The notes under the pieces: model-generated
The model's input: only the letters and a program-made list of their open reading frames with translations
Database searches by the model: none
What the model was told of the DNA's origin: nothing
In this document: positions 1 to 49,421 of the stretch, piece after piece
Layout: each line of letters starts with the position of its first letter
Position numbering within the stretch: position 1 is the stretch's first letter
Made by a program: the position numbers and the translations under genes
Assembly (NCBI GenBank): GCA_031082155.1
Contig: JAVHLL010000020.1
Coordinates: 1-49,421 of the forward strand
Source of the DNA: Thermodesulfovibrionales bacterium
GTDB lineage: Bacteria > Nitrospirota > Thermodesulfovibrionia > Thermodesulfovibrionales > SM23-35
Direction: 5' to 3'
Length of the DNA: 49,421 nucleotides

Positions 1-59
1 GCATGTGTTAGGCACGCCGCCAGCGTTCGTTCTGAGCCAGGATCAAACTCTCAAACATT
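1..59 (-). rRNA. rrs: 16S rRNA, 5' end (partial)
   Basis: The reverse complement of positions 33-52 is the universal 27F site at the start of bacterial 16S rRNA (AGAGTTTGATCCTGGCTCAG), followed by the conserved GAACGCTGGCGGC stretch. Counting back from E. coli position 8 puts the mature 5' end near base 59. The gene runs off the left edge, so only the first ~59 bases are present; the edge is probably an assembly break inside a repeated rRNA operon. Confidence 0.97.
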
Positions 60-127
60 ACTTTGATAACTGACTAGAGCATGCTACGCACTTTTTTAGA
101 TTTTTCAAAGATCAAACACGAGATATA

Positions 128-157
128 ATACTACCTGAAATATTTTTGGTTTGTCAA
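128..157 (-). promoter_or_regulatory. Putative rRNA operon sigma-70 promoter
   Basis: On the minus strand a perfect -35 box TTGACA (152-157) is followed after 18 bases by TAGTAT (128-133). Transcription would start around 120, giving a leader of about 60 bases before the 16S gene. The surrounding bases are A/T-rich, as an UP element would be. Assignment rests on motif and position only. Confidence 0.55.
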
Positions 158-427
158 TGTTTTTTTATCGATTTATTCCCAGGCAGATATTTATTATTAT
201 ATCACTTCCTTCCAGATCAATGTATAACGTCCCTGTTCTCCGCTTCAAAAAAGAGGAGTAATACCTTTTAAACAGAAGAACATTGATCCCTGGAGTCCTT
301 CGCTTTCCTTTGCAATGCTCCAGCGTACCTATACAACATTGCAGCACTTTGCATATCGTCGGACACACGACCAGGAACCCGTAGGTGAGATCACAATTGA
401 ATAGAATGAACTGTGCACCTTCTCTCT
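158..427. other. Intergenic region between rRNA promoter and lsrF-like gene
   Basis: I see no convincing gene here. A 67-codon open frame on the minus strand (165-368) has no ribosome binding site and no recognisable protein features. The region separates the divergent rRNA and lsrF-like transcription units. Confidence 0.5.
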
Positions 428-457
428 TTGACAGTCAAACCATTCATCCTTTATACT
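428..457 (+). promoter_or_regulatory. Sigma-70 promoter of the lsrF-like gene
   Basis: TTGACA (428-433) and TATACT (452-457) are separated by 18 bases and lie 33 bases upstream of the ATG at 491. A strong ribosome binding site AAGGAGG (475-481) follows. This supports the start at 491 and shows that upstream in-frame codons at 413 are not translated. Confidence 0.65.
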
Positions 458-490
458 CTGAACAGCACTACAGCAAGGAGGATACTTCTC

Positions 491-1264
491 ATGGATTTTG
501 GATTGAAAAACAGACTATCACGTATCATCAAGCCGCGGACTGGCAAGACTGTTATGCTCGCAGTAGACCATGGCTACTTTCAAGGGCCAACAACAGGATT
601 AAGAGATCTGAAGAAAACTGTTTCGCCCTTGTTATCAAATGCGGATTGTCTCTTCATTACGCGGGGCATGGTGAGAACGTCGATTGATCCGAGGAGCGAT
701 GTTGCCGTCTGCCTCCGCGTCTCCGGAGGCCCAAGTATACTTGGAGAGCTGTCGAACGAGGATATCACCACCTCTATGGAAGAGGCTTTACGTTTAAATG
801 CAGCGGGTGTCGGCATGTCGATCTTTGTCGGTGCGAAAAATGAAGACAGGACAATAGCAAACCTCGGAAGACTGGTAAACGAAGCGGAACGATATGGTAT
901 GCCTGTGCTGGCAGTAACCGCAGTCGGAAAAGAGATGGGAAGGGATGCACGGTATCTTGGTCTTGCCTGCAGAATGGCAGCAGAAATAGGAGCCCATTTT
1001 GTCAAAACATATTACTGCAAGGATTTCTATAAAGTTGTTGAGGGATGCCCGGTTCCTGTTGTTATGGCCGGAGGGAAAAAAATTCCCGAGAGAGATGCTC
1101 TGGAAATGACTGCAAATGCTATAAAGGAAGGCGCATCGGGTGTTGATATGGGCAGAAATATTTTTCAGAGCGACAATCCCGTTGGCATGATCAGGGCAGT
1201 AAGGGCGATTGTGCATAAAAGCGCTTCTGTCGATGACGCATTTGAGATATATTCGAAAAGATAA
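491..1264 (+). CDS. lsrF: LsrF/DhnA-type class I aldolase-like enzyme
   Basis: The protein (257 residues) is a TIM-barrel enzyme of the DeoC/FbaB/DhnA superfamily and reads very close to E. coli LsrF, the 3-hydroxy-5-phosphonooxypentane-2,4-dione thiolase that finishes autoinducer-2 breakdown. Shared segments include SRIIKPRTGKTVML, AVDHGYFQGPTTGL, FVKTYYCKDF (with the Schiff-base lysine), MAGGKKIPERDALEM and SGVDMGRNIFQS near the phosphate-binding end. The ATG at 491 is chosen because AAGGAGG lies nine bases upstream. No lsr transporter, LsrK or LsrG gene is nearby, so the substrate may differ; related enzymes act in fructose-bisphosphate cleavage and in archaeal-type aromatic biosynthesis. 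The next gene on the same strand, a zinc dehydrogenase, may act in the same pathway. Family is sure; the exact reaction is not. Confidence 0.85.
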   Translation: MDFGLKNRLSRIIKPRTGKTVMLAVDHGYFQGPTTGLRDLKKTVSPLLSNADCLFITRGMVRTSIDPRSDVAVCLRVSGGPSILGELSNEDITTSMEEALRLNAAGVGMSIFVGAKNEDRTIANLGRLVNEAERYGMPVLAVTAVGKEMGRDARYLGLACRMAAEIGAHFVKTYYCKDFYKVVEGCPVPVVMAGGKKIPERDALEMTANAIKEGASGVDMGRNIFQSDNPVGMIRAVRAIVHKSASVDDAFEIYSKR

Positions 1265-1404
1265 TACGGAACCGCATCATTCTGTCATACGCAAACCGCG
1301 TTCACTGGCTGTCATTCCACTTGCAAGGAATCTTTCTTTTTCGAGCAATACAGGAAGGATGCCGGACAAGAAAGCATGACGGGGAAAAACTCATCGATTG
1401 GCAT

Positions 1405-2448
1405 ATGAAAGTAGCAGTATATTACAACAACAGTGATATAAGGATTGAAGAACGTCCGGCGCCGGTTATCTCAGGCAATGAAGTGCTTGTGAAAATGAGG
1501 GCATCGGGCATATGCGGCACCGATATTATGGAATGGTACAGGATAAAGAATGTTCCCCGCATCCTCGGTCACGAGATGGCAGGCGAAATTGTTGAGACAG
1601 GAAGCAAGGCAGGCGCATTCAACAAAGGGGACAGGGTGTTTGTTTCTCACCACGTCCCTTGTTATGAGTGCCCTTATTGTGTGGAGGGGAATTATACGGC
1701 ATGCGGCCTGCTCCATGCGGGCAATTATGATCCGGGCGGGTTTGCAGAATTCGTACGGATTCCGGAAGAGAATGTGACTCACGGAACCTTCCTCCTTCCG
1801 GACTCTGTTCCATATGAAGACGCGACAATGATCGAACCTTTGGCATGTGTAATCTCAGGGCAGAAACAGCTGGGGTTGAAGAAAGGGCATACGGTGCTCA
1901 TCATAGGATCGGGTGTTTCGGGACTTCTCCATTTAAAACTCGCAAAAACGAAAGGGCTGAAAGTTATTGCTATCGATATCAATGAGTACAGGCTCAGCAT
2001 GGCCCGTGCATATGGAGCCGACCATGCTGTCGATGGACCGGCATATTCTGTGGATATACTAAAAAAAATCAATGATGACAGACTTGCGGATTCCGTGATC
2101 GTCTGTGCAGCGGCACAACAGGCAGTTCAAACCGCACTTGCCTCTGTAGAACGGAAGGGGAAAATTCTTTTTTTTGCAGTGCCGCAGAATGATATCGTCA
2201 TTCCCTCGACCAGATTCTGGCGTGATGAAATAACTGTGACATTTTCCTATGGCGCCTCGCCTGACGATATCAGAGAGGCTCTGAGCCTGATGGACAAAGG
2301 GAGCATCGAAGTTGCCTCCCTGATCACCGACAGGATCCCGTTCTCTGATATCCAGGAAGGGTTCAGAAGGGCCGCCGAGGGAAAGAACTCATTGAAGGTC
2401 ATTGTCGTCCCGGACGATATGAACAAGGCATCCCGCCCGATTTCTTAA
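1405..2448 (+). CDS. Zinc-dependent medium-chain alcohol/polyol dehydrogenase
   Basis: A 347-residue member of the MDR superfamily (GroES-like N-terminus, Rossmann C-terminus), similar to sorbitol, threonine and galactitol-phosphate dehydrogenases. Visible are the catalytic zinc site ICGTD and GHEMAGEI, the structural-zinc cysteines in the segment PCYECPYCVEGNYTAC, and the nucleotide-binding turn GSGVSG followed by VIAIDIN, whose acidic residue after the second strand suggests NAD rather than NADP. The start at 1405 (MKVAVYYNN) matches the family's usual N-terminus; a TTG 28 codons earlier is open but unsupported. It lies 140 bases downstream of the LsrF-like gene and could oxidise or reduce that enzyme's substrate or product; this is inference. 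It is convergent with moeA. Confidence 0.85.
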   Translation: MKVAVYYNNSDIRIEERPAPVISGNEVLVKMRASGICGTDIMEWYRIKNVPRILGHEMAGEIVETGSKAGAFNKGDRVFVSHHVPCYECPYCVEGNYTACGLLHAGNYDPGGFAEFVRIPEENVTHGTFLLPDSVPYEDATMIEPLACVISGQKQLGLKKGHTVLIIGSGVSGLLHLKLAKTKGLKVIAIDINEYRLSMARAYGADHAVDGPAYSVDILKKINDDRLADSVIVCAAAQQAVQTALASVERKGKILFFAVPQNDIVIPSTRFWRDEITVTFSYGASPDDIREALSLMDKGSIEVASLITDRIPFSDIQEGFRRAAEGKNSLKVIVVPDDMNKASRPIS

Positions 2449-2468
2449 GGGGTATCGGTAATCTCTCG

Positions 2469-3722
2469 CTAAAAGAGCTTGACCTCTACCATGTCCCCTT
2501 CTTGTACCCCGAATTTTCTCAGAGGGACGACTGCAGTTCCGTCTGCCAAGGTGAGGTTAGTGATAAGCCCGGACTTTCCGAAGATGGGGAAAGCCCATAA
2601 TTCACCCTCACGTTCTTCAAGGGTAACCCCGACATGTTCTTCCCTCCCGGGACTCGATGAAATATTTTTGCCGATTCGTGCCTTCACTGTCTTTGTGAGG
2701 AAACCAAAGCGCTTCCCCTGCAGCCCCGAAATCTCTTCCAGAACCGGCCTGATGAATAGCTCAAAACAGACATGGACAGCGACAGGATGTCCCGGAAGGC
2801 CGAAGATTGGCGTGCCATTCACAACGCCACCTATCATGGGTTTCCCCGGTTTCAAGGAAACACCGTGAAACAGAACTCCCGGGAGTCCCATATCATTAAT
2901 GACTTTTGCCGTCATATCTTTTGTGCCAACCGAACTGCCTCCTGTTATCAGGATCACTTCAGAATCCTTCAGGGACTGCGCAACACTATCCCGGATGATT
3001 TCATAGTGATCTTTCATTATGCCTTTCCTGAGCGGAATCCCGCCCGCATTCAGTATAAGCCCGGATAAGGTATAAGAATTGATATCCCTGACCTGCCCCG
3101 GTTTGACCGGCTTATCTGCAGGGACTACTTCATCTCCCGTTGAGAGGATGGAAACACGGGGTCTTTCAAAAACCTGCACCCGGATTATCCCGAGACCTGC
3201 CAGTGCGCCGATATCCTGCGGTCTCAGTTTGTGCCCTGACCGGAGAATAAGGCTTCCCTGCTGTGCATCTTCCCCTGCCTGTATGACGTTTTCACCCGGC
3301 GAAACCGGCTTCAGAATTTCTATCATGGTTTCATCAATCTGCTGCGTATGCTCGAACATTACTACGGCATCCGCGCCCTCCGGAAGCATCCCGCCTGTAG
3401 CAATCTTTGCGACTTCGCTCTGTTTCAGGGAGCAAGAAGGCATTTCTCCCATGGAAATTTCTGCCCTGATCGCAAGGTATGCAGGGAGGCTGTCTGTGGC
3501 GCCGAAAGTATCGGCAGAGTTCACTGCATAACCATCTACAGTTGACCTGCTAAAGGAAGGGAGGTCTTCGGGTGAGAGCACATCAGCGGAGGTTACCATG
3601 CCATAAGCCTGATCAAGAGGGACTACTGTCGTTGAAAGACTGCGGAAAGGTGCACATTTAAAGAGAAGCTCAAGCGCTTTTTCTATAGGGATAAGCTCCT
3701 CTCTCCCAAGCATATCACGCAT
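2469..3722 (-). CDS. moeA: Molybdopterin molybdenumtransferase MoeA
   Basis: The 417-residue protein inserts molybdate into adenylylated molybdopterin, the last step of molybdenum cofactor synthesis. It has the full MoeA layout: N-terminal domain starting IPIEKALELLF, the LPSFSRSTVDGYAV motif, GEMPSCSLKQSEVAKIATGG, the MoCF-binding core with STGDEVV and ITGGSSVGTKDMT, the GVSLKPGKPMIGG and GLPGHPVAV motifs, and the C-terminal domain IV. The start at 3722 is preceded by a GGAG about ten bases away. It is the last gene of a minus-strand block, 15 bases after pth. The organism therefore uses Mo (or W) enzymes. Confidence 0.96.
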   Translation of the reverse strand: MRDMLGREELIPIEKALELLFKCAPFRSLSTTVVPLDQAYGMVTSADVLSPEDLPSFSRSTVDGYAVNSADTFGATDSLPAYLAIRAEISMGEMPSCSLKQSEVAKIATGGMLPEGADAVVMFEHTQQIDETMIEILKPVSPGENVIQAGEDAQQGSLILRSGHKLRPQDIGALAGLGIIRVQVFERPRVSILSTGDEVVPADKPVKPGQVRDINSYTLSGLILNAGGIPLRKGIMKDHYEIIRDSVAQSLKDSEVILITGGSSVGTKDMTAKVINDMGLPGVLFHGVSLKPGKPMIGGVVNGTPIFGLPGHPVAVHVCFELFIRPVLEEISGLQGKRFGFLTKTVKARIGKNISSSPGREEHVGVTLEEREGELWAFPIFGKSGLITNLTLADGTAVVPLRKFGVQEGDMVEVKLF

Positions 3723-3737
3723 CAGAAAATCTCCATG

Positions 3738-4289
3738 TCAGTTAAATCTGTTCATGGCTCTTTCTACCCCGTTGCTGACGATCATTGAGATAGCGTCTGC
3801 AGCCACAATTAACGCTTCCTTTATCCAGTGTATCTCCTGTCTGGTAAATTTTCTCAGCACGTATTCCTCTGAAGGGATGTCGCGTCCTCTGCCAATGCCG
3901 ATCTTGACTCTGATGAAATCTTTCGATCCGATGTTCGTGATAATCGATTCGACACCCCGGTGTCCACCGGACGAGCCCGTTTTCCTGATCCGTATTTTTC
4001 CGGTATCCATATCGAGATCATCGTGGAGAACAATGAGGGTTTCAACCCCGGCAGGATACTTCCTGAACATCTCCCTTATTACGGGTCCGCTTGCGTTCAT
4101 ATAAAGAAGGGGCTCGATAAGGACTGCATCCTGTCCTTCTATCAAACCCCTTCCTATTCTGTACTCCTTACGGTCCCGGAAAGCTATGCCATATCGTGCG
4201 GCGATTTCCTCTGCGACCATGAATCCTATATTATGTCGTGTCCTGGCATATTTTGTCCCCGGATTTCCAAGGCCTGCGATAATCCACAT
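3738..4289 (-). CDS. pth: Peptidyl-tRNA hydrolase
   Basis: The 183-residue enzyme cleaves peptidyl-tRNA released from stalled ribosomes so the tRNA can be recharged. Hallmarks are the N-terminal IAGLGNPGTKYARTRHNIGF with the catalytic His, the PLLYMNASGPVI segment, the conserved VLHDDLDMDTGKIRIR and the SSGGHRGVESI loop. Length and motif order are normal. It follows rplY by 72 bases; prs-rplY-pth is a common bacterial gene order. Confidence 0.97.
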   Translation of the reverse strand: MWIIAGLGNPGTKYARTRHNIGFMVAEEIAARYGIAFRDRKEYRIGRGLIEGQDAVLIEPLLYMNASGPVIREMFRKYPAGVETLIVLHDDLDMDTGKIRIRKTGSSGGHRGVESIITNIGSKDFIRVKIGIGRGRDIPSEEYVLRKFTRQEIHWIKEALIVAADAISMIVSNGVERAMNRFN

Positions 4290-4361
4290 GCGTGTAATAA
4301 AAGCTACCCGTTATAAGTTATCACTGATACGATCTGCTCACAAATACCAGTTGCCTGCCAA

Positions 4362-5033
4362 CTACTTTTTCTCTTTCTCTGCCGCTTCGCCCTCTTCCTC
4401 TTTCTTGCCTTTCTTGATTATCTCAGGCTCAGCAGTCTCAGGCGCAACTTCCTCGGCAGGCGCAACTTCTTGTTCAACAAGAGGTGCGATGATATTCACT
4501 ATGACTTCATCCAGGTCGGTAAGGACCTTGATGTCCTCGCCAAGGCTCAGATCACTCACATGCAAGGCCTGGCCGATTTCCAGTCCTGATATATCAATGC
4601 TCATCTTTCCTGGTATCTTGTCGGGAAGGCATTCTATCTCTATTTCTCTCAGGACATTCTGGAGAAGTCCGCCATCTCTTTTCACGCCAACCGGTTCTCC
4701 GATTGGAGTAATCTGCACACTCACCCTCACCTTCTCGGTCAGTGAAATCTCAAAAAAATCCGCATGGAGCAATTCTCTCTGAGTCGGGTCAACCTGGTAT
4801 TCCTTCATAAGCGCGAGTTTGCTCTCGCCGTCTGAAAACTGCAGGCTTACCATAGTCTGCTGACCGGCTGTAGTGTTGATGAACTGTGTGATCTCCTTCT
4901 TCGGTAATTTTATCGGCAGAGATCCCCCTCCCCTGTAAAGAATTGCTGGGATCATCGCTTGTCTTCTCAGTGAGCGCGCTGCTCCCTTTCCTTTCTCTTC
5001 CCTCTTTTCCGCATGAATAGTAATTCTTTCCAT
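4362..5033 (-). CDS. rplY: 50S ribosomal protein L25 (CTC type)
   Basis: The 223-residue protein is the long (CTC/TL5) form of L25, which binds 5S rRNA. Residues 1-95 form the L25 domain (AEKREEKGKGAARSLRR, IPAILYRGG, HADFFEIS) and residues ~96-185 the TL5 C-terminal beta domain. The last ~40 residues are a low-complexity tail rich in Glu, Pro, Ala and Lys, common in this family. Start at ATG 5033 has a GAGGA ribosome binding site just upstream. It sits 26 bases after prs in the same transcription unit. Confidence 0.95.
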   Translation of the reverse strand: MERITIHAEKREEKGKGAARSLRRQAMIPAILYRGGGSLPIKLPKKEITQFINTTAGQQTMVSLQFSDGESKLALMKEYQVDPTQRELLHADFFEISLTEKVRVSVQITPIGEPVGVKRDGGLLQNVLREIEIECLPDKIPGKMSIDISGLEIGQALHVSDLSLGEDIKVLTDLDEVIVNIIAPLVEQEVAPAEEVAPETAEPEIIKKGKKEEEGEAAEKEKK

Positions 5034-5059
5034 GTATCCTCCTCTCGATGTGTAGCAGC

Positions 5060-6007
5060 CTACACAAAAAGTGAACTTATTGAAGTTTCTTCGTGAATTC
5101 TTTTAATTGCCTCTCCTATGAGAGGGGCTATACTCAACACCGTCAGTTTCTTGCATTGTTTTTGCTTGCTGTCAAGCGGGGTGGTATTGGTGACAATGAG
5201 TTCTTCGATCACCGATTCATTTACCCGGTTCACTGCAGGACCTGAAAGCACTGCATGGGTACAGGCTGCAACAACCCGTTTTGCGCCTTTCGCTATAAGG
5301 GCATCGGCTGCCTGTACCGTCGTCCCACCTGTATCGATCATGTCATCGAGGATAATTGTATTTTTTCCTTTTACATCGCCGATGACATTCATTATCTCAG
5401 ACACGTTTGCTACCTCCCTCCTCTTGTCAATAATCGCAATGGATGACTGGAGATTTTTTGCGAATGACCGCGCCCTCTCAACACCTCCTGCATCCGGAGA
5501 GACGATCACGAGATTTTTCCTCGAATTATATTTTTTCTGTACATACTCAAGAAGAACCGGGGAGGCATAGAGGTTATCGACCGGGATATTGAAAAAGCCC
5601 TGTATCTGGGCTGCGTGGAGATCCATGGTAAGTATCCTGTTTGTTCCTGCAGCAGTAATAATATCGGCAATCAGTTTTGCGGAAATCGGGACTCTCGGCT
5701 GGACCTTCCGGTCCTGCCGTGCATATCCATAATAGGGGATTACCGCGGTTATTCTCCCCGCAGATGCCCTCTTCAGGGCATCGACCATAAGGAGCAACTC
5801 CATGATATTCCGGTTTACCGGCATGGAGGTCGGCTGCAACACAAATACATCGGCGCCGCGCACATTTTCCTTGATATGTACACTGATCTCGCCGTCACTG
5901 AATTGTGTTACCTTTGCATCGCCAATAGGGATATCGAGATATTTCGCGATCTCTCCCGCAAGTTTCTTGTGCGCATTTCCCGTAAATAATTCAATACCCT
6001 CAGGCAT
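5060..6007 (-). CDS. prs: Ribose-phosphate pyrophosphokinase
   Basis: The 315-residue enzyme makes PRPP from ribose-5-phosphate and ATP for nucleotide, histidine and tryptophan synthesis. It shows the class I PRPP synthetase motifs [10 protein letters not shown], the ATP-binding FVLQPTS, the [11 protein letters not shown] flexible loop, the metal-binding [14 protein letters not shown] and the PRPP-binding loop [12 protein letters not shown]. Length is typical. It lies between tRNA-Gln and rplY on the minus strand and ends 26 bases before rplY. Confidence 0.97.
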
Positions 6008-6019
6008 TATCCCTCCAAA

Positions 6020-6056
6020 AAAGTTAAAAGTAAAAGTTGAAAGTTAAAAGTGAAAA
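6020..6056. repeat. Low-complexity AAAAGTT-type repeat
   Basis: The plus strand here carries several imperfect copies of a 7-8 base unit like GTTAAAA/AAAGTGA, and its complement (CTTAACTTTTA) follows at ~6077-6088, so the stretch can fold back on itself. It separates the prs start from the tRNA. Similar A-rich, K-tract-like repeats are frequent between genes in genomes of this type. Confidence 0.5.
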
Positions 6057-6097
6057 GTTTTTCCGACTTTTCGATTCTTAACTTTTAAATCTTATCT

Positions 6098-6122
6098 CCT
6101 GAATTTGTACAGCAAATTCAGG
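6098..6122. other. Perfect 10-bp hairpin directly after tRNA-Gln
   Basis: CCTGAATTTG (6098-6107) pairs perfectly with CAAATTCAGG (6113-6122) around a 5-base loop. On the minus strand the hairpin begins one base after the encoded CCA end of tRNA-Gln. No U tract follows, so it is more likely a 3' processing or RNA-stability element between tRNA and prs than an intrinsic terminator. Confidence 0.6.
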
Positions 6123-6123
6123 C

Positions 6124-6198
6124 TGGCTGGGGCGGGAGGATTCGAACCTCCAGATGGGAGATCCAAAGTCTCCTGACTTGCCGTTTGTCGACGCCCCA
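6124..6198 (-). tRNA. tRNA-Gln (anticodon TTG)
   Basis: The minus-strand 75-mer folds as a cloverleaf: acceptor arms TGGGGCG (6192-6198) and CGCCCCA (6128-6134), T-loop GGTTCGAATCC, anticodon loop ACTTTGGAT with TTG in the middle, discriminator G and an encoded CCA (6124-6126). It sits between ispE and prs, an arrangement seen in several bacterial phyla. Confidence 0.97.
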
Positions 6199-6204
6199 AC
6201 TCTC

Positions 6205-7128
6205 TTATTCAATGAGCGTATCCACCTGGCAGCACCAGTTCGGCTTCATCGCCCTCTTTGCCTTCTCAGCTTCATCTCTCGATACAAAAACTCCGAATAC
6301 TGCAGGTCCGCTCCCGCTCATCGCCGACACTGCCGCCCCTACCTCCACAAGTCGTGCTTTAATATCCTTTATGACAGGATATCGTTGGATAACGACTGGT
6401 TCAAGGTCATTATCGAGCATTTTTGTGAGAGCGGCAAAATCCCGTTTGTTCAGGGCCTGACAGAATAGTTTAATATCAAGTGGTTTTTTTTTCAACTCTT
6501 TCCCAAATAGCATAGGCATATCACCTCCTCCGTCCCTTTGATGCTCTGTCCGCCAGTCAAAGGCATCGTAAGCCCAGGCAGTAGAGACTGAGAGAGGAGG
6601 TTTAACCAGGAGAAGAGCAAGGGGTGCATCGAGAGAAATTGGGGCTGTTCTCTCTCCCCTGCCTTCGACAAACGCACACGGACCACCCAAAAAAAAGGGG
6701 ACGTCCGATCCGAGCCTGGCGCCGAGAGCACAAAGTTCATCCGTGGAGAGTTTCAAATCCCACAGGGTATTGAGTCCCATAAGCGTATATGCTGCATCGC
6801 TGCTCCCCCCGCCGAGACCTGCGCCGACCGGAATATTCTTCTTCACCACTATCCGGACACCTTTTCTATATGCAGTGTATTCCTTGAGCAGGCATGCAGC
6901 CCTGTAGACAAGGTTATCGGCAACCGGTATGTTTTGATCACATTCCAATGTTACGGTGAGAGTCCGTTCCAAGTGAAGCGCATCGTAAAGCGTGACACAC
7001 TGCATCAGGCTTTCGATATTGTGATACCCATCGTCTCTCTTATCGGTAATCCTGAGAAACCAGTTGACTTTTGCAGGGGCCCTGAGCGAAAGAACGGAGG
7101 GCACGGGGGAAGGTAAGCGGGTTTTCAT
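6205..7128 (-). CDS. ispE: 4-diphosphocytidyl-2-C-methyl-D-erythritol kinase
   Basis: This 307-residue GHMP kinase phosphorylates CDP-methylerythritol in the non-mevalonate isoprenoid pathway. Signs are the N-terminal APAKVNWFLRITDKRDDGYH (catalytic Lys and substrate-binding region), the GHMP motif IPVGAGLGGGSSDAA, GSDVPFFLGGPCAFVEGRGE and the C-terminal MSGSGPAVFGVF. The ATG overlaps the stop of the upstream TPR lipoprotein gene by four bases (ATGA), which implies translational coupling. tRNA-Gln begins seven bases after its stop codon, so the tRNA is probably cut from the same transcript. Confidence 0.97.
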   Translation of the reverse strand: MKTRLPSPVPSVLSLRAPAKVNWFLRITDKRDDGYHNIESLMQCVTLYDALHLERTLTVTLECDQNIPVADNLVYRAACLLKEYTAYRKGVRIVVKKNIPVGAGLGGGSSDAAYTLMGLNTLWDLKLSTDELCALGARLGSDVPFFLGGPCAFVEGRGERTAPISLDAPLALLLVKPPLSVSTAWAYDAFDWRTEHQRDGGGDMPMLFGKELKKKPLDIKLFCQALNKRDFAALTKMLDNDLEPVVIQRYPVIKDIKARLVEVGAAVSAMSGSGPAVFGVFVSRDEAEKAKRAMKPNWCCQVDTLIE

Positions 7129-8816
7129 TGATTCTCTTGCAGTTTCTTCTCAACCCGGTCTTTCAGGCCTTCGTCTTCACTCTTTTCATGAAATTCTCTT
7201 GCCTTTTTCCAGAATTCTGCCGCTTGCTCGCGCAACCCCATCGATCGATAGACATCACCTATGTGCTCGAAGACAACGGGATCGTCTTTGATCCGGTCAA
7301 CTGCTTTCAGAAGAATTTGAAGCGCCTTTTCATATTTTCCTTCCTTGTAATACACCCATCCTAAGCTGTCCATGATAGATCCATTTTCAGGCTTCAGTTC
7401 GAGTGCCCTTGTGATGAGTGCCTGTGCCTCAGCGAGATTGATGCCTCTGTCAGCATAACTGTACCCGAGATAATTAAGCGCATCGGCATGATTCGGGTTG
7501 ATCTCGATCGTCTTTCGCAGATACCGGACCATTTCATCAAATCTCTGCGTTTTCTCCTGCACAATCGCGAAGTTGAAATTCAGATCGTCGTGATCACTGA
7601 ACTTCGCAAGCGCTTCTTTCAATATACGTTCCGCTTTTCCATATTCCTTTTTCTGGATGTAGGTTACTGCAAGATAGAGATAAACTTCGGGTTTCTCCTT
7701 CTCGAAACTCAGAATCTCTTCATAGACAGCGATTGCATCGTCGTCCCGGTCCATCTTCGAGTAGAGAAATCCCAGATACAGGAACACTGAAATATTCTTC
7801 GGCTCCTGTGCAAGTATTTTTTTTAATTCCTCAACCGACTCTTCATTCCTTCCCACCTCAGAGAGTGCAACCGCAAGGTAGTACCTGATGGAGGAAATCT
7901 GGGGTTTGCTCTCAAGCACAATGCGGAACTCGTCTACTGCCTTATCAAACTGTTCGTCTTCAAGATAGAGGATGCCGAGGTTCATATGCACTTCGATATT
8001 CACCGGCATTTTGGATTCGATTTCCTGATATTTTTCTATTGCCTTCCCGGTCTCCTTCTGACGGAAATAGATCTGTGCAAGCCTTTCTTTATACTGGAGG
8101 TTATAGGGATTGAGTTCTACTGCTTTGAGGTAATACTCTTCCGCTTCTTGCAGGTTGCTTCTGTTCTCATTGATTAATCCCAGGTTGAAATATGCCGCAT
8201 CAAAGGTCGGCCTCCGGGCAACCGCCATTTTGAAATATTCGACGGCTTTATCAATATCTCCTTTTTCGATGCTTATAGATCCAAGGTAGTAGAGCGCCAT
8301 TATATTGTCGGGGTAAATTTTCGACAGCGCATCAAGAATCTTGAGGGACTCGTCATACTTCTTCACAGAAGCATAGAGGATACTCAGGAAAAGTGATGCT
8401 TCCTGATTATCAGGTTCTATCCTGAGTGCCCGTTTGTATGTCTCGATAGCCTGTTCGGTCTTTTTCTGTGCATTATAGAGTTCCCCAAGCAGCATAAGCG
8501 CATTGACATATTCCGGGTCAGCATCAAGAACCTCCTCTGCAATCTTCACCGCCTCGGAGATTTTTCCCATCCTGAGGAGCATGGCACTGATCTGCGTCTT
8601 CAGATAAGAAGATGAGGGGTCAAGGTCGAGGGCTCTCCTGTAGGATTCTATAGCCTCCTCCCATTTCCCGTCCTTTTCCGCCTCGTATCCAAGAATATAG
8701 AGGTAATATGCCTCTTCTGAAGGAAGCGGAAATCTTTCCTGTTTTAAAGCCTCTCTCCCCCCACAGGAAACGATGAATACTGCGACTGCAATAAGACAAA
8801 AGACACGCAAGTTCAT
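7125..8816 (-). CDS. TPR-repeat lipoprotein
   Basis: The 563-residue protein has a lipoprotein signal peptide with a lipobox ending at Cys18 (VFIVSCGG), then an almost unbroken array of about fourteen tetratricopeptide repeats from residue ~36 to ~545 (for example WEEAIESYRRALDLDP, EQAIETYKRALRIEP, DKAVEYFKMAVARRP). The C-terminus is a charged helix. TPR arrays are protein-binding scaffolds; the partner is unknown. It heads the minus-strand block (TPR-ispE-tRNA-prs-rplY-pth-moeA) and is divergent from priA with 55 bases between the starts. TPR lipoproteins in front of ispE are found in other genomes, but no specific function is established from the sequence. Confidence 0.88.
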   Translation of the reverse strand: MNLRVFCLIAVAVFIVSCGGREALKQERFPLPSEEAYYLYILGYEAEKDGKWEEAIESYRRALDLDPSSSYLKTQISAMLLRMGKISEAVKIAEEVLDADPEYVNALMLLGELYNAQKKTEQAIETYKRALRIEPDNQEASLFLSILYASVKKYDESLKILDALSKIYPDNIMALYYLGSISIEKGDIDKAVEYFKMAVARRPTFDAAYFNLGLINENRSNLQEAEEYYLKAVELNPYNLQYKERLAQIYFRQKETGKAIEKYQEIESKMPVNIEVHMNLGILYLEDEQFDKAVDEFRIVLESKPQISSIRYYLAVALSEVGRNEESVEELKKILAQEPKNISVFLYLGFLYSKMDRDDDAIAVYEEILSFEKEKPEVYLYLAVTYIQKKEYGKAERILKEALAKFSDHDDLNFNFAIVQEKTQRFDEMVRYLRKTIEINPNHADALNYLGYSYADRGINLAEAQALITRALELKPENGSIMDSLGWVYYKEGKYEKALQILLKAVDRIKDDPVVFEHIGDVYRSMGLREQAAEFWKKAREFHEKSEDEGLKDRVEKKLQENQ

Positions 8817-8871
8817 TCTTGATAAATTATGCCATAAAGCCCGGCGGGATCACAATGTGATAGAATCTCAT

Positions 8872-10815
8872 ATGGATTTCGTTGATATCATCTTCCCGCT
8901 GAACCTTGTCCCCCTCACCTACCATTGTCCTGAGGGCCTGAAACACATAATCGAGCCCGGAATGATAGTCAGCGCCCCGCTCAGAAACAGAATGACAAAA
9001 GGGATAGTAATCGGAGAGAGTGCAGGCAATACTCACAGGGAAACGCGGGAAATTCACGAGGTTCACCGTGACCGTCCTGGTCTGACCTTGAATATGATAA
9101 AACTTCTTGTCTGGATGTCCGAATATTATCTCGCTGAACAGGGACTTGTGCTGAAAAACATGCTTCCGAAAGAGGCATTCACAAAGGTCAGGAACAGAAA
9201 GAAGAAATCCGATATCCCTCTCTCGCAAAAAGAAGGACAGGGAGACCATAAATTCACGGTTCCTCATATCGACAATGATATGGTTACCGGCCTCCGGAAT
9301 TCACTGAAAAAAGGAGGCTACAAAACTTTTCTCCTTCACGCCCCATCCACTGCGCATGAATATTCTTTTCTGATGGAGACCCTCCCGTGGGTTAAAAATG
9401 CGCTCATTCTTATTCCCGAGTTGTCGGCTCTCGAAAATCTTGTCCAGCTTCTCCAGGCAAAATTCGGGGAAAGGATATGCATCTTCCATGGCGGATTGAG
9501 CCGGGGGCAGAAATCCGAAGTGATGGACAAGGTCCTGTCAGGCAGTATTGATATTCTGATCGGTACCCGGACAGCGCTTTTTGTACCGCTCAAAGATATC
9601 TCTCTCATCGCGGTGCTGGGAGAACACAGCAGTTCGTACAAGCAGGAAAACAGTCCCTGCTATAACGCAAGAGACGTCGCCGTGATGAGAGGCTATATCG
9701 AGAAAGCGACTGTGCTACTCTCGTCAATCAGTCCATCCATCGAGTCTCTCTATAACGGGAAAACCGGCAAATATACCCTACTCACCCCGCAGGATGAAAT
9801 GAAACGCCCCGGGATCAGTGTGCTTAACATGAGATATGAGAAACTCATCAGACCTTATCTGTCGAAAACAATAATCGATGCCTCCGTAAAACATATCAGG
9901 AACAACAGGAAGATCATGTTTGTGGTCAACCGGAGAGGGTATTCTTCCCTCGTGCAATGTGCTGATTGCAACACCAACGTGGAATGTCCCGACTGTAGGA
10001 TACCCCTTGTTCTCCATAAACAGGATCAGTCGCTGAAATGCCACTATTGCGGCTCGGTGCAGGCAAAAATCCCTGACCGTTGCACTTCATGTAAAGGATA
10101 CAACCTGCAATTACACGGCGCCGGCACACAGAGGGTTCAGGAGGACATTGAGAAACTCACGGGAATAAAGACCCTGAGGCTTGACAGTGACCGGGTGCAG
10201 AAGAAATCAGAATTACGGGGACTGACAGAATCGATTCATATGAAAGAGAGCAGGGTTCTGATCGGCACAAAACTTATGACAAAGCGTCTGGGGTCTGCGG
10301 GACCATTTTCGATGGCCGCTGTGTTGAATACCGACACCCTTCTCAGCATTCCCGACTTCAGGTCTGCTGAAAAAGCGTTTCAGGAGATCATGTCTGTAAT
10401 CGACAAGATTGAGCCCAATGGCAGAGTATTCATCCAGACCAGAATGCCGGAAAACTATCTCTTTAAAAGCCTGAAGACATATGACCACCAGTCGTTCCTG
10501 AAGGAAGAGTTAACCAGGCGCAGGGATTTGTTCTATCCCCCCTTTTCAAGGCTTGCGCTGATCAGGGTTATCACGAAAAAAAATATTGCGGGAAAACTGT
10601 CCGAACTCGTCGATACGAGAGCAGCCAAAGACGATGACGTTGAGATACTGGGTCCGCATTTTTCAAGAAACAGGCAGGGTAAGAATGAATATAAGCTCCT
10701 TCTCAAGTCCGGTATCCGCGAGAAACTTCATGCTGCAGCAGAATCCTTCATCAAAGCGTTCAAGGATTCAAGGGACGTAAAGGTGAGGGTCGATGTTGAC
10801 CCGATAGAGATATAG
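8872..10815 (+). CDS. priA: PriA-family replication-restart protein, ATPase motifs lost
   Basis: The protein (647 residues from the ATG at 8872) aligns along the whole of PriA: N-terminal 3' DNA-binding domain (VDIIFPLNLVPLTYHCP), helicase lobes, and all eight zinc-binding cysteines in four CxxC pairs (residues ~363-408). However, the Walker A loop (normally GxTGSGKTEVY) reads HAPSTAHEY, the DEEH box reads LGEH followed by the intact SSSYKQ, the SATPS motif reads SISPS, and the GRAGR arginine-finger region is replaced by IDKIEPN. It should therefore bind forked DNA and the primosome but not hydrolyse ATP or unwind. PriA of Deinococcus is also known to lack ATPase and helicase activity. The reading frame is intact, so this is not a recent pseudogene. 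An in-frame ATG at 8773 would overlap the divergent gene and is not used. Confidence 0.88.
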   Translation: MDFVDIIFPLNLVPLTYHCPEGLKHIIEPGMIVSAPLRNRMTKGIVIGESAGNTHRETREIHEVHRDRPGLTLNMIKLLVWMSEYYLAEQGLVLKNMLPKEAFTKVRNRKKKSDIPLSQKEGQGDHKFTVPHIDNDMVTGLRNSLKKGGYKTFLLHAPSTAHEYSFLMETLPWVKNALILIPELSALENLVQLLQAKFGERICIFHGGLSRGQKSEVMDKVLSGSIDILIGTRTALFVPLKDISLIAVLGEHSSSYKQENSPCYNARDVAVMRGYIEKATVLLSSISPSIESLYNGKTGKYTLLTPQDEMKRPGISVLNMRYEKLIRPYLSKTIIDASVKHIRNNRKIMFVVNRRGYSSLVQCADCNTNVECPDCRIPLVLHKQDQSLKCHYCGSVQAKIPDRCTSCKGYNLQLHGAGTQRVQEDIEKLTGIKTLRLDSDRVQKKSELRGLTESIHMKESRVLIGTKLMTKRLGSAGPFSMAAVLNTDTLLSIPDFRSAEKAFQEIMSVIDKIEPNGRVFIQTRMPENYLFKSLKTYDHQSFLKEELTRRRDLFYPPFSRLALIRVITKKNIAGKLSELVDTRAAKDDDVEILGPHFSRNRQGKNEYKLLLKSGIREKLHAAAESFIKAFKDSRDVKVRVDVDPIEI

Positions 10816-10939
10816 AAAAGCCAAATCATCCCTTTTTATGACATTCATGCTCGCTCTCATCAATCTTTCCCGAAAATCTGAGGGCTGATGATGTGCGTTC
10901 ATCTGAATATCATCTTAACTCAGCGATGGGGAAGGTACA

Positions 10940-12637
10940 TCACAAGAGGAGGAATAGCAGTCCCAGCACTCCTGTTATCCCAAGGAACTCAAGGAACAAT
11001 CCTCGTTTAATTTCAAAACTCTGGGGTTCAGAGAAACTTCCTTCATATCCTTTGGAATCAATACTGCTTGTCCGCACATAATATACGCCGGCCTTGTCAG
11101 GTTTCTGAAGGGTTATTCCCGCTTTGTCGATGTGGTCATCGACCAGCACAGAAGAAAATTTTTCATCTCCTGACATCTGGAAGCGGTACGTATATCCTGC
11201 GCCAAGATTGGGCCAGTGGATTGAAATCTCCTGTCCCTCGATATCAGGCTTGTCTATTTGAGGGACAGGCGGAGGAGGGATTACGGTGAAGCGTATTGTA
11301 TCCGACCATTCACCCTCATAACGGTCTCCCGCTATCGAACTTACTCTGAAATAATAGCTCCTGTAATCAAGAGTGTCGGCCTTGTATGCCGTATTATAAA
11401 TATCTGACCTGTCCTGAACTATCGCACGGAATTCCCTGTCTTCTGCAATCTGCACATGGTATGCGGCTGCATCTTTTACGCTCAGCCAACTGCAGGGCAC
11501 CGCAGTCTCTCTATATTCTCCTTCGTCAGCAGGAAATTGTATGTAAGGCGGAACCGGATTGACCCGCACCACGACTTCCACCGGGGACGAAGACAGACCT
11601 TCGAGTCCTTCATCATCGATGCTCTGGGTTTGCAAATAATACGTGCCGTCTTCCAGTTGAACCATGCTGAACAGCGCATCCGGTCTGAACAGCTGCTCAC
11701 TCAGGACATCCCTGATTTCTCTGTTCCTTGCGATCACAACTCTATATGAGAGAGCGCCTTCAATTTTCCGGAATGCGAGTTCAAGAGGCATTTTTTTATA
11801 AATCATCTGTTTCTCCGATATCTGAGGAGGAGGGAGAAGTTTTTTAGGTGTCTGGGGCGCTTTGCCTTTCTTCACCAGGGTGCCTTCGCCTTCCGCAATG
11901 GTTACGGACTGACTAGCCGCTTCAACATCTATCATGCCTTCAAGGACTTCCAAACGTGTCACCTCGGATGCATCAACAGATGTCCGGAACTCGGTTCCTC
12001 TCGCCGCACAGACAGCAGAGGGAGTATCAATCATAAATCGTGATTCCCTCCCAGTAGCCTTTTTTATATTCGTAATGGCTTTTCCTGTTTCGAGGAAGAG
12101 ATGGTGAAAAAAGAAACTGCCTTTTTTCCTGGCATTCGTTATCCCCAGAACCGTGTCAGACCGTTGAGCCCAGGAATCTCCACTTTCAAACTCCACCTCT
12201 ACCGCACTGGCTTTTCCTGTTCTCACCGTACTCCCCTCCTGTAGACGGTCATTCAGGAGGAGTTTTCTCCATCCGTGCCCCTCCTTCTCCCGAATTTCTG
12301 CATCACCTCTGAGGAATCTCACGGTACCTTCGCTCGGCTCTCCTTTGAGAAGCGCTACAGGGAAGAGGAGCGTTTGTCCCGGATAGAGTAAATGGGGATT
12401 TTTCAGCTCGTTTATCTTTGCGATTTTTCTCCACTGTCCCGGGTTTTCCAGATAGCGTTCACAAATAACAATGAGAGAGTCTCCCCTCGCAACGGTTACT
12501 TCGGAATAAGGTTCTTGGAATGAGCCAGCCATGAGCGTGAAAGGGGCAAGGAAGAAGAAAACCAGAACAGGTAGCAGACCTCTTCCCAGGTTTTTCCTTG
12601 ATTTATGAATTCTATAAGACAGAATTCCTCTTCGCAT
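10940..12637 (-). CDS. LysM and FecR domain envelope protein
   Basis: From the ATG at 12637 (AGAGG six bases upstream) the protein has 565 residues. An N-terminal hydrophobic signal segment (residues ~19-38) is followed by a LysM peptidoglycan-binding domain (VTVARGDSLIVICERYL to YPGQTLLFP), a FecR-type beta domain (about residues 115-255, including TPSAVCAARGTEFR and LEVLEGMIDVEA), three fibronectin-like or Ig-like repeats (residues ~290-535, each with YYLQ/YYFR/YYVR and WSD/FSE signatures) and a C-terminal hydrophobic stretch ending in LLFLLL. This is the non-sigma-regulating FecR/LysM architecture, probably anchored in the envelope and bound to the wall. No TonB receptor or sigma factor is nearby. 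Precise role unknown. Confidence 0.82.
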   Translation of the reverse strand: MRRGILSYRIHKSRKNLGRGLLPVLVFFFLAPFTLMAGSFQEPYSEVTVARGDSLIVICERYLENPGQWRKIAKINELKNPHLLYPGQTLLFPVALLKGEPSEGTVRFLRGDAEIREKEGHGWRKLLLNDRLQEGSTVRTGKASAVEVEFESGDSWAQRSDTVLGITNARKKGSFFFHHLFLETGKAITNIKKATGRESRFMIDTPSAVCAARGTEFRTSVDASEVTRLEVLEGMIDVEAASQSVTIAEGEGTLVKKGKAPQTPKKLLPPPQISEKQMIYKKMPLELAFRKIEGALSYRVVIARNREIRDVLSEQLFRPDALFSMVQLEDGTYYLQTQSIDDEGLEGLSSSPVEVVVRVNPVPPYIQFPADEGEYRETAVPCSWLSVKDAAAYHVQIAEDREFRAIVQDRSDIYNTAYKADTLDYRSYYFRVSSIAGDRYEGEWSDTIRFTVIPPPPVPQIDKPDIEGQEISIHWPNLGAGYTYRFQMSGDEKFSSVLVDDHIDKAGITLQKPDKAGVYYVRTSSIDSKGYEGSFSEPQSFEIKRGLFLEFLGITGVLGLLFLLL

Positions 12638-12676
12638 CAAGTACCTCTTAGCCTGTTCCTTTCTGATACCATTGTA

Positions 12677-13333
12677 TCACTTTGTACCCCTCTTGTCATA
12701 TTCATCCATCTTTTCAGCTAGGCTCTTCCAGTTGCAGGTCTGCATAAGTTTTACCACCTGATGTACGGTTCCCTTCTCTATGATCTTCAGCCTCTGTGCT
12801 TCATCCTCAACTCCATAGAAAGGGAGCATGATAAAAAAAGCACGGTCGAGATATCTTTTCAGGGGTACGAGCACATCTCCTCTTCTCGTGTAATAGGGGT
12901 CTTCACCCTCGGCACAGGGTCTTCCGAAAACATTGAATTGTCTGCATGCAGCCGGTCTCACGGGATGCACTGCACAGGCGCCATCGATCAGGAATGGGCA
13001 AGTGTCGTTCTCCCGGTACTCTCTCAATTGGCCCATGATGGTTCCACGCTGGGGACCCGATACTTTTTCCGTCACATACCAGGAGATGCCGACCAATTCC
13101 AGTGGATAGACAGGGATTGTCTGGTGGGTCCTACAGCAGTGCGAACACCCCTTGCCGCATGCCAGTTTTCTGCCCTTTCTCAGTTCTGTCTGTATCGCTT
13201 CCGAAACACCTCTGTCTACCAGGCAATAGGCATCGAGGAGCAAAGGGAGCCAGGGGTGGAGCCGCTCATCAGAAGGGAAAGAGAGCCTCTGGGACCGATG
13301 GTGATAAGCTGTTTTGCTTTTCCTGTCTTTCAT
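12677..13333 (-). CDS. YkgJ-type cysteine-cluster protein
   Basis: The protein (218 residues from the ATG at 13333) carries the CxxxCxxCC motif (CGKGCSHCC) and a second cluster in CPFLIDGACAVHPVRPAACRQFNVFG, the signature of the YkgJ/CxxCxxCC family, thought to bind zinc or an Fe-S cluster. The open frame extends upstream to 13444, but those extra residues look non-coding and would overlap the divergent radical SAM gene; the start at 13402 has an AGGAG touching the ATG, so 13333 is the best guess. It lies upstream of the FecR/LysM gene on the same strand (39 bases) and divergent from the radical SAM gene. Confidence 0.75.
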   Translation of the reverse strand: MKDRKSKTAYHHRSQRLSFPSDERLHPWLPLLLDAYCLVDRGVSEAIQTELRKGRKLACGKGCSHCCRTHQTIPVYPLELVGISWYVTEKVSGPQRGTIMGQLREYRENDTCPFLIDGACAVHPVRPAACRQFNVFGRPCAEGEDPYYTRRGDVLVPLKRYLDRAFFIMLPFYGVEDEAQRLKIIEKGTVHQVVKLMQTCNWKSLAEKMDEYDKRGTK

Positions 13334-13427
13334 ATGAGATACATTATAAAGCCGACGAACAATTAAATCAGCCTCTATAAAACTCCGACTTGGAAAAATC
13401 ATCTCCTTTCGGCGATAATAATACCCT

Positions 13428-15254
13428 ATGGACTTTCTATTCATCTCAATGCCTTACGCGAGGTTCATCTCGCGGTGGTTCTCGAACATGCCGAATATCA
13501 ACCTCGGCATCATGCAGGCATTGTTGACGGAAAAGGGCAAAAAAGTAAAAAGTTTCCATTTCCATCTCGAGTTTCTGCCATTTATCAGGAGAGCAAACCC
13601 TCGTGTCTGGGACCAATTTCTCGCGCAATCCGAACAGTTCGGCGTCGAATACATGGGGCTCGACTATCTCTTTGCTTCTCTCCTATTTGATGACAGGTAC
13701 AGGGAATCAGAAGATCTGTTCAAAGAGCGTCTCGAATCAATAGGCCTGACCTTGACCAATTTCGATACACTGCGGGAAATCACCAGGTCCTTCATCGAAT
13801 ATGCGTTCGGGAAAATATCCCCGCATCTTCAGGGAGCAAACCTCGTGGGCTTCAGCTGCTCCCACTATCAATTGAGCAGTTCCTTGCTGCTCTGCTCGAT
13901 GGTGAAAAAAGTATATCCCGACGTCCAGACTGTTTTTGGCGGAAAGGACTGTTCCGGCACTTTTGCATCAGAACTGTTGAAAAACATGCCCTATGTAGAT
14001 TTCGTCGGCACCAGTGAATGTGAACTCACGGTGGAGAGCTTGCTCGATCATATTAAAGACGGAAGCAAAGAGATAGTAAATGTGGTTTCCCGCGGAGAAA
14101 ACGGGACCATCCAGAAAGCCCCGTCCAGGCCCAACACGTCTCTGAATCGGCTGCCCTTGCCTTCCTATGAGATGCAGGATTTCCCCATCCCCCGGAATGA
14201 ACTCATTATGCCGATAGAGTTTGGCAGAGGCTGTCCATGGAAACGGTGCACCTTCTGTCCGGACGAATCATACAATATCCTCTGCCAGGCGAAATCAGCA
14301 GAAAAGATACAGGATGAAATCGGATACTATCTGGACATTTCACCTGACCTCAGGAACTTTTTTATTCTGGACTCTGACGCATTAAAAGACCCGAAAACAA
14401 TTCTTGAAGTGTCGAAATTCCTCGAAGAGAAAGGACTTACATTTCATTATGCCGAATTCAGGGCAGAGCGGATGAACAGGGATGTACTCAGCGCGATTCT
14501 TCATTTCGGCACATGGGCATCAAATTTCCAGATCGGCATCGAGACGTTCAGCGATCGGATGCTTCAGTTGATGAACAAGGGAGTCACCGCACTCAAGAAT
14601 GTAGAGGTGCTGAAGGCTGCCGCAGAACTCGGCGTTCCGGTGCAGTTCAACCTCTTTACCTGTTACCCGGGCATGTCGACCCAGGAGATGAACGACAATA
14701 TAAGAGTGATGGACCTTATCGCACATATCCTAGTGTATGACAACATCCTTATTTATCCGGGAGAATTCTATCTGCCCACAGACTGCCCTGTTTTTATGAA
14801 CCCGGAGCAGTATTCCATCAGGAAACATGCAGAATCCATCTTCTCTGTAATTTTCAAGGATTTCCCCATGCCATCATATTCCAATTATCCATATCCCTAC
14901 CAGTTCGATAACGATGACGAACAGTACAGATTGTCGACAATCATAAGAGAGAAAGTCGATGCGATCAAGAGTAAAAACCGTCTGAATACCTACATGACCT
15001 ACAAAGATATTTCCGACGGGCTGGAGATTAGTATTTGCCTGAACGGAAACCGTACCTCGCATATACTCACCGGGAAAGAGAAGAGCATATACCTCTCTGC
15101 TCTCGAAAAAATCCGCGAAGCAGGATCAATAGCGCAAGAATTCGATATGCCCGTTGAAGACGTCTCCGCCATGCTTCAGACACTCGAACAAAAAGGTCTG
15201 GTGCTCCTCTCCCCGGACAGGAAATCTTTTCTTTCCCTCGCAACAAAGGCATAA
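13428..15254 (+). CDS. B12-binding-type radical SAM protein, RiPP-maturation-like
   Basis: The 608-residue protein has a Rossmann-like N-terminal region (residues 1-230; MDFLFISMPYARF, VGFSCSHYQLSSSLLLCSMV, VFGGKDCSG, YVDFVGTSECELTVESLL) that matches the layout of the B12-binding domain in RiPP maturation radical SAM proteins. The radical SAM core follows (residues ~255-450), with the 4Fe-4S motif GRGCPWKRCTFC, spaced CX4CX2C rather than CX3CX2C, and IGIETFSDRMLQLMNKG. The C-terminal ~130 residues form a winged-helix-like tail. No precursor peptide is obvious nearby. Substrate unknown; peptide or lipid methylation or rearrangement are possible. Confidence 0.75.
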   Translation: MDFLFISMPYARFISRWFSNMPNINLGIMQALLTEKGKKVKSFHFHLEFLPFIRRANPRVWDQFLAQSEQFGVEYMGLDYLFASLLFDDRYRESEDLFKERLESIGLTLTNFDTLREITRSFIEYAFGKISPHLQGANLVGFSCSHYQLSSSLLLCSMVKKVYPDVQTVFGGKDCSGTFASELLKNMPYVDFVGTSECELTVESLLDHIKDGSKEIVNVVSRGENGTIQKAPSRPNTSLNRLPLPSYEMQDFPIPRNELIMPIEFGRGCPWKRCTFCPDESYNILCQAKSAEKIQDEIGYYLDISPDLRNFFILDSDALKDPKTILEVSKFLEEKGLTFHYAEFRAERMNRDVLSAILHFGTWASNFQIGIETFSDRMLQLMNKGVTALKNVEVLKAAAELGVPVQFNLFTCYPGMSTQEMNDNIRVMDLIAHILVYDNILIYPGEFYLPTDCPVFMNPEQYSIRKHAESIFSVIFKDFPMPSYSNYPYPYQFDNDDEQYRLSTIIREKVDAIKSKNRLNTYMTYKDISDGLEISICLNGNRTSHILTGKEKSIYLSALEKIREAGSIAQEFDMPVEDVSAMLQTLEQKGLVLLSPDRKSFLSLATKA

Positions 15255-15284
15255 GATGACTCTTTAATTATTTTTGCGGTATCT

Positions 15285-17249
15285 CTATGGATTGGTGTCA
15301 AAAAGAGGTTCCGTTCCATGCTGAAATCGATCAAAATATCTTTCAAAAACTGGCGCTAGTTCAATAAACGCCCGCAATACTTCAGGATCAAAGTGCTCCG
15401 GCATTGTTCTTCCGCAGCCCTCGATAATTATTCTGCAGGTAGTCTGATGGCTAAATGCCTCCTTGTATGGTCGTTTGCTCCTCATTGCATCATATTGGTC
15501 ACAGATCATCACTATTCTTGCCTCTATCGGGATATCTTCCCCTTTCAGCCCCCTTGGATACCCTGTTCCATTCCATCTCTCATGATGGTTCAAGGCGATT
15601 GATGCGGACATCTGAATCTTGGCATGAGAAGATTGTTCAAGGATTTTCTCTCCCAAAACAGTGTGTGTTTTCATGATCTTCCATTCTTCATCGGTCAACT
15701 TTCCTGTTTTTAAAAGGATCGAATCAGGGACCCCTATCTTCCCCACATCATGCATCGGGCTTGCAAATGTAATCAATTCTACAAAATCAGCGGGCATACG
15801 CAAAAATTCCGCTATTTTCCCTGCATAGAGTCCTATGCGCATAATGTGTTCTCCTGTGCCGAACTCCTTCGATTCAGCTGCTCTTGTCAGCCGGAGTATC
15901 ATCTCATTACTCATTGTATCTATCAGAGTCATGGCTCTCGATAGCTCTTCAGTTCGTTGCCTCACAGTATTTTCGAGGGTTTTTTCGTACTGCTGCTCCA
16001 CGGATAGTAGTCTCTCTATCTTTCGATGGATGCCTCCGGGAGAGAGAAAACTGACAAGCCCCTTTTCTGAAATACTCCGCGTTCCAGCTGCCCCATCCCA
16101 CTCAAGGCGTGCATTGATAGTCTGATATTTCATATCCAGTTTTCGTGCAGCCTCGTCGAGTCGGATCAGGTACGTCATACCATAGATAAAGCATATGGAA
16201 ACAAGTAAAAGAAATGGTTTCATCCATATATTATTCAGGGAGAACAACATGAACACACAGACAGGAATAATAACCAGACCACATAGCCAAAGAAACCGCG
16301 CAGTTTTTTCATCTGCTTTTAAAAAAAGAAAAAAACACATCAAGGCAATCATTATCGAGAACATCAACCGTATCCAATCCTTTATTATCTTGATAGGATT
16401 ACCGTTGAAAAGATTTTGCAGGATATGGGCATGCACTTCTACTCCCGGCATCTGGTTTCTTTTTTGCGTAAAAGGAATCAATACCCTGTCCCCCAATCCT
16501 GCTGCAGTTACGCCGACAAGGATAATCTTGTCTTTGAGAGAAGATGAAGGGACCGTGCCCTCAAGAATATCGGCAAGTGAAATCTGAGGGAAGGTTCCAG
16601 GAGGCCCGGAAAAATTAATATTCATGAGGTTCTCCTGATACAACACATCTGTATTCTTTCTCTCTGGCCTGTACAGTATTCTGAACTGATCGGTCGGTCT
16701 GCCAGTGGCAGTCTCGTACATTTCCGCTGCCATTGAAGTCAGCATGACATCCCGGGATGCAATAGTATGAAATACTTCCCGAACTACACCATCGACTCCC
16801 TGTTCAACATGTGTATGCCCTGTTTTAACAAACGATAACGCTTTTACAGGATACGATATCCTTGCACGATTCTCGATATACACAGGGATAACAACCTTTC
16901 CATGTTCTCTGACCGCCTCAGCGAATACAGCATCATCTTCAGATGGTTCAGCCATGATCATGTCAAACCCAATAACAGCTGCCTCTTTTGCTGTGTTCAG
17001 GAATGGCACATAGTAATTTCGTTTCAAAGGCCATCTCCCGTACTTCTCAAGGGTCTTTTCATCAATGGCTACAATTATAATCCTTTCATCAGGCGGCAAA
17101 GGTGCTCTGATGCGAAACGAGAGGTCATAGAGATAGTTATCAATGCCTTCAAAAACCCCGAGGTAATCAAAGAAAACAATGCAAAGAATACCAAGGAGAG
17201 TTATAAACGTATACAGGATGATATGTCTTGAGACGGGGTACAATTTCAT
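15285..17249 (-). CDS. CHASE2 sensor with HD-GYP c-di-GMP phosphodiesterase domain
   Basis: The 654-residue protein has an N-terminal membrane helix (residues 8-30), a large periplasmic CHASE2 domain (~35-290; [36 protein letters not shown]-like [10 protein letters not shown]), three membrane helices (~295-360), a coiled-coil linker and a C-terminal HD-GYP domain (~440-635). The HD-GYP core is complete: [37 protein letters not shown] and CDQYDAM. It should sense an external signal and hydrolyse c-di-GMP. The window also encodes a PilZ-controlled polysaccharide synthase at 26-27.7 kb, a plausible downstream target. A decayed FecR-like remnant lies just upstream. Confidence 0.93.
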
Positions 17250-17286
17250 GGATGCACTATGTCCTTCTGCTGATATCTGTTTTCAG

Positions 17287-17523
17287 TCAATCGTGCTGCT
17301 GAGGTTGTTGAGTCTGCTCCGGTATTACGGTAAACATCAGGATATCAGACCAGGCACCAATAAAAAAGCCCGAATAGACTGAATCCTGCAAGAATAGGAA
17401 CCCCAAGATTAACAGACTTGAATGATTCTCCTGGAATGCACTAGTTTCATCTTCTGTCCCTTTCCCTTCAATAAATTCCGGTATTCTCCTTATACAATGC
17501 TCATTACCGGATTGCCAGATCAT
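17287..17523 (-). pseudogene. Remnant of a FecR/Fn3-type gene
   Basis: A 78-codon open frame on the minus strand ends 37 bases before the CHASE2/HD-GYP gene. Its C-terminal stretch AWSDILMFTVIPEQTQ matches EWSDTIRFTVIPPPPV in the FecR/LysM protein encoded at 10940-12637 (8 of the first 12 residues). Further upstream (about 17600-17700) another frame reads like coding sequence (STGEDKRVSLELEIRSTS) but hits stops. FecR genes often precede CHASE2 genes, so I read this as the eroded end of such a gene. Evidence is short. Confidence 0.35.
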
Positions 17524-17785
17524 AAGTAATAAATATCTGTTCTCTTCGTACTATTCTTTCTATACCCATTATAGCTAAGTTCAAATAGATTGTCTTGATG
17601 TAGACCGTATTTCCAATTCTAAAGAAACCCGCTTATCCTCCCCAGTGCTACCGGAAGCGTTTTTACTAACATATTGTTTATTCTCCTATTAATAAATTAT
17701 CCTCATGAACTAAATAGAGAACTGAGAAGAGATTGTCAGTGTGTAATATTGGTAATTTTTTATGGTATGATGATAACAATACGCT
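17524..17785. other. Intergenic region upstream of hemG/hemY
   Basis: A/T-rich stretch between the FecR-like remnant and the protoporphyrinogen oxidase gene. It must hold the divergent promoters, and TATGAT at 17766-17771 could be a -10 box, but I found no well-spaced -35 box. Fragmentary coding-like sequence on the minus strand belongs to the remnant described above. Confidence 0.4.
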
Positions 17786-19147
17786 ATGAAAGTGATAATC
17801 ATTGGCGGCGGAATCTCCGGCCTTTCTTTGGCATATTTCTTGCGCGAACAAGATCCTTCGTTCGATATTACCGTCCTTGAATCAGAAAAAAAAGCAGGCG
17901 GCAAGATCTGGACTGACAGAGTCGAGGGATTCCTTTGTGAGGGGGGGGTAAACGGCTTTCTGGATAATCGGCCGAGGACACTCGAACTTGCCGAAAAACT
18001 CTCGCTCTCTCCACTGCGAAGCAGTGAGAACGCGAGAAAAAGATTTATTTTTTCAGATAACATCCTCCACCGTTTGCCCGAATCACCTGTCGCGTTCTTC
18101 ACGTCCAATCTCCTGAGCCTCTCCGGACGTCTGAGGATTCTCGGAGAGATGTTCGTGGCAAAGGGCACAGGAGAGGAAGAGACGCTTGCTGAATTTGCCA
18201 GACGGAGACTCGGCCAGGAGGCGTATGAGAAGCTCATTGACCCGATGGCTTCCGGCATATATGCAGGGGATCCCAATGCCATGAGCCTGAAGAGTTGTTT
18301 CCTGAAAGTATATAATCTCGAACAGAAATACGGCAGCCTGATAAAAGGCATGCTGAGAATGCAGAAAGAAGCGAAAAAAACCGGCAAAAAAGTCGGTGCA
18401 GGGCCCGGCGGTGTCCTCACTTCGTTTTATGACGGCATGGGATCGATGATACAGGCGCTTACCGCATTTCTCGGTGATGCATTGAAGACCGCCGCGAAGG
18501 TGGTCTCGGTCGACAAGATAAGCAACAGGTTTACGGTTCACTGTGCCGACGGCAAGTCCTTTGATGCGGATGCTGTAGTGATTGCTTCACCGGCCCACGA
18601 AGCGATGGGGATGGTCAAATCATTGGATAAAACCCTTTTTGCTGTGCTCGGCGAAATATCTTACCCGGCTGTTTCAGTAGTGTGTCTTGGATATAAACGC
18701 ACCAGGATCAGGTCCTCCCTGGACGGGTTCGGGTTTCTTGTTCCGTACCGCGAAGGGAGAAAGATACTCGGGACGCTCTGGGATTCGAGTATCTTTCCAA
18801 ACAGGGCTCCTGAGGGCTTTGTACTGCTCAGGACTATGCTCGGAGGGGCAAGGATGTCTGACCTTGCGTTAATGGAAAGGGACAGGCTGATCAATCTCGT
18901 TACAGGAGAACTGAAGGATATTATGGGGATAGATGTCCCGCCCGACTTTGGACAGGTGTATACCCATGAAAAAGGGATACCGCAATATACACCCGGACAC
19001 GAAAAAAGACTTGAAAGAATCGATGAAATTATGAAAAGATTTAAAGGTATGTATATAACCGGGAATGCCTATCACGGCATCGGGGTAAATGACTGCATAG
19101 AGAATTCTTTTGCACTGGCAATGAGAATCAGGGAAGAAAACCGTTAG
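17786..19147 (+). CDS. hemG: Protoporphyrinogen oxidase (HemY type)
   Basis: The 453-residue FAD enzyme oxidises protoporphyrinogen IX (or coproporphyrinogen III in Gram-positive-type pathways) in haem synthesis. The N-terminus has the dinucleotide fold IIGGGISGLSLAYFL and the acidic end of the second strand (VLESEKKAGGK); the middle contains the substrate domain (LIDPMASGIYAGDPNAMSLKSCF) and the C-terminus the FAD-binding GMYITGNAYHGIGVNDCIENS. Length fits the oxygen-dependent HemY/PPOX family. No Shine-Dalgarno is seen before the ATG. A small DUF465 gene follows. Confidence 0.92.
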   Translation: MKVIIIGGGISGLSLAYFLREQDPSFDITVLESEKKAGGKIWTDRVEGFLCEGGVNGFLDNRPRTLELAEKLSLSPLRSSENARKRFIFSDNILHRLPESPVAFFTSNLLSLSGRLRILGEMFVAKGTGEEETLAEFARRRLGQEAYEKLIDPMASGIYAGDPNAMSLKSCFLKVYNLEQKYGSLIKGMLRMQKEAKKTGKKVGAGPGGVLTSFYDGMGSMIQALTAFLGDALKTAAKVVSVDKISNRFTVHCADGKSFDADAVVIASPAHEAMGMVKSLDKTLFAVLGEISYPAVSVVCLGYKRTRIRSSLDGFGFLVPYREGRKILGTLWDSSIFPNRAPEGFVLLRTMLGGARMSDLALMERDRLINLVTGELKDIMGIDVPPDFGQVYTHEKGIPQYTPGHEKRLERIDEIMKRFKGMYITGNAYHGIGVNDCIENSFALAMRIREENR

Positions 19148-19215
19148 CAGAGAAAGAGGGCAGGTTGTGTTTTCCGCGCTAAAGTACAAGAATCTTCATA
19201 CATAAGGAGGAAAAT

Positions 19216-19446
19216 ATGAAGGAAAACGAGATAGTGGAAACCCTAAAAAAAGAGAACGAAGAATTCAGAAAACTGAGCGAAGAGCACAGAAATCTTGACA
19301 CACAACTTGCAGAAATGGATACAAAGCGCTATCTCTCTCCTGAAGAAGAACTTGAGAGGAAAAGGATACAGAAACTAAAACTCAGCAGGAAAGACAGAAT
19401 GGCGGAGCTCGTAAGCGAATACAAAAAAACAAATGTAACAAATTAA
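19216..19446 (+). CDS. DUF465/YdcH-family small coiled-coil protein
   Basis: A 76-residue, highly charged, wholly helical protein with the YdcH pattern: KKENEEFRKLSEEHRNLDTQL, a short loop, then EEELERKRIQKLKLSRKDRM. AAGGAGG stands seven bases before the ATG. Members occur widely in Gram-negative bacteria; function is unknown. It lies between hemG and ilvD, 68 bases after hemG, and may be cotranscribed with hemG. Confidence 0.88.
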   Translation: MKENEIVETLKKENEEFRKLSEEHRNLDTQLAEMDTKRYLSPEEELERKRIQKLKLSRKDRMAELVSEYKKTNVTN

Positions 19447-19466
19447 GAGTAAAACCCGGGGGGCAT

Positions 19467-19512
19467 GAGCTTTCTTAAAAAGCTCTGCATGTCAACACTC
19501 CTCTCAAAGAGG
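19467..19512 (+). terminator. Two hairpins in the ilvD leader
   Basis: GAGCTTT/AAAGCTC (19467-19485, 5-base loop) and CCTCT/AGAGG (19500-19512) follow each other, the second being trailed by a T-rich stretch TTTCCCTTATTTT. They may end the DUF465 transcript or attenuate ilvD. I see no leader peptide rich in branched-chain codons, so attenuation by translation is not supported. Confidence 0.35.
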
Positions 19513-19592
19513 TTTCCCTTATTTTCGTGTCCCCTGGTTTCTCATGAATCAGTGGCTATTTCCTATCAACACTATCAGGGAGGAGTATGTGT

Positions 19593-21245
19593 ATGAGAAG
19601 CGATACTATCAAAAAAGGACTTGAGCGTGTACCTCACAGGGCACTTCTCTATGCCACCGGCATCTGCAAAAGCGAAATGCAAAAACCCTTCATCGGAGTT
19701 GCAACCAGTTTCACAGACATAATTCCGGGACATATCGGCATGCGCGACCTTGAACGGTTCATCGAGAAGGGCATCCATACAGCCGGTGGGTATCCCTTCT
19801 TTTTCGGGATACCGGGCATATGTGACGGGATTGCGATGGGTCACACAGGCATGCATTACTCCCTTCCCTCCCGAGAATTGATTGCAGATATGGTAGAATC
19901 CATCACACAGGCGCATCAGTTTGACGGTCTTGTGCTGCTTACCAACTGCGATAAGATTACCCCGGGCATGCTCATGGCAGCTGCCAGGTTGGATATCCCG
20001 TCGATTGTCGTTACCGCAGGCCCCATGCTTTCCGGTCGCCTGAAAGGAAAACGGTTGTCGCTCGTCAACGATACCTTTGAAGCGATCGGAAAATACAAAC
20101 AGGGCCTGATTAAGGAAGACGAACTGAAATCGCTCGAAATGTGCGCCTGTCCAGGCGCCGGTTCCTGTCAGGGGATGTATACTGCAAATACCATGGCATG
20201 TGTTACCGAGGCGCTCGGGATGAGTCTTCCCCACTGTGCGACCGCGCTCGCAATTTCTGCAGATAAGCGGAGGATTGCGTTCGAAAGCGGCCGGCGACTC
20301 GTTGAACTGATAACGCAAAACATAACGCCACGGATGATTATGACAAAAAAATCCTTCGAGAATGCGATCATGGTTGATCTCGCGCTCGGAGGTTCAACGA
20401 ATACTGTTCTCCATATCCCGGCAATTGCCCACGATGCAGGGGTAGACCTGCAACTCGAAACATTTGATATTCTCAGCAAGAAAACACCCCATATGGCAAA
20501 CATGCTCCCGGGAGGTGAACACTATCTTGAGGACCTCGATTGGGCAGGCGGCATACCGGCCGTAATGAAGCGGCTGAAAAAAAATCTGTATAATAATTTG
20601 ACTGTCAGCGGAAAAAAAATCTATGAGATCATTGACGCTGCGGACGTTGTGGATGAAAAGGTCATCCGGCCCCTGAATAATCCTTATCATAAAGAAGGGG
20701 GCATTGCGATACTGCGCGGCAATCTTGCTCCGGATGGCGCCGTGGTAAAACAATCCGCGGTGAACAGCGCTATGATGAAATTTGAAGGCAGAGCAAGGGT
20801 TTTCAATTCCGAAGAAGAGGGAATGAAAGCCATTCTGAATGGAAAGATTAAGCCTGGAGACATTGTCGTGATCAGATATGAGGGCCCGAAGGGTGGCCCC
20901 GGCATGCGGGAGATGCTCTCTCCGACTGCCGCGATTGCGGGCATGGGACTGAGCGAATCGGTTGCGCTGATCACGGACGGAAGGTTTTCCGGCGGGACGC
21001 GGGGACCGTGCATCGGACATATTTCACCCGAGGCAATGGAAGGCGGCCCCATCGCCGTCGTGAGGAATGGAGACAGGATACGGATAGACATCCCTCGCAG
21101 AAAGATTGAACTGCTTCTGTCCTCAGGGGAGATTAAAACGCGTTTCAGGACCTGGAAACCGATAAAACCGAAAATAACAAAAGGCTACCTGTCACGGTAT
21201 GCGCGCATGGTCACTTCAGCAGGAACCGGCGCGGTAATGAAGTGA
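19593..21245 (+). CDS. ilvD: Dihydroxy-acid dehydratase
   Basis: The protein (550 residues from the ATG at 19593) dehydrates dihydroxy acids in valine, leucine and isoleucine synthesis using an Fe-S cluster. Conserved signatures are MRSDTIKKG at the N-terminus, [34 protein letters not shown] (cluster cysteines), [24 protein letters not shown] and [12 protein letters not shown]. The start at 19593 is preferred over the ATG at 19587 because AGGGAGGAG ends at 19585, seven bases before the former and one before the latter. Other ilv genes are not in the window. Confidence 0.96.
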
Positions 21246-21302
21246 CCGGGCTGCGTCTCAGTTACGCTACCCTTACAGGCAAAGGCCGGGGAAATATTTC
21301 CC

Positions 21303-22001
21303 ATGGAAAATACGGAAAATATTAAACTCGAATTCCTGAGACGTACAGACCTTTTTTCCTCGATGACTGATGAAGAACTGCAAGAGATATCCGGTGATAT
21401 AGTCGTCGAGGAATTCAAAAAAAATGAGATCATACTCCGCGAAGAAGATACCAGTGAATACATGTACATCATTCTTTTCGGGAAAGTGAAAGCATACAAG
21501 ACGACTGAGGAAGGGAAAGAGATCATCCTCGCCCTTCACCAGTCCGATGAGTTCTTCGGGGAGTTATCATTGATTGACGGAAAGACAACTCCCGCGACTG
21601 TATCGGCAATAGAAGACTCTCTCATCTCGATCATCTCGAAAAAAGCATTCTATTCGATCCTCTCACAAAGAGCTCCGGTGCTCGAAAAAATACTCCATAT
21701 CCTGTGTGCGCGTCTCCGTGAATCGTGGGAAAAAATACGCATCCTGAATTCGAAGCATGCTTCTCAAAAAATAACCATGCTCCTGCTGATGCTTTCTCAT
21801 GAGTACGGCCAGAAAACTCGGGAGGGTATTCTTATGAATCTAAAGCTTACCCATCAGGATATTGCGGATATGACAGGATTGACCCGTGAATCAGTAACCC
21901 GCTCAATGGACAAATTGCAGAAAGACAATGAGATCAGTATCCTCGACAACAAGTTGATCCGCCTAAACGCAGAGTTTCTCCTACAATACCCGCACAGGTA
22001 A
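21303..22001 (+). CDS. Crp/Fnr-family transcriptional regulator
   Basis: The 232-residue protein has an N-terminal cyclic-nucleotide-type beta roll (residues ~15-130; EYMYIILFGKVKAYK, EFFGELSLIDG), a dimerisation helix and a C-terminal winged helix (~160-230) with the recognition region HQDIADMTGLTRESVTRSMDKL. The phosphate-binding cassette reads FGELSLIDGKTTPATVSA, without the Arg-Ser/Thr pair that contacts cAMP in Crp, and there are no FNR-type N-terminal cysteines for an Fe-S cluster. The ligand is thus unclear. It follows ilvD by 57 bases. Crp proteins of this type could also sense c-di-GMP, but nothing here shows that. Confidence 0.9.
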   Translation: MENTENIKLEFLRRTDLFSSMTDEELQEISGDIVVEEFKKNEIILREEDTSEYMYIILFGKVKAYKTTEEGKEIILALHQSDEFFGELSLIDGKTTPATVSAIEDSLISIISKKAFYSILSQRAPVLEKILHILCARLRESWEKIRILNSKHASQKITMLLLMLSHEYGQKTREGILMNLKLTHQDIADMTGLTRESVTRSMDKLQKDNEISILDNKLIRLNAEFLLQYPHR

Positions 22002-22101
22002 AAGAGAGACATTCATGCAGGAACAAAGTCATATTCTCTTGAACTACCACCCCGTCGCGGACGGGAATATCCGAAAAGCCGGTACTGATAAAACTTCTGG
22101 A

Positions 22102-22596
22102 TCAAACGGGGCAAGGCTGGATCCCGATAATCTCCCCTTCCATCGTATTCAAATCGACCAGCGCTACGGTCGGAGATCCATAGAGCCACGCGCCCACCTC
22201 TCCGGGATTGATAATCAGGGTGTTTTTCACTTTTCTCAAGTCCGGTTTGTGTGTATGTCCATACACAACCAGATCAAAATGACCGCTGTCGGCGAGTGCG
22301 TCGATAACATGATGTTCATGCATGACAACGATCTTTCTGTTATTGAGCGTAAAGAGGTACGGCTGTGTGCGGAGATTCCCCTCTGCCCGTTCCTGAAGCA
22401 GCAGTTTGTCACCGTCATTATTCCCGAAAACCCCGGTAAAGGGGCAGTTGAGTTCCTTGAATAATTTCAAAGTGAATGGTGACGTATAGTCTCCCGCATG
22501 GATAACATGCTCAACCCTGCTGCGGTTGAAAAGCTCAATCGCCTTTCGTGTGGGAGTTAAATTATCATGGGTGTCTGAGAGAATTCCGATACGCAT
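22102..22596 (-). CDS. YfcE/MJ0936-family metallophosphodiesterase
   Basis: The 164-residue protein (start at 22596, with GGAGCAGGGAGT upstream) carries the calcineurin-like metal site in order: SDTHDN, HAGDY, GNNDG, MHEHH and YGHTHKP. The family hydrolyses phosphodiesters; cellular substrates are mostly unknown. The open frame extends 59 codons upstream, but those residues are out of family and overlap marC. It follows marC by 23 bases on the minus strand. Confidence 0.92.
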   Translation of the reverse strand: MRIGILSDTHDNLTPTRKAIELFNRSRVEHVIHAGDYTSPFTLKLFKELNCPFTGVFGNNDGDKLLLQERAEGNLRTQPYLFTLNNRKIVVMHEHHVIDALADSGHFDLVVYGHTHKPDLRKVKNTLIINPGEVGAWLYGSPTVALVDLNTMEGEIIGIQPCPV

Positions 22597-22619
22597 ACTC
22601 CCTGCTCCTTTCCTTCCCT

Positions 22620-23216
22620 CTATATATTCTGGCGGATGATGTTCTCGATCCCGATGCGCATCATCATGACTGCAATCGCGGCAAGGAGCAACGCCATTAC
22701 TTTCCCTATCCCGGTAATTCCGCCCTTCCCGAAAAAATACATAATCCGATCTGCATTCACGAGTGAAATCCATACGATAAACAGATTGATCACGAGTGAA
22801 ATAACCGTAGGGATAATCCCGTAATGTTCCACGAGGATAAGGATGTTGGTAAGCACTGCGGGGCCGACTATGAGAGGAACGCCGATAGGAACCACCCCCA
22901 CTTTTAAATCCGGCTTGGATCTCCCTTCGATGCGCTGGGTGAGATCGCGGACCGCGAAGATCAGGAGCACGATTCCCCCGGCAATCTTGAAATCATCGGC
23001 GGTGATGCCCAGTATCCTGAAGATAGCCTCTCCCAGTGCTACAAACAAAATGCTTACGATCAGCGCGGTGACGATGGAATCACGGATAACCTCCTGTCTT
23101 TTACTTTTTGATATCGCTTCAGTCATCGAGACAAAGATGGGGAGAAGGAGAAATACATTCATTGCAACAAAAAGAGGGATAAAAGTATTCGGCAGTATTT
23201 CTATGATGTCTTTCAT
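22620..23216 (-). CDS. MarC-family integral membrane protein
   Basis: The 198-residue protein has six predicted membrane helices (for example FIPLFVAMNVFLLLPIFVSM, IVTALIVSILFVALGEAIF, GIVLLIFAVRDL, IGVPLIVGPAVLTNILIL) and the family's conserved FKIAGGIVLL and PLIVGPA segments. MarC/UPF0056 proteins were once linked to multiple antibiotic resistance; their transport substrate is not settled. It likely shares a transcript with the downstream phosphodiesterase. Confidence 0.93.
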   Translation of the reverse strand: MKDIIEILPNTFIPLFVAMNVFLLLPIFVSMTEAISKSKRQEVIRDSIVTALIVSILFVALGEAIFRILGITADDFKIAGGIVLLIFAVRDLTQRIEGRSKPDLKVGVVPIGVPLIVGPAVLTNILILVEHYGIIPTVISLVINLFIVWISLVNADRIMYFFGKGGITGIGKVMALLLAAIAVMMMRIGIENIIRQNI

Positions 23217-23301
23217 TGTTTTAATTATAATACTCAGGAAAGGATTTTAGTAGTGAAGCCGGAGTTGGCCGGGATGTATCACACGATTGAGGGGACATGG
23301 A

Positions 23302-23652
23302 ATGCTTACCTTTGCGGTCAGTGCAGAGAAGAACAGTTGGTTGAGAGAGCGGATGGAAGCGCTCGGCATCCTTGAAAAGGATATCGAAGAGAAGTTCGTA
23401 CGTTCATCCGGCCACGGAGGTCAGAACGTGAACAAGACCTCAACCTGTGTCTATCTGAAACATGTCCCGACCGGTATCGAAGTAAAATGCATGAAAGACA
23501 GGAGTCAGTCAATCAACCGGTTTTTCGCGCGGCGGGAACTGGTAAAGCGCATAGAGAACCTTGCAGGGCAGTCTGATACTGAATTACAGAAGATATTAAA
23601 GCGGAAAGCAAAACAGAGGAAGAGGGCTCAGACAAAATATAGCGCAAGATGA
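23302..23652 (+). CDS. Stand-alone GGQ peptide-chain-release domain protein
   Basis: The protein (116 residues) contains only the catalytic RF-1 domain: FVRSSGHGGQNVNKTSTCVYL with the GGQ tripeptide that triggers peptidyl-tRNA hydrolysis, then LKHVPTGIEVKC and RSQSINRFFARREL, and a basic tail (KRKAKQRKRAQ). Codon-recognition domains of RF1/RF2 are absent. This matches the ArfB/ICT1- and C12orf65-like rescue factors that release stalled ribosomes, the tail probably entering the mRNA channel. The ATG at 23302 is preferred; GAGGGG lies about eight bases upstream, while a TTG at 23287 precedes that site. It is divergent from marC. Confidence 0.88.
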   Translation: MLTFAVSAEKNSWLRERMEALGILEKDIEEKFVRSSGHGGQNVNKTSTCVYLKHVPTGIEVKCMKDRSQSINRFFARRELVKRIENLAGQSDTELQKILKRKAKQRKRAQTKYSAR

Positions 23653-23734
23653 CCGGTTACGGATTTTTTATCCCTTCTTCATTTGCGAAGAGAAGAAGCA
23701 ATAAGTCCCATAGTCCCGCAGAGTCCTGCATGCA

Positions 23735-25528
23735 TTATTTGGCGACGGTGATTTCCTGACTGTATGTATATGTTCCACTCAGATTGACCTGTTTTATCCG
23801 ATAGAGATAGGTGCCTTTATTGCGCACTTTCTTGTCATAAAAACTATATGTCCGGATTACAGAGGACGTACCCGCTCCGCTTACAGAACCAACGTACACC
23901 CAAGAAGTCGATACGGAAGAGCGGCGCTCTATCTCAAATCCCTTCGTATTGCATTCTGAAATAGTACGCCAGGTCAGCACAATTCCCCTGCCGCTCGGAT
24001 ATCCGGTAAAGTTATCGATAACCGTAATGCAGACGGTTTCCGTCGAAAAATTCCATACCATTGACCATTCGCTTGATCCGGTGCTATTCTGCGCTCTTAC
24101 ACGCAAATAATAGCGGGTATTGGGCGAAAGACCATTCGCAGAGAATGATGTGCCCTGAATACCGCTCGCATTTATGACCAATGATGCGAACACGGCATCA
24201 GACGAAACCTGCAATGAGTAAGAAGAAGCTTGCGGTGATGGATTCCACGTCAATACAGGATTTGTCGGTATTGCTCTTGCATTGTTCGGGGGAGAAACAA
24301 GGACCGGCTGGTCCGGTAACGGGGGGTCTACAACAGGCATGCCTCCTGTCGCATCTTTTATCGACTGCAGCAGACTGTCAGGGAGAGGCTCTGCCGGTCT
24401 CCAGCCACCCCCCAGTTCAAACACCATTATACCTCCGAGACCTTTGTCCTTCACATACCGGATCTTTTCAACGCACGACGTTTCATCGTCGTATGAGATG
24501 AACTTGTCATAGGTGGAACCGATCGAATCGATACTTAAATAGGGTGCCTGAGCGACGCTGTCCCAGCGGTAAAACTGAGGTTGGAAATAATTATCCATGA
24601 GCTCATGATAAGGAATATAACTTTGAACATCAGGGGCTGTGATCCAGCTCTGCCCTGGCGCTGTGACTCCCCCTGTTGGAGTCCCTGTCCCTCCACTCCA
24701 TACATGACCGAAAAACGCAATACCTATACCAAGTTTACTAGCCTCTACCCCAGCATTAATATACTGGTCAACCAATCCATTCGTTGATGGAACAGGGTTC
24801 CCTGTACTGGGGAAAATATACCCGCCATCGTAAATAGCAGCATTATGCCATGTTATCCAACCAGACCAAGGACCTGATAAGTTATACGTCATAATGTTTA
24901 TTTGCTCAAATTTATCCTGCAACTGAGCAAAAAGATGAGATTGAGATTTAACAGCAGCTGTCAAAACAAGAGGCGGGCTTTCCCTGTTAAGAGCATCCTT
25001 CAGTTCTGTAATGAATGTTGAGTATTGTAAGCCCGAGGATGAAGATAGCGGCTCCCAGTCAATATCAATACCATCATAACCTCTGTTTGTCATAAAATTG
25101 ATGAGGTTATTGATAAATTTTGTCCTGTTGGTATCATTCGTTGCACCCAGGAATGCAGCTTCTGATAACCAACCACCAAGCGAAATCAATACTTTCTTCC
25201 CTGCCACATGAGCAGCATCAACCAGGGCCTCAGAGTTTTGAGGAAAAATACAATCTTCCACATAATCAAGAGAACCATCAGCATTTGGTTTAATTGCAAA
25301 ATGGATGATATGGGTAAGAGCGCTGAAGTCAATATCCTCTGGATTTAAGTAGCCTCCGTTCTCGGTCTGGCTGCACCCCTGCATCCAGCCTGCATAGTAA
25401 GCACTGACCCAAATATCGGGTTGAGCAAGTGCAACTTTGCTATAGGCAAACTGGACAATAAGCAACACTATCAAAAGCGAGCACAACCGTGCAAGTTTTA
25501 TATTTCCACTCATCTTATCTTTTTTCAT
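23735..25528 (-). CDS. Secreted GH18 chitinase-like glycosidase with Fn3 domain
   Basis: The 597-residue protein begins with a signal peptide (hydrophobic residues 13-36, cut near ALAQ). A GH18 TIM barrel spans about residues 38-395, with the strand-3 motif LISLGGW, the catalytic DGIDIDWEP (D152, D155, D157, E159), INIMTYNLSG and GIMVFELGGGW. A fibronectin type III domain (~408-495) and a second beta module (~500-597; GFEIERRSS, YLYRIKQVN) follow; the latter resembles modules near secretion tags in Bacteroidota but no type IX signal is present. Start at 25528 is supported by GGGAGG eight bases upstream. GH18 enzymes cut beta-1,4- or beta-1,6-linked N-acetylglucosamine polymers, so it may trim the polymer made by the divergent synthase operon. 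Confidence 0.92.
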   Translation of the reverse strand: MKKDKMSGNIKLARLCSLLIVLLIVQFAYSKVALAQPDIWVSAYYAGWMQGCSQTENGGYLNPEDIDFSALTHIIHFAIKPNADGSLDYVEDCIFPQNSEALVDAAHVAGKKVLISLGGWLSEAAFLGATNDTNRTKFINNLINFMTNRGYDGIDIDWEPLSSSSGLQYSTFITELKDALNRESPPLVLTAAVKSQSHLFAQLQDKFEQINIMTYNLSGPWSGWITWHNAAIYDGGYIFPSTGNPVPSTNGLVDQYINAGVEASKLGIGIAFFGHVWSGGTGTPTGGVTAPGQSWITAPDVQSYIPYHELMDNYFQPQFYRWDSVAQAPYLSIDSIGSTYDKFISYDDETSCVEKIRYVKDKGLGGIMVFELGGGWRPAEPLPDSLLQSIKDATGGMPVVDPPLPDQPVLVSPPNNARAIPTNPVLTWNPSPQASSYSLQVSSDAVFASLVINASGIQGTSFSANGLSPNTRYYLRVRAQNSTGSSEWSMVWNFSTETVCITVIDNFTGYPSGRGIVLTWRTISECNTKGFEIERRSSVSTSWVYVGSVSGAGTSSVIRTYSFYDKKVRNKGTYLYRIKQVNLSGTYTYSQEITVAK

Positions 25529-25962
25529 CAACTAACCTCCCTCGGGTCTTCTTCTGAAATGAACCAGAGTATCTGCAGCCCTGTGTCTCCGGGAAACTGG
25601 TTATTGCAAGGTCATCCATAAACCCCAGACTTGTATGCCCTCAATGTGAACGGTAAACTCTTTCAGTAAATTGCCTCTGAAAATTTTTTATCCTTGTTTT
25701 AACTGTATAAAAAATAGCGATGGAAACGATGTGATTTGAGTTACATGCATCCATTTTTTACTACATATGATCACTGAATCTTGTATTACCCCCTGAAATC
25801 ACACAGAATTCCCTTCGCGTCTTGGCAGTATAAGGGAATAATTTGATGGAACAGCAAAGTGAAAATGTCCTGAATGCAAAACGCTAAACTGCTAGTTTTT
25901 AGAAGGGTACAGGATGACGGAAAAGACATTCTCATAACGCGGCAGGAACAATTAAAGATTCG
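25529..25962. other. Intergenic region between GH18 gene and EPS operon promoter
   Basis: About 430 bases of A/T-rich sequence without a credible gene. It must contain the promoter of the GH18 gene on the minus strand; I did not find a convincing box pair. Nothing resembling an RNA gene or mobile element is evident. Confidence 0.45.
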
Positions 25963-25991
25963 TTGATAAATCTATCCCCAATTACTATAAT
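25963..25991 (+). promoter_or_regulatory. Sigma-70 promoter of the exopolysaccharide operon
   Basis: TTGATA (25963-25968) and a perfect TATAAT (25986-25991) are separated by 17 bases, the ideal spacing. Transcription should start near 25998, giving an ~80-base leader before the synthase gene at 26078 that contains the dyad at 26023-26043. Confidence 0.7.
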
Positions 25992-26022
25992 GGACACAAT
26001 TATTAAATATATTGTTTTGGAT

Positions 26023-26043
26023 ACCCCTACCCAGGTAGGGGGT
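26023..26043. promoter_or_regulatory. Dyad operator candidate in the EPS leader
   Basis: CCCCTACC (26024-26031) and GGTAGGGG (26034-26041) form a perfect 8-bp inverted repeat around two bases. With a transcription start near 25998 it would lie at about +26 to +44. The loop is too tight for a stable RNA hairpin, so a binding site for a dimeric regulator is more likely than an RNA element. The regulator is unknown. Confidence 0.5.
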
Positions 26044-26077
26044 GCATTGAAGATGAAGATGATAAAATAAAGGAAAA

Positions 26078-27730
26078 ATGAATAACCAGGAATCAAATTT
26101 CCCCAAGGAAAAACAGGAACGCCGTCTTCGTTCACGGGCAAGGCCGGATTACAGTGATCGTAGGTCTTCTCTACGGTTTGTGAGTAATTTCCCTGTAAAT
26201 ATCTATGTTGGTAAAGGCACGGATGCACGTGTTTATCATGCAACTGCCCGCGACATCTCCGATGGCGGTCTCTTATTAGAAAATGTTGACATTCCTCAAA
26301 CGGAAACGCGGATCAGAGTCGATTTTTCTATTCCCGCAAGCACCATGCCAGAGGAATTTGTCCATGGAAAGTTCCGTCTGGAAGGCCAGATTATACGGCA
26401 GGATCACAAAAAACAGCAGGCCAGTATCGCATTCCAGCAAAAAATGAGCAGCCGGCTTGCCGAATCTACATGGAAATACATGAGCTGGGGTGCAATGTCT
26501 ATCATGTTTCTGACAGTAACGATTGTTCTGCTTATAAAGTTTCAGAACATTTACTTTTTCTGGTTTGATGTACCAGTCTTCCTTTACAGTCTCACTGTCG
26601 GGTTTTACCTTCTGAGCAGATTTGTATTTGCTGCTTTTTACCGCTCACCTAAAAAACAGGATTCCCTGCCCGCAGTGACTATAATTATCCCTGCCTTCAA
26701 TGAAGAAGCATCGATTGAGCAGACACTGATACATGCTCTTGAGGCAGCATATCCTGATGAGAAACTCCATATTATTGCTGTCAATGATGGGAGCAGCGAT
26801 GGAACGCTGAAGGTTATCCAAAAGGTAAGAGAGAAATATCCTGAACTGGTAATTATTGATTTCGCTGAAAATCGTGGGAAGAGGCAGGCGCTGGCAGCCG
26901 GCGCCCAACTTGCTACCAGTGAAGTCGTTATTTTTGTGGATTCGGACAGCCTCCTGGATCCGGACGCAATTCGGAATATAGTGGACGGTTTCGCTGATCC
27001 AAAGGTGATTGCTATAACCGGCCACTGCGAGGTTGCGAATGCATGGACTAATTTCCTCACCAAAATGCAGGCGGTCCGTTACTTTATCGGCTTCCGGGTT
27101 TTGAAAGCTGCAGAGAGCGTATTCGATACCGTCACCTGTCTCTCCGGTCCCCTCGCAGCATATCGCCGGACTCACCTGATGGAAGTTTCCGATATGTGGA
27201 TAAAGCAGACATTCCTCAGCAGACCTGCAACCTTTGGAGATGACAGGAGTCTCACTAATTTTCTTCTGGAAAAAAATAAAAAAGCTAAAGTAATTTACGA
27301 TTCCCGCGCTGTCACGCGGACAATCGTACCGGATAAATATTGGAAATTCTTTCGCCAGCAGATGCGCTGGAAACGTTCATGGTTCAGGGAGAGCTTGAGA
27401 GCATGCCTTTTTATATGGCGGAAACAGCCGCTTATGTCACTCTCGTTTTATCTTGGGTTCATTCTTCCTGTTCTTGGCCCTGCTATCGTATTCCGGGCCA
27501 TGGTTCTCGTGCCGTTTTTCCGCAACGGTTCACCGCTCACCTATCTGCTCGGTATTTTTCTCATGAGCACACTCATGAGTTCAACCTATCTGCTTGCTAA
27601 AAAATCCCGTTTATGGATATATGGTACTCCTTTCTGCTTCTTCTATATGTTTATCCTGGTATGGCAACTGCCATGGGCTATTCTCACTTTCTGGAGAAGT
27701 ACGTGGGGTACCCGTGGTCAGGGATTATGA
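26078..27730 (+). CDS. PilZ-GT2 fusion: processive polysaccharide synthase
   Basis: The 550-residue inner-membrane protein starts with a PilZ domain (residues ~25-125) that keeps the c-di-GMP motifs R29-x3-R33 and D59-x-S61-x2-G64. Two membrane helices (~140-185) lead into a family 2 glycosyltransferase (~198-435) with DGS (237-239), DSD (288-290), GDD (387-389) and the processive QxxRW motif (Q427-W431). More helices follow, and the C-terminus ends in STWGTRG, a motif known from hyaluronan and chitin synthases. The expected reaction is polymerisation of a UDP-sugar, likely UDP-GlcNAc, coupled to export across the inner membrane. PilZ in front of GT2 is the reverse of BcsA, where PilZ is C-terminal. 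AAGGA precedes the ATG. Its stop overlaps the next start (ATGA). Confidence 0.9.
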   Translation: MNNQESNFPKEKQERRLRSRARPDYSDRRSSLRFVSNFPVNIYVGKGTDARVYHATARDISDGGLLLENVDIPQTETRIRVDFSIPASTMPEEFVHGKFRLEGQIIRQDHKKQQASIAFQQKMSSRLAESTWKYMSWGAMSIMFLTVTIVLLIKFQNIYFFWFDVPVFLYSLTVGFYLLSRFVFAAFYRSPKKQDSLPAVTIIIPAFNEEASIEQTLIHALEAAYPDEKLHIIAVNDGSSDGTLKVIQKVREKYPELVIIDFAENRGKRQALAAGAQLATSEVVIFVDSDSLLDPDAIRNIVDGFADPKVIAITGHCEVANAWTNFLTKMQAVRYFIGFRVLKAAESVFDTVTCLSGPLAAYRRTHLMEVSDMWIKQTFLSRPATFGDDRSLTNFLLEKNKKAKVIYDSRAVTRTIVPDKYWKFFRQQMRWKRSWFRESLRACLFIWRKQPLMSLSFYLGFILPVLGPAIVFRAMVLVPFFRNGSPLTYLLGIFLMSTLMSSTYLLAKKSRLWIYGTPFCFFYMFILVWQLPWAILTFWRSTWGTRGQGL

Positions 27731-29664
27731 AAAAAATTTTTTTTGTGCTGCAGCTTTTTGTTCTAGCAGGCATTGTAGCGTTTGTCATCTATTCTGCAGT
27801 TAAACCTGTTCCAAAGCTCAACTACACCCCCGAAGCATGGTCTTCGTGGAACGGTTTTTATGCAATATCCTATGCGGGTGTCACCAAAAAAGGAGATGGT
27901 GCACACGTATCCAGGCAGCAATTCGAAGATCATCTGAGAGCACTGGGGCAGGCCGGATATCAAACCATCAAGCCTGAGGATGTCGTTGCTTTTCTTGAAG
28001 GCAGATCTCCTCTTCCCGAAAAGGCATTAGTCCTCATCATCGAGGGAGACAGGAAAGACAGTTTTCTTTATGCAACACCTATTCTCCGGAAATTCGGCAT
28101 AACAGCTACCCTGTGTGTTCCAACAGCCAATATCCCGGCATGGGACAGTTTTTACCTTCAGGAAGACGATCTGATAAAAATCTTCTCAGAAGCCCACTGG
28201 AACCCTTGCAGCATGGGCAACAGCGCAGTAAAAGAGATTCCGATCAATAGTTCAGGAGGGAAAGGTCACTTTCTTACGACCCGCCAGTGGACAGACAATA
28301 AATCCGAAGATGATACAACTTTCAAGAAAAGGGTTACTGCCGATTATGACAGGGCAGCACAGGTCCTTTCCAAGGTAAGCAACAGGCCGGTTTCCTTATA
28401 CCTTTATCCATTTGCAGATCCTGGCACAGGTGCACAGGCAGATCCACTTGCAGCAGAAATAAACCGGAAAGCCGTAGAAGCACATCACAGGGCAGCCTTC
28501 ATTACAGCGAACAACCCGTTCAACGGAGCAACTGTCAGACCCTATGCTCTCAATCGGTTACGGATTCCAGGCAATTGGGATACTTCGAAACTGATTCATA
28601 CCCTGAATTCCTCCATGCCTAGCCGAACAGCGGTTTCCGGAATGGGAGACAAGAGTCGTTGGACCACACAGGGTGATATTCTCCAACGAGGGAACAGCGT
28701 GAGTCTCGTTTCCGGGACCAGCATGTGGCTTCGCGGAAGTGATGCCTGGTCTGATGCCGATATACGAATTTCTATGGTAATACCGGAGAAATCAGTTGTT
28801 TCCCTGTATGTTCGTTCCGAAGGCAATGATTCTTTTGAGCGGCTGAGCATTCATAATCAAGCCGTCAACTTACAAGAACGAAAAGGGACGGAAGCGCAAA
28901 CCCTGTTCCGCTCTGCTATAAAATATAATGAGAAAGATCCCCAGAATTTCCGTTTAAGGGTAAAAAGAAACCGGGCATGGATCTGGTATAATGACAAGTT
29001 GCTTGCCGGTCAGATTCCCCTCTCATCATATATCGCGCAGGGGAGAATCGGCATCAGCTGCCAGCAGGGTGAAGTCCAGATACTTGATTTCCATGCCGAA
29101 CAACTCCCTAAGGTATTTGCATTTACTGAAAGTTATCGGACAATTTCCCCTCCCCTTCAGCAGGACATTTCAGCTGTCCTCCCCCCGTGGTTTTTGTCAT
29201 ACGCACCACCAACGGTTGATAAAAAACAGCGCATGGATCTTTTAATTGCCGCCTCATCAGGTGTTCAGACAATACCCATAGTACAAACTGCTCAAGAGAT
29301 GACTCCCCTGGAAATTCAGGGGTTTGTTCAAAAGATTGTTGCCCTTCTCCGCGACCCCGTTCTTCATCCTCTTATTTCATATCTCGCGGTGTACGGGTCA
29401 TCTCATTCGTTGGCTGAAGAGCTTCACAAAGAGGGGTATAGCCTCGTTCTGATCGTATCCGCAGAACAGGCAATGCAGCTGATCAAACAGAAAAAGGATT
29501 TATACAAGGACATATTGCTTATTGATAAACAGGTGGGAGATGCAAAAAATGCGATGAAAAACATTCTGCATACTCTTCCTCCTGACCGGATTATCATTCG
29601 TGCTGACCAGCAGGAAGCCGGCGTAGCCGGGATAGGAACAGCTGTCAGTGTTCAGAAGAAATAG
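27727..29664 (+). CDS. Membrane-anchored deacetylase-fold protein lacking catalytic residues
   Basis: The 645-residue protein begins in an ATGA overlap with the synthase gene. An N-terminal membrane anchor (residues ~4-24) is followed by a CE4/polysaccharide-deacetylase-like region (~45-300). Where active enzymes have TFDDG it reads LIIEGDRKDS (~104-113), and the HxxxH metal site is replaced by HWNPCSMGNS (~156-165); the late strand motif survives as YLYPFADPG. So metal binding and deacetylation look impossible. Residues ~308-460 form a jelly-roll-like domain (SMWLRGSDAWSDADIRIS, RLRVKRNRAWIWYNDKLLAG) typical of carbohydrate-binding LamG/DUF1080 folds. The last ~150 residues are an unrecognised alpha/beta domain. 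It is probably a periplasmic polymer-binding subunit taking the PgaB position. Function is inference. Confidence 0.75.
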   Translation: MKKIFFVLQLFVLAGIVAFVIYSAVKPVPKLNYTPEAWSSWNGFYAISYAGVTKKGDGAHVSRQQFEDHLRALGQAGYQTIKPEDVVAFLEGRSPLPEKALVLIIEGDRKDSFLYATPILRKFGITATLCVPTANIPAWDSFYLQEDDLIKIFSEAHWNPCSMGNSAVKEIPINSSGGKGHFLTTRQWTDNKSEDDTTFKKRVTADYDRAAQVLSKVSNRPVSLYLYPFADPGTGAQADPLAAEINRKAVEAHHRAAFITANNPFNGATVRPYALNRLRIPGNWDTSKLIHTLNSSMPSRTAVSGMGDKSRWTTQGDILQRGNSVSLVSGTSMWLRGSDAWSDADIRISMVIPEKSVVSLYVRSEGNDSFERLSIHNQAVNLQERKGTEAQTLFRSAIKYNEKDPQNFRLRVKRNRAWIWYNDKLLAGQIPLSSYIAQGRIGISCQQGEVQILDFHAEQLPKVFAFTESYRTISPPLQQDISAVLPPWFLSYAPPTVDKKQRMDLLIAASSGVQTIPIVQTAQEMTPLEIQGFVQKIVALLRDPVLHPLISYLAVYGSSHSLAEELHKEGYSLVLIVSAEQAMQLIKQKKDLYKDILLIDKQVGDAKNAMKNILHTLPPDRIIIRADQQEAGVAGIGTAVSVQKK

Positions 29665-29678
29665 AGAAAGAGATCAAA

Positions 29679-32600
29679 ATGAAATATTTTAAATTTATAG
29701 TTCTTTCCCTGAGTATTTTTTCCCTGTCCATAGTGTCCTCGTTAACTCGTGCCGAGGACAAAGGGACAGTGCAGCACAATGCCCAAGAAAGCCTGTCTTT
29801 CAAAGGCATGTCTGTCATGCAACTCATACACAAGTCACGTGAGCAGGTGGCAGCAAATAATCTCGATGCCGCCCTCCGGTATATCCGTTTAGCCCTCACG
29901 GTCGACCCTGCTTATGCTGAAGTATGGAAACAACTTGGGCGGGTTTTGATGCTCAAAGGAGAATATAACGAGGCACGAAACGCCCTACAAACTGCTCTCG
30001 ACCTAAAACAGGGCGACCCGGAAATAAACGCATGGATCCATACCATGATGCGTCCTGCAGAGAAAACAGGAGAAACAGCGACGAGGCAGAAGACTCCAAC
30101 GTCTGCCGGGGCATGGCGCGATCTGGGGTGGAGTCTCTGGGTAAAAGGACAACATGATGAAGCGGTTTCCGCCTGGGACCAGGCTATGAAGAATAAAGTG
30201 ACAAACAAGGATCGCCTTTTGAGGCAGGTGGTTGCCCGTCTTGCAGAAGAAGGATATCCGGATAAAGCCGTTGAATTTTTAAATCGATGGAGCCCTGAAA
30301 CCTCTTTTTTATCTTTTGGTCTTGAGTTGATAAAGGAAAAACGGTATGTCGCAGCGAGAACAATCCTGTTAAAAGCATGGGAAACAGGGCAAACCCTCCC
30401 GACTACCGGGTTGTATCTTGGATACGTGGAAGCCAATCTGTACATCTGTCCATCAGTATCCGAGCATCTTTCTCCGTTCCTCAATCAGGGGATAGAAAAT
30501 ATCAAAGAAAAAGAGGGAGAAATCCTTGTTGAGACTATCCTTAAATGCAGTTCTGATGCCGGTATTCTCCCTCTTGTTGAGAGGGTTAATATAAGTTTCA
30601 GTGCTTTCCCTGAATATACCGCTCCACTCAACACAATCGTGTTGAGAGCCGCCGACGCACAATACTCTGACAGGAACATGGGGAAGGCGTTTTCCCTCTA
30701 TCAAAATGTGATAAAACGTGATCCCGAAAAGCCCAATGTCTGGTTTCGTTTGCTCGCCACAGCAGATGCCATAGGTCGTCATAAGGAAGCCGTAGAAATA
30801 CTTCGGGAGGCTGCTTCACGTTCTTCCTCTTCATCAATACGGGAGGGGATACAGGGCAAGTTGATGGCTGATGCCGGAGATATTTCCGGTGCGATACCTC
30901 ATTACCGGAAAAGCTTGACTGACGATCCTGAACAGGATGAACTGCGCCTGGATTTTTTTAATCTCCTGCTGGGATCTGAATTCTTCGACGAAGCACGGGA
31001 AGAAAAAGACTGGTTTTCCCGGCGGCTGGCATCAGGAGATAAAACAGCCAGGGTCTATCTGGCTGAAATGCTGAGTTCCCTTCATGAACATCAAGAAGCA
31101 GTGAAAATATGGCAGGAACTCCATCTTTCATATCCGGAAAATCCCCGCTATGCGGTTGAAACAGCGAGGTCGCTCTTTTCTCTCTGCAGAGCAAAAGAAG
31201 CTGTATCAATTCTTGAAAAGATTATAGAGATCAAGCCAACTTCCCGTGCATATGAACTCATTGCCGAAATAGAAATAGCCCAGGGAAACGTGCAACAGGC
31301 TTTTTTCTGGACTGACAAGGCTATGGTAATGCAGCCATCTCCGGGCATTCTGAAAATCCGTGCCAGTGCTGCAGAATCCCTTGGCAATTATAAAGCTGCG
31401 CGGGAAGCAGCAGAATCCGTTCTCAAATCTGATCCCGGGAACATCGCCATGGCCCGTATTGCAGGCAAGGCGCTCTTTTCAATGGAGTTGGTCAAAGAGG
31501 CGAAATCCTACTATTTAAATCTTATTGTCCGGAATGAAGAATTCCTGCCAGGATTAATCGCCCTGAGGGATATCGCATACGATCAGCAAAACCCTGATGA
31601 CGCCCTCAAGCACACAAAACAGATTCTTGACCAGAGACCTTGGGACATAAATGCTGATATCCGTTATGCAGTGTCCCTCGGAGTCGAGGAACAATTCAAC
31701 CCAGCCCTGAAATCCTTGCGTGACATCACGGAAAAGGATTTCCGAGAGGCGGTTCCGGTGATGGCTTATGACAACGTTACCCAATGTCACTATAGCGGCA
31801 GGAATACCACCGGGCAGATTGTTTCCCACTGGGAACGCCTTCATAACGAAGGCTATATATTCATCATTCCATCTGAATTGAATGCCGCTGCTGATCAACT
31901 GAGGACAATCGCTGTCATCGTAGATCCCGAACCTGATGCCCTGCCGGTGCTCGATTCAGCACTAAAACGCATTGGGGGGCGGGCTGTTCTGGCAATAAGG
32001 ACTGGTTCCCTCTCGAACCTCGTTCCGGGAAGTCCGGACCCTTCAATCCTGAAAAAATTAAGAGAAAGCGGAAGATGGATCATTGCATCGAGCGGACCGG
32101 AAACTTTCCAGCGTTCTCCGGTTACCAGTTCCGGAACACTCGGCAATCCCCTGACCCATACAATCTTCTCCCATACCATGAAAAGTGAAGATGAAACCAT
32201 GATGTCCAAGCGTCTTGATACCTTGCTCGCTGATGCTTCCCGTGAGTTGGGTTCCTCTGCGCCACGCATCTTCGTATATCCCGGGGGTGACTACGGACAG
32301 TTCTCTCTCGACACCGATCCGAACCGCATTGAGACTCTCAAGAAGAGTATTGGGGAACAGTTCGATTTCGCAATTGCGGGTGACGATTACGGATTTATCA
32401 CACAGGGGTTTGATCCCTCCAGGTTGTCCGGTCGTTTTGTGCCCCCGCAATGGGATGAAGAGGGATTGATGAAGCATATGCATGAAAACAATCCTCTCGT
32501 ACGATCGCACCTCGAACTGGCCAAGGTCTTATACTGGCAAAGTCAGTATGAAAAGGCGCACAAGGCGTTCCAGAAAGCTGAAACGCTGGGAGCAGATCCT

Positions 32601-33581
32601 CTTGATGTCAATTTTCACTGGGGCAACAGCGCATATCAGGAGGGAGACCTTGCATCAGCGCTCAAGAGGCTAAATCTTGCAAAAGAACTTGACCCTGCAT
32701 CAAAGAGAATTCTGATATCTCTTGATCGTGCCGAGAACCGGGCAAGGCCCCTCTTCAGATTCAACTATAGCGGATGGGACGACGCGGATAACCGCAGCTA
32801 TGAGAAATACAGATTATCAGTTGAAGGGTATGTCAGCAGAAAAGTCAGCCTAGAGCTTTTTGGTGACTACAGTCGATGGTCCCGGAAAAACATCGGCGAT
32901 GAAGATGGCACCCGGACAGGGGCGGGCATTCTCTGGCACTTTGCTGACGAGCGCTGGGTAAAAGCACGTCTGTGGTATTTGTCTGTCAGCCATATTGACG
33001 ACCATTTCGGCGGTCTTTTGAATATCCATTTGCCGAATGCACCCTTTGGCGGGTATGTCGAGCTCGAGGCTGAACGTCAGGAGGTCGATACGGTAGAAGC
33101 CATTCGGGAAAAGACAATGGCAAACACGTATACGCTCTATACTTATTCGCGAATCAGGGATTTCTGGGATCTGTATGCCGACTTTTCCTATACTGCGCGT
33201 TCGGACAATAATGATACCTACATGTCAGAAGGAAGGTTTGGATATCGTTTCCATGAATGGCCGTTCCTTGGCGCCGGCTATGCATTCCGTTTTGCAGACA
33301 GCGACCGCAGTCCCGATGAATACTGGGCTCCTGTGAAACTCCAGCAGCATCAGCTCTATGCCGCATCACGCGGAGCATATAAGAACCTGCATTATTCCTT
33401 GAGTGTCCGGGCCGGCTATGCCGAAGAAGAAGATACAGACTGGCGTTTTGTCTGGGGAACTCGGTTAACGGTCAATTATCTGATCTTTTCCCGTCTCAGC
33501 CTTAATGGCGAAATCAATTATCTTGAATCACCGGTATATGACAGAACTGCCTGGTTTCTCGGAATCTCTTTCAGGTTCTAA
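29679..33581 (+). CDS. TPR / pseudo-deacetylase / outer-membrane beta-barrel exporter
   Basis: The 1300-residue protein has a signal peptide (cut near residue 25), a long TPR region (~45-690, for example LDAALRYIRLALTVDP), a deacetylase-like domain (~691-925), a short TPR pair (~935-1020) and a C-terminal beta-barrel (~1024-1300) of alternating-residue strands ending in ISFRF, the usual outer-membrane barrel end. TPR plus barrel is the PgaA/BcsC-type exporter plan. The inserted domain starts PVMAYDNV, but motif I reads VIVDPEPDA (~746) instead of a TFDDG box and no HxxxH is seen; only the FVYPGGDYG loop (~865) is kept, so it is probably a binding domain. It lies 14 bases after the previous gene. 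The fusion would couple polymer binding to the export pore. Confidence 0.82.
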   Translation: MKYFKFIVLSLSIFSLSIVSSLTRAEDKGTVQHNAQESLSFKGMSVMQLIHKSREQVAANNLDAALRYIRLALTVDPAYAEVWKQLGRVLMLKGEYNEARNALQTALDLKQGDPEINAWIHTMMRPAEKTGETATRQKTPTSAGAWRDLGWSLWVKGQHDEAVSAWDQAMKNKVTNKDRLLRQVVARLAEEGYPDKAVEFLNRWSPETSFLSFGLELIKEKRYVAARTILLKAWETGQTLPTTGLYLGYVEANLYICPSVSEHLSPFLNQGIENIKEKEGEILVETILKCSSDAGILPLVERVNISFSAFPEYTAPLNTIVLRAADAQYSDRNMGKAFSLYQNVIKRDPEKPNVWFRLLATADAIGRHKEAVEILREAASRSSSSSIREGIQGKLMADAGDISGAIPHYRKSLTDDPEQDELRLDFFNLLLGSEFFDEAREEKDWFSRRLASGDKTARVYLAEMLSSLHEHQEAVKIWQELHLSYPENPRYAVETARSLFSLCRAKEAVSILEKIIEIKPTSRAYELIAEIEIAQGNVQQAFFWTDKAMVMQPSPGILKIRASAAESLGNYKAAREAAESVLKSDPGNIAMARIAGKALFSMELVKEAKSYYLNLIVRNEEFLPGLIALRDIAYDQQNPDDALKHTKQILDQRPWDINADIRYAVSLGVEEQFNPALKSLRDITEKDFREAVPVMAYDNVTQCHYSGRNTTGQIVSHWERLHNEGYIFIIPSELNAAADQLRTIAVIVDPEPDALPVLDSALKRIGGRAVLAIRTGSLSNLVPGSPDPSILKKLRESGRWIIASSGPETFQRSPVTSSGTLGNPLTHTIFSHTMKSEDETMMSKRLDTLLADASRELGSSAPRIFVYPGGDYGQFSLDTDPNRIETLKKSIGEQFDFAIAGDDYGFITQGFDPSRLSGRFVPPQWDEEGLMKHMHENNPLVRSHLELAKVLYWQSQYEKAHKAFQKAETLGADPLDVNFHWGNSAYQEGDLASALKRLNLAKELDPASKRILISLDRAENRARPLFRFNYSGWDDADNRSYEKYRLSVEGYVSRKVSLELFGDYSRWSRKNIGDEDGTRTGAGILWHFADERWVKARLWYLSVSHIDDHFGGLLNIHLPNAPFGGYVELEAERQEVDTVEAIREKTMANTYTLYTYSRIRDFWDLYADFSYTARSDNNDTYMSEGRFGYRFHEWPFLGAGYAFRFADSDRSPDEYWAPVKLQQHQLYAASRGAYKNLHYSLSVRAGYAEEEDTDWRFVWGTRLTVNYLIFSRLSLNGEINYLESPVYDRTAWFLGISFRF

Positions 33582-33591
33582 CACTATCGTT

Positions 33592-34662
33592 TTACCGGTC
33601 AGGCAGGGTCTCGATTTTCTTTTCCTCTGTTTCACGTGTTTGCGACTTCTTCATTAACTGCACCGCTTGAGAAACGGTATAGAAAGGCAGTTTCTCAGCA
33701 GCATATGAAATAACCTTCCGGAAATAGGAGAGTTGAATTCCGTAACAGGGGCCGATTATGAAACTCGCCTGCGTTTCTGACATCTTTGATAAATCATCCT
33801 GAAAAACGGTAATCGTGTCCCCTTTGATATTTTCAACTTTTACCGGCATGTAGACACGCCTGCGGATATCAGGCACAAGGCAAAAGTCGTTCCTTGAGGG
33901 CAGTTCCACATTTCGGTCGGAGACCAATGAACGAGCTGAAAGGGATTGTACGGTGCCTGTAAAAAATTCCTCATCAGGTAATACCTTGTGGCCGTAAAGG
34001 AAAAGTAATTTATTCTGCTCCCGGACAAAATCGATCCATTGAAATATCTGCGGTAAAGGCACATAAAAGCTGATATCAAAGTCGGTCCCTGGGATCGATC
34101 CGTCCCTTCCGATACTATCGTCTGCAGCAAAGACTTCGTCCCGACGGAAACTGGAGAACCTTTTTATGACTTCTTTTGCTAATTCTTTAGAATATGCATT
34201 ATAGGGGAATACGATCGATTGTATTTTCAGACCCTTGGCGTTCAATTCTTTTACCGAGTCCTCAAGTTCGCTGCTGACCCATGCAGGAAGGCCTTTTTGT
34301 TTTATATATGACGGTGCATTAAAATGGTGGTAGGTATGAGTGCCAATTTCCCATCCATATCTGTTCTGCAAGGTGCGGAGATCCTCAAAGCTCAGATCGC
34401 CAAAATTGATTCGCTGGTTATTCACAAATCCTGTTGCCACTCCACCGACATGTGATAACTCAGGGGCAATAATGTTTATCCAGCTGGGATATCCATCATC
34501 AAAAGCAATCACTATGCCGCCATGGTTCTCTTCAGGATATACCGGCAAGGGGGATATGAAATGCATAAGGAAGAGAAGGAAAGCAAGGAGGAAGCGGATC
34601 CCTCTCACACCTCTCTTGTTCACAATACCCATACTTGAAAAATAGAAACTCTTAACGCTCAT
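33592..34662 (-). CDS. Periplasmic polysaccharide deacetylase (CE4), intact
   Basis: The 356-residue protein (start ATG 34662, AAAGG eight bases upstream) has a hydrophobic signal segment (residues ~21-42) and a CE4 domain with all metal ligands: IAFDDG (Asp-Asp near 55-56) and HTYHH (His109 and His113). A later SIVFPYNAY corresponds to the third motif. It should remove acetyl groups from N-acetylated sugars. It is encoded convergently against the exporter gene and 11 bases from its end, so it belongs to the locus but not to the operon. It is the only deacetylase domain here with catalytic residues. Confidence 0.88.
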   Translation of the reverse strand: MSVKSFYFSSMGIVNKRGVRGIRFLLAFLLFLMHFISPLPVYPEENHGGIVIAFDDGYPSWINIIAPELSHVGGVATGFVNNQRINFGDLSFEDLRTLQNRYGWEIGTHTYHHFNAPSYIKQKGLPAWVSSELEDSVKELNAKGLKIQSIVFPYNAYSKELAKEVIKRFSSFRRDEVFAADDSIGRDGSIPGTDFDISFYVPLPQIFQWIDFVREQNKLLFLYGHKVLPDEEFFTGTVQSLSARSLVSDRNVELPSRNDFCLVPDIRRRVYMPVKVENIKGDTITVFQDDLSKMSETQASFIIGPCYGIQLSYFRKVISYAAEKLPFYTVSQAVQLMKKSQTRETEEKKIETLPDR

Positions 34663-34690
34663 TGTCAAGCCTTTTCTCCAATTCAGTATA

Positions 34691-34718
34691 TTGAAATTAT
34701 TTCTCTACCCTTTATAAT
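34691..34718 (+). promoter_or_regulatory. Sigma-70 promoter of the beta-helix lipoprotein gene
   Basis: TTGAAA (34691-34696) and TATAAT (34713-34718) are 16 bases apart, 71 bases before the ATG at 34789. The region lies between the divergent deacetylase and beta-helix genes. Confidence 0.6.
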
Positions 34719-34788
34719 GTAAAAGCATGTATCGTCTTGCTTATCCAAAAAAATGCAGTTCGCAGACCAGACAGATAAGGAACGACTG

Positions 34789-36468
34789 ATGAGGATACTT
34801 AACCGTGTTCTTCTCGCTCTTGTTCTCATCTTTTCTTTTGGATGCTCATTACAGAAATCCTGGCGAAGCACTCTCTATCCGGGAGACTGGTCACCCGGGC
34901 ACAAAGACTCTTTAGGCCGGTTTCTCCATGATTTCTCATATGCAGGATATCGCCTGGGTGAAGAGGAAATCCCCAAAGATATTAAGGGCATTCTTGTGGA
35001 TGTCACCCGTTCTCCTTTTCATGCAGACAGTTTAGGTATTCATGATGCAACAGAGGCTATCCAGGGTGCGCTTGATTTTGTTGGTGAAAAAGGAGGCGGC
35101 GTGGTCTATCTGCCTCCCGGGACTTACCGCATAAAGCCTCCCTCAGGCAATACTTCTGCACTTTGGATCAAATATGCAAAAGTAGTCCTTCGGGGCGCAG
35201 GCCGCAAGAAAACATTCCTTCTGAGTGATGAGACCACTATGAGGGAGAAAAGTGTTATTACAGTTTATCCGCTTAACGGGGGGGACTGGCATGAACCTGT
35301 CAGTAAACCGGTTGCCCTGTCACAGGATTTATTGGAACCAACAATCAGGATACCTGTTGAAGATATAAGAAATCTTCGTGTCGGTGACTGGATCATTGTT
35401 CGCGCCGACGCCACAAGAGCATTTGCTGGCGATCACAATATGGGATACAGTGATGAGCCCTGCGAGGAATCATACATACCCTGCCCTTGGAACGCGAAAT
35501 TAAACGGCATTACTTTCTACCGCAGAATTGTTGCGATAGACCCAGAGGAAAATGTCCTCTTTATCGATATACCGACGCGGTATTCTCTCAAAAAGAGAGA
35601 TAACGCCCGGGTCTACAAGGTTGCTTCCTCTATCGAAGAAGCAGGAGTTGAGGACCTGTCCATAGGGAACAGGCAGAGTTTCCGGCCAGGATGGGGTGAT
35701 ACCGATTACAGAGAGGCGGAAGAGAACAAAGGAAAAGGAGCTTACCAGGTGCATTTTTCTTCCCTCATAAAAATACAGCATGCAGTGAACTGCTGGGTAC
35801 AGCGCGTAACAACATATGCACCACCAGGGAATTCAGCCGATGTTCATATGCTCTCAAACGGGATACTGATCTATAAATCCCGCAGCATTACTATTCAGGA
35901 TTGTGCTCTGTCCTCACCGCAATATAAAGGTGAAGGAGGCAATGGATATGCTTTTATCATCCGGGGGAGCGATAACCTGCTCATTGACTGTGAGGCACAG
36001 AATACACGACATGGATATTCACTGCTGAGCATGTGGACCCATGGGAATGTAATTTTCCGTTCCTCATCATATAATGCCCGGTATCCTGTCGATTTCCATA
36101 TGCATCTGAGCGTTGCAAACCTTCTGGATAATATAACCCTGAACCAGGATTATATAGAAGCAAAATACCGGCCTTACGGCACAACTCTCCACGGACAAAC
36201 CACAACACAGAGTGTCATATGGAATACAAATGGTGTTCAATATAAGGACGGGAAAGATTATATTATTGATTCAAGACAGTTCGGAACCGGATACGTTATC
36301 GGAACCAGGGGTCCGTCATCCTCTGTGAAAACCACCCCTGTGACAATCAATGGATATGATACATCACCTGAAGATTTTGTAGAGGGGATCGGGCTTGGCA
36401 AAACCCTTGTCCCTCATTCTCTCTTTCTCGATCAGTTGAAAAGACGCACTGCTCACCCAACAGAGTGA
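34789..36468 (+). CDS. Pectate-lyase-like beta-helix lipoprotein
   Basis: From the ATG at 34789 (AAGGA seven bases upstream) the protein has 559 residues. A lipoprotein signal ends in FSFGCS. Residues ~70-480 form a right-handed parallel beta-helix of the Pectate_lyase_3 type: DATEAIQGALDFVGEKGGGVVYLPPGTYRI is the classic opening (here split across residues 76-105), then KYAKVVLRGAGRKKTFL, SSLIKIQHAVNCWVQRV and NGILIYKSRSITIQDC. Such proteins bind or cleave acidic or amino polysaccharides. Lyase catalytic residues cannot be assigned by eye. Placement suggests it acts on or holds the polymer of this locus at the membrane. An in-frame ATG at 34753 has no ribosome binding site. Confidence 0.82.
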   Translation: MRILNRVLLALVLIFSFGCSLQKSWRSTLYPGDWSPGHKDSLGRFLHDFSYAGYRLGEEEIPKDIKGILVDVTRSPFHADSLGIHDATEAIQGALDFVGEKGGGVVYLPPGTYRIKPPSGNTSALWIKYAKVVLRGAGRKKTFLLSDETTMREKSVITVYPLNGGDWHEPVSKPVALSQDLLEPTIRIPVEDIRNLRVGDWIIVRADATRAFAGDHNMGYSDEPCEESYIPCPWNAKLNGITFYRRIVAIDPEENVLFIDIPTRYSLKKRDNARVYKVASSIEEAGVEDLSIGNRQSFRPGWGDTDYREAEENKGKGAYQVHFSSLIKIQHAVNCWVQRVTTYAPPGNSADVHMLSNGILIYKSRSITIQDCALSSPQYKGEGGNGYAFIIRGSDNLLIDCEAQNTRHGYSLLSMWTHGNVIFRSSSYNARYPVDFHMHLSVANLLDNITLNQDYIEAKYRPYGTTLHGQTTTQSVIWNTNGVQYKDGKDYIIDSRQFGTGYVIGTRGPSSSVKTTPVTINGYDTSPEDFVEGIGLGKTLVPHSLFLDQLKRRTAHPTE

Positions 36469-36525
36469 CCGGGGGAAAAGCAAGGGACGATCGGTAATAT
36501 CAGGATGCTCATAATGCAACCCTCT

Positions 36526-37548
36526 TTATTGACGGAGTGTTTTATATGCAGACAGTATCCTGAATAAATTCTCATCGTTTCCTCCCAGCTTCCAGATCAT
36601 CACCTTACGATATCCGTTTCTGGAAGCAGCTCCCCACTTCTCCCCGATACTGATATCATCTTCAAACCATATTTCAGCGCCATCTTTCTGACGGGAAAAC
36701 GGCACATTGTTAAAAAACCCTCTTCCATTCTTCACTGCATACTGAGTCATCCTCTGTCCTTCTCTCCATTCGAGTTGCCGGACTTTCCCATCGGAACCCC
36801 AGGAGAACCCTCCAACTGCCAGCGCAATCCCGGGCGCATTATACCTATCACACGCGCCCCGCTTTCGCAGTGAAGATATGAATCTGGCTGTAGCGCGGGG
36901 CCCTGGTCCGGTATGCGGGCCATGAAGATTATATCCCATAACGGTAAGCGACACCGTTGAGGGAGCTGGCAAAGGTCCGCGCCGTGGTTCTACAACAACA
37001 TTAAGCCCCAGCCCGTTGTGTTCGAGTTCCGCAGACAATGCAGAGACAAACGCACGATAGTTATCCTGATCAGAAACATCGAGGCCTTCGTAATCGAGAT
37101 CTAGTCCTGCAAACCCGTCTTCTTTCATCCTTTGTACGATGTTCTTTACATGCTGGTTAAGCTGAAGAGGATCAGCAATGAGTTGCCGCACAATATTGCT
37201 GTCTTTTAGACTGACGCTGTTGGGTGTACGCAGATCGTTCACCAAAGTTACCCATGGAGAAAAACCGGTTTGTTGGGAAAGGGCAAAAAATGGCGGCATG
37301 ATGTCTCCAAGATGAGGCGCATGCCGGATGTTTCCGGACGCATCCAATTCATATGCAAAAAGGGAGACACGGTCAAACAATCCTCCGTTTTGTTCAAGCT
37401 CCTGTATTCCCCGCTCTCCATCCCAGTATACTATCCATGCGCCAATATGCTGTGGCGGCCTAATTTCCTCTCCAGGAGCACAGTACCCCAAACAGAGAAG
37501 AATCATCGATAAAAACAACCATGATTTCAGTTGCAGTGCGAATTGCAT
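36526..37548 (-). CDS. GH18-like glycosidase, envelope-located
   Basis: The 340-residue protein (start 37548) begins with a hydrophobic signal segment ending near Cys23 (LGYCAP), possibly a lipoprotein. A GH18-like barrel follows, with IGAWIVYWDG, the catalytic segment AGLDLDYEG in which D150, D152 and E154 match the DxDxE core while the first Asp of DxxDxDxE is Ala147, and VSLTVMGYNLHG. It is shorter than chitinases and resembles the spore-lytic/chitinase-like YaaH group. The start lies 10 bases after the DUF2207 stop, so it is probably cotranscribed with lemA and the DUF2207 gene, though its activity fits the exopolysaccharide locus. The open frame extends 13 codons upstream into the DUF2207 gene; these are not needed. 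Confidence 0.82.
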   Translation of the reverse strand: MQFALQLKSWLFLSMILLCLGYCAPGEEIRPPQHIGAWIVYWDGERGIQELEQNGGLFDRVSLFAYELDASGNIRHAPHLGDIMPPFFALSQQTGFSPWVTLVNDLRTPNSVSLKDSNIVRQLIADPLQLNQHVKNIVQRMKEDGFAGLDLDYEGLDVSDQDNYRAFVSALSAELEHNGLGLNVVVEPRRGPLPAPSTVSLTVMGYNLHGPHTGPGPRATARFISSLRKRGACDRYNAPGIALAVGGFSWGSDGKVRQLEWREGQRMTQYAVKNGRGFFNNVPFSRQKDGAEIWFEDDISIGEKWGAASRNGYRKVMIWKLGGNDENLFRILSAYKTLRQ

Positions 37549-37558
37549 ACAGGGATAT

Positions 37559-39298
37559 CTACCAGCTTCCCCCGCCTCCGCCTCCAAAACCGCCGCCTGA
37601 AAACCCCCCGCCTCCGAATCCCCCGCCTCCGCTTATTCCGCTTCCTCTTGGCGCTGCATACATCGCAGAAGCCAGGCTCGAAGTCGCTGAGCTTATGGAA
37701 CGGGAAAACACATAGGGGTTGAATGCCCTCATACTTGTTTGTGACGCATACCATTGAGGGGGTTCCTGATAAATCCCCTCGAATGCCTTCGCCCAGTTGT
37801 CGACGACATCGAGCGCAATCGCATAGGGCAGGAACTTTGAGAACAGTTCCCTGTCCCCCATCCTCTGCAGTTTGTCCTTCTCTGCTCTGCTCATAAATTC
37901 CTGGAATCCAAGAATGTCCATATAGGCAGATGCGCCGGCTTTGGTTTTCGCAGGCATTACCCTTGCAAAGGCCAATATGGGGAGCCCCATGAGTATACCG
38001 GCGACCACACTCTTTGGTGACTGCATAAGCCATGTGAGCACAAGAATGCTGAAGAGTATCAGCACACCCCCTGCCGTGAGGTAGACCTTTCTGACCTTGT
38101 CAGGGCTGACGAGAAAATATTTTTTGTTTACAAGCTCGCCATAGAGAGTGCTTTTCAGCAGATCAAGTTCTTTGTAAAAGCTGTTTTTCAGTTCCGATAT
38201 CATTCTTCCCGGCACCGGCAGCTCAGAAGTGAACAGGCTGGCCATAAGTACTTTTTCAAAAGGACTGAGACTTTCATCAGGCTCTTTCAACCTCTTCAGG
38301 TAGTAATCAGTTGAGTCGACGATCAGTCCCTCAATCTTTGTTTCCTCAATAGTGAGAAATCCCTTCACCGCCAGTCCGACAAGAGTCGAAGTAATATCCC
38401 TCGGATCGAGTTTTTCATCCACCAGTGCCCCTACTTCTCCGGGTGTTAAGGGAACATTCTTATATTGCGGTGGTTCATACATAACCGTGACAGATTCTTT
38501 CACCCTGGGGTCTCTTCCACGGGAACGCCACACGCCACCCATGAATATGAGAGAAAAAAGGGGGAGGACAAAGACCCAGTTTTCCCTGATATTCAGCGCC
38601 CACAGGAATTTGTTCCAGGCAGACGGCGGGACAACAAGGCCTTTGTCCCACCCAAATGCTATGGTCAGTCCTTCTTTGGAACTCAGACCTCTCGTTGCAG
38701 AGAATTCCCCGGAATTATGCGATGCTTCATACTCACAGGCTGCCTCTTTGGAACCGTGAGCTCCTGTGTAACATGCGGCCCACAGGTGCTGGCTTTTGTT
38801 TTTCGCAGCAAGAGTTACACGGGCTGATGCTAGATCGATAGGCGACCACCAGTAGTTCCCGGTCACATTCCAGTAGAGTTCATCATGGTCTTCAAAGAAG
38901 AGGACCGCATTCCTTACGGTATACGAGATCACATATGTCTGGCGACGCTCGACATATGACTGCGAATCACCGATTCTGATGTTCAGAACATTTCCCTTTC
39001 TCGTGACCCGGTATTTCCAGTCTTTCCCCGATGGGTCGGCTACAGAGAGCACCGAGATCGGCGTAGTGATCTTACCGCCCCGCTCGTCTTCATATTGGAA
39101 AGGGATCTCCCGGTAGATGCCGTGTCTCGGTCTCTGGAATTCCACTTCGATAGTTTCCCGCACCGTGAGTTCAGAATCTTCGTGTATGGAAATATCGGCA
39201 TGGAATGAGTTGATTACAAAGTCCTGAGCCGACAGAGGAGCACTATGGAAAAATCCTGCAATGAACAGGAGAAAGAGGAGCAGGATTCCCTTGCTCAT
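37559..39298 (-). CDS. DUF2207 membrane protein with Gly-rich tail
   Basis: The 579-residue protein has a signal peptide, an extracytoplasmic DUF2207 beta domain (residues ~25-215; FHADISIHEDSELTVRETIEVEF, YRVTRKGNVLNIRIGD, ELYWNVTGNYW), one membrane helix (~238-256), a cytoplasmic part, two more helices (~405-450) and a tail of glycines ending in GGGGGGSW. The tail type is standard for this family, which is usually encoded next to LemA. Its start overlaps the lemA stop by one base (TGATG). Function is unknown; a role in envelope stress or surface assembly has been suggested for such pairs. Confidence 0.92.
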   Translation of the reverse strand: MSKGILLLFLLFIAGFFHSAPLSAQDFVINSFHADISIHEDSELTVRETIEVEFQRPRHGIYREIPFQYEDERGGKITTPISVLSVADPSGKDWKYRVTRKGNVLNIRIGDSQSYVERRQTYVISYTVRNAVLFFEDHDELYWNVTGNYWWSPIDLASARVTLAAKNKSQHLWAACYTGAHGSKEAACEYEASHNSGEFSATRGLSSKEGLTIAFGWDKGLVVPPSAWNKFLWALNIRENWVFVLPLFSLIFMGGVWRSRGRDPRVKESVTVMYEPPQYKNVPLTPGEVGALVDEKLDPRDITSTLVGLAVKGFLTIEETKIEGLIVDSTDYYLKRLKEPDESLSPFEKVLMASLFTSELPVPGRMISELKNSFYKELDLLKSTLYGELVNKKYFLVSPDKVRKVYLTAGGVLILFSILVLTWLMQSPKSVVAGILMGLPILAFARVMPAKTKAGASAYMDILGFQEFMSRAEKDKLQRMGDRELFSKFLPYAIALDVVDNWAKAFEGIYQEPPQWYASQTSMRAFNPYVFSRSISSATSSLASAMYAAPRGSGISGGGGFGGGGFSGGGFGGGGGGSW

Positions 39299-39855
39299 CA
39301 GAAACTGACTTTCACCGGCTTTCTCTCAACATCCGGGGCCTCAAGTTCAAAAAATTCAGCCTGTTTAAAACTGAAGGTAGATGCGACGATATTTGACGGG
39401 AAAGATTCTATCGTAATATTGAAATCCCTGACTACAGCGTTGTAGTAACGCCTCGCATATTCAATGTTGTCTTCGAGTTCCTTCAATTGGGTCTGAAGCT
39501 GCATGAAGTTCGCATTTGCCTTGAGGTCGGGGTATGCCTCTGCAAGGGCAAAGAGACTCTTCAGGGTCTCCTTCAGCATATTCTCGGCCTGTGCCTTTTC
39601 ACCAGGGGTAGCAGCCCTCATTGCGGAAGAACGTGCTTTGGTCACATTTTCAAGGACTGTTTTTTCATGGGACGCATAGCCCTTTACCGTCTCAACAAGG
39701 TTCGGTACGAGATCATATCTCTTTTTCAACTGCACGTCGATGTCCGACCATGACGACTGTACGGTATTCCTCAGACGGATGAGTTTGTTATAGAGTGTAA
39801 TACCGTAGGAGATAAAAGCGACGAGGATTCCAAGAGTTACAAGGGTTGGGATCAT
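39298..39855 (-). CDS. lemA: LemA family protein
   Basis: The 185-residue protein has an N-terminal membrane helix (residues 2-20) and a helical LemA domain: [25 protein letters not shown] (split by the family's conserved NxV), [33 protein letters not shown] and [23 protein letters not shown] stands six bases before the ATG. It is the first gene of the lemA-DUF2207-GH18 group. Exact role unknown. Confidence 0.96.
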
Positions 39856-39980
39856 AATGCCTCCTTTCTTTCTCTGCTTCGAAATATGCTCTGCTCACAT
39901 TTACCACAATTGTATCACAAAACCCCTGTATCGTCTTCAAGATGCGGCGATCGTTATGCCGCATCCTGTGCAGTAAAATG

Positions 39981-40256
39981 TTATGCTGCCTTTTCAATCT
40001 CTTTTGCTTCATATTCCGGGAACATAATTATTGCCGGATGAATGTCAAATGACTTTGCAAGTTGTTCAGCACGCTTTTTGCCAATTTCTATTTTCTCATT
40101 TTCCAAAAGGCTTATATTGGGCACACTTATACCAGACCGGCGTGCAAGTTCAGCCTGGGTCCAACCTTTCAGTTCGCGGAGCATTCGAATGGTCTCACCT
40201 GTTGTTAAAACAGCATGAGACTTTGCTGCACTATATGCGCTTAGCCGAGATTTCAT
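39981..40256 (-). CDS. HTH (XRE) antitoxin
   Basis: The 91-residue protein contains a Cro/C1-type helix-turn-helix (residues ~20-75): IRMLRELKGWTQAELARRSGISVPNISLLENE is the canonical DNA-binding stretch, seen here in consecutive pieces. It is encoded nine bases after the RelE-like toxin gene and has GGAGG before its ATG. Toxin-first order is the HigBA arrangement. It should neutralise the toxin and repress the pair, presumably at the inverted repeat at 40537-40571. Confidence 0.9.
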   Translation of the reverse strand: MKSRLSAYSAAKSHAVLTTGETIRMLRELKGWTQAELARRSGISVPNISLLENEKIEIGKKRAEQLAKSFDIHPAIIMFPEYEAKEIEKAA

Positions 40257-40265
40257 GTGATCCTC

Positions 40266-40538
40266 CTAATATTTATGTGGCGTTATTTCCATAACTAAAA
40301 CTGTAACGACATCTCTCTCCACCTTATATATAACCCTATATTGGTCGCTCAAACGTGATGAGCGTTGCCCCTTGCGCTCTCCCTTTAATTTTTCATCATG
40401 AAATCCGGGAAATGCTTTCAACTTTTCCGGGCCATGCCGAAAAACAATGTTTTTCCAAAGTTCATATTTTTTTACTACAGTCAGCGGTAATTTAAGACAC
40501 TGTTTGGCTATATCACGATGTTCTTTTATGCGCCACAT
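40266..40538 (-). CDS. RelE/HigB-type mRNA interferase toxin
   Basis: The 90-residue basic protein has the RelE-superfamily layout: N-terminal helices (HRDIAKQCLKLPLTVVKKYELWK), a middle segment with FPGFHDEKLKG, then RSSRLSDQYRVIYKVE and a last strand VTVLVMEITPHKY with the terminal His-Lys-Tyr typical of YoeB/RelE-like ribosome-dependent RNases. It precedes the antitoxin on the minus strand. No Shine-Dalgarno is visible, which keeps toxin synthesis low. Confidence 0.88.
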   Translation of the reverse strand: MWRIKEHRDIAKQCLKLPLTVVKKYELWKNIVFRHGPEKLKAFPGFHDEKLKGERKGQRSSRLSDQYRVIYKVERDVVTVLVMEITPHKY

Positions 40539-40571
40539 TATTAATTATAATAACTTATCAAAATTAATAAT
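40537..40571. promoter_or_regulatory. Inverted-repeat operator of the toxin-antitoxin pair
   Basis: Perfect 10-bp arms ATTATTAATT (40537-40546) and AATTAATAAT (40562-40571), 15 bases apart, overlap the toxin start codon and its upstream region. Position and symmetry fit an autoregulatory site for the HTH antitoxin. Confidence 0.55.
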
Positions 40572-40676
40572 ACAAGGAATAATTTCGTGCTGTTATTGTC
40601 TCCGCAGTATGGTTCATGATTGTTCTGGAGAACTCCAGCTATTGCCTTCTTTACAGTACAGGAATAGCTTAACGTA

Positions 40677-40734
40677 CGGTAACGAATGAATTACATGAAT
40701 CGGATTCATGTGTTATGGTTACACACAGTTACCG
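40677..40734. repeat. Nested inverted repeat
   Basis: An inner palindrome ACATGAAT-CGG-ATTCATGT (40693-40711) sits inside outer arms CGGTAAC (40677-40683) and GTTACCG (40728-40734). It may be a regulator site, a terminator without U tract or the end of a mobile element. The flanking 40572-40781 stretch holds no gene I can support. Confidence 0.45.
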
Positions 40735-40781
40735 GGATATTTAGGTTTTAAGTCATTCATTTGTTTTTTGGCATAACGAGT

Positions 40782-40931
40782 CTGTAGAAAAAGTCCCTTT
40801 TGGAGAAATAGCTCAAAATCAGGGGGTCTCTTACCCCTGCGGTAACTTGAGATCGTTCAATATAGCGCATTCTACGCATTTAAATTTTTCTTTTAAAGTA
40901 CAAATATTTTGTCAAGGGACTTATTCTACAG
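40782..40931. mobile_element. MITE-like element, 150 bp with 18-bp terminal inverted repeats
   Basis: The ends CTGTAGAAAAAGTCCCTT (40782-40799) and AAGGGACTTATTCTACAG (40914-40931) are inverted copies that agree at 17 of 18 positions. The interior has no coding frame but its own hairpins: CTCAA and TTGAG enclose AGGGG and CCCCT (40811-40850). This is the form of a non-autonomous DNA transposon. No clear target duplication is visible, and no matching transposase is in the window. Confidence 0.7.
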
Positions 40932-40969
40932 CTTCAACGGCAAGGGTGAGGCGTAGGGGGAAAATGGAA

Positions 40970-41010
40970 AACAGGGTAAATAGGCGCTGTCCCTATTATT
41001 TCCAAATGGA
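40970..41010. repeat. Short repeat of the kind found near IS200/REP-type transposases
   Basis: The segment contains AATAGG and CCTATT arms around GCGCTGTC in the context GGTAAATAGGCGCTGTCCC. I recall near-identical strings scattered between genes in deltaproteobacterial and Nitrospirota genomes, often next to REP-associated transposases. That memory cannot be verified here. It lies just downstream of the restriction operon. Confidence 0.3.
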
Positions 41011-41084
41011 TTTTTGACTTCTTCACTGGTTAAGCGATCATTTTTACTCCTTTGGATTTCCTTTTAGGTAAAATATTAGTGTTT

Positions 41085-44000
41085 TCAAGCAGAGATTTTT
41101 GCAGCCGATAGCGCTTTGTCCAGACATTTTCTAACTTCTTCCGGCTTCCTCGCAACAACATACTGCCAATATCCAAAACGTTGATCGACATTGACCGCGT
41201 TTATCCAACGTTCTGCTGCCGCTGCCTTGATTGATTCAAGTTCATCGAATCCTTTCGTTTCAAGGATCAAATAGGACTCATGCCCGTTAGTGTTCAAACG
41301 AATGATAAAGTCCGGAATATAATCGTGGCACTGACCATTGTAGAAATAAGGAATTGCAAATCCCATTCCCTGGTTCTTTGCAAAAGCAGCAGTAGCAGGA
41401 TGCGTATCAATATAATAAGCGGCTGACTGTTCCCAGGCGCGAGTATCAGCAACAATATAGTTCAGATGAGAGCGCTCCACTTCACGCACCTCTTTACTTG
41501 TCCAGAAATCAACGTCTGAAGTCGAGCCAGGGCCTCTGCTTGACTCATAGACAGCTACCTCAGGAGTTTCGCCTGTCGTTACATCAGGTTTTATGCCGCT
41601 TAAAAGGCTTTCTATTGCCCAGCCATAATAGGGAGATAAAAAAACATCAAGGATATTTGCCGGACTAACCGGCTTTACTTTTTCGCTTAGATAGAGATCA
41701 ACAATTCTGACAATCTGAGGGAAAAGGACCTGAACAGGTGCCTCGCAGTTTGGTTGTGATGCGTATACCCGTGTTATGTCACGTGCAAGCTCAAAAACCA
41801 ACTCCTGAAACCGACGGCCTGCTCTGTAAGGATTCAAGTCCACATTTTCCAGCTTGCCCGGTCCCAACAATGACGGCCTTCCCTGATTGCTGAGAAGCGC
41901 CGCTTTCATCTGTACTTCAGGCGGAATGTGGAGAGGGTTCAGAATAAGTTCAGGAATGACTTTCCAGTCCACTGATATTCTGTTGCGTATTGCCTGCGTA
42001 TACCCTTCAACACGTGGAAACTTAATCTCATATCGGGCCTTCGCCGGGATAGCATATACATGGTAGCGCTTGACCGGTGGTGTTCGCGGACCATCCTTCG
42101 TTTCCTTAAAAGGAATTATTTCGAAGGGAACGCCAAAAACCTTTGCGACTTCTTCAGTAAGTTTTCCATCCTCACCCACATCGTAGTTTGATCTCCGCAG
42201 CCCACGGCCCACGACCTGTTCGCAAAGCAGTTGAGACATAAAGGGACGAAGTCCGATTATATGTGTAACAGTGTTACAATCCCAGCCTTCCGTTAGCATC
42301 CCTACACTAACGATACAGCGGATGTCTCTGCCGGGTGGATATAACGGCCTGTCCAGTTTCTTAGCCAATTTTTCGAATCCTTCAGGATAGAGCGGCCGTC
42401 CCTGCCTGTCCCGGGGCCATTCCAACTTGCCGATGGTATCAAGAGTAAAACGCATCCAACAAAATTCATCGCTCTTTGTCTCTCCAGTGTCGGTCTCATG
42501 GACAACCTTGGAGTCGACCCTGAAAGTGTTAATCTTGCCGTTATTACGGAACCCTTCGATGTTCGACGGCGGAATTCCGGCAGGTGGCTTGTTTTCTGCA
42601 AGCCATTCGTAAATGACCTTTGCTATCTTCGTATTTTTGCAGACAAGGATAAACACGGGCGGTCTGGGATCATCAACGTTCTTCTCCCATTCCTGGCAGA
42701 GCTCGGCCCATAGACCAGCAAGCATAACAATCGGAGTATGTGCCCATTTGAGGATCGCCTCAGGCTTTGGGGCTTCTTTCTTGCCGCCGCGCTCTGAAGT
42801 TGTAAGGTGCGGCAAAATCCACCGCCAGATATTGAAATAACCGGGGATCTCTTTACCCGTCGTATCTCGCACCGCAAGCTGGGGGATTTTGGTAAGCCCT
42901 GATTCTATAGCATCGGTCAGCCCAAATTCACTCACCACCCAGGGGAAGATTCTATTGCTGTCAGGTCCCATTCTGCCAAGAAAATATGGGGTAGCAGAGA
43001 GATCCACACAAAAATTAATACCTCGATGTTTATGAACACGATCAAGGCCCTCCACCCAAACAGTAGCTTCCTTGAAGAACTCTTCTCCCTCCTCTTCCTC
43101 GCCGAAAAGGTCTTCCTCGCCTTCTTCCGGTTCCGGCCTCCTGATTCTGTAAGCGTGATGGGCTTCATCATTAAGCACAAGGATATTTTGCTTTGCGCCG
43201 ATGTCCCGGCCAAGCACCCGATTCAATAGCGCGGTATCACTCTCGACGTATTTGGTGGATTCGACCTTTACTTTCCTGAGATTTCCCTGTTTGTCGCGCT
43301 CCTCAGAAACTATATTCAGTATCCCCGCATCCACTTGTTTAGTCAAATCCTCCAATGTCAGATATCGTGTGCCGCGAGCGGTAGTAGTCTTGTCCGCAAT
43401 GGTAATCGATTCTGTAATACTTACAGGAACTCCGGTCTTTGATACTTTTGCACTGACACCCCCGGTCTGCATGACCTGCGGCTCAAATACATGCCAGTTC
43501 GTTATCAGTATCTTTCCTTTTGTAAGATCGGGCATGAGATGCGCCGGCACAAGATCACGAGTTCTGTATATGCTTGCCTCTCCCCGTTCAGGGTCAAGCT
43601 CCTGCAACCTGCTCCGAATCGTTACATTAGGACAGACAATAAGCACAGCATCCGAAAAACGGCTGTCACTTTTATTGTTAATTTTGTTCAAGATACTCCA
43701 TGCAGACACCATGCCCATTACCATCGTTTTTCCGGACCCAGTCGCCATCTTGCAGGCATAGCGGCTGAATGCTTTAAACCCCTCGGCTTTTCGCTCTTCG
43801 CCCGGCTCGTCAGGCGGAATGGAGATGCCCTGCAAAAAGTCAGCGCGTGCCTCATTCAGGAAAATAATAGTTTCCGCAGCCTCAAGTTGCGCGAAAAAAA
43901 GCTTGCACGGCCTTCCGTCCCGATGCCAGTAATTAAGGAGTTCATAGGTGATGCCTGTTACGCCTCCTTCTCCCTTAAGCGCCAGCAGCAGCCACTCCTT

Positions 44001-44219
44001 CATACGGTCTCGAATGCGATTAACAAGCTTCAGCTCAATAGCGGTGCCGATACCTTCAGGAGATTCAGACATGGATTTAAGCGGGGGGCGATAAAAATAC
44101 ATTGCCGGTCTCCGGCCTTCTACTTGTATGGGAGGCTCACCTTCGATAATGCGCCAATATGATGAAGGCTCAATGTAAGGCGAATTGAGAATTGGTTCCG
44201 GTACTTCGTACTGGTTCAT
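41085..44219 (-). CDS. Type III-like restriction enzyme (Res), helicase-nuclease
   Basis: The 1044-residue protein has an SF2 helicase core with Walker A ATGSGKT (159-165), the DEAH box NDEAHHAYR (351-354 for DEAH), a SATPY-like motif DLSATPYFLG and motif VI QVVGRGLRRS. Its C-terminus holds a PD-(D/E)xK nuclease site: YIPDF (P969, D970) and LILETKGF (E987, K989). This is the layout of type III Res subunits, and it resembles the group named BPTD_3080-family restriction endonuclease. It would cut unmethylated DNA with the Mod protein. Its start overlaps the DUF4276-like stop by four bases (ATGA), so it is the last gene of a four-gene coupled operon. Confidence 0.92.
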   Translation of the reverse strand: MNQYEVPEPILNSPYIEPSSYWRIIEGEPPIQVEGRRPAMYFYRPPLKSMSESPEGIGTAIELKLVNRIRDRMKEWLLLALKGEGGVTGITYELLNYWHRDGRPCKLFFAQLEAAETIIFLNEARADFLQGISIPPDEPGEERKAEGFKAFSRYACKMATGSGKTMVMGMVSAWSILNKINNKSDSRFSDAVLIVCPNVTIRSRLQELDPERGEASIYRTRDLVPAHLMPDLTKGKILITNWHVFEPQVMQTGGVSAKVSKTGVPVSITESITIADKTTTARGTRYLTLEDLTKQVDAGILNIVSEERDKQGNLRKVKVESTKYVESDTALLNRVLGRDIGAKQNILVLNDEAHHAYRIRRPEPEEGEEDLFGEEEEGEEFFKEATVWVEGLDRVHKHRGINFCVDLSATPYFLGRMGPDSNRIFPWVVSEFGLTDAIESGLTKIPQLAVRDTTGKEIPGYFNIWRWILPHLTTSERGGKKEAPKPEAILKWAHTPIVMLAGLWAELCQEWEKNVDDPRPPVFILVCKNTKIAKVIYEWLAENKPPAGIPPSNIEGFRNNGKINTFRVDSKVVHETDTGETKSDEFCWMRFTLDTIGKLEWPRDRQGRPLYPEGFEKLAKKLDRPLYPPGRDIRCIVSVGMLTEGWDCNTVTHIIGLRPFMSQLLCEQVVGRGLRRSNYDVGEDGKLTEEVAKVFGVPFEIIPFKETKDGPRTPPVKRYHVYAIPAKARYEIKFPRVEGYTQAIRNRISVDWKVIPELILNPLHIPPEVQMKAALLSNQGRPSLLGPGKLENVDLNPYRAGRRFQELVFELARDITRVYASQPNCEAPVQVLFPQIVRIVDLYLSEKVKPVSPANILDVFLSPYYGWAIESLLSGIKPDVTTGETPEVAVYESSRGPGSTSDVDFWTSKEVREVERSHLNYIVADTRAWEQSAAYYIDTHPATAAFAKNQGMGFAIPYFYNGQCHDYIPDFIIRLNTNGHESYLILETKGFDELESIKAAAAERWINAVNVDQRFGYWQYVVARKPEEVRKCLDKALSAAKISA

Positions 44220-44851
44220 AGGCCCCTTACAGAGATGAGTCTTTCAACGCCAGTCACAAAGGCATTGAGACTTGGAGACTGAGGCTGATCCAAGTTGAGA
44301 TGCGGTGCAATCTTCATTGACCATTCAAATTTGTCGCGGCCATCACATTCGTGAGGTTTACGACCAATAATTTCCGCCAGTTTTTCCCAGGAACCCATCA
44401 CACTGTCGGGCTGGATATTTGATAGCCTCTGTGTTCGTGCTCTCCTGTAAGCTAACCGTATTGCATTTGAATCAGCGAGAAACCATGATTCTGTCTCTTC
44501 GACTGCAATACGAAACAGTACACAGTCTGGCCGTCTGTCAAGCATAGAATAAAGGCTGACCAATGACTCTTTTAGTGTCCTACAATCAGCGTTGTCGCTA
44601 TCAACAAGCACAACAATACAATACCACTCGGGCATGTGAGCATAGCCTCTTAATTTCGCGGGGAGCTGATCAAGCAGTCCACGTTTTCTTGGATCGGGCA
44701 AAGAAAGTGGATTTGCAGGTAATGATCCCTTGCCTCTATGGGGGTGAATGCGAAAGTGTTCGTTTTCTTTAAGATTAAAACGGCGGGTTAGTATCTCTTT
44801 GACCGCAGGAACATCAGAAGATCCTTCAGTCAACACTTCAAGGAAAATCAT
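44216..44851 (-). CDS. DUF4276/TOPRIM-like protein, ATPase partner
   Basis: The 211-residue protein resembles DUF4276. Residues LTEGSSDVPAVKEIL (E9, G10) and VLVDSDNADC (D84, D86) give the glutamate and DxD pattern of a TOPRIM nuclease fold; EETESWFLAD (~118-127) is a family signature. It overlaps the upstream AAA ATPase gene by four bases and the downstream res gene by four bases. An OLD-like ATPase followed by a small TOPRIM-like protein is the plan of defence pairs such as PARIS (AriA-AriB), AbiL and, as two proteins, Gabija-like systems. Likely an effector nuclease released or activated by the ATPase; this is inference. Confidence 0.78.
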   Translation of the reverse strand: MIFLEVLTEGSSDVPAVKEILTRRFNLKENEHFRIHPHRGKGSLPANPLSLPDPRKRGLLDQLPAKLRGYAHMPEWYCIVVLVDSDNADCRTLKESLVSLYSMLDRRPDCVLFRIAVEETESWFLADSNAIRLAYRRARTQRLSNIQPDSVMGSWEKLAEIIGRKPHECDGRDKFEWSMKIAPHLNLDQPQSPSLNAFVTGVERLISVRGL

Positions 44852-46077
44852 GGATTGCCTCTACCAAAATGATTGCTGTACCAAAGACTGCCCAAGGGTA
44901 GACCTTCTGCATATAAATCTTTAACGCTTGGGATGTCGGCAGCACGAATAACCGAGCTGAAACCATTTTCATTCTTTTCTAAAATCCAAACCTCATCCGG
45001 CTTAAGAGCATCAATAAGGTAAGGTGAATGCGTTGTAAGGATAATTTGAGGTCCACCAGGCTTTCCAGCATAGTGCTTCATTTCTTTGGCCAGAGGCTCC
45101 AATAATTGATGATGGAGACCATTTTCAGGCTCCTCAATTCCTATAAGCGGTGCTGGATCAGGGTCCTCTAACAAAAGGAGATAAGCAAACATCTTCAATG
45201 TACCATCAGACATATCCAGAGCATAAAATGGATCGACATAACCTCTTTCATTAAACTGCAGCAATAATCTGCCATCATCAGATCTTGTTGCACTTATCTT
45301 TTGAATACCTGGTATTTTTCTTGATATGCTCTGAAGAACCTCTGCAAATTTCTTACTGTGCTGGCGTTCCATAAACTGGACATAATTAGCCAGATTCTCA
45401 CCGGTTCGGTTCAGATGTTTTTGAGCACCCGCAACAGGCATGCCTCGTGCCAGTTCCGGGAAAAAATATGATAAATACCAGCCTTCTAAGAACTGACGAA
45501 ACTGCACAATACGTGGATGTTCCGCTAAATTACCTAATGTTGTAATCCCAAGCCGCCGTGGGTCTTTAAGCTTTACATCAATCTTAGTGCTACCCTCTTC
45601 ATTTTCCGTTGCTTCTCCTGCCCATGCATACCCTTTGCCGTTAGTAACTTCTAAGAAAGAATAAGGCTGCCCGACCATTTTCTGCCCTTTTCTTCTTTGC
45701 CTCAATCTCTCGCGATAAACATATGGCCGCCCCGTTTTCTCATCAAAATCAATTTCAAGGGAATAGCTTATAGGTCGTGCTTTAGTTTCTTCTCTATAAT
45801 AAATTTCAAATCGAATAGGCTCAGACTGACCTTTTGTTTGCAGTCTTTCAAACCCGCCCCTATGTGATTTTTCACATGCTTCTTCAACACCGGATAACAG
45901 GCAATCCCCTAAAAATCCAAATGCATCCATCAACGCGGATTTTCCACTTCCGTTAGTGCCGATTATCGCAATTAATCTCTGTAGCGGGTCAGCAGCTCGA
46001 TTTTCAAAAGTTTTGCCTAAGGTGACATCCTTAAGTGAACGATAGTTTTGTATCCGAATGCCTTCGATCCTTGCCAT
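44848..46077 (-). CDS. AAA ATPase (RecF/OLD-like, AAA_21 type)
   Basis: The 409-residue ABC-type ATPase has Walker A GTNGSGKS (40-47), a signature-like DMSDGTLKMF (~288-297), Walker B LIGIEEPENGLHH (~311-323) and the TTHSP switch (348-352). The insertion domain (~60-285) is long and lacks Rad50-type coiled coil. It lies one base after the mod stop codon and overlaps the DUF4276-like gene by four bases. Sampled lines of this gene run near 30-42% GC, lower than the flanking restriction genes, which suggests separate origin. By analogy with PARIS it may sense a phage anti-restriction protein and unleash its partner. Confidence 0.88.
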   Translation of the reverse strand: MARIEGIRIQNYRSLKDVTLGKTFENRAADPLQRLIAIIGTNGSGKSALMDAFGFLGDCLLSGVEEACEKSHRGGFERLQTKGQSEPIRFEIYYREETKARPISYSLEIDFDEKTGRPYVYRERLRQRRKGQKMVGQPYSFLEVTNGKGYAWAGEATENEEGSTKIDVKLKDPRRLGITTLGNLAEHPRIVQFRQFLEGWYLSYFFPELARGMPVAGAQKHLNRTGENLANYVQFMERQHSKKFAEVLQSISRKIPGIQKISATRSDDGRLLLQFNERGYVDPFYALDMSDGTLKMFAYLLLLEDPDPAPLIGIEEPENGLHHQLLEPLAKEMKHYAGKPGGPQIILTTHSPYLIDALKPDEVWILEKNENGFSSVIRAADIPSVKDLYAEGLPLGSLWYSNHFGRGNP

Positions 46078-46078
46078 C

Positions 46079-48982
46079 TCAGTCTTTCACCTCCTTCAAA
46101 CCTTTCACCACCAGCAATTCATTCCCCCTGTCATCTATCACTTTCACTGCAATCTGGCCGTGTTCGCCAGCCTCAAAGGGAGCGCTTACAGTTCCGGCCA
46201 AGTGGTCCCAGACGCTTTCTTCATGAGTGGACTTTAAGGCACGTTTTAAGTTATCCCATGCGCTTGTGCGCGGGAAGAATGCCTGGCTGACGTGGAAGCA
46301 GAGGCCGTTGTAATTCGCATCGAGGAACCATGCAGGCACGTCGTCGCCTTTGCGGTGATCCACATCCATGGTGACAGGATCGAAGACGTCGAGGCCGATG
46401 AGTTCGACCTGATACGTGTCCGCCTCTGTAGGGGCAGGTTTGCCCTGCCCTGGGCGCGAAGACCGCGCCCCTACACGGGTCAAACGAATTTCCGGCAGAC
46501 CGCAAACGCTGAATATCTGGCTTGAGCGCATATTCTTCAGGAGATCGCCCATCAAAAGGTCCGGCGTTGCCTGAACATACGTTGCAGGCACGCCGACAGC
46601 AGCCTCGCAATTATCAAGAAAGTTCCTTGCCCCCGGCTGAATGGCAAAGCCGATCACAAAAAGGTGAGAATAATTCTTTGCATGAGCCTCCCGTGCGGCT
46701 TCGTATACAAGCTTTTCGCTGATCGCCCCGTTTTCCGGACCGAAGAGAATTGCCACTGCTTTTTGAGACAAGGGAAACGCAAGTCCATCTTTTTCTGCGG
46801 CTTCATTAACTGCATCATGCAGCGTTGCTTTCATGCCATATGCTGTTGCGTCCACAGCCGCCTCGGCAGAAAGTGAAAGTGTTTTCGCTGGTTTGCGGAT
46901 ACCTTTGAACTCGACAGTCTTCCCACCGTCTAAGTGTAAAACCGGCGATCTGCGCAGCACCTCAAGCATTCGGTCGATGAAGGAGCCGTGCTCGCCTGCT
47001 TCCGGCGCACCGGAATCCTCGATGCCGTCGCCTTCCCAATCAACCGGCGTCGGAATAGTCGCCTCAAGGCAGAAAGGCCCGGTGACACGGGTGATTTTAT
47101 TTACCACCTCCGGCCTGTCAACCAGAACCTCTTCCGCAGGCGGCTCATTGTTGGCAATGGACTTGAGGGTAATATGCGGCACAATACCGCCTACCTCTTC
47201 GCCTTTATTGTTCTGCTTACGTTTATAGACAAAGCCACCCGCTGGGCCGTGTTCAGATTCTCTGAGTTCGTAATAGGGAAATGTTGCCGTCAACAACCGT
47301 TGCCTTGCAAGCGCAAGCGGAACACGGCTTGTGTCAATTGTTATCCAGCGTCTTCCCCATTGCTCGGCCACATACGCTGTTGTCCCACTGCCACAAGTGG
47401 GGTCGATCACAAGATCGCCGGGCGAGGTAGTCATGAGAATGCAACGATCGATGACTTTAGTGTTTGTCTGAACCACATATAGTTTTGATGCAGCAAACGT
47501 ACTTCTGACAGTATCATCCCACATGTTATTAAAAGGAGCAAAAGGGAAGTCTTTTTCGTAACGTTTAAACGTTAAAGTATTCCCAACAGCAAACAAACGG
47601 CCAACTTTAGAGAGAGTTTCTAAACCACCTCGGTGGGTCTTCCAATGCTTATTGTTTCCTATGTCGTATTTCTTGCCATTAAATTCAATAGGGAGAGATC
47701 CTTCTGGTGAATAACCTTGTGATGTAAGATTGGAACTTTGAAATCTCTTTGCATCCACCAGATCATCGGCCATATTTGATGGGGCTTTAACAATTTTCCC
47801 ATCAGAAAGTTCGAGCCAAGTAAAACCTGACTCAATCATATCAGTATCTCTCGATTTATAAAGGTTGTTGACTTTAACGGTATTGATGTCTTTGGCATAC
47901 CAAACCAAGAAATCGCAAACATTTGACAGTAAATCTGTTTCCTGATATGCGGTCTTTTTAAACTGAATGATTGAAACAAAATTCTCCGCCCCAAACACCT
48001 CATCCATCTCTTCTCGTACATGATGCAGATTCTCATCACTTATCTGCACAAAGATGCTTCCGCTTGGGGTGAGCAGTTCCCGCGCTATCAGCAGCCGATC
48101 GCGCATATAGGTGAGGTACGAATGCAGGCCGAGTTCCCACGTATCCCGGTAAGCCTTCACCATCTCAGGCTCGCGTGTCATGTCGTCGTCTTCGTTGTGC
48201 TTCACATCGCGCTTCCGCACAAAGGGCTGGAAGTTCGAGCCGAATTTCACGCCATAAGGCGGATCCATGTAGATCATCTGCACCTGTCCGCCCAAACCTT
48301 CGTAGTGCACGAGAGAGTTCATGACGACAAGAGAATCACCGAGCACAAGGCGGTTGACCCACTTGTCTTTATATTCATACGCCTTAAGAATCTGGTCGGT
48401 GATCGAATGCTGCGGGTCGCCGAAGAGATTGAACATATCAACCTGCTTGTCCTTCTTATGGCTGGCGAGAGTCTCGATAATTGCCTTTGTTGAAAGCCGC
48501 TCATGGACAAACAACGGCAGCGTCGGAACATCAAACGACAACCTTTCGGCCTTGCCGGTCCAATTCAGAAAAGGCTTGCCAAGGGCCTTAAGCCCGTCGG
48601 CAATTGAGTTGACTGTGGCCTGCGCCTTATCAATCTCAAACTGAATCTTTGCCCGCTCCTCTTCCGTCTTGGCGCTCTTAATCTTTGCCCGGAGTTCCGC
48701 CAGGGATGCAATCACGTCGTACAGCTTTGCGATAAGGGCCTCACCCTGTTCGCGTGCCGGATTCTGACCGTCCCATTCGAGAGCCGGCGAAAGAGAAGAA
48801 TCGTAGCGATAGGTTACAGGAGGCTTTTTCTTTCGGAACTGGGCCTGCGTCCCGACCTCAGGCCGCATCAAACTTTCAGCGGTTGGATGCCGATAAGTTT
48901 CTGTAATGTCCTTTTGGGAAGAACCAGTTTTGCTGGTGACTTTTAATTTTTTAATAGTTGTTTGTTTTTTAGGTCTCGGCAT
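46079..48982 (-). CDS. Type III-like DNA methyltransferase (Mod, beta class)
   Basis: The 967-residue protein methylates the recognition site of the system. Motif IV MDPPYGVKFG (DPPY 240-243) precedes motif I IDPTCGSGTTA (527-535), the beta-class order of type III Mod and N6-adenine enzymes. The stretch between them (~330-510), where the target recognition domain sits, is AT-rich (30-38% GC in sampled lines) against 52-58% on both sides. The N-terminus (1-150) is basic and coiled-coil-like; residues ~560-967 are a long C-terminal extension. An in-frame 17-residue insert (VGARSSRPGQGKPAPTE) comes from a palindromic repeat. It is the first gene of the operon mod-ATPase-DUF4276-res. Confidence 0.92.
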   Translation of the reverse strand: MPRPKKQTTIKKLKVTSKTGSSQKDITETYRHPTAESLMRPEVGTQAQFRKKKPPVTYRYDSSLSPALEWDGQNPAREQGEALIAKLYDVIASLAELRAKIKSAKTEEERAKIQFEIDKAQATVNSIADGLKALGKPFLNWTGKAERLSFDVPTLPLFVHERLSTKAIIETLASHKKDKQVDMFNLFGDPQHSITDQILKAYEYKDKWVNRLVLGDSLVVMNSLVHYEGLGGQVQMIYMDPPYGVKFGSNFQPFVRKRDVKHNEDDDMTREPEMVKAYRDTWELGLHSYLTYMRDRLLIARELLTPSGSIFVQISDENLHHVREEMDEVFGAENFVSIIQFKKTAYQETDLLSNVCDFLVWYAKDINTVKVNNLYKSRDTDMIESGFTWLELSDGKIVKAPSNMADDLVDAKRFQSSNLTSQGYSPEGSLPIEFNGKKYDIGNNKHWKTHRGGLETLSKVGRLFAVGNTLTFKRYEKDFPFAPFNNMWDDTVRSTFAASKLYVVQTNTKVIDRCILMTTSPGDLVIDPTCGSGTTAYVAEQWGRRWITIDTSRVPLALARQRLLTATFPYYELRESEHGPAGGFVYKRKQNNKGEEVGGIVPHITLKSIANNEPPAEEVLVDRPEVVNKITRVTGPFCLEATIPTPVDWEGDGIEDSGAPEAGEHGSFIDRMLEVLRRSPVLHLDGGKTVEFKGIRKPAKTLSLSAEAAVDATAYGMKATLHDAVNEAAEKDGLAFPLSQKAVAILFGPENGAISEKLVYEAAREAHAKNYSHLFVIGFAIQPGARNFLDNCEAAVGVPATYVQATPDLLMGDLLKNMRSSQIFSVCGLPEIRLTRVGARSSRPGQGKPAPTEADTYQVELIGLDVFDPVTMDVDHRKGDDVPAWFLDANYNGLCFHVSQAFFPRTSAWDNLKRALKSTHEESVWDHLAGTVSAPFEAGEHGQIAVKVIDDRGNELLVVKGLKEVKD
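46427..46475. repeat. REP-like palindromic element inserted in frame in mod
   Basis: The 49 bases start TGTAGGGG and end CCCCTACA, and contain two inner palindromes, GGGCAGG..CCTGCCC and GGGCGCG..CGCGCCC. Together with two neighbouring bases it encodes 17 residues without breaking the mod frame. Elements with this ending are scattered in many bacterial genomes between genes; inside a coding region they are less usual. Confidence 0.7.
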
Positions 48983-49421
48983 TATTTCAACCTAATACTA
49001 CAGTGTATTTTTCATAACATATGTCATATACAAATTTCTTAAAATATTATAGGTTTTAGGTAATATTTGCAACGCATTGCGTGTAAGCTGTTAATTTTCA
49101 GTGTGACCAAATTGTGACAGAAAATATCGGAAAGCACATAAAATAGGCAATCACACAGAAAATGCAGAATCTTGGGAAGCATTTTAAAAACAATGTGTTA
49201 AGCGTAAAACCAAGTTAGTACTGCGCAATAAGACTGTGGCCGTAAGAAATGTTTACTTCTGTGAGAAGGTGGGAACGTTTGATGGGGTCAGATCTCCATT
49301 ATTCACAATTAGTTTTCAAAAGAAGTACACATAACAGTCAGTTAAGATAATTGTGAAGATTTCTGTGTGAGCTTCCCCCGAATTGATGGACACGCCTAAG
49401 AATTTGTATGATTGGAAGGGA
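48983..49421. other. AT-rich region upstream of the restriction operon
   Basis: About 440 bases without a credible gene. On the minus strand TATAAT (49046-49051) with an upstream TTGCAA 15 bases away is a weak promoter candidate for mod. Near 49283-49310 the string GGGGTCAGATCTCC-ATTATTCAC resembles ends I remember next to IS200/REP-type transposases; this cannot be verified here. Nothing else is recognisable before the window ends. Confidence 0.4.

Follow-up and report, generated by a model that had tools for sequence, protein, structure and literature searches.

Organization of the locus

The window analyzed here is a stretch of 49,421 nucleotides from a Thermodesulfovibrionales bacterium (contig JAVHLL010000020.1). 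It contains an operon of three coupled genes (26078-33581) for a GT2 synthase, protein C and protein D, with genes for a polysaccharide deacetylase (CE4), a beta-helix protein and two GH18 proteins around it (Table 1). The stop codon of GT2 and the start codon of C overlap in an ATGA at 27727-27730; we placed the start of C at 27727, setting aside the mechanical ORF start at 27613, and D begins 14 bases past the end of C. The CE4 gene and GH18b, both on the minus strand, converge on the operon, with the beta-helix gene on the plus strand between them, and GH18a lies upstream of the operon in divergent orientation.

Table 1. Genes of the operon and its surroundings, in window coordinates
Feature	Position	Strand	Evidence
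GH18a, chitinase-like GH18 with FN3 domain	23735..25531	-	PF00704, E 5.5e-52
GT2 synthase (PilZ-GT2 with C-terminal membrane helices)	26078..27730	+	Pfam PilZ, E 1.3e-6; GT2, E 4.9e-29
Protein C	27727..29664	+	ATGA overlap; AF2 model; PgaB N-domain and CBM66 fold matches
Protein D	29679..33581	+	TPR families; AF2 of residues 690-1300; fold matches
Intact CE4 polysaccharide deacetylase, likely secreted	33592..34668	-	PF01522, E 8.6e-9; motifs
Right-handed beta-helix protein, putative lipoprotein	34753..36468	+	PF12708, E 9.5e-12
GH18b, GH18-family hydrolase	36526..about 37545	-	PF00704, E 4.9e-9

The sequence-only reading had described the operon as a PilZ-GT2 synthase, a deacetylase-fold protein without metal ligands and a fusion of TPRs, a dead deacetylase domain and a barrel, and profile searches together with the overlap of reading frames agree that all of these genes are present. 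It had also placed an intact CE4 enzyme beside the operon. Indeed, this gene scores over the PF01522 cut-off, the only one to do so in the window's genome, and keeps the Asp-Asp and His-x3-His metal site (FDDG, HTYHH) as well as the FPYN and YGH motifs. GH18b probably starts near 37545, and the start of its reading frame is overlapped by a minus-strand stretch (37559-39855) encoding a DUF2207 membrane protein with a Gly-rich tail and a LemA protein. The C-terminal tail of GH18a gives the impression, from its residues, of the sorting-type C-terminal domains of secreted proteins.

The synthase

The catalytic motifs of the GT2 synthase (DDG, DxD, GDD and QxxRW) are intact in the window and in all complete homologs. 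Its N-terminal PilZ domain carries the RxxxR...DxSxxG motif, as RSSLR and DISDGG, and is a putative c-di-GMP receptor through which the synthase may be controlled; the motif is the same in two related loci, L143 and L144, and degenerate or missing in several other homologs. The best NCBIfam match is NodC (176 bits, which is also far below the cut-off of that model), followed by PgaC (TIGR03937) at 149 bits against a cut-off of 422, and the best PDB matches are hyaluronan synthases. The window protein has GDDRSLTN and QQxRWKRSW where PgaC has EDIDISW and QRLRWAQG. In a tree, NodC and the cassette GT2s group apart from PgaC/IcaA with support of 100/100, NodC itself lying on a long branch. Profile, motif and tree alike place the synthase nearer to NodC and hyaluronan synthase than to PgaC, which hints at a product of the beta-1,4 type.

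Deacetylase folds without metal ligands in proteins C and D

Protein C has a transmembrane anchor (residues 2-25), a PgaB-fold pseudo-deacetylase domain (about 38-298), a CBM66/lectin-like beta-sandwich (about 305-465) and a C-terminal alpha/beta region. It is recognized by the PgaB model (TIGR03938, E 1.1e-11; 44 bits against the curated Pga cut-off of 322), and hhalign aligned it with residues 46-297 of E. coli PgaB (E 2e-19), that is, with the N-domain only; the hydrolase domain of E. coli PgaB found no match in this alignment. In an AlphaFold2 model built from 21 homologs (mean pLDDT 83), the predicted deacetylase fold matched the E. coli PgaB deacetylase domain (Z 27.7 over 244 residues, rmsd 2.8), and the predicted beta-sandwich matched CBM66 and lectins (Z 19.6 for CBM66, 150 residues); the C-terminal 170 or so residues were barely covered by the fold comparison. 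As the sequence-only reading had claimed, the metal ligands are gone: at the four CE4 metal-site positions C reads E/G/M/V, with the base Asp changed to Glu, the metal Asp to Gly and both metal His lost. The site is lost in the C proteins of 20 of 21 homologs. The C protein of L024 reads D,H,H,H: an Asp and two His are kept, the metal Asp is replaced by a further His, and the protein may still bind metal. In L143, C (6735-9488, minus strand) ends in SPOR repeats, in three stretches, which suggests contact with peptidoglycan.

Protein D consists of a signal peptide, a TPR array, a dead CE4 fold (about 691-937), more TPRs and a 16-strand outer-membrane barrel (about 1025-1300). TPR profiles, loss of ligands (V/D/S/F at the four metal-site positions) and matches of the AlphaFold2 model of residues 690-1300 (pLDDT 86) bear out the proposed fusion. 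The predicted CE4-fold domain matched with Z of about 22. D scores 38 bits against the PgaA model (TIGR03939, cut-off 367), and because a sequence profile comparison of its barrel with PgaA gave no convincing alignment, we turned to fold comparison: the predicted barrel matched BcsC (Z 26.2), PgaA (Z 25.1) and PelB (Z 24.1) best, with other porins at Z 16 and lower.

In C, no other part is conserved as well as the dead domain. Between the window and L143, identity is 45% in the dead domain of C, 33% in the lectin domain and 29% in the C terminus; in Paenibacillus, the dead domain of C reaches 60-67%, versus 37-48% elsewhere in the protein. For D, the corresponding comparison of the window with L143 gives 44% in the dead domain, 35-39% in the TPRs and 46% in the barrel. 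Thus, the dead domains of both proteins are the best-conserved parts or among them, and as their conservation equals or exceeds that of the adjoining domains, the non-catalytic fold is apparently under purifying selection and not decaying.

Distribution of the cassette

We found the core of the locus, namely GT2, C, D (in diderms only) and GH18b, in scattered bacteria of several phyla, from at least four large bacterial groups; the census from the scan with the GT2 alignment is a lower bound. Two distant genomes among the 396 of the window's phylum carry GT2-C-D-GH18b, and the same ordered set occurs in genomes of the phyla to which a Desulfobacterales MAG and an Acidobacteria MAG belong. These two MAGs and Paenibacillus lycopersici were added, among the matches listed, by the GT2-alignment scan. 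When the phyla of these two MAGs were searched with a profile of C, 3 of 297 and 4 of 297 genomes gave matches, and in Paenibacillales the matches were full-length in 16 of 248 genomes, the weaker ones there being regarded as ordinary CE4 proteins. The same groups recur in the trees built for GT2, C and D, so the cassette has been inherited as a unit; since the trees are congruent and the ordered cassette recurs across phyla, it is not a chance assemblage.

Among the matches listed, the loci nearest to the window are L143 and L144, from the phylum of the Acidobacteria MAG (GT2 58-61% and D about 41% identity). Within the window's order, the cassette occurs in 1 of 176 genomes: full-length relatives were not found in the other genomes of the order, one of them of the same genus, and the cassette was not found elsewhere in the window's genus or family. 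The single extra match in the order (G107) covers residues 53-254 only and looks like an ordinary CE4 protein. With the nearest relatives in another phylum and none at full length in its own order, the distribution points to horizontal spread. A search of viral contigs found no relative of C. Conservation of the neighborhood in relatives, on which the earlier reading had been staked, therefore holds in distant phyla and fails among close kin.

The flanking genes differ in how they follow the core. Orthologs of GH18b are found in nearly all cassettes, those of Paenibacillus included, with D165/Y166/E167 invariant and the catalytic DxDxE kept. The beta-helix gene was not found in any other cassette tested by tblastn, GH18a has no dedicated ortholog among the cassette genes of relatives (only weak cross-matches to their GH18b), and the DUF2207 and LemA genes were not seen beside other cassettes. 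We dropped these four as parts of the cassette; the beta-helix gene is accessory, and GH18a accessory or unrelated. The beta-helix and two GH18 genes noted beside the operon are hence all real, but only GH18b travels with it. The weak match of the beta-helix protein to a hyaluronan lyase model (45 of 1100 bits) was judged uninformative. Directly upstream of GT2, L143 (11138-13482, minus strand) and L144 (2025-4369, plus strand) have a gene pair absent in the window, the first gene of which is peptidase M64-like in L143.

The cassettes of Paenibacillus, a monoderm, comprise GT2, C and, in most, GH18b, without D, and in Paenibacillales a CE4 lipoprotein gene and a nucleotide-sugar dehydrogenase gene lie upstream. 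D is thus missing exactly where the outer membrane is missing, which supports its role as the exporter.

Position of the active deacetylase

We observed three arrangements. In at least five cassettes, the intact CE4 is carried within D: the metal site D,D,H,H is intact in 5 of 5 members of one clade (L017, L018, L022, L024 and L142), and no separate CE4 was found near any of these five cassettes. In genome G371, C and D are the only PF01522 matches. In at least four observable cassettes, the window included, D is dead and accompanied by a separate intact CE4. The site of D is lost in 5 of 5 members of this other clade (the window, L143, L144, L140 and L141), and a separate intact CE4 is present in 4 of 4 observable dead-D genomes (the window, L144/L145, G1043/L147 and L141); L140, whose cassette ends at a contig end, was left out of this count. 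In the window and in L144/L145, operon and CE4 gene are neighbors, and orthologs of the window's CE4 gene adjoin GH18b in L144/L145 and L147, the GH18b-CE4 pair of G1043 (L147) being on a different contig from GT2-C-D; in L141, the CE4-like domain is fused behind a beta-helix region. The association between a dead D and a separate CE4 has a Fisher p of 0.008, a value that overstates independence: all dead-D cases belong to a single clade, so that few independent events underlie it and about two clades are being compared. In the third arrangement, that of Paenibacillus, there is no D and a lipoprotein takes the place of the CE4; of its two CE4 domains, the first lacks the ligands and the second has intact motifs (L023:5523-6992, plus strand; orthologs in L125-L139).

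By their motifs, then, the dead C appears to be kept almost always, and the working deacetylase to change gene between lineages. The claim of two dead deacetylase domains is right for the window, where both C and D have lost the site, and needs qualification beyond it: this is one of three arrangements, and D looks intact in five relatives. The Paenibacillus lipoprotein is another dead/live domain pair. The fusion in L141 (266-2374, minus strand) is a 702-residue protein, a beta-helix region plus a CE4-like domain with intact motifs, beside a dead-D cassette; the beta-helix and CE4 genes of the window are adjacent, possibly by coincidence.

Comparison with described systems and alternative explanations

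The cassette appears to be a new form of synthase-dependent exopolysaccharide secretion, other than Pga, Bcs or Pel, because the barrel of D is nearest to BcsC, PgaA and PelB alike and the synthase is nearest to NodC and hyaluronan synthase. Close orthology to Pga, Pel or Bcs components, which would have told against the sequence-only reading, was not seen, the scores of the proteins being far below the cut-offs of the Pga and Bcs models, and we found no description of this exact gene set in the open-licence literature searched. BcsABC (cellulose) shares a PilZ-controlled GT2 and a TPR-barrel exporter, and PelABCDEFG shares the latter. In contrast to both, the PilZ domain of the cassette is N-terminal, a deacetylase fold is inserted in D, and BcsB-like or PelC-G partners were not recognized in the cassette; the synthase scores 39 bits against BcsA (TIGR03030, cut-off 699), and a Pfam profile search between 26078 and 33581 found no BcsB-like gene. 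NodC and class I hyaluronan synthases have the GT2 motifs but lack export, pseudo-deacetylase and GH18 partners. NfrAB of E. coli (NGR glycan) is a c-di-GMP-controlled GT2 with a TPR-barrel exporter outside the classic systems; there, NfrB has an MshEN-like c-di-GMP domain, and the parts of the source consulted report neither deacetylase folds nor GH18 for it (PMC8669472). The monoderm IcaADBC (PIA, staphylococci) resembles the Paenibacillus form in combining GT2 and deacetylase without an exporter; the two differ in GT2 clade, and the Paenibacillus form has C and GH18b as well as a CE4 lipoprotein of two domains and a nucleotide-sugar dehydrogenase. The chitin/chitosan-like flocculant of Citrobacter was discarded as a known parallel, its bfpABCD genes being pgaABCD homologs (PMC6414854).

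The cassette also resembles PgaABCD/HmsHFRS (PNAG, Gram-negative bacteria), which combine a GT2 synthase, a PgaB-type deacetylase fold and an exporter of TPRs and a 16-strand barrel; through its TPRs, PgaA binds both PNAG and the deacetylase domain of PgaB (PMC9384988). The locus might accordingly be a divergent Pga system in which GT2, C and D stand for PgaC, PgaB and PgaA and the product is beta-1,6-GlcNAc, given that C matches the PgaB deacetylase domain, D has PgaA-like TPRs and barrel, and GT2 is matched by the PgaC model. We consider this unlikely: all three proteins are far below the curated cut-offs, the synthase has its own N-terminal PilZ, motifs other than those of PgaC and a place outside the PgaC/IcaA clade, the PgaB-like protein is dead and carries a lectin-like domain, a deacetylase fold sits inside the exporter, a GH18 gene stands in place of the PgaB hydrolase domain, and PgaD was not recognized. 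The notion that the jobs of PgaB are split over separate genes is largely supported, with dead deacetylase folds, a separate intact CE4 and a separate GH18.

The dead domains might instead be decaying relics, left after the deacetylase function moved to a separate CE4, as the intact D of one clade and the dead D plus separate CE4 of the other would suggest. Their conservation speaks against decay, and since C is dead in every clade, deep ones included (with L024 ambiguous), its loss of ligands is old and the fold has been kept, making this account quite improbable. It is more improbable still, to the point of being remote, that the locus serves to modify peptidoglycan or cell wall, with CE4 and GH18b acting on peptidoglycan and D as an outer-membrane assembly scaffold. 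Peptidoglycan could be the substrate of CE4, profile scores liken the CE4 lipoprotein of Paenibacillus to PdaB/PgdA, and the C protein of L143 has SPOR domains, but neither a processive PilZ-GT2 nor a barrel like those of BcsC, PgaA and PelB is known to take part in such modification, and the cassette is sporadic, unlike wall machinery.

A proposed export machine

A processive GT2, a TPR-barrel exporter and periplasmic modifying enzymes are encoded together here, the general hallmark of synthase-dependent exopolysaccharide systems. Together, these genes very probably assemble a sugar polymer, trim it and export it, and it is likely that the cassette is a c-di-GMP-gated secretion system of this class, in a form for which the literature searched offers no description. 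The genes present, their conservation as a cassette, the lost ligands and the absence of D in the monoderm are observed, and the folds are predicted; control by c-di-GMP, binding and guiding of the polymer by the dead domains, the identity of the polymer and the order of steps are inferred. The NodC/hyaluronan-synthase-like GT2 would make a chain containing N-acetylhexosamine and extrude it across the inner membrane when PilZ binds c-di-GMP. C, anchored in the inner membrane beside the synthase, would hold the emerging chain with its lectin-like domain and the catalytically dead cleft of its PgaB-type deacetylase fold; in diderms, the polymer would then run along the TPRs of D and exit through its BcsC/PgaA-like barrel. 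The one intact CE4 of each cassette, within D or, as in the window, a separate protein, would N-deacetylate the chain, and GH18b would trim or clear it. By analogy, D could be the interaction of PgaA TPRs with the PgaB deacetylase made permanent by fusion.

The polymer itself is probably uncharacterized. The presence of GH18 and CE4 enzymes in the cassette hints at an N-acetylhexosamine, and the TviB-like dehydrogenase in the Paenibacillus operon (450 bits, cut-off 592) hints at a uronic component there; nucleotide-sugar dehydrogenases are encoded elsewhere in 10 of 10 diderm genomes checked and are therefore uninformative on this point. Tentatively, the product might be an exopolysaccharide of N-acetylhexosamine with beta-1,4 linkages and partial deacetylation. 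It might resemble chitosan or, in Paenibacillus, alternate with a uronic sugar, the gene for a TviB-like UDP-GlcNAc dehydrogenase lying beside the synthase there, and C would be a conserved clamp handing the chain from synthase to exporter or wall in diderms and monoderms; we regard this combined picture as possible, short of probable.

Capture of the chain at the synthase and its handover to the exporter are poorly understood in such systems. The cassette would separate the holding of the chain from the removal of acetyl groups: next to the synthase a dead deacetylase is retained, and the live one shifts between genes. The monoderm Paenibacillus form without exporter, together with the diderm forms, offers a simple genetic system for the role of the dead domain. 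In P. cellulositrophicus, the set (annotated as deacetylase family, glycosyltransferase, deacetylase family and GH18) is located on an 897-kb plasmid (L149, NZ_CP045296.1), a location that could aid its spread.
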